A DNA stretch of 25,990 nt from a virus: positions 1 through 25,990 of IMG/VR virus record IMGVR_UViG_3300006923_000105, one strand, 5' to 3'. This document shows positions 1 to 25,990 of the stretch, in pieces; position 1 is the first letter of the stretch; each line of letters opens with the position of its first letter. Both the position numbers and the translations under genes were made by a program. The notes under the pieces were generated by a model. The model was given only the letters and a program-made list of their open reading frames with translations. It did no database searches and had not been told where the DNA came from.

Positions 1-1359
1 AAAGGTAAAAGATATAACATGGCTAGGACATTAGGTATAGCAGAGGAGTTACTATCAGAGCACCATTGTTACATGCCATGCTATTTAGACTTTAGAGGTC
101 GCTTGTATTACAGGGGAGACTATTTGAACCCCCAAGGCAATGATTTAAGTAAGGCTCTATTACAATTTACTAGCAAGGCACCTATAGATGAAGAAGTAAA
201 ATTTTTCTATTACGTACATGGTGCCAACTGTTATGGGGCTGATAAGCTTTCATATCAAGACAGATACCAATTTATTGAAAAAAAAGAAAATGAAATCAAA
301 CTTATTGCGCAGGACCCTATCAAACATCTCAATCTTTGGAAGGATTGTGACTCTCCTTTCAGCTATCTGGCTTTCTGCTTCGATTGTGCTGCTTATTTGG
401 ATGACCCTGAGAACTATGAATCTGGTCTAAGGATTGCATCAGATGCTTCTTCAAGTGGACTTCAGATACTCTCTCTGCTCCTACGTGACCATGAGGGCTG
501 TGTAAGAACCAATGTATTAGATAATGGTTCCCAAGTCCCTTCTGATGTGTACATAGAGTGTCTACAGGTATTAAAAGTATTATTAGAGCAAGATGCCAAT
601 AGTACATTACAACCTGTCTCAGGATATGCTAAATACTGGTTAAATGAACTCAAAGGAAAAAATTCAAGAAACCTAGTAAAGCGTATTCTGATGACATCTG
701 TATACTCCTTGTCCAGATATGGATTAAACAAGTATGTCCAAGAGTGGATTAATGAGCACAGACCTCCCAACACAGATGATTATGTACAGGTAGATAAATA
801 CCTCAAAACTAGAGTAGCTGAAGCTGTTAATGACACAGTTAAAGGAGCTACTCTAGGGATGGAATGGTTTAAGAAGGTTGCTAAGACTCTAGCTATGTTG
901 AACAAGGATATTGAGCTAGATATGCCAACTGGATTTCGACTGGTTTCTAGATATCGTAAAAGCAAGGCAAAGCAGGTAAGAACTGTGACCCAAGGAAAAT
1001 TTTTATATGTTTCTTATTCTGAAGAGACTGATGTAATTTCCCAAGGTAAATCAGTTAACGCTTCTGTCCCTAACATAATACATGCTCTGGATGCTGCTAT
1101 TCTATATGATATAGTTGAATCAATTCCTAATAACATACCATTTAGCCTTGTCCATGACAGTATATACTACAGAGCAGCTGATGCTAACTTGTTCTACGAG
1201 CAGATACGAGAGAGTATAAAAAATTTATTTTCTTTCGATATTATGGCTGACTTCAAGGAGCAAATAGAAGAGCAACATAAAATACCATTGCCTGACTTGC
1301 CTGTTATAGGAAATTTAAATTTTGAGGAGATACTAGAGTCTCCTTACATATACCACTAA
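1..1359 (+). CDS. Phage single-subunit RNA polymerase, C-terminal part (5' end cut by window)
   Basis: This is the T7-type DNA-directed RNA polymerase that transcribes the late phage genes. The reading frame is open from base 1 (in-frame codons precede the ATG at 19), so the true start lies upstream and only about the last 450 residues (the palm/fingers half) are present. It aligns by eye with T7 RNAP: DFRGRLY near the beginning (T7 DWRGRVY), NPQGND, HGANC, DSPFSYLAFCF (T7 DSPFCFLAFCF), then a catalytic Asp at bases 442-444 in SDASSSGLQ (T7 FDGSCSGIQ). VKRILMTSVYS matches the T7 Lys631/Tyr639 helix. The second catalytic Asp at 1156-1158 lies in LVHDS (T7 LIHDS). The end, GNLNFEEILES, matches T7 GNLNLRDILES. 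Its stop overlaps the next start (TAATG). The gene lies directly before the structural block, a phiKMV-like rather than T7-like position. Identity is secure; its promoter specificity cannot be read from this fragment. Confidence 0.97.
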   Translation, partial: KGKRYNMARTLGIAEELLSEHHCYMPCYLDFRGRLYYRGDYLNPQGNDLSKALLQFTSKAPIDEEVKFFYYVHGANCYGADKLSYQDRYQFIEKKENEIKLIAQDPIKHLNLWKDCDSPFSYLAFCFDCAAYLDDPENYESGLRIASDASSSGLQILSLLLRDHEGCVRTNVLDNGSQVPSDVYIECLQVLKVLLEQDANSTLQPVSGYAKYWLNELKGKNSRNLVKRILMTSVYSLSRYGLNKYVQEWINEHRPPNTDDYVQVDKYLKTRVAEAVNDTVKGATLGMEWFKKVAKTLAMLNKDIELDMPTGFRLVSRYRKSKAKQVRTVTQGKFLYVSYSEETDVISQGKSVNASVPNIIHALDAAILYDIVESIPNNIPFSLVHDSIYYRAADANLFYEQIRESIKNLFSFDIMADFKEQIEEQHKIPLPDLPVIGNLNFEEILESPYIYH

Positions 1360-1601
1360 TGAAAATGATACTTAGAACTATGTGTGGTTGTAGAAGGGTA
1401 ATAAAGACTAAGACTCACCCCTCTATGCTACCAGATAAGATTGATAGACCTTTATACTCAACTGTAAAGGACTACATGGAACATAAAAAAAATACTCGTA
1501 CATTCTACCTTATTAAATCAGATACTGAAAGAGCTCTCTATCTTGAGTTCCCTGATACAGAAGGTTTAGGCGAGTGGGAACCCTCTGATGATGAAGAATA
1601 A
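1359..1601 (+). CDS. Small hypothetical protein (80 aa)
   Basis: An 80-residue protein whose ATG overlaps the polymerase stop codon by one base, so it is probably translated by coupling. The N-terminal third is basic with a Cys pair (MCGCRR, residues 8-13) and the C-terminus is very acidic (EWEPSDDEE). I see no signal peptide, membrane segment or recognisable domain. The single Cys-x-Cys is not enough to propose a metal site. Its place between polymerase and a resolvase-like gene is typical for a phage accessory or regulatory protein, but the function is unknown. It is kept as real because of the tight stop/start overlap on both sides and the absence of a competing frame. Confidence 0.7.
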   Translation: MKMILRTMCGCRRVIKTKTHPSMLPDKIDRPLYSTVKDYMEHKKNTRTFYLIKSDTERALYLEFPDTEGLGEWEPSDDEE

Positions 1602-1602
1602 A

Positions 1603-2007
1603 ATGAAAATTTTTAATACCAAACTAAACGTTATTACTAAGCCTCGTCCTAGGTTCGCCAAAGGACACGCTTATATGCCTGCTGCGTACACCAAAAGAAA
1701 GAAGGAGCTATCAGCTGACTTCGCATCGCAGGACATCTCTGACCCTTTTAAAGGTCCAGTGACAATCCTTATTAAAATTTTTACTAATAATAAACGTCGT
1801 GCTGATGTTGAAGGTTTATTTGGATGTATAGCAGACTCCCTAGAAGGGATAGCGTATTACGATGATATTCAGATTGTGTCCCTTGAAGCTCATCATCGCA
1901 AGACAGGGCATTTGATGGAACCTATGGTTTACATCGAAGTGCATGAACACATACAAAACCTTATAGATGGCTACGTTGACAAGGTATCAAAAAAAATTAA
2001 ATCATGA
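1603..2007 (+). CDS. RusA-like Holliday junction resolvase/endonuclease with altered active-site residues
   Basis: RusA-family nucleases cut branched DNA. In T7-like phages such an enzyme could replace gp3 endonuclease in resolving replicating DNA before packaging (inference). The family pattern is visible: KPRPRFAKGHAYMPAAY near the N-terminus (RusA-type P-R-P plus Tyr), a beta strand (VTILIKIF), then RRADVEGLFGCIADSLEG and YYDDIQIV. This parallels E. coli RusA RRRDLDNLQKAAFDALTK and WLDDAQVV. From the start at 1603, Asp68 corresponds to RusA Asp70 and Asp88 to Asp91. RusA Asp72 is Glu70 here, Asn73 is Gly71 and Lys76 is Gly74. The ATG at 1603 (134 aa) just after the previous stop gives the family N-terminus. 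An in-frame ATG at 1588 would add five residues and overlap the upstream gene. The stop overlaps the next start as ATGA. Confidence 0.8.
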   Translation: MKIFNTKLNVITKPRPRFAKGHAYMPAAYTKRKKELSADFASQDISDPFKGPVTILIKIFTNNKRRADVEGLFGCIADSLEGIAYYDDIQIVSLEAHHRKTGHLMEPMVYIEVHEHIQNLIDGYVDKVSKKIKS

Positions 2008-2258
2008 GATTAAACAAATACAAACTTATTAAAGAGGACTCTATATACGAGTTCTATTACACGCACTGGTACAAAGGTGTGACCCATGAGTTGGTATTCA
2101 GACATCCTAAGAAGGAACCTGGATATGCCACTTATAGAGCCTGGGTAAAGGCAGGGAACGTTAAAGCTGAGAAACATATCTCAGACCAATGGCATGAGGT
2201 AATGGAAAAAATTAAAAATGCACAAGCTGAGGAAACCCCAAATGATACAGAACAATGA
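2004..2258 (+). CDS. Small hypothetical protein (84 aa)
   Basis: An 84-residue, charged, soluble-looking protein rich in Lys, Tyr and Trp (YYTHWYKGVTHELVF, YRAWVKAGNV) with an acidic/polar tail (QAEETPNDTEQ). Its ATG overlaps the resolvase stop (ATGA), the usual sign of coupled translation in this cluster, and the next gene begins inside its 3' end in another frame. No motif, signal peptide or membrane helix is seen. The alternating hydrophobic and aromatic pattern suggests a small beta-rich fold, but this is only an impression. Function unknown. Confidence 0.65.
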   Translation: MRLNKYKLIKEDSIYEFYYTHWYKGVTHELVFRHPKKEPGYATYRAWVKAGNVKAEKHISDQWHEVMEKIKNAQAEETPNDTEQ

Positions 2259-2439
2259 TTATATTACAATAGTTAAAACGCATGAGTTTTACAATAACGA
2301 GAAGCAACACCATCTTGATGCTATAGCAGAGATAGATGAACTTTTAAAGGACCTACCTCCTATTCCACCAGCTTATCAATGCTATGATGTAGGTGGTCCT
2401 GGTCTGTCCCCTTACGATATCCTAGACGATGATGAATAA
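2242..2439 (+). CDS. Small hypothetical acidic protein (65 aa)
   Basis: A small protein with a helical, charged middle (YNNEKQHHLDAIAEIDELLKDLPP) and a Pro/Gly/Asp-rich acidic end (YDVGGPGLSPYDILDDDE). I place the start at ATG 2242 because GAGGA at 2229-2233 stands about eight bases before it. An in-frame ATG at 2218 would give 73 residues but has no comparable ribosome site. It overlaps the 3' end of the previous gene by 17 bases and the next gene by 11. The acidic character would suit a small protein-binding or nucleic-acid-mimicking accessory factor, but nothing in the sequence proves it. Confidence 0.6.
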   Translation: MIQNNDYITIVKTHEFYNNEKQHHLDAIAEIDELLKDLPPIPPAYQCYDVGGPGLSPYDILDDDE

Positions 2440-2611
2440 AAAATTTAATAAACCCCCTCATATATCCAAGGCTCTCATTGAGTATCTTGATGCATTAATA
2501 CACCCTATGGATTGGAAGCCTGAGGATAGTAAGGATGCTATTATGTTCTACTCAGGTAAGCGTGAGCTTGTGAACTTGTTAAAACATCTACACGAAGAAC
2601 AGAAAAAATAA
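2429..2611 (+). CDS. Small hypothetical protein (60 aa)
   Basis: A 60-residue protein: short basic N-terminus (NKKFNKPPHISK), a helix ALIEYLDALIHP, and a second helix GKRELVNLLKHLHEEQKK. The pattern ISKALIEYLDAL followed by an Arg/Lys-rich helix recalls small conserved proteins of unknown function found just before the head genes in marine T7-like phages. This is from memory and not checked. It starts at ATG 2429 (or the adjacent ATG 2432) inside the end of the preceding gene. It is the last gene before the non-coding leader at 2612-2733, so it closes the post-polymerase small-gene cluster. Confidence 0.65.
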   Translation: MMNKKFNKPPHISKALIEYLDALIHPMDWKPEDSKDAIMFYSGKRELVNLLKHLHEEQKK

Positions 2612-2733
2612 AATATTGCAGTTTGTAACTCCCTTTATATCAAGGTATTAGGGAGTCAGTGGTTTAGAGAAAACAATCTCATTTAAATCATGATTATACA
2701 TTACATTTTAAAATTTTCAGGAGGAGTCAACTA
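2612..2733 (+). promoter_or_regulatory. Non-coding leader before the head-gene block
   Basis: The first real non-coding gap of the window. It holds an inverted repeat (ACTCCCT 2628-2634 and AGGGAGT 2650-2656) and, overlapping its right arm, TATTAGGGAG (2646-2655), which loosely resembles the initiation end of a T7 promoter (CTATAGGGAG). It ends in a strong ribosome site, AGGAGG at about 2719-2724, before ATG 2734. Part of it (TTGTAA, two bases, CCCTTT, one base, TA) recurs at the start of the capsid leader. A late promoter or a processing site is the likely role. No T-run follows the hairpin, so it is not a standard intrinsic terminator. Confidence 0.5.
2628..2656 (+). other. Hairpin (7-bp stem) in the head-block leader
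   Basis: Perfect 7-bp inverted repeat ACTCCCT/AGGGAGT with a 15-base AT-rich loop. It is not followed by a T-run. It could act in RNA processing or as part of a promoter or operator. The sequence alone does not decide. Confidence 0.5.
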
Positions 2734-3027
2734 ATGGCTGCCCCAATTGTAGCAAACTGGCTTATGGGTGCAATGGTCGCTCAAGGTGCTTATGGCGCTA
2801 AACGTTCAGGAGAAAGAGCTGAGCAAGCTCGTGATGATGCGAAAGACGCTCGTCAGGAAGTTAAAGCACAAGAGAAAGCTAAAGCGCAACTTCTTAAGCA
2901 AGGCGTACAAGAGCAAGCTGTTAAAGTTCAAGACAAAGACCCTAATGCAAATACAGGTGGCGTTGAGATGTCTACTTTCGCTCAGCTGGGCGTGAATAGA
3001 AATAAAGGCACTGGCGCTAACGTCTAG
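2734..3027 (+). CDS. Small virion/assembly protein, T7 gp7.3-like C-terminus
   Basis: A 97-residue protein with a hydrophobic N-terminus (ANWLMGAMVAQGAYGA), a long charged helix rich in Ala, Lys, Glu and Gln (residues about 24-62), and a short conserved-looking end LGVNRNKGTGANV. T7 gp7.3, the small tail-assembly protein encoded just before the portal, is 99 residues and ends LSVARSSGGGINI. The length, position and the ending (hydrophobic-x-V-x-R, then Gly-rich, then N-hydrophobic) agree. The rest is not alignable by eye. The start has the best ribosome site of the block (AGGAGG about nine bases upstream of ATG), suggesting high expression. An alternative is an unrelated small head protein. 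Confidence 0.55.
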   Translation: MAAPIVANWLMGAMVAQGAYGAKRSGERAEQARDDAKDARQEVKAQEKAKAQLLKQGVQEQAVKVQDKDPNANTGGVEMSTFAQLGVNRNKGTGANV

Positions 3028-3035
3028 GAAAAGTT

Positions 3036-3575
3036 ATGAATTTATTAAAACGATTTGGACGTGCTCTTGGGATTAACAAAGGTAATAATGCAAAAGAGGA
3101 AAAACATGAGGAACATAAGCGTAATCGAGAAGCTCTAAAGGGTAAGCAGAAAACAGTTTTTAATAGGCTCCTTAAGCGTGCCTACAATAGCGACACATAT
3201 CTCACCTCAAAAGGTTTTCAAACAAGAGCAGAAGTAGAACAATCTATGCCCCACCTTAAAGGTAAGACTCTTCAAAACTATTCAGGGGTTACGAAATTCG
3301 ATAAAGGACAGGATATGACACAGCAAAATAAAATGTTTGATTTTATTTTCAAAGAGCTTGGAAGGTCAATGGATAGACATAAAGCCAACATGGACCAAAT
3401 TAAAGATAGAGCTAAGCGTGGCGCTAGTGGTCATCAGAAGACAGATAAAATGAAAAAATTAAAAATCAGCAAACAGAAGGTTGGTAGTAATGTTTCAAGT
3501 GGAACTGGTAGGTATTCTGAGGCAGGTAAACATGGATATCAATCCTTAAAGCTGTCTGGAGGCAGTAATTTATAA
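3036..3575 (+). CDS. Basic hypothetical virion-associated protein upstream of portal (179 aa)
   Basis: A strongly basic protein, rich in Lys, Arg, Gln and Gly. The N-terminus (NLLKRFGRALGI) looks amphipathic. A Lys/Glu/His-rich helix follows, then a region with SKGFQTRAEVEQSMPHLKGKTLQNY. The C-terminus is a flexible Gly/Ser/Lys stretch ending YQSLKLSGGSNL. That end resembles the ending of the preceding 97-residue protein and of T7 gp7.3. It lies nine bases after the preceding stop and six before the portal, so it should be made with the head proteins. A role as a minor head/tail-assembly or ejected protein is inferred from place and charge only. Confidence 0.7.
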   Translation: MNLLKRFGRALGINKGNNAKEEKHEEHKRNREALKGKQKTVFNRLLKRAYNSDTYLTSKGFQTRAEVEQSMPHLKGKTLQNYSGVTKFDKGQDMTQQNKMFDFIFKELGRSMDRHKANMDQIKDRAKRGASGHQKTDKMKKLKISKQKVGSNVSSGTGRYSEAGKHGYQSLKLSGGSNL

Positions 3576-3580
3576 ATATT

Positions 3581-5152
3581 ATGGGTGCAGAAAGATATAA
3601 GCAACTAGAGAATGAGCGTGAAATCTTCTTACAAAGAGGTAGGTCTTGTTCAAAGCTAACCCTTCCTATGGTGGTTAGAGACGCAAGTGATGATTCGAAT
3701 ACAAGTTACCAAACCCCATACCAATCAGTTGGTGCAAGAGGGGTTACTAATTTGGCTTCTAATATGTTGCTTAGCTTATTTCCAGCTGGAACACCCTTCT
3801 TTAGGTTACTTGTATCAGACCAGGACTTTGAACAGTTTGGTGAAGATGCAGAACACATCAAAGGTGAAGTAGAAGAAAGCTTAGGTAAGATTGAAATACA
3901 AATCCTAGAGGAGATTGAATCAAAGAATCTACGCTCTACCATCTTTGAGGCAGTAAAAAATTTATTAATTAGTGGCAATACGCTACTATACGTTCAACCT
4001 GATGGTAATATTCGTAATTACTCTTTGGAGGATTATGTAACTCATCGTGATGTCGAAGGCTCAATTACTGATATCACAATTAAAGAAACTATTTCACAGA
4101 CAGTAGCTAAGTCCTTAGATATAGATATCGAGCTTCCATCAGATATGAATGGTGGAGGCTTGGCATCTGATAAGGATATCTGCTTATATACGTGTATAGA
4201 GCTACAAGATGATGGCACTTACTATGCATATCAAGAAGTCGAAGGAAAAATTTTAAAAGATACTAAATCTTACTTTTCAGCTGAAGATTTACCTTGGCTT
4301 CCATTACGTCTATCTCGTAACACAGGTGAGAGTTATGGTCGTAGTTATGTTGAAACAGTTGCAGGCGATTTAAAGTCATTAGAAGCTTTATCTAAGTCAG
4401 TTGTAGAATCAGCTGCTATCGCTGCTAAAACTGTTTTTTTCGTGGACCCTGCTACAACTACACGACTACGTGATGTTGCTAAAGCAGAAAATGGAGATGT
4501 TATTAGTGGTAAATCTACAGATGTCTCAGTACTACAATCACAGAAAGGTTCAGACCTTAGCATTGTAATGCAAGCTATTCAACAGTACGAACAAAGATTA
4601 TCGTACGCTTTTAACCTTCTCGAAGCTACTATCCCTTCCCCTGGGGCTAAGACAGCTACAGAGATTAACGCTATTGTGAACTCTCTGGAGAAGGTTTTAG
4701 CTGGTGCTTATACTATGTTAGCATCAGAGATGATGGCACCCCTTGTACACTTGATTATAACTCGTCTACAAGATGAAGAAAAAATTTCATTTATACCACC
4801 TGAAGTAAAATTAATTATTTCTACAGGTCTATCTGCACTAGGTCGTAACACAGACTTAGAGCGTATGAGTACATTCTTCCAGCTTGCTATGGGTGCTAAC
4901 CCTGAAGTAGCATCAGGTATGATTGATTGGGAGAAAGCTATGCGTAAGCTCCAAGATAGTGTGGGTGTAGATATACTTAAAACTAAAGACCAATTAATGG
5001 CTGAGCAGCAAGCGCAGATGCAAATGATGCAGCAGCAAGCTCAACAGCAAGAGCAATCTCAAGGGATGGCTCAAGCGCAAGAATTAGCTAACCTAGCTAA
5101 ATCTCAACAGGAATTAACACCTGCCCCTGAGGAGGGAGAACCTCAACAATAA
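3581..5152 (+). CDS. Portal (head-tail connector) protein, T7 gp8-like
   Basis: Forms the dodecameric ring at the capsid vertex through which DNA is packaged and ejected. At 523 aa it is close to T7 gp8 (536). Matches by eye are continuous: SYQTPYQSVGARGVTNLASNMLLSLFP (T7 DYQTPWQAVGARGLNNLASKLMLALFP), AVKNLLISGNTLLYV, the GESYGRSYVE element (T7 GESYGRSYIE), LEALSKSVVESAAIAAKTVF, TATEINAIVNSLEKVLAGAYTMLASE, and TISTGLSALGR-type sequence (IISTGLSALGRNTDLE). The C-terminus is a Gln/Met-rich tail (residues about 474-500) as in other portals of the group. The start follows an AT-rich stretch (TAAATATTATG) with the nearest GGAGG 18 bases away, so initiation may rely on coupling or on the unstructured leader. 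Confidence 0.97.
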   Translation: MGAERYKQLENEREIFLQRGRSCSKLTLPMVVRDASDDSNTSYQTPYQSVGARGVTNLASNMLLSLFPAGTPFFRLLVSDQDFEQFGEDAEHIKGEVEESLGKIEIQILEEIESKNLRSTIFEAVKNLLISGNTLLYVQPDGNIRNYSLEDYVTHRDVEGSITDITIKETISQTVAKSLDIDIELPSDMNGGGLASDKDICLYTCIELQDDGTYYAYQEVEGKILKDTKSYFSAEDLPWLPLRLSRNTGESYGRSYVETVAGDLKSLEALSKSVVESAAIAAKTVFFVDPATTTRLRDVAKAENGDVISGKSTDVSVLQSQKGSDLSIVMQAIQQYEQRLSYAFNLLEATIPSPGAKTATEINAIVNSLEKVLAGAYTMLASEMMAPLVHLIITRLQDEEKISFIPPEVKLIISTGLSALGRNTDLERMSTFFQLAMGANPEVASGMIDWEKAMRKLQDSVGVDILKTKDQLMAEQQAQMQMMQQQAQQQEQSQGMAQAQELANLAKSQQELTPAPEEGEPQQ

Positions 5153-5157
5153 TTATT

Positions 5158-6036
5158 ATGACAGAAGAAAAATCAAATTTAACCCCTGTAGTAGAAGAGC
5201 AGACAACATCTGCCTCTATTACGTTCGAAGACGAAGCTGCGAAGCCTATGCCTTTTTCACCAGAGCAACAAGCTTTCCTAGATGAAGAAAATGCTAAACC
5301 AGAAGAAAAATTAATTTTTGGTAAGTACAAGTCTATGGAAGAAGCTGAGAAGGCTCACAAAGCTCTTGAAACAGGTTTCCACGAGACTAAGCAAGAGGAC
5401 AATACCACACTCCCATCAGATGAAGGCTCTGAAGATAAGGAGGGTGCTTGGGATGGGGAAAAAGATTACATGCTTGACAAAGTCAAAGAAGGTGACTTCG
5501 ATATAAAGGACTTAGGTCAGTATGAGGAAGGTTCTCAAAGGTATAAAATCCAACACGCTATAAATGACTGGCAGGAATCAGGCGAGATTACACCTGAGCT
5601 AAAAGAAAATTTTGAAAAAATAGGTGTTACTCAAGAACTTCTAGACCATTATCAAGGACTCGTTGAGCATAAAGCACAAGGCGAGGTTAATGCTATGATG
5701 GATTTAGTAGGTGGTGCAGAGCAGTATGGTGAAATGAATAAGTGGGCTGAACAAGGTCTAACTGAAGCTGAACAACAAGTATTTAATAATACTATGGAAG
5801 CAGGTAACGTAGATGCAATTAAATCTGCAATACAAGGATTAGCAGCTCGTTATGAAGTAGCTAACCAATCATCTCAGCCTACATCTAATATGATAAAGGC
5901 TGACGCAATATCTCAATCATCTGGTGGCTATGAAAGCCAAGCTCAGATGTTAGCAGATATGAACGACCCTAGGTATACTAATGACGAAGCTTATCGTGCA
6001 AAAGTATATGCTAAGGTAAACAAATCAAATTTTTAA
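5158..6036 (+). CDS. Scaffolding/capsid assembly protein, T7 gp9-like
   Basis: Internal scaffold that directs procapsid assembly and is later released. The protein (292 aa; T7 gp9 is 307) is acidic and helix-rich with a disordered N-terminal half full of Glu and Asp. The C-terminal quarter, which binds coat protein in the family, is the recognisable part: SQAQMLADMNDPRYTNDEAYRAKVYAKVNKSNF corresponds residue by residue to the T7 ending RSEMIKAMSDPRYRTDANYRRQVEQKVIDSNF. The middle section QELLDHYQGLVEHKAQGEVNAMMDLVGGAEQYGEMNKW also matches the T7 pattern. It lies five bases after the portal stop. Like the portal it starts in an AT-rich context (AATTATTATG) with only a distant purine-rich GAGGGAG. 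Confidence 0.95.
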   Translation: MTEEKSNLTPVVEEQTTSASITFEDEAAKPMPFSPEQQAFLDEENAKPEEKLIFGKYKSMEEAEKAHKALETGFHETKQEDNTTLPSDEGSEDKEGAWDGEKDYMLDKVKEGDFDIKDLGQYEEGSQRYKIQHAINDWQESGEITPELKENFEKIGVTQELLDHYQGLVEHKAQGEVNAMMDLVGGAEQYGEMNKWAEQGLTEAEQQVFNNTMEAGNVDAIKSAIQGLAARYEVANQSSQPTSNMIKADAISQSSGGYESQAQMLADMNDPRYTNDEAYRAKVYAKVNKSNF

Positions 6037-6125
6037 ATACGCATGACTTGTAAGCCCCTTTGTACCTTTTTACGATTAGGTAACTGGGACACCTTCATAG
6101 GAAGAGTATATGAAAATTTTTATTA

Positions 6126-6150
6126 TGGAGTTTCAATAAGATTGGCTCCA
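6126..6150 (+). other. Hairpin in capsid leader
   Basis: TGGAG (6126-6130) pairs with CTCCA (6146-6150). Inside, CAAT (6134-6137) pairs with ATTG (6141-6144) around a three-base loop, leaving a 3:1 internal loop. It overlaps the stop codon of a possible nine-codon leader frame. It has no T-run, so it is not a terminator. RNA processing or leader control is possible. Confidence 0.5.
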
Positions 6151-6172
6151 CAGCAACAAATTGAAGTAGTAG

Positions 6173-6184
6173 GGTCTATAGACC
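6173..6184. repeat. Perfect 12-bp palindrome in capsid leader
   Basis: GGTCTATAGACC is a perfect palindrome about 46 bases before the capsid start. As DNA it could bind a dimeric protein. As RNA it has no loop and would only form an intermolecular duplex. It contains CTATAG, as the T7 promoter core does, but the flanks do not match. Confidence 0.5.
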
Positions 6185-6230
6185 AAGCTTCAACGTCAAA
6201 TAAAAACATAAACCCTATGGAGGTATTATT

Positions 6231-7199
6231 ATGGCAGACGTAACAGTAGATTCGATGAGTTTCTTGAAAGTGTATGGTGGAGAGGTAATCACTGCGTATA
6301 ACGCACAGGTTGCATTCGCTCCTCTACTCACTAAGCGAGTAATTACATCAGGGTCAAGCGCAAGCTTCCCAACATTCACGCGTGAGCAGTCAAAGCTACA
6401 CGCACCAGGCGATGACGTTTTTGGCTCAGTAGCCAACGACGCTCACTATGCATCTAATGCAACTTCAGGCGAAAAAGTAATCACCCTTGAAAAGGCTATT
6501 ATCGCTCCACAATTCGTGGACGATTTGGACCAAGCAATGGCTGACTACAACATTCACTCTGAATTGGCTAAGCAAGCAGGTGCTGCTATGGCTTTCACTC
6601 ACGACGCTATGCTGATTTCAGCTCTAGCACGTGGAGGTACAGGTCTTGCAGAACAAGCCACAGGTACAGCTAACGCTGACCTTACTGGCACTCAATTAGC
6701 AGTTCTTATTGAAGAAGCAGCTCAAAAGATGGACGAAGCTTTCGTTCCTCACACTGAGCGTTACTGTGCATTGCCACCACGTCTATTCTACGCTCTTATG
6801 GGTGAAGATAACGTGATGGGCTCTGACTTTAACTCAACAGGTGACAGAGGGAAGGCAAAATCTCTTTGGTACATGGGCTTTGAAATCATTAACTCACAAG
6901 TACTAGGTCAAATCGCAGGTGAATTAGCATCTGTGACTGAAGGTGCTGGTGGAGCTTTCTATCTAGGTCAAGCTGGTGGCGCTGGTCGCAATGTAGACTA
7001 TGGTAACTTCTCATCTGAGAAACTATCTGGTCTTTGCTTCCACAAGTCATCTGCAGCAACTTTATTGCTTCGTGGTGTAACGACTGAAAGTAACTACATT
7101 CCAAATCGCTTGGGTCATTTGCTAAATGCAAAGCAAGCTATTGGCTGTGACATCCTTCGTCCAGACTCAGTTATCCAACTGAAGACTAACGATGCTTAA
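6231..7199 (+). CDS. Major capsid protein, T7 gp10A-like
   Basis: Forms the icosahedral head (HK97-type fold, known for the T7 family). At 322 aa it is slightly shorter than T7 gp10A (345). By-eye matches: MSFLKVYGGEVITAYNAQ (T7 LALFLKVFGGEVLTAFAR), ITSGSSASFPTFTREQ (T7 ISSGKSAQFPVLGRTQ), LHAPGDDV (T7 YLAPGENL), EKVITLEKAIIAPQFVDDLDQAMADYNIHSE (T7 EKVITIDGLLTADVLIYDIEDAMNHYDVRSE), and the C-terminal GLCFHKSSAATLLLRGVTTE (T7 GLFMHRSAVGTVKLRDLALE). It has its own leader, a strong ribosome site (GGAGG before ATTATTATG) and an intrinsic terminator right after the stop, all consistent with the most highly expressed late gene. There is no sign of a frameshifted minor form like T7 gp10B, since a terminator follows at once. 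Confidence 0.97.
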   Translation: MADVTVDSMSFLKVYGGEVITAYNAQVAFAPLLTKRVITSGSSASFPTFTREQSKLHAPGDDVFGSVANDAHYASNATSGEKVITLEKAIIAPQFVDDLDQAMADYNIHSELAKQAGAAMAFTHDAMLISALARGGTGLAEQATGTANADLTGTQLAVLIEEAAQKMDEAFVPHTERYCALPPRLFYALMGEDNVMGSDFNSTGDRGKAKSLWYMGFEIINSQVLGQIAGELASVTEGAGGAFYLGQAGGAGRNVDYGNFSSEKLSGLCFHKSSAATLLLRGVTTESNYIPNRLGHLLNAKQAIGCDILRPDSVIQLKTNDA

Positions 7200-7207
7200 T
7201 TAAATCT

Positions 7208-7237
7208 GGGGTGTTATTTATTTAGCACCTCTTTTTT
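7208..7237 (+). terminator. Intrinsic terminator after capsid gene
   Basis: Stem GGGGTGTT (7208-7215) pairs with AGCACCTC (7224-7231) over 8 bp with two G-U pairs, around an AT-only loop of eight bases, followed at once by six T (7232-7237). It stands nine bases after the capsid stop, the same place as T-phi in T7, and should reduce read-through from capsid into tail genes. Confidence 0.85.
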
Positions 7238-7246
7238 CTTTTGTCT

Positions 7247-7282
7247 AGAGTGGGTTTGCATAGAGGTATGTAGACCTGCTCT
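7247..7282 (+). ncRNA. Long 16-bp RNA hairpin between capsid terminator and tail tube gene
   Basis: Bases 7247-7262 (AGAGTGGGTTTGCATA) pair with 7267-7282 (TATGTAGACCTGCTCT) without a bulge around the loop GAGG. Four positions are G-U pairs, so the match is stronger as RNA than as DNA. No T-run follows. It lies nine bases after the terminator T-run and 27 bases before the next start. An RNase III-type processing site or a stabilising 5' end for the tail mRNA is the likely role (inference). Confidence 0.65.
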
Positions 7283-7309
7283 TTCACCCCTTATAAAAAA
7301 ATTTAAATT

Positions 7310-7894
7310 ATGGCAGCAAAAACAACAGAATTAGACGCAGTAAATATCTGCTTAAATGTAATAGGTGAAGCATCAATCAATGCTCTCACTGGGACACTTC
7401 CTTTCGAAGTGACATTGGCTAGAAGTATTATTGACGAGACAACTCGTGAACTTTGTCAAGATGATTATATTTTTAACAAGGAAGAGAATGTAACCCTGAC
7501 CCCTAATGTATCAGACAACATTGCAATCCCTGCAAGTTATATTCAGATTATAGCTAATACTACTGATACAGAATACACTATCAGGTACAATGGAGGTTCT
7601 CCTATTCTATACTCGATGACAGATAAAACGAGTACATTCACATCAGATATTACAGTTGATATAGTTTATCTTCTTGACTTTGAAGATTTACCAGAAGCAG
7701 CTAAGCGATATGTAAACATTCGTGCAGCGCGTGTCTATGCAGACAGGCTAGTAGGTTCTAAAGATATTAGAGCTTTCACTGCACAAGATGAAATGGAAGC
7801 AAAGGCTAAACTAGGAAACTACCAACATGGTGTAGGTAGACACAATATGCTTCAAAACCCTAGTGTAAAAAGCACACTTAATAGAACTCTATAA
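7310..7894 (+). CDS. Tail tubular protein A (gatekeeper), T7 gp11-like
   Basis: Ring protein that joins the portal to the tail nozzle. At 194 aa it is the same length class as T7 gp11 (196). Typical family features are visible: the N-terminus TTELDAVNICLNVIGEASINAL, the ARSIIDETTRELCQDDYIFN helix, and near the C-terminus LPEAAKRYVNIRAARVYADRLVGSKDIRAFTAQDEMEAKAKL, characteristic of gp11 proteins. The start lies in an A/T-only stretch (AAATTTAAATTATG) with no Shine-Dalgarno sequence, downstream of the 16-bp hairpin. Its stop overlaps the start of tail tube B (TAATG). Confidence 0.95.
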   Translation: MAAKTTELDAVNICLNVIGEASINALTGTLPFEVTLARSIIDETTRELCQDDYIFNKEENVTLTPNVSDNIAIPASYIQIIANTTDTEYTIRYNGGSPILYSMTDKTSTFTSDITVDIVYLLDFEDLPEAAKRYVNIRAARVYADRLVGSKDIRAFTAQDEMEAKAKLGNYQHGVGRHNMLQNPSVKSTLNRTL

Positions 7895-10716
7895 TGGCTA
7901 TTACTAAGAAAACAATAAAAAATTTAACTGGAGGAATATCTCAACAGCCTGATGCTAACAGACATGATAACCAGTGTACAAATCAAATAAATTTTCTTAG
8001 TGACCCTATCAAAGGGTTAACAAAGCGAGGTGGTACAAAGGCTATAAAGAGTTTCTCTCATTATGGTGTTACTGTTGATACTAATGTTACACCTTATCTA
8101 GACGTTTACACAGGTAGTGACGCGCACACCCAAGTTGCTGCTAAGGATTGCACTTCAGCAGTTATCCCTCACCCTTTAACAGTTGAAGGTGAGGACGAAG
8201 ATAAGAAGGCTCTACTTACAATTAGTAATGATGGCAAGATGGTTTGCCATGACTTGGAAACAGGAGACAGGATAGGTATTTATTATACTGGTGCAGGCGA
8301 TGGTGCTGAGATTCCACCTACTACAACCTACGCTGGACTGGGTGGTTATATGGCATTAAATGACCATAGTAACTATAAAGGCACTAAGTTTGCTATTCGA
8401 ACTGTAGCTGATACAACATTTATTATAAATAAAGCAGCTGAGGTAAAGATAGCAACTAGTCCTGTAGAAGCAGCTGGACCAGCTAGAGGTTTAATTTTTG
8501 TTAAGGAGGGCGCTTATAATTCTGAGTATACATGTACTGTAGAAGACAGAGATGGTGATGTTCGTACAATACGAGTTAAAACATCTGATGGTACTGATAA
8601 ATCTGTGGACAGTAAAACAAGTCTAGTTGCATTTATTATTGCTGAGTGTATTAAGATGTCTAATGGTTTTACAGGAAGCGACACAGTCACGAAGACAAGT
8701 GTCTTTGATGGCTCTACTTGGTCAAGCAGAGGTCTTACAGAGGATACTGCCATATCAGTTACAGTTAGTGGTTCAGGCTTCGAGTCAACAGAATTTCGAA
8801 CAGGGGGTGGTGTAGTAAAGCAAGAAGGTTCAGTAATTGTTGTATATGGACAATACTCCCAATACGATGATAACTCTTTCTACAATCTACCAGTAACTAT
8901 GGCTGATAGCTATGGAGATACTATGACAGAGGCTTGGAACTCAGAAGCAGAGACATTTGCAGGGCTCCCCCTTACATGTGTTCATGGTTATAAATTAAAA
9001 ATTAAAGGTAATCCTGAAAGTAAGTTAGACGATTACTATGTGAACTTCGTAGGCAGCTCAGAAGATTCAGTAGAGGTACAAGGTGGCTCATGGCAAGAAT
9101 GTGCAACTGACCAAAATTATGAGGAAGACACCACGACATCAGTTAAAAAAGCACTAGATGCACAAACCCTACCACATAAGATTATCCCTATGGAGATAGA
9201 AAATGAGTCAGCAGGTTATAGATATTTGCAATTTTCTCGCCCAACTTGGGATGACAGAGAGTGTGGTGATGAGAGAACTAACCCATTCCCTCAGTTTGTA
9301 GGAAAAGGAATAAATGATTTATTTTATTTTAAGAATCGTCTTGGTTTTTGCTCAGGAAGTACAATCACTTTAACAGAGCAAGATGGACCTTTTAATTTCT
9401 TCAGAACTACTGTAGCTCAACTACTACCATCAGATAGATTATCAATCGAAAGTAATGAGGAAGGTCACGTAAGATTAAACTATGCAGTACCTTTTGCAAA
9501 CCAAATGGTGGTATTCTCTGATAATAATCAATTTATTATTAATTATGGACCTGAAGGTCTTACTCCAGGAGCTACGTCGTTAACATCTATTGGTACTTAT
9601 GACAATTCCCCTGATGTTCGTCCTGTGGCTTTGGACAACTCTATTATCTTTGCACAAGAGAAGTCAGGTTATGCAGATATTTACGAGATGTATCCTACAG
9701 GACAAGGTGCGACTTCCTTTGAAGCACAGAGTATAGCAGAGCAAGTACCAACACTTATAAAAGGTAAGCCTGTAAGTATAGCTGTTTCATCTCTAGCGAG
9801 AACTGTAATGGTTCGCTCAGATGATGATTATAGTAAAATTTTTGTTTATAAATATTACACCAAAGGTAGGGATAGGGTTCAATCTGCTTGGATGACATAC
9901 GAAATGAATACTACTGCAGTTAAGGCTCTGATGTATGTAGATGCTGTGTGTTACCTAGTTACGTCTAGAGAAGATAGCTCAGATTTCACCCCTTCTACTG
10001 ACTACGATGCAGAATCAATACAACTAATGTCGATGAAGTTAGACAACACAGATGACACAGATTACTCACTCGATGAGTGGCACACTGATATTACTCCTGC
10101 TGGAACCTTTGGGGAGGATATTTTTGGTTACACTAAAATCACATTAGATAATAATCCAGATGATGTACACAACTACTACGCTCGTGGAACCAATACTCTT
10201 ACTTGTTTGAACTTAGCAAATGACTCTCTACAAGTAGAAACTATAATCAATGCAGATGGTTTATACCTAGAAGGAAACTTCACAAACGTTGTAACCAATA
10301 ATGTTCTTATTGGTTTACCAGTTAGCTGTGAGTATGAGTTCTCCAAGCAGTATCTGAAGTCACCAGACAATAACAATAAAATGATGTCTATAGTAGATGG
10401 TAGAACTACAGTTAAGTGGTGTGAAGTTTACATGAACAACTCTGAGTATATGGAGCTTGAGGTTTCATACCCAGGACCTGTTGATGGCGATGGTGACCCA
10501 CAAAGAGATACTACAACCAAGACATTCTCAGGGAACATATTAGGTTCCATCTCTATTGGAGATGATGCTAGTGAGACAGGTAAGTTACGTTCTATTGTCG
10601 CAGCAAGAAACTATCTTCCAGTAATAAAATTAAAATCAAATACACATAAGAAGGCAACCATTACAGGTTGTTCTTTTGAGCTAATGCTGACATCCAGACT
10701 ACGAGGAATTAGATAA
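7894..10716 (+). CDS. Tail tubular protein B (nozzle), T7 gp12-like
   Basis: Forms the hexameric nozzle of the short tail. The N-terminus TIKNLTGGISQQPD is the clear family signature (T7 SIKNLKGGISQQPD), followed by INFLSDPIKGLTKRGGT (T7 VNGWSSETEGLQKRPP). The centre carries IPQFVGKGIND-type sequence (FPQFVGKGINDLFYFKNRLGFCSG), the FFRTTVAQLLPSDRLSI segment and FSDNNQFIINYGP with LTPGATSLTSIGTYDNSPDVRPVALDNSIIF, the typical propeller core of this family. At 940 aa it is longer than T7 gp12 (794); the extra length seems to lie in the N-terminal half (about residues 130-420), which may be an added surface domain. It overlaps both neighbours by one base. Confidence 0.95.
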   Translation: MAITKKTIKNLTGGISQQPDANRHDNQCTNQINFLSDPIKGLTKRGGTKAIKSFSHYGVTVDTNVTPYLDVYTGSDAHTQVAAKDCTSAVIPHPLTVEGEDEDKKALLTISNDGKMVCHDLETGDRIGIYYTGAGDGAEIPPTTTYAGLGGYMALNDHSNYKGTKFAIRTVADTTFIINKAAEVKIATSPVEAAGPARGLIFVKEGAYNSEYTCTVEDRDGDVRTIRVKTSDGTDKSVDSKTSLVAFIIAECIKMSNGFTGSDTVTKTSVFDGSTWSSRGLTEDTAISVTVSGSGFESTEFRTGGGVVKQEGSVIVVYGQYSQYDDNSFYNLPVTMADSYGDTMTEAWNSEAETFAGLPLTCVHGYKLKIKGNPESKLDDYYVNFVGSSEDSVEVQGGSWQECATDQNYEEDTTTSVKKALDAQTLPHKIIPMEIENESAGYRYLQFSRPTWDDRECGDERTNPFPQFVGKGINDLFYFKNRLGFCSGSTITLTEQDGPFNFFRTTVAQLLPSDRLSIESNEEGHVRLNYAVPFANQMVVFSDNNQFIINYGPEGLTPGATSLTSIGTYDNSPDVRPVALDNSIIFAQEKSGYADIYEMYPTGQGATSFEAQSIAEQVPTLIKGKPVSIAVSSLARTVMVRSDDDYSKIFVYKYYTKGRDRVQSAWMTYEMNTTAVKALMYVDAVCYLVTSREDSSDFTPSTDYDAESIQLMSMKLDNTDDTDYSLDEWHTDITPAGTFGEDIFGYTKITLDNNPDDVHNYYARGTNTLTCLNLANDSLQVETIINADGLYLEGNFTNVVTNNVLIGLPVSCEYEFSKQYLKSPDNNNKMMSIVDGRTTVKWCEVYMNNSEYMELEVSYPGPVDGDGDPQRDTTTKTFSGNILGSISIGDDASETGKLRSIVAARNYLPVIKLKSNTHKKATITGCSFELMLTSRLRGIR

Positions 10717-11246
10717 TGACATGTACCCTAAACTATAAACCTACTAAAGAGGAAGTTAAGTTTATCGCTACGAATCTACAGAAAGAAGAAGTAGATGAAT
10801 TAGATATCTTTATGACCTCTCCTTCACACGCTATATTAGACAGTGTAGAAATGAGTCATGGAACAGCTACAGTCATAAGTCCTGATGGATTGCCTATAGC
10901 GATACTTGGTGTAGTTCCTATGGATGATGACTCTGGAATGTTATGGGTAATGAGTACAGAGAAAGTTAAAGCTCACTCGCTTGGTTTCTTTCGCTGCGTT
11001 AAAAAACTAGTGGAAGAACAATGTGCATTGTTTGGTAGAGTAGTATCTTACGTAGATATAGACTCCCCTGCACATCAAAAATTTACAGCAGCGCTTGGAC
11101 TTACATTAACTAGTGAAGTGCTAACAAATGCAGACAATGATAGACAGTATCTCGTGTTTGAGATGATTACTACTAAAGGTCTGGATGAACTGTTCTATAA
11201 ATCTGAGAACATAGACTACTATAGGAAACTACACAATATTAAATGA
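10716..11246 (+). CDS. T7 gp13-like internal virion protein with acetyltransferase-like fold
   Basis: A 176-residue protein in the gene 13 position. It has the layout of a GNAT-like fold: a strand IAILGVVPMDDDSGMLWVMSTEKV, a helix LGFFRCVKKLVEEQCALFGRVVSYVDIDSPAHQKFTAALGLTLTSEV, and a final strand RQYLVFEM. T7 gp13 shows the same order (FPLAIGG, CWFVTSDQV, LWNYVWVGNTSHIRFLKTIGAVF, FQLFTI). gp13 is needed for virion morphogenesis. Catalysis in this group is not established, and I see no clear acetyl-CoA loop (Q/RxxGxG/A), so an acetyltransferase role should not be assumed. It overlaps the genes on both sides by 1-4 bases. Confidence 0.8.
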   Translation: MTCTLNYKPTKEEVKFIATNLQKEEVDELDIFMTSPSHAILDSVEMSHGTATVISPDGLPIAILGVVPMDDDSGMLWVMSTEKVKAHSLGFFRCVKKLVEEQCALFGRVVSYVDIDSPAHQKFTAALGLTLTSEVLTNADNDRQYLVFEMITTKGLDELFYKSENIDYYRKLHNIK

Positions 11247-11527
11247 ATAACCCCCTCAAAGCCCCACTAGACAATACGAAGCTCTTTATGGGTATCGCAA
11301 CCCCTGTCATTGGCGTATTATTTTTCTTCTTCTCTTTACAATCTGATATTGCAGCAAATTCTGAGAAGATACAAGCAAATACAGCGAGTATTGAATCCCT
11401 TGAAAACAAGGTGGATAATATATCAGCCAATGTTAACGAATTAAAGACAGACGTAAAGGTGATGGTGGTGGAACTATCTCACTTAACAGACACTATTCAC
11501 AGAATAGAAAAACACTACACTGAATAA
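11243..11527 (+). CDS. Small membrane protein with coiled coil (94 aa), holin- or spanin-type candidate
   Basis: Starts inside the end of the gp13-like gene (ATGA) and ends overlapping the gp14-like start. It has a short N-terminus (MNNPLKAPLDNTK), one membrane segment at about residues 14-32 (LFMGIATPVIGVLFFFFSL), then a 60-residue heptad-rich coiled coil (SEKIQANTASIESLENKVDNISANVNELKTDVKVMVVELSHL). One N-terminal membrane anchor plus a periplasmic coiled coil fits an i-spanin; a small holin-like protein or an ejected membrane factor are alternatives. T7 has no gene between 13 and 14, so this is an insertion into the internal-virion cassette. Function is not proven by sequence. Confidence 0.75.
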   Translation: MNNPLKAPLDNTKLFMGIATPVIGVLFFFFSLQSDIAANSEKIQANTASIESLENKVDNISANVNELKTDVKVMVVELSHLTDTIHRIEKHYTE

Positions 11528-12201
11528 TGAACCAAATAAACTTTTTAGAATTTCTAGGTATTGGACCAATGCCTGGCACGAATGGAGCAGGGTTACCAGG
11601 CTCTACGCTAGCGCAGATGCCAGCAGCTGGAGGAAGCTCTTCTCCTTGGACAAGCTCTAACATAGCAGCAGGGGCAGGCGTAGCTATGGGGCTTATAGAG
11701 GGATATGCAGCAAATAAGATTTATAAAACTCAGCTAGAGATTAGAGGTATAGAAAAAGATATTGCTAATATGCAGTCAGAGGGTAGAAGAGATGAACAGT
11801 TGAGAACAATTTATAAAAAGAAAGAGATGGCTATGGAGGCTATCGCAGAAAAGAGTAAGTCAGATAACGAGAAAATGAAGCAAAATGAATCTATGGCTAG
11901 AGTAGCTATGGCTGCTAAAGGTTTCGCAGGTGGTGCATCAGCAGGGGAAGCTCGACAGGCTTTAATTAATGCTCGTATGAAGCAAGAACAACTCAACTTA
12001 AACGAGTGGTCAAATACAGAAGAGATGGCATTGATAGCTAGGTCAGGAGTAGAATCTCAGTACATTTACGAGAGAGCTTCAAACGCAATACGACCTATGA
12101 TTGACTTTCAAGCTCCAAACGTAGGGCAAGCAGGATTAGACATGATGATAGCATACTCTAAATATAAGAATTTTTTAACTGACCAAGGAGATATAACATA
12201 A
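11527..12201 (+). CDS. Internal virion protein B, T7 gp14-like
   Basis: At 224 aa (T7 gp14 is 196) this matches the gp14 type in length, position and design. There is a Gly/Ser/Pro-rich flexible N-terminus with a hydrophobic stretch (SNIAAGAGVAMGLIEGYAA, residues about 44-62), then a long Gln/Met/Lys/Glu-rich helix (QLEIRGIEKDIANMQ, KKKEMAMEAIAEK), a conserved-looking GGASAGEARQALINAR turn, and a short C-terminal helix. In T7, gp14 is ejected with gp15 and gp16 and forms the outer-membrane part of the DNA-ejection channel. It overlaps the next gene by one base, so gp14- and gp15-like proteins are probably made in coupled fashion. Confidence 0.85.
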   Translation: MNQINFLEFLGIGPMPGTNGAGLPGSTLAQMPAAGGSSSPWTSSNIAAGAGVAMGLIEGYAANKIYKTQLEIRGIEKDIANMQSEGRRDEQLRTIYKKKEMAMEAIAEKSKSDNEKMKQNESMARVAMAAKGFAGGASAGEARQALINARMKQEQLNLNEWSNTEEMALIARSGVESQYIYERASNAIRPMIDFQAPNVGQAGLDMMIAYSKYKNFLTDQGDIT

Positions 12202-14078
12202 TGGCATTTCGCTTCGCAGATAAATTCGAGCCTAACATGGCATGGACAGGGCTAAGTAAATCCCTAAGCCAAGCTATGGCACAGGTAGGTCAGATGAAAC
12301 AGATGGAACAGAAGGAGTCTATGGCTCACGAAACCCATCAACGAGAAATGAATCAACTTCTAGGTCTTAAGGACCAAGGGTTAATGACAGGAGAAGAGTA
12401 TAATACAATTTTAGATAAGGCTAATGCTGACGCACAAGAGTCAGGTGCTATTAGAGCTTACGAGAATTTCTCTATGTACGATGAATTAGATAAGTCACGA
12501 GCTAACATTAGGCTTAATGCTTTAGATTCTTACTTGAACACCCCTGAAAACATAGCTTTAATGACACATGTTACAGACGCTGTGTCCCCAGAAGCCATTA
12601 CTCAGAAGTGGGTACAAGATAACGAAGGGAAAGCTATTGGTAAAGACTTAGCAGGAGATGATGTCTTCGCTACAGCATCTGGTAGACCCTCAGAGTTAAT
12701 TGCATTTAGTTCTGGACTACAGTTAAAGCAACTAAAGCTTGCTGTTGACTTAGATAAGGTTCGTGTCGCAAACGCTTTAGAAGTAAACGAAGGACTTTAT
12801 GGTATGGAAATAGCTAAGCATATGAAGGCTGGCTCTGATTCAGAGGCTCTGCAAGCTGTAACAGCTAAGTTCAAGGGTATGGGTGTTACAAATCTTAACG
12901 CTCTTACACTTACATCAGCAGCAGATATCATGGACAACTGGGTAACAACTCTGGACCCTGAAGAAGCTCTGGATAAAATAAATTTATTAGAGTATCAACT
13001 AACACAACAATCTGAAATGAGACCAGGAGCAGGTATCTTTGCAGCTGAAGGAACAGAGAATGGTTATAAACTAACTAATGCAGCAGACGCAGCTCGCACA
13101 GCAGTTAGAACTCGCAAGACAGCCCTAGCAACAGCGCGTAAGGCGCAAACTACAGAAGCAGAGCGTGTTTACTCAAACATACAGTGGGACTCTCTAAACA
13201 CCCTTGCTAAGGCTAACAATGGGATTATAACTGACACTGATAAGGCTTCCTTTAAGCAAGCTTTACTTGAAGATTTAAATCAACCTATGTACGTTTTGTT
13301 CGATAAGTCTGCAATTATAAAAGAATTTGATAACTTTATGGATGCATTAGACGTAACTGAAACACATGAGGAGTATGTTGCAACTTATACAACCCTATTT
13401 ACTCGTAATCAGTTAAACGAATCACAACTACAGTCTATGGTTACAGGTGTTCGTGTAGACTTTAACGAGCAAAAATTAAATTATAAAGAGTTTGATTCCC
13501 TTATGTCAGAGCTTGACCAAAAGATTAGAGCAGTTCGAACAGATAAAACTACATCTTTACAAGCTACTTTAGAGAAAGAAGGTAGCATGGGTTGGACATC
13601 CCTACCCTCAGATACACTAACTGAAACAGAAGACCTATTAAAAAGTAATAATTATTCTTATTGGGACTCAAGCTCTGAAACATTTAAGACTGCAGGTGGT
13701 AAAGACGACATGTACTTCAGGTCTTTCCAACGTGGTGCGACAGAGTACGCAGAGGACCTATTAGATGCAGGATTATATGGTGGTTCAGTACCTGCGCCAA
13801 TATTTACTCCATTTACTGCTGAGGAGATACTCATACTACCTACTTTAGGTGTCCCTCCAGGAGATATCGAATATAACCAAGGATTACTAGCAAAAGAGTT
13901 CGTAGTTCAAAAAGCTCCAACTACAGTGAAAGAATCACGTAGATACTATCGCCAAGCAGTAAAACAAGCTAGGGCTTATGCTGCAGTACAAGCGTACAAA
14001 CAACTACTATACTTTAATCAAAACCCAGAGTTTAAAGCAGGACTAGGTACAATAAAACCTTCCACACTAAATAAATAA
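12201..14078 (+). CDS. Internal virion protein C, T7 gp15-like
   Basis: A 625-residue, helix-rich soluble protein (T7 gp15 is 747). In T7 it lies in the internal core and forms the periplasmic tube of the ejection channel. Sequence support is mainly architectural: N-terminal FEPNMAWTGLSKSLSQAMAQVGQMKQMEQKE helix, repeated long amphipathic helices, no Cys-rich or enzymatic motifs, and its exact place between gp14- and gp16-like genes. I see no membrane segment. It is shorter than T7 gp15 while the following gp16-like protein is much longer, so material may have shifted between the two (inference). It ends two bases before the next start. Confidence 0.85.
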   Translation: MAFRFADKFEPNMAWTGLSKSLSQAMAQVGQMKQMEQKESMAHETHQREMNQLLGLKDQGLMTGEEYNTILDKANADAQESGAIRAYENFSMYDELDKSRANIRLNALDSYLNTPENIALMTHVTDAVSPEAITQKWVQDNEGKAIGKDLAGDDVFATASGRPSELIAFSSGLQLKQLKLAVDLDKVRVANALEVNEGLYGMEIAKHMKAGSDSEALQAVTAKFKGMGVTNLNALTLTSAADIMDNWVTTLDPEEALDKINLLEYQLTQQSEMRPGAGIFAAEGTENGYKLTNAADAARTAVRTRKTALATARKAQTTEAERVYSNIQWDSLNTLAKANNGIITDTDKASFKQALLEDLNQPMYVLFDKSAIIKEFDNFMDALDVTETHEEYVATYTTLFTRNQLNESQLQSMVTGVRVDFNEQKLNYKEFDSLMSELDQKIRAVRTDKTTSLQATLEKEGSMGWTSLPSDTLTETEDLLKSNNYSYWDSSSETFKTAGGKDDMYFRSFQRGATEYAEDLLDAGLYGGSVPAPIFTPFTAEEILILPTLGVPPGDIEYNQGLLAKEFVVQKAPTTVKESRRYYRQAVKQARAYAAVQAYKQLLYFNQNPEFKAGLGTIKPSTLNK

Positions 14079-14080
14079 TT

Positions 14081-17000
14081 ATGACTAATTTTCAAGACCC
14101 TATTATGTCGCCACGAAATGTTGCGATGCTACAGAAGAACTTCAAAAGAATGGGAATACCAGAGAGCGAATGGGGAACTTCACAAGCAAACTTCGAGTCA
14201 TACGCTAACTGGTTAGCTGAAGTAGAATCTACTAATGACCCTAAAGCGTCAAGAGGAGCTGACTTAGACGTAGCCCAAGGACTTTATCAGTACCAATTAG
14301 ATACGACAAAGACAGACAGAAATAGATTATCTGGACCTACTTTAGGATATGACCAGGAGTTTATAGATAGTATAGGGGATGACCCTACGAAGTGGACACG
14401 TGAACAGTCAGACGCTATGATGATTGCAGGTCACTTTGTTGAGCCTGGAACAGATGCTAGAATTAGACCAGTTCTAATGTCTAAGGATAAAACATCAGAT
14501 GAGTTTAGAAGTTCTATACAACATTCTTACTTGAAGAATCACATGAGAGATGAAGACCAGTACAAAGAAGACCTTACGCAGAAAAACTTAGACAGAGCTT
14601 GGGGAGTAATGACTGACCCTAATGACCCTAAATCATTTACAGGGGTAGACAAAACTACAGTACCAAATGAACAAATAGATGAAGGTGACGTTTCTCTAAA
14701 ACAGAGCTTGATTGATGCTCATGGTATGTCAGAGGAAGAAGCAGAAGCTTGGATTCAAGCAAACCCAGAAGCAGTGCAACAGGAGGCAGTAGGTCCTTTA
14801 AGTCAAGCTATACTAGATACAAGTACTCCAGTTACAGAGGAGCCAGGTGAAGTTAATATCCTAGGAGATATCTCTGACCCTGAGACAATGGAGAAAGCAT
14901 ACGAAGTAATTAGGGACATGACTAAGTACAGTGCAGATAACGAAGTAGTGAATCAAGTGCTAAGTACCTTAGTAGACCCTGATACCCCTTTAACCCCAGA
15001 GAACTCATCAATGTGGGCTCCTTGGTTAACACCAACTGCTAAAGGTAGAATGATAGGTGCTATTGAAGCATCTCAGAATCCACCTGAAGAAACTTACGAC
15101 ACTTGGAGAATAGTTAAAACAGACCCTAACTTCCAAGACCATGTACTATCGAACAATCGTGTTCAAAATCTACAGGATTATATTACAAAGCTAACTCATG
15201 GTTCACCTGAAGCTAACTTCAATTTAGTCGCAGCTGAGTTGTATATAGACTTAGGAAAGCTTATAGGTCGTAACTCAGTAGAGGCATTAATATCTCAACC
15301 TGAGTTCCTAAAGTATGCAGGTAGTGTTCGAGGTCTGAAAGAGATTTCTGATGCTATGCAGATTCACCTAGAGTTTAATGGTCGTAACTTTGAAACAGAA
15401 CCACTACTGCAAGGTGACTTAGATAAATTTAAATTCCCTGAGATGCGTGGTCAACGTCCATCTAACGAGATTGGATTCACTGATGAACAGTATGAAAACT
15501 TTAACCTTCTACAGAAGGGTGGTTATAACGTATATCAAGCTTTTTACTCAGCAGGTAAAGCGTTAATGCCTAACTTCTTAGAGCCAGAGAAGCAACTAGA
15601 TAGAAGTATCGCTCCTATTGGAGACATGGTTGGAACTATGGCTGGCTTTATGATAGGCATGAAAGGTATAGATAAGTTCCTGAAATTTAAATTACCTGCC
15701 TTTGGTCAGTTAAATCAATGGGGGAGAAACTTCATTAATGGAGCTCTAATGGATATGTACTACTCAAGTGCAGAAGAAGGTAACATGTCTCGCATGATTA
15801 AGGAAGAGTTTCCTGACAGTGCAGCAGCTAATAACTTTTTAGTTGAGTGGTTAGCCACAGATATTAACTCATCTAAATGGGAAGCCATGACTAAAGAAGC
15901 CATCGAAGGTGGTATTATAGGTGAATCCTTAGGAATGATGTTCATGATAGCTAAGTGGGGTACAGGTGGTACTCGTCGTGGGATAAATAAAATTATAAAG
16001 AAGGCTGGAGATACTCAAGTATGGCAAGGCATGAAGCAGAGGGTAATCAACCTTGACATCATGGGTGAAATAGAGTCAGCTTGGGGTTCAAAGAACTGGA
16101 AGAACAAGATGATTCGTGGGGATGATGATTGGAAAGGTCCAAGAGGTCCAAGGATAGGGATGACCATACAAGCGATGCCTGACCCTGGCGATATAGACCC
16201 TAAGAAGATGTTTAAGCGTATTCAAGAGCTCGAAGCGAAGGATAAGCTTACGCATCGTGAACGACTTGAATTAGACTTCCTTAAGCCTGAGTATGAGAAT
16301 CATCCAGACATAGTGTTCTTAAAGAGCCTAGAGGAAGATATGAAGCAGATAGAGATTTCTGATGCTGCTGACGAGTTCAATAAAGACGTTGATAGAATTG
16401 CAAAACGTGTAAGTTCAGAAGATTGGTCTAGAGAGGATATTGAAAAGTGGGTTAAATGGGATAATGAACGCCTAGCCCTAGAGGCTGATTTAGACGACGC
16501 TATTGATTTAGATGTCGAAGGTGAGATGGATAGCGCAGCAGCAGCACTAGCGAAGCACCATGATATACAACCAGCTAACCCTTATGACACAACTATTCCT
16601 ACTGTACGAGACCTAAATACAGACCTTGGTACACATAGCGAGCTCAACAACAGGATAGAGGGTGAGGTTGAAAAGTATAAGGCTGAGATGGTAAGACACG
16701 ATGTTGACATACAAATCTCCAGGTTAAAGCAACTAAGAGATGAGTATAATAAAGAGTGGACTGACAAGCAAATACGAGAGCATGTAGAGCAGTCACAACT
16801 TAAACTCATCTACGCTGTTCAGGTAGATGAACTCCTTAATGCAGAGGATGTAGATGTAAAGGCAATTAAGGATATAAAAGATAAATTTCTTGATGTCTCT
16901 CAGCGCGAGTTAGATAACCCTGTTTGGAAGGCAACAACAACACCTCCAGCACTCGAGCAAGCTTTTGAGCTCTTAGATGAGTTGGAGAGATTAGATATAG

Positions 17001-20000
17001 ATGAGTTTATAGATATACATACAAATCCACTTAGAAGAGTTCAAGAGTTAACTCAAGCTGAAGAAGACTGGTATTACAATACACTATTTGGAGATTTGCG
17101 TGACAAGTTTGATGAAATGGACGTATCAAACGCAGAGATAGGTGTCTACCTACGCTATCTTGCAAGGAAGGCGAAGTTAGATGACCTCGCTATGAAATGG
17201 TATAAGGAGGGGCTGCCTAATTCTGATGAACGTGTGGGTAAACTTGCGCAGCTATTTGACGATTTAGAGGCAGAACATGGGGATAAATGGAAACCAGATG
17301 ATAGCTACCTAACCCCTCAGCAGCTGGATGATATGTACAATGAGATTCCTGAAATTGAGGATTTGGACACTCTATTTAATAAGCCTGCTTACGTCAGTGA
17401 GGAGGAGTTAGTTGAGGAAGCTGCTAAAATCTCGAAGAGGTCATTCGATAACATTGAAAAACATGCTAAAGATAACCAAGCTATGGTTGAGCTTAAGGAG
17501 ATGGATACTCCAGAATACTTAATGCACATTACGTGGGCACAGACAGCAAGACTGTTATGGAAGGCAGCGTCAGATGCTAATTACAAGGGTGAGAAGGAAT
17601 TATCAAAAAAGCTTATGGAAAGATTATATGATTTTATTGATAGTGATATGTCACGCAACATAGACCAGAGTTGGAAGGACGCAGAGATAAATAGGCTTAT
17701 GAACATGGAAGTTAATAGGCGTACAGACATGGAAGGCGCTCCAGACTTCATGGGTGATAAAGAAGGAGGCTTCTTAAACCTATTTAAAGGTAGGTCTTGG
17801 CGAGGTGCGAAAGGTAGACTTCCTAAGTTTGGTCGAGCAGCAGAAGAAGGAGAAGCCCCTAAAGATAACTTCATGGACCCTAATGATGAGTTCAGCGATG
17901 ATGCTTTAGTACAAGCTTCTAATGAGGCTGAGGGGACAGGTGCTCCTACTATCCTAGAACCTGGAAGTGTTAAAGGTGGTGAACCTCCTGTAACTCCTTT
18001 CAAGCAAGGTCCTTGGGACGAATTGCCTGATGATGCAAAATATGAAAAATTTGTTAATGCGTTAGAACAATATGATGCAAACCCTTCAAGTATAGAAAAC
18101 AAAGTACGACTAGAATACTACTACACTCAGTTATACAAGTCTAACCTAGAGCCTGGCTCTCGTGAAGCTCACTTACTGAATGTTAAGGATGTTGAAGGTG
18201 GTACTCAATTTAAAGATTGGGATAAGTCCCATAGAATGAACAGTCGTAAACAGGCTGATAAAATCCTAAAAGAGTTTGAACCTATCCTAGATGCTAGAAC
18301 AGCACAACGTATCGCAACAGGTATCGAAGAAGGTGCTGAAGATATGGTGTTGGAGGTAGAAGAAGCATTACTTAATAGGGCTCTGAATCGTAAATTCGAT
18401 TCTAACCTTCCTAAGAATTGGGAGGAGCTTCGAGCTTACGCTAGAGCAGGAGGCAGAAACAAGCTTGTAGATAAGTTTGCTATGGCTTGGGAAATAGCAT
18501 CTACAGTAATGGTGTCAGCTAAACTATCATCGTTTGGAGTATTGAAAGCAGCTGCTATTGGTGGACCTATGATAAGAGGGTTAGATAAACTAGCAGAAAG
18601 GTTTGGTACAGGTCCTGTTAAGCTGTGGAGACACATGAAAGGACTAGAAACTTATAACTATAAAAACAAGAAAACTCCTAATAAGCTAGGCGAGGCAACA
18701 CATAATGCTTGGGTAGTCCTCACAGGTGGACGTGCGTATACAGGTGATGCCATGACAGACGCTGTGAATCTTTTACGAGGAATCCACTCTATGTCAGCTC
18801 CATCAACAGTTGACGCTGGGTTGTTAGAGAAGTCTGACACTGCTCTAGGTTCAGGCTTAGCTTCAGGCTTTGACGAGACTTTAGAAATGGACCCTGCAGG
18901 GTTATCACGCTTAGGTGTAATATTGAATGGTATCGAAAGTGATGGAGTTAGAGGTCCATTGAAGGTTATTGGTGCTGTGATTGAATTAGCTGGCAAGAAG
19001 GGTTTAACAGTTATAGATGAATTTATGAAAACCATGGTATATGAGAACGAACTTAATCGTCAGTTCCTAGTACAGATGGAAGGAATCATGCGTAGCTCAT
19101 TTAATGAGGCAGGTCCAGCAGCTAAGAAGATTGCTGAACTATTTAACCAAGTAGAGGATTTCGATGAAGAGTCATGGGCAATAATTGCACAAGAGATGGC
19201 TCATGTGTTTGCAGTAGGTAAGCCTCAGAACTTTGACGAGATGCTTAATATCTTAATGAAGCTTGATGTTGAACTAGGTGGTAAAGAGAGCTTGATGATT
19301 GGAAGCGACATAAAGGACCAGGTTGCTAAACGTGGTGACGCTGCTCGTAAGGCATGGGCTTTACTAGCTTCGTTTACAGGAGATGTACACGATAAGGAAG
19401 TTATTTTTGATAGGTTCCAAACTGTTGCTGATGGAGCAATGGAATACACACGTCGTATCGCTTTAACACAAGACCCTATTGAAGGTGTTGGTGGTGTTAT
19501 TGCTAAGCTACTTGATGTAGGTCATACTGCTCCAGGTCGTATTGCTAAGCCATTTATGCGTACAAGTGTAAACGCTGCTACTGTAGGTGTTGAACATGTA
19601 CCACTTGTTAACTTTTTATTAAAGCAAGAGAGACAATTACTTCTCGACTTGAAGGCAGGAACAGGTTCATCTATTGACCAATCACGCATGGTAGGTCGTA
19701 TGATGTTGGGAACAACTCTTATAGGAGGTGTTAATTATCTGTTTACTCCAGACCATGAGGTCACAAAGGACACAGGTATATATGTCAAACAAGAAATAAT
19801 GCCATGGGGTCCACGATATTCACTATCAATCCCTATGACTGATGGTTTTGAAACTCAGAAGGCTGAGCATTTAACTAACTTCTACGTACAAAATAAAGGA
19901 CAAGTAGATATAGAGATGCAACGTGCAGGCTTCGAAGGAAACCCTGTTGACTTCCTAGACTCACTACTACCTGAGATTAAAGAAGCAAAGGATGGAAGAA

Positions 20001-21091
20001 TTTCACTAGACTTCGAAAGAGCTACTCCATTGGATATGATAATGAGAGCGTCAGCACTAGTAGGTGACTGGGCATCTGACTCAAAGTCTATGACACTAGA
20101 AGAGCAAGAGAAGCAGAACATGTGGTTAAGTAATATCATTGATGTATTTGAAGGCGTTGGCTACTTGGAGGTAGTTGACCCTCTATCAGGTGTCTTTGGT
20201 GATTACGATGGAGCTGCTGAAGCATGGTTTTGGAACTCCCTATCACAGTCTATAAACTTAGGCTATGGCTTGGGTCGTAGTCCTGGAGAGCCATTCCAGC
20301 CAGACTTTAAGGTAGGTAAAGAAGCATCAGACGCAGAGAAAGCTTTCTTTAATACTATCGCAGGAAACCTAACAGGATTAGGAGACCCTGATAGCTTGAT
20401 GAAGCGAAGAAATGTCTTTGGGCACGTTGAACCTGCTAGTAGCAGAGCTTTTGGATTGATGAAATCTGAGGTAGAGATGGGTGTGATTGACCAAGAGTTT
20501 ACTGCACTAGGTATGTATAAGAAACATCCTAAGCCTACAGGCGTTGTGGACTTTGATGGTATTAATCTAACAGGATTTAAACTCATTACAGAATCTGAAA
20601 CTCATAAAGAGTTACTTCCTTCTCCAGGTGTGAACGCTTACGAGGATTGGCAGATACTTACAGGTTCTGCAGGAAGAATAGTAAGAAACCCTAGAGGTAC
20701 AGATGTGGTATTAGACTCTTCTTGGAAATCAATGACTGGTTACTTAAAGACTAAGGAATATAAAGAACAAAAAGAAATATACCTTCGTCAGTTTGAAAAA
20801 GGTTTAGAAGATATTCCAGTGGAGCAAAGACTACGTGTTGAGGCTGAGTCTGAAGAAGCTAGAAAGAAGATTGATAAAAAAATAAATAAGATTCTACGTC
20901 AAGGTAGAGAGACAGCTTCTACTCGATTAAAAGAGATGGCTAATCTTTATTACAGCGAAGAAAAACAAATGTTCTTATCTGAGCTACTAAAGGTACATAA
21001 ACAAGCATCAATGGAAGCTAACCCTAATAATCCAAATACACAACCTTTGGATGCAGGTAGCTTCAGTGATATGTTAGAAGGAGAATATTAA
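14081..21091 (+). CDS. Giant internal virion/ejection protein, T7 gp16-like with N-terminal lytic transglycosylase-like domain (2336 aa)
   Basis: Occupies the gene 16 position but is about 1,000 residues longer than T7 gp16 (1,318). N-terminal region: EVES with Glu49-Ser50 and GLYQ at 67-70 reproduce the Glu-Ser ... Gly-Leu-x-Gln pattern and approximate spacing of Slt-type lytic transglycosylases, suiting local peptidoglycan opening during ejection. Residues about 510-530 and 608-627 are hydrophobic. Residues about 690-1320 are very acidic, charged and helical. About 1340-1400 is a Gly/Pro-rich linker. About 1465-1510 and 1873-1890 are hydrophobic again, with PFMRTSVNAATVGVEHVPLVNFLL at about 1824-1847. 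That last element resembles conserved blocks of large polyvalent/ejected phage proteins (memory, unchecked). The C-terminus is a basic helix. The start is AT-rich (AATAATTATG) without a ribosome site. It probably forms the inner-membrane end of the ejection channel. Confidence 0.85.
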   Translation: MTNFQDPIMSPRNVAMLQKNFKRMGIPESEWGTSQANFESYANWLAEVESTNDPKASRGADLDVAQGLYQYQLDTTKTDRNRLSGPTLGYDQEFIDSIGDDPTKWTREQSDAMMIAGHFVEPGTDARIRPVLMSKDKTSDEFRSSIQHSYLKNHMRDEDQYKEDLTQKNLDRAWGVMTDPNDPKSFTGVDKTTVPNEQIDEGDVSLKQSLIDAHGMSEEEAEAWIQANPEAVQQEAVGPLSQAILDTSTPVTEEPGEVNILGDISDPETMEKAYEVIRDMTKYSADNEVVNQVLSTLVDPDTPLTPENSSMWAPWLTPTAKGRMIGAIEASQNPPEETYDTWRIVKTDPNFQDHVLSNNRVQNLQDYITKLTHGSPEANFNLVAAELYIDLGKLIGRNSVEALISQPEFLKYAGSVRGLKEISDAMQIHLEFNGRNFETEPLLQGDLDKFKFPEMRGQRPSNEIGFTDEQYENFNLLQKGGYNVYQAFYSAGKALMPNFLEPEKQLDRSIAPIGDMVGTMAGFMIGMKGIDKFLKFKLPAFGQLNQWGRNFINGALMDMYYSSAEEGNMSRMIKEEFPDSAAANNFLVEWLATDINSSKWEAMTKEAIEGGIIGESLGMMFMIAKWGTGGTRRGINKIIKKAGDTQVWQGMKQRVINLDIMGEIESAWGSKNWKNKMIRGDDDWKGPRGPRIGMTIQAMPDPGDIDPKKMFKRIQELEAKDKLTHRERLELDFLKPEYENHPDIVFLKSLEEDMKQIEISDAADEFNKDVDRIAKRVSSEDWSREDIEKWVKWDNERLALEADLDDAIDLDVEGEMDSAAAALAKHHDIQPANPYDTTIPTVRDLNTDLGTHSELNNRIEGEVEKYKAEMVRHDVDIQISRLKQLRDEYNKEWTDKQIREHVEQSQLKLIYAVQVDELLNAEDVDVKAIKDIKDKFLDVSQRELDNPVWKATTTPPALEQAFELLDELERLDIDEFIDIHTNPLRRVQELTQAEEDWYYNTLFGDLRDKFDEMDVSNAEIGVYLRYLARKAKLDDLAMKWYKEGLPNSDERVGKLAQLFDDLEAEHGDKWKPDDSYLTPQQLDDMYNEIPEIEDLDTLFNKPAYVSEEELVEEAAKISKRSFDNIEKHAKDNQAMVELKEMDTPEYLMHITWAQTARLLWKAASDANYKGEKELSKKLMERLYDFIDSDMSRNIDQSWKDAEINRLMNMEVNRRTDMEGAPDFMGDKEGGFLNLFKGRSWRGAKGRLPKFGRAAEEGEAPKDNFMDPNDEFSDDALVQASNEAEGTGAPTILEPGSVKGGEPPVTPFKQGPWDELPDDAKYEKFVNALEQYDANPSSIENKVRLEYYYTQLYKSNLEPGSREAHLLNVKDVEGGTQFKDWDKSHRMNSRKQADKILKEFEPILDARTAQRIATGIEEGAEDMVLEVEEALLNRALNRKFDSNLPKNWEELRAYARAGGRNKLVDKFAMAWEIASTVMVSAKLSSFGVLKAAAIGGPMIRGLDKLAERFGTGPVKLWRHMKGLETYNYKNKKTPNKLGEATHNAWVVLTGGRAYTGDAMTDAVNLLRGIHSMSAPSTVDAGLLEKSDTALGSGLASGFDETLEMDPAGLSRLGVILNGIESDGVRGPLKVIGAVIELAGKKGLTVIDEFMKTMVYENELNRQFLVQMEGIMRSSFNEAGPAAKKIAELFNQVEDFDEESWAIIAQEMAHVFAVGKPQNFDEMLNILMKLDVELGGKESLMIGSDIKDQVAKRGDAARKAWALLASFTGDVHDKEVIFDRFQTVADGAMEYTRRIALTQDPIEGVGGVIAKLLDVGHTAPGRIAKPFMRTSVNAATVGVEHVPLVNFLLKQERQLLLDLKAGTGSSIDQSRMVGRMMLGTTLIGGVNYLFTPDHEVTKDTGIYVKQEIMPWGPRYSLSIPMTDGFETQKAEHLTNFYVQNKGQVDIEMQRAGFEGNPVDFLDSLLPEIKEAKDGRISLDFERATPLDMIMRASALVGDWASDSKSMTLEEQEKQNMWLSNIIDVFEGVGYLEVVDPLSGVFGDYDGAAEAWFWNSLSQSINLGYGLGRSPGEPFQPDFKVGKEASDAEKAFFNTIAGNLTGLGDPDSLMKRRNVFGHVEPASSRAFGLMKSEVEMGVIDQEFTALGMYKKHPKPTGVVDFDGINLTGFKLITESETHKELLPSPGVNAYEDWQILTGSAGRIVRNPRGTDVVLDSSWKSMTGYLKTKEYKEQKEIYLRQFEKGLEDIPVEQRLRVEAESEEARKKIDKKINKILRQGRETASTRLKEMANLYYSEEKQMFLSELLKVHKQASMEANPNNPNTQPLDAGSFSDMLEGEY

Positions 21092-21093
21092 TA

Positions 21094-22986
21094 ATGGTAT
21101 CTTACAACTCTAGAGTTTTTTATACTGATATTAACTGGAATAAGAGTACCTATGCTTTTAGTTTTCCTTATACTGATACAGATTATGTAAAAGTTTATAT
21201 TGATGGCAATGCTTTGCCTCATGATTTTGGTGATGGTAATGTGACATATGTCGTCGCAGGTTTGGCACTCATTTCACTAAGCAATTATACAGAGGCTATT
21301 GATGGTATGGATTTAGAGATTCGTAGAGAGACATCACTAACTCCTGACGTTGATTTTGTAAATGGGACTACACTTACAGAAAGTGACTTAGATGGAGCTG
21401 TAGCACAGTCTCTACATCTCGCAGTGGAAGCTAAAGATAACACAATAGGTTCTCTTTCTTTGGACCCTGGTGGAGTATATCTTGATGCTGATAACGACCA
21501 AATTAAAAATTTAGCAGCAGGTACTGCCACAACAGATGCTGTAACTAAAGCACAACTTGATGCAGGAGGAACAGCTACAGTTGCTAATACAGCAGCTCTT
21601 ACATTACTTAACAAGACAGATAAGACTGAAGGCTCTGCTCCTAAGTATGACTCAGATGGCAACATAACATTTACTTCAAATACTAAACTTGAGAATATTA
21701 CAGCAGGTTCTAATGCTGCAAGTGCAATTAATAAAGCGTATGTCGATGCTCGAGTGTCTGGGATACCAGATGGTGGTATTGGTACAGATACGATAGCAGA
21801 TAGCGCTGTTACTACAGCTAAGATTGCAAATGATAATATCACTACAGCTAAGATTGCAGATGATAATGTCACTGAAGATAAGATAGCAGATGGCGCTGTT
21901 ACTTTTAGCAAACTCGCAGGTAATTCAGTTACAGCAGCTGCAATCTCAAACAACGCAGTAGGTTCAAGTGAGCTTAGCGCTGATTGTGTGACAGAAGCTA
22001 AGATAGCATTTGCTGCAGTTGGTACAGGTCAGATAGCAGAAAATGCAGTTACTATTTATTCTATGGCAAATAACTCTGTTGGTACATCTGAGATTGTAGG
22101 AAGTGCAGTGGAGACAGGTAAGATAGCAGACCTGAATGTAACCAGAGCAAAGATAGCAGATGGTGCTATTAATACAGACAAGGTAGCACCTGATGCTATA
22201 GATGGTACTAAGATTGCTGATGATAGTATTGATAGTGAGCACATAGCAGCAGATAGTATTGATACAGAACATATAAGTGATGGCGCTGTAGATACAGATG
22301 CTATCGCGTTATACTCAGTTAATGCACAAAGGCTTTCAACTGGCTCTATTGCAACAAGTAAGTACCAGGATAATTCAATCACTAACGATAAACTGCAAAA
22401 TGGGTGTGTTGAACATTTAACCCTCGACCTCGATAGTGTTGGCAGTTCAAATATAATAGATGGTTCTATTGATGCTGTTCATCTTTCTTCTGATTCAATT
22501 CAAACAGCAAAGATAGTAGACCAAGCTGTTACAAATGCTAAACTTGCTATTGGAGTTATTGCTAATGATAAGTTTGCTTCTATGCCTGCTTCAACTATCA
22601 AGGGTAATAACGCTGGAACAGGTGGACCTCCTCTAGATTTGACAGTAGCCCAGACTAATACCTTATTAGGTGTAGATTTGAAGTTAATGCCTAAAGCATT
22701 TGGCTCTTTTACTACAGTAGCAAGTCCTGTTGTATCAGGCGAATCATTTAATATCTCAGGAGTAACTCAGGTATCTACTGGAAGATACACAGTTAACTTC
22801 ACTGATAATATGTCAGATGTAGGTTATACAGTAACTGTAAGTTACATGGACTCATCTGAAACTATTTTTTTATGTATGCTATCATCTAAAGCAGTAGGTT
22901 CTTTTAACATTTCTCTAAAGGATGCTTCAGGTACCTTATCAGACGCTAGTGAAACAGTAGACATAGTAGTACACGAATACGTATAA
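21094..22986 (+). CDS. Tail fibre protein with T7-type anchor domain and decapeptide repeats
   Basis: Receptor-binding fibre, 630 aa. Residues 1 to about 115 are the T7 gp17-type tail-attachment domain: YAFSFPYTDTDYVKVYIDG, LEIRRETSLTPDVDFVNGTTLTESDLDGAVAQSLHLAVEAKD (T7 [43 protein letters not shown]). Residues about 140-160 match the LDARGRRIVNLANAVDDRDAV-like step (LDADNDQIKNLAAGTATTDAV). Residues about 229-500 are roughly ten-residue repeats of the type KIADgAVTtd, expected to form a trimeric beta shaft. STIKGNNAGTGGPPLDLTVAQ is a linker common in phage fibres. Residues 532-630 form a beta-rich tip domain (PKAFGSFTT ... SDASETV) that recurs in the next gene. AAGGAG at 21078-21083 is its ribosome site; the stop overlaps the next ATG. 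Confidence 0.93.
   Translation: MVSYNSRVFYTDINWNKSTYAFSFPYTDTDYVKVYIDGNALPHDFGDGNVTYVVAGLALISLSNYTEAIDGMDLEIRRETSLTPDVDFVNGTTLTESDLDGAVAQSLHLAVEAKDNTIGSLSLDPGGVYLDADNDQIKNLAAGTATTDAVTKAQLDAGGTATVANTAALTLLNKTDKTEGSAPKYDSDGNITFTSNTKLENITAGSNAASAINKAYVDARVSGIPDGGIGTDTIADSAVTTAKIANDNITTAKIADDNVTEDKIADGAVTFSKLAGNSVTAAAISNNAVGSSELSADCVTEAKIAFAAVGTGQIAENAVTIYSMANNSVGTSEIVGSAVETGKIADLNVTRAKIADGAINTDKVAPDAIDGTKIADDSIDSEHIAADSIDTEHISDGAVDTDAIALYSVNAQRLSTGSIATSKYQDNSITNDKLQNGCVEHLTLDLDSVGSSNIIDGSIDAVHLSSDSIQTAKIVDQAVTNAKLAIGVIANDKFASMPASTIKGNNAGTGGPPLDLTVAQTNTLLGVDLKLMPKAFGSFTTVASPVVSGESFNISGVTQVSTGRYTVNFTDNMSDVGYTVTVSYMDSSETIFLCMLSSKAVGSFNISLKDASGTLSDASETVDIVVHEYV
21781..22600 (+). repeat. Degenerate 30-base coding repeats of the fibre shaft
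   Basis: About 25 copies of a roughly 30-base unit coding for ten residues of the KIAD-x-AVT type; phrases such as AAGATAGCAGATGG recur. The clearest pair is 21811-21840 and 21841-21870, identical except for two bases, which indicates a recent tandem duplication. Repeat number may vary between relatives and alter fibre length. Confidence 0.85.
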
Positions 22987-23444
22987 TGAGACACACACAT
23001 CCCTCAATTCAACAAGCTCAGCTTAGACGAACAGATATCAGTACTGACGTAGATGCAAACGTAGTAGCAGTTGCAGCTTTACCTGTAGGGCTATCAGGTT
23101 TTGAAGCTCGTATAGCAGCTCTTGAGGCTAAGATGCAGTTCATCCCTAAAGCGTTTGGTAGATTTACAACAGCTGACCCTGCTGTGTTACTAGGCACAAG
23201 CTACAACGTGGCTTCTGTATCTCGTGGTGCAACAGGTCAGTATTCAATAGTTATCGACACAGACCTCTCAACTGCCAATTATACAGTTCTTTTGAGCTAT
23301 GAGGATGCTACTGCTACTATCCAAACTATAAGTGCCAACACTCTAGCTACTACAGGATTTAATGTTGGCTTAAGAGATTCATCTAACGCTTTCTCAGACG
23401 CTTCTGAGTCAGTAACATTCGCAGTATTCGAGAACAACACATAA
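22986..23444 (+). CDS. Small tail-tip protein sharing the fibre's C-terminal domain
   Basis: A 152-residue protein whose residues 54-152 align without gaps to residues 533-630 of the fibre upstream. Both contain PKAFGxFTT, TGxY, YTVxxSYxD, TI, FNxxLxDxS and SDASExV; by hand I count about 39 identical positions in 98. The N-terminal 50 residues differ and contain a short heptad stretch (SGFEARIAALEAKMQ) that may trimerise it. The start overlaps the fibre stop (TAATG). It is probably an accessory receptor-binding or fibre-cap protein derived from duplication of the fibre tip. A non-structural role cannot be excluded. Confidence 0.8.
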   Translation: MRHTHPSIQQAQLRRTDISTDVDANVVAVAALPVGLSGFEARIAALEAKMQFIPKAFGRFTTADPAVLLGTSYNVASVSRGATGQYSIVIDTDLSTANYTVLLSYEDATATIQTISANTLATTGFNVGLRDSSNAFSDASESVTFAVFENNT

Positions 23445-23448
23445 TACC

Positions 23449-23751
23449 ATGAAACCTAAAATTAGAATTTTTTTAATAAGCCTAGTACTATCAGGATGCT
23501 CTGCGATGAGTCTCTGGGAAGCAGGTGCACTTGGAGCTGGAGCAGGAGTTGTCACAACGATGGTTCTAGATGACGACGCTGATATCATTGTAGATGGAGC
23601 AGCAGTTCAAACAGCAGAGAGCAACGCATTTAGCTTGCTTGAAGTTATCATAGAGAACGCATGGAGTATTACGTTAATTATGTTATTACTTTGGATGCTT
23701 CCTTCACCTGCACGTATTATTAATAAAATAAAAACTTGGAGAATAAAATGA
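23449..23751 (+). CDS. Lipoprotein with C-terminal membrane helix, candidate unimolecular spanin or lysis protein
   Basis: A 100-residue protein with two membrane attachment signals. The N-terminus MKPKIRIFLISLVLSGC is a lipoprotein signal peptide with lipobox L14-S15-G16-C17; Ser18 favours the outer membrane. Near the C-terminus, about residues 66-84 (ending SITLIMLLLWML) form a membrane helix followed by a basic tail (RIINKIKTWRIK). About 50 residues lie between. This layout (outer-membrane lipid anchor plus inner-membrane helix) defines u-spanins, which fuse the two membranes at the end of lysis. In T7 the holin gene 17.5 occupies the corresponding place between fibre and small terminase, so a lysis role is supported by context; a holin-like activity is the alternative. 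Its TGA overlaps the next ATG. Confidence 0.75.
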   Translation: MKPKIRIFLISLVLSGCSAMSLWEAGALGAGAGVVTTMVLDDDADIIVDGAAVQTAESNAFSLLEVIIENAWSITLIMLLLWMLPSPARIINKIKTWRIK

Positions 23752-23945
23752 ATAAAACAGATTCAGATGACATATACAACTTAATGCTAAAGCAACTAAA
23801 GAAAGCATTGGGAACAGAAGAGCCTAACTTAGGGGCTATTAGACTAGGACTAGAGTTTATTAAAATGTTCAGCCTAGAAGAAGAAATGAAGGGGTCAGAT
23901 GTGGAAACTTTCATATCAAGCCTTCCCTTCAAAGAAGATGAGTAA
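23748..23945 (+). CDS. terS: Small terminase subunit, T7 gp18-like
   Basis: A 65-residue, acidic, helical protein immediately before the large terminase, the position of T7 gp18 (89 aa), which helps recruit concatemeric DNA for packaging. Visible features are two helices (DDIYNLMLKQLKKALG and GAIRLGLEFIKMFSLEEEM) and an acidic end. Similarity to T7 is mainly positional. I chose ATG 23748, not the upstream TTG at 23736, because GGAG at 23738-23741 sits six bases before it and it makes an ATGA overlap with the preceding gene. It overlaps the large terminase by eight bases. It is short for the family, so a missing N-terminal portion or marked divergence is possible. Confidence 0.65.
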   Translation: MNKTDSDDIYNLMLKQLKKALGTEEPNLGAIRLGLEFIKMFSLEEEMKGSDVETFISSLPFKEDE

Positions 23946-25446
23946 CCCTATACCTGAGCTAAAGAACCTTAAGAACTTTGTAGCTTTATGTCATAAGTAT
24001 TTACGCATTGCTGACCCTACTGGGATTCAGTTTGATATATGTGATGAGCTCGCTAGTGATGAGGGATTAGTATCTCTACAAGCATTTAGAGGAATTGGTA
24101 AGTCTCATCTTGCTGCTATTTATTGTTTGTGGTTAGGCTATTGGGATAACGAAAGTAAAATTTTAATTGTATCTGCTACATCTAAGCGAGCTGCTGAGTT
24201 CGTTAAGTTCTGTCGTGACACTATTAACCTGTGTCCCTTCCTAGCACATATGAAGCCTGGTAAGAGTCAACGTGACCTTTCATACAGCTTTGACTTCCAA
24301 GGGTGTCTCCCTAGTCAAACTCCTTCTATTGAAGCAAAAGGTATCACATCTCAAATAACAGGTTCTCGTGCGAATGTGATTATAGCAGACGACTTAGAGG
24401 TAAGTGTGAACTCCCTATCAGCAGAAGCTAGAGAGAAATTAGAGAACCTATCCAAAGAATTTGTATCCATCCTTATGCCAGAGGGCAGAACCATTTATCT
24501 TGGTACCCCTCACAGCTCTTCTAGCATCTATAACAGGCTTCCTGAGAAAGGATATAAAGTGTGTAAGTTTCCTGCTTATGACGAAGCAGGCAAGCCTACA
24601 GAGCCTCTGAGATTCCCTAAGAAGAACCTTGAGGTTAGAAGGAAACTAATGGGGGACAGTGAGTTCCAATTGCAGTATATGTTGGACACTAGTCAGGCAG
24701 ATAAGGACAAGTACCCACTAAAATTAAAAGATTTAGTTGTGTCAGATAAGTTCAGCCATAAGTCCTGCATGGAGGAGTACAGGATATCAGAGAAGACAGC
24801 TTCCTTCAGAGTAGGAGAAGCCAAAGGGTATGACTGCGTGTATGAATCCTCTGCTAAGGGATATGAGGTAGAGTATACCAAACGCATATTAGCCTTGGAC
24901 CCAGCTGGAAGTGGAGCAGATGAGTTCGCATGGTGTGTTCTAGCTACACGTAATGGTTACTACTATGTTATCGAGCATGGTGGGTGGAACACAGGCTTGA
25001 ATCAGGACGTACTGAGGGATATACAAAGACTTACACGTCAATATCAAGTACATCAAGTGGTAGTAGAGACTAACTTTGGTGACGATTTGATTCTAAATAT
25101 GCTCTCACCTAACTTGACATGTGAAGTTGTACCTGTTAAACACACAACCAACAAGGAAAAAAGAATTATTTCTACGCTAGAACCTGTGTTAAATCAGCAC
25201 AAACTCGTAGTAAATAAGCATTTCGTGCAAGATGAGGTACTAATGACACAGTTCTGTAACCTTGCACCTGTCAAAGGAGCACTGAAGCATGATGACAGAA
25301 TAGATTGCCTAGCTATGGGTATCAAACATCTGAGAGAAGAAGGTACTGTAAACCTACAAGCTATGAGACAGAAGGAATCTCAGGACAGATTAGAAGCTGA
25401 GCTAGAGTCTATAATGAGTCAACAACAGTCTCAGAGTTGGGTATAA
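23938..25446 (+). CDS. terL: Large terminase subunit (packaging ATPase-nuclease), T7 gp19-like
   Basis: Motor that pumps DNA into the prohead and cuts the concatemer. From ATG 23938 (502 aa) the ATPase shows Walker A in LQAFRGIGKS (residues 48-56; T7 is identical in this stretch), a downstream ILIVSATSKRA, GITSQITGSRANVIIADDLE with Walker B at about 147-152, and the coupling motif YLGTP at about 187-191. The nuclease has Asp321 in LALDPAGSGADE, ETNFGDD at 377-383 (T7 ESNFGDG) and HDDRIDCLAMGI at 451-462 (T7 HDDRLDALALGI). It is shorter than T7 gp19 (586), mostly between the domains and at the C-terminus. An in-frame ATG at 23899 with AAGGGG before it would add 13 residues and deepen the overlap; I prefer 23938 but am not certain. 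Confidence 0.96.
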   Translation: MSNPIPELKNLKNFVALCHKYLRIADPTGIQFDICDELASDEGLVSLQAFRGIGKSHLAAIYCLWLGYWDNESKILIVSATSKRAAEFVKFCRDTINLCPFLAHMKPGKSQRDLSYSFDFQGCLPSQTPSIEAKGITSQITGSRANVIIADDLEVSVNSLSAEAREKLENLSKEFVSILMPEGRTIYLGTPHSSSSIYNRLPEKGYKVCKFPAYDEAGKPTEPLRFPKKNLEVRRKLMGDSEFQLQYMLDTSQADKDKYPLKLKDLVVSDKFSHKSCMEEYRISEKTASFRVGEAKGYDCVYESSAKGYEVEYTKRILALDPAGSGADEFAWCVLATRNGYYYVIEHGGWNTGLNQDVLRDIQRLTRQYQVHQVVVETNFGDDLILNMLSPNLTCEVVPVKHTTNKEKRIISTLEPVLNQHKLVVNKHFVQDEVLMTQFCNLAPVKGALKHDDRIDCLAMGIKHLREEGTVNLQAMRQKESQDRLEAELESIMSQQQSQSWV

Positions 25447-25453
25447 AAAAGAT

Positions 25454-25477
25454 GCTAGCTTTTTGTATGAAGCTAGC
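25454..25477 (-). terminator. Reverse-strand intrinsic terminator downstream of the minus-strand cassette
   Basis: GCTAGCTT (25454-25461) and AAGCTAGC (25470-25477) form a perfect 8-bp stem with an eight-base loop. Read on the reverse strand it is followed by ATC and then TTTTTT (plus-strand A-run 25445-25450), so it ends leftward transcripts, just short of the terminase gene. On the forward strand no T-run follows. Confidence 0.7.
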
Positions 25478-25504
25478 GAAACATCCTAATTCATTTACTT
25501 TAAC

Positions 25505-25522
25505 TCGCTATTAGGTAAGCGA
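25505..25522. repeat. Short inverted repeat around ATTAGGTA
   Basis: TCGCT (25505-25509) and AGCGA (25518-25522) flank ATTAGGTA. ATTAGG also occurs in the leaders at 2647 and 6075, each time within or beside an inverted repeat. It could be a shared control element, but the sequence around it is not conserved. Confidence 0.3.
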
Positions 25523-25538
25523 TAATATGAAAGAGCCA

Positions 25539-25814
25539 CTACTGCTCAGACTCTTCTTCCACTAAGCGTCTGAGTTCTGCTACTTGTAGTCGCAGCTTAT
25601 GTGTTGACTCAGCTAGCTTCTCACACTCAATAATAGTAGGATGCTCTGAGACAGATTCTAAGGGGGTATAGAGAGACGTTCGTGAGGGACAGGTGTGAAC
25701 AGTCCACATTGCTGTAGCGAAGACTGAGTAGCCTAGGAAGCACCCTAGAATGCAAATGTTAAGAAGCTCAATAGTAACATGTATATTAAAATATTTATTT
25801 AGCCATTCATACAT
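25539..25814 (-). CDS. Reverse-strand small membrane protein with coiled coil (91 aa)
   Basis: A 91-residue protein read leftward: short N-terminus (MYEWLNKYFNIHVT), one membrane helix at about 17-39 (LLNICILGCFLGYSVFATAMW), a linker with Cys42, then a C-terminal charged helix with heptad character (ECEKLAESTHKLRLQVAELRRLVEEESEQ). It is judged real because the ribosome site GGAGGTGAT, nine bases fully complementary to the 16S tail, lies five bases before its ATG. That ATG also overlaps the stop of a small gene upstream, and a reverse-strand hairpin terminator follows. Single-helix anchor plus coiled coil suggests a membrane-associated lysis, exclusion or host-takeover protein; none can be named. 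Its orientation against all other genes is unusual for a T7-like phage. Confidence 0.75.
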   Translation of the reverse strand: MYEWLNKYFNIHVTIELLNICILGCFLGYSVFATAMWTVHTCPSRTSLYTPLESVSEHPTIIECEKLAESTHKLRLQVAELRRLVEEESEQ

Positions 25815-25921
25815 TATGCATCACCTCCCATAAGGATGTCAAAGATGTCTTCTAGGTCAGGTTCAATAGGTGCTTGGTTGTTAGCCAAGACAGGACAGAG
25901 TGGTAATGAGATTTCTTTCAT
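25814..25921 (-). CDS. Reverse-strand small acidic protein (35 aa)
   Basis: A 35-codon frame read leftward from ATG at 25921 to TAA at 25814-25816: hydrophobic beginning (MKEISLPLCPVL), then acidic (EPDLEDIFDILMGGDA). An in-frame TGA stands two codons before the ATG, so it cannot begin earlier. It has no ribosome site; a TATAAT at 25934-25929 is so near that a transcript from it would start about at the ATG and be leaderless. Its last codons contain the strong ribosome site for the 91-residue gene, so it may serve mainly as a leader for that gene. Function unknown. Confidence 0.5.
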   Translation of the reverse strand: MKEISLPLCPVLANNQAPIEPDLEDIFDILMGGDA

Positions 25922-25928
25922 GGTTCAT

Positions 25929-25934
25929 ATTATA
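25929..25934 (-). promoter_or_regulatory. Possible host-type -10 box for the reverse-strand cassette
   Basis: TATAAT on the reverse strand, seven bases before the ATG at 25921. At 17-bp spacing the -35 would be TAGCAA (25957-25952), a weak match to TTGACA. It lies next to the forward terminator stem. Confidence 0.35.
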
Positions 25935-25935
25935 T

Positions 25936-25967
25936 AGGGGTCCAAGATAGATTGCTACCCCTTTTTT
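25936..25967 (+). terminator. Forward intrinsic terminator at the end of the late block
   Basis: AGGGGT (25936-25941) pairs with ACCCCT (25957-25962); inside, CAA/TTG can add three pairs around the loop GATAGA. The outer stem is followed by a T-run to 25967. It would end rightward late transcripts after they have crossed the reverse-strand cassette as antisense. Confidence 0.65.
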
Positions 25968-25990
25968 GTAGTATTTTTTTTTATTCTTTC

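Follow-up and report, generated by a model that had tools for sequence, protein, structure and literature searches.

The ejection protein of phage T7, gp16 (1318 aa; internal virion protein D), has no cysteines and is encoded between gp15 and gp17. It carries two putative membrane regions that flank a DNA-binding hub (PMC8954989). The same review gives gp16 lengths of 609-1337 aa (PMC8954989), and 20 other gp16-position proteins that we sampled from Autographiviridae, with the split gp16 gene of Peat1 counted as one, range from 1032 to 1528 aa (mean 1283, SD 108). Here we describe a window of 25,990 bases, the whole of the stretch analyzed and an IMG/VR virus record, in which one open reading frame (14081..21091, plus strand, as are all features below) encodes 2336 aa without an internal stop codon. 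A preliminary description of this DNA had remarked that the protein is nearly double the length of T7 gp16 and takes more than a quarter of the window. Both statements are borne out, as the ORF fills 27% of the window and the protein lies +9.8 SD above the sampled lengths, beyond both the published and the sampled range. It is a genuine size outlier and probably a variant of the gp16-type ejection protein.

Genomic context and the marine gp16 family

The window carries genes for an RNAP (cut at the left end), a RusA-like resolvase, portal gp8, scaffold gp9, capsid gp10, the tail tubes gp11 and gp12, a gp13-like protein (10716..11246; PHROG 308, internal virion protein), a 94-aa ORF, a fibre and TerL. 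The giant ORF follows a gp14-like gene (11527..12201, 224 aa) and a gene for a gp15-like tunnel protein (12201..14078, 625 aa), both named by position, both orphans and both free of cysteine; the gp15 found no homologue in phages by tblastn. Immediately downstream lies the gp17-like tail fibre gene (21094..22986), whose product has a Phage_T7_tail N-terminal domain. The order portal-scaffold-capsid-gp11-gp12-gp13-gp14-gp15-gp16-fibre-TerL is shared with T7 and with T7-like phages from the sea, CRP-227 included, and the giant ORF thus occupies the gp16 position. The closest matches to gp12 come from pelagiphages and roseophages (about 25% identity), suggesting that the host is probably an alphaproteobacterium. 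The window gp12 (7894-10716) is itself long, with 940 aa compared with 763-871 in the sampled phages, has 14 cysteines and also appears to hold extra sequence.

It had been pointed out that the gp15-like partner is shorter than in T7, which is correct (625 versus 747 aa) yet misleading, since the gp15s of marine relatives with a normal-size gp16 have 505-582 aa. The proposal that the ejection machine is divided differently is for this reason not supported, and we rejected on the same grounds the idea that gp16 compensates for a short gp15. A fusion with gp15 was rejected because a separate gp15 is present upstream. Ahead of the gp16 ATG (14060-14083) there is no Shine-Dalgarno-like sequence, whereas gp15 and gp17 have AAGGAG, and gp16 translation may be coupled to that of gp15, whose stop is 2 bases upstream. 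A further AAGGA (16150-16162) stands five bases 5' of an in-frame ATG at gp16 codon 694, close to the start of the acidic stretch described below. One such site per 7 kb is about the chance expectation, but an internal start giving a 1,643-aa product is conceivable here.

A profile of five gp16s (CRP-227, CRP-114, CRP-361, S28C10 and the IMG/VR relative V040959) matched the giant protein with a full-sequence E of 3.8e-24, in two co-linear blocks. Block A (residues 505-654; 15593..16042; domain E 1.6e-17) is Gly-rich and moderately hydrophobic. Block B (residues 1628-1894; 18962..19762; block-level E 7.9e-9) has a DEF-K motif and the landmarks IDEFMKTMVYE ... KPFMRTSVN ... VGRMMLGTTLIGGVNYLF. 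PHROG 6651 (internal virion protein, 1375 positions) matched within both blocks, at residues 552-625 and 1804-1858, the latter match covering its positions 940-995. Full-length tblastn against 50,697 phage records returned three Roseobacter phages only, with 5% of the protein covered, in genes annotated as internal virion protein D or hypothetical. The giant protein is thus homologous to gp16-position proteins of marine phages, its homologues (the CRP phages, S28C10 and relatives) having about 1,180-1,330 aa.

Similarity to the core of T7 gp16 (hub and TMH regions) was undetectable, even for the marine family profile; as a control, T7, K1F, K466, ErraS and other distant gp16s gave near-zero or negative scores against this profile. 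The marine gp16 family is thus tied to T7 gp16 by synteny and the transglycosylase domain and not by core sequence, and the giant protein belongs with the marine family instead of being a T7 gp16 orthologue by sequence. Its initial designation as a gp16-like ejection protein is supported by gene order, the two homologous blocks and the absence of cysteine, with homology to the T7 core not detectable. IMG/VR searches with the whole protein, segments 1591-1890 and 1-200, gp12 and TerL returned near-identical contigs only, and the capsid added two relatives (43-46% identity) on short contigs. The portal (39% identity) was the one query to reach IMG/VR relatives whose gp16 is complete (1211 and 1232 aa); the 1211-aa relatives seem to be one lineage in several contigs, and two lineages were measured. 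No relative was found in 84,980 bacterial and archaeal genomes by the peptide patterns used.

A probable SLT-like domain at the N-terminus

The N-terminal 125 residues (14081..14455) matched a profile of viral SLT homologues, from which the window, T7, TRX32-1 and their near-copy had been left out, with 18.5 bits and E=5.6e-5 among 714 segments. In this ranking the giant N-terminus stood just behind the SLT domains of TRX32-1 and T7, and the best non-SLT decoy had E=0.1. We confirmed the residues of the Glu49-Ser50 ... Gly67-Leu-Tyr-Gln70 signature reported at the outset, which reads E49-S50...P54-x-A56...G67-L-Y-Q70 (14225..14290) and has its catalytic glutamate at E37 in T7 gp16 and E29 in TRX32-1 gp16. 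Farther on, M114...H118 (14420..14434) lines up with MYLAHQQ, a motif of SLT homologues, H118 sitting 69 residues past Glu49. The Glu-Ser pair, GLxQ and this third motif are all in register with the homologues, and E49, A56, A65, G67, Q70, M114 and H118 are invariant in the alignment with 11 viral SLT sequences.

The Pfam SLT HMM (PF01464) gave no match above cut-off at the N-terminus. AlphaFold returned a pLDDT of 38.7 without an alignment, and 53.4 with a pTM of 0.41 when given an SLT alignment, which biases the model towards SLT. This low-confidence model (14081-14590) had no fold match in the PDB, the matches returned being meaningless, and its sole match below E=2 in BFVD was A0A516LAH5, a 165-aa viral protein (E 0.0088, TM 0.52, 24% identity). 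A lone weak MuF match in N-terminal tblastn (E=0.6) was judged to be chance. The silence of Pfam and the poorly modelled fold, together with several homologous gp16s that have no SLT domain, would suit a reading in which the surplus has an architectural role only, lengthening the periplasmic tether and enlarging the core spacer to match a host envelope or a wider head, while the N-terminus is non-enzymatic and ES...GLYQ coincidental. We consider this unlikely given the independent profile match, the separate M114/H118 register and the N-terminal location of the domain, as in T7 and TRX32-1. It is also opposed by the rarity of the strict motif, which never arose when residues 1-200 were shuffled 200,000 times and arose 5 times when the whole protein was shuffled 30,000 times, figures that serve as a guide only because the pattern was drawn up after seeing it. 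The suggestion of a transglycosylase-like N-terminus therefore stands on the profile match and not on Pfam or a confident fold. From sequence comparison, we regard the N-terminus of the giant gp16 as a likely SLT lytic transglycosylase domain.

Surplus sequence, charge and cysteine content

Relative to the family profile the giant protein has a surplus of about 1,050 residues, of which about 383 lie before block A, 560 between A and B and 104 after B. The surplus is therefore spread over three places and is not one insertion at one site. Most of the N-terminal part falls in residues 126-504 (14456..15592), for which no homologue was detected. The expanded inter-block region (residues 655-1627; 16043..18961) is about 560 aa longer than in relatives, and the C-terminal tail (residues 1895-2336; 19763..21088) has no match to the family profile. 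Neither 126-504 nor 655-1627 matched anything in Pfam, PHROGs, NCBIfam, PADLOC or PDB sequences, and in all about 1,700 residues match nothing. A phmmer match to UGT71AP2 (E=0.02) and matches to SAM_PNT and SH3BP4_C fell below cut-offs and were set aside as chance or compositional. Internal duplication was rejected because self-similarity is absent.

Hydrophobic peaks, taken as Kyte-Doolittle means over 19 residues, reach no more than 1.0-1.35 at the best positions (509, 606, 1476, 1627, 1793, 1829, 1870 and 2014). The membrane-type segments proposed near 513, 609, 1465 and 1873 are thus weak, and with a maximum of 1.35 the term 'transmembrane' is a guess. Gly-rich hydrophobic stretches lie within the two blocks (509-527, 606-624, 1829-1847 and 1870-1888), and by analogy they may fit the two putative membrane regions of T7 gp16. 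The peak near 1476 is outside both blocks. A Gly/Pro-rich stretch does exist, although it is located at 1201-1300 (20% G+P) and not in the linker placed at about 1340-1400 (11% in 1301-1400).

The middle of the protein is acidic, as had been noted, but the very acidic part covers about 410 and not 600 residues. Residues 700-1110 (16178..17410) carry a net charge of -12.4 per 100 with 25.5% D+E and are nested in a moderately acidic region, 655-1290. The most acidic 400-residue span of the giant protein (-13.0 per 100) is the lowest of 21 gp16s, and the N-terminus of CRP-114 gp16 reaches -10.8.

The 560 or so residues more than in relatives, and an acidity unlike the near-neutral matching region of those relatives (-3 to +2 per 100), could be read to mean that the sequence added between blocks A and B forms an effector cargo of its own, which enters the cytoplasm with the channel protein to act on host targets, as has been proposed for polyvalent proteins and is known for the N4 RNA polymerase. 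If the acidity mimics DNA, it would be apt for a factor that inhibits DNA-binding proteins of the host, and the region is cysteine-free like other ejected proteins. With 54 basic residues per 411, however, the acidic stretch would resemble an ordinary charged helix. Relatives do not have the region, so no conserved active site is visible, and it contains no domain in any library, nor the metallopeptidase or ART of polyvalent proteins. A search of the giant gp16 for a polyvalent or RNAP domain found none. We judge cargo of this kind to be rather improbable, and the added cargo like that of polyvalent proteins suggested earlier finds no known domain in the Pfam, PHROGs, NCBIfam, PADLOC and PDB-sequence searches. 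Similarly doubtful is the narrower proposal that the 973 inter-block residues include an effector module, possibly acidic and DNA-mimicking, delivered through the phage's own DNA-entry channel. If true, gp16 would be a carrier like the N4 vRNAP within an otherwise ordinary T7-like virus.

The giant gp16 has no cysteine in 2336 aa. The portal, capsid, gp11, gp12 and fibre of the window together have 25 in 2609, a rate that predicts 22 for the giant protein (P about 2e-10). For the extra segments alone the figures are 0 observed and 14 expected (P about 8e-7). The same absence extends across the sampled ejection proteins, with 0 cysteines in 14,202 aa of gp15 (20 proteins) and 1 in 27,627 aa of gp16 (21 proteins), or 1 in 41,829 aa when pooled. 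Cysteine makes up 0.4-1.25% of gp8, gp10, gp11, gp12, gp17 and TerL, while the gp9 scaffold has 0 in 4,084 aa, gp14 has 0 or, often, 1 per protein and gp6.7 of T7, annotated as injected, has a single cysteine among its 88 aa. Beyond the T7-like phages, the N4 virion RNA polymerase (0 in 3,500 aa), N4 gp51 and gp52, and P22 gp7, gp20 and gp16 are all without cysteine. Our literature searches, which covered open papers and among them papers on ejection proteins, found no statement of a cysteine-free rule for ejection proteins; an earlier remark on the cysteine-free N4 vRNAP may exist. The absence of cysteine is likely to reflect passage of the unfolded chain down the tail, followed by refolding within or across an oxidising periplasm. 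Since the extra segments carry this signature of ejected proteins, their delivery along with the core is probable. If cysteine-freeness holds widely, it would provide a simple marker for proteins threaded unfolded through a phage tail, and could flag injected effectors that are as yet unknown.

The ORF itself is well supported. A second contig, IMGVR_UViG_3300010150_000311, covers 7761-25990 of the window at 99.8% nucleotide identity and holds the giant gene intact, at equal length and with zero net indel; a third contig matches the left part of the window. The two copies of the gene differ at 15 codons (5 synonymous and 10 non-synonymous). Twelve of these differences are packed into residues 1411-1439 (18311-18397; 29 codons) with the frame kept, and may represent local recombination or a strain variant. 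The unusual length and this local clustering of differences between two assemblies might point to a chimera, artefact or fusion from assembly or sequencing error, but this is hardly credible given the identical length and frame in an independent contig, the fairly even codon-position GC that resembles the neighbours, the cysteine codon counts (0 in frame 0, whereas the two alternative frames have 42 and 104), and the lack of repeats or self-similarity.

Proposed role and comparison with known systems

Overall, we favor the reading that an uncultured T7-like podovirus from the sea probably uses the giant protein as its gp16-type ejection protein, in which the standard two-block core is accompanied by large lineage-specific expansions. 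This is based on its position, the two co-linear blocks, the N-terminal SLT profile match and the absence of cysteine. Packaging, ejection order, peptidoglycan cleavage, membrane topology and the enlarged tether and hub are inferred from T7 (PMC8954989), and the transfer of topology is made in the face of an undetectable core homology. By analogy with T7, several copies would occupy the top of the internal core before leaving through the portal and tail, unfolded and disulphide-free. The SLT-like domain would then cut open the peptidoglycan, with residues ~126-504 running alongside the gp15 tunnel as a long tether in the periplasm. Block A would provide the first inner-membrane segment and block B the second. 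The 973 residues that separate the blocks would make up an enlarged hub, which faces the cytoplasm and grips the DNA as it enters. Most likely, then, the added sequence serves a bigger tether and hub and not a separate enzyme.

Among known systems, the gp16s of Roseobacter phages CRP-227, CRP-114 and CRP-361 and of uncultured Votkovvirus S28C10 share the position, the co-linear blocks A and B and the lack of cysteine, but they have 1181-1334 aa, about 1,050 fewer residues, and no SLT domain was detected in them. T7 gp16 has an N-terminal SLT-type signature too, and differs in length and in a core without detectable homology; about 440 residues follow block B in the giant protein, whereas TMH II of T7 (1119-1290) lies near the end (PMC8954989). 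The gp16 (1257 aa) of Rhizobium phage vB_RleA_TRX32-1, an alphaproteobacterial T7-like phage, likewise combines an N-terminal SLT with the gp16 position, but is of normal size, has an SLT that Pfam recognizes and shows no core homology to the CRP-type profile. The portal gene of this phage, which is recorded as induced from a lysogen, is annotated as two adjacent CDS (4812-6008 and 6022-6477).

Of the giant proteins known to be ejected, the N4 virion RNA polymerase gp50 (3500 aa) is likewise very large and cysteine-free. Delivery through a podovirus tail, as for gp50 and other giant ejected proteins, is predicted for the giant gp16. In contrast to gp50, which carries an RNA polymerase, the giant gp16 has no RNAP match, and RNAP is encoded by a gene of its own at 1-1359 of the window. 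Polyvalent proteins (PMC5512222) resemble it in being large, probably injected with the DNA and allowed a lysozyme-type domain, but are defined by disparate recognizable enzymatic domains, at least two in one polypeptide, and the giant gp16 shows the SLT-like domain only. With the giant gp16, the observed upper limit for T7-type channel proteins rises from about 1,530 to 2,336 residues. Comparison with its relatives shows which parts are kept, the two putative membrane blocks, and which can expand, a split that would allow deletions to test how the DNA-ejection machine divides its tasks.
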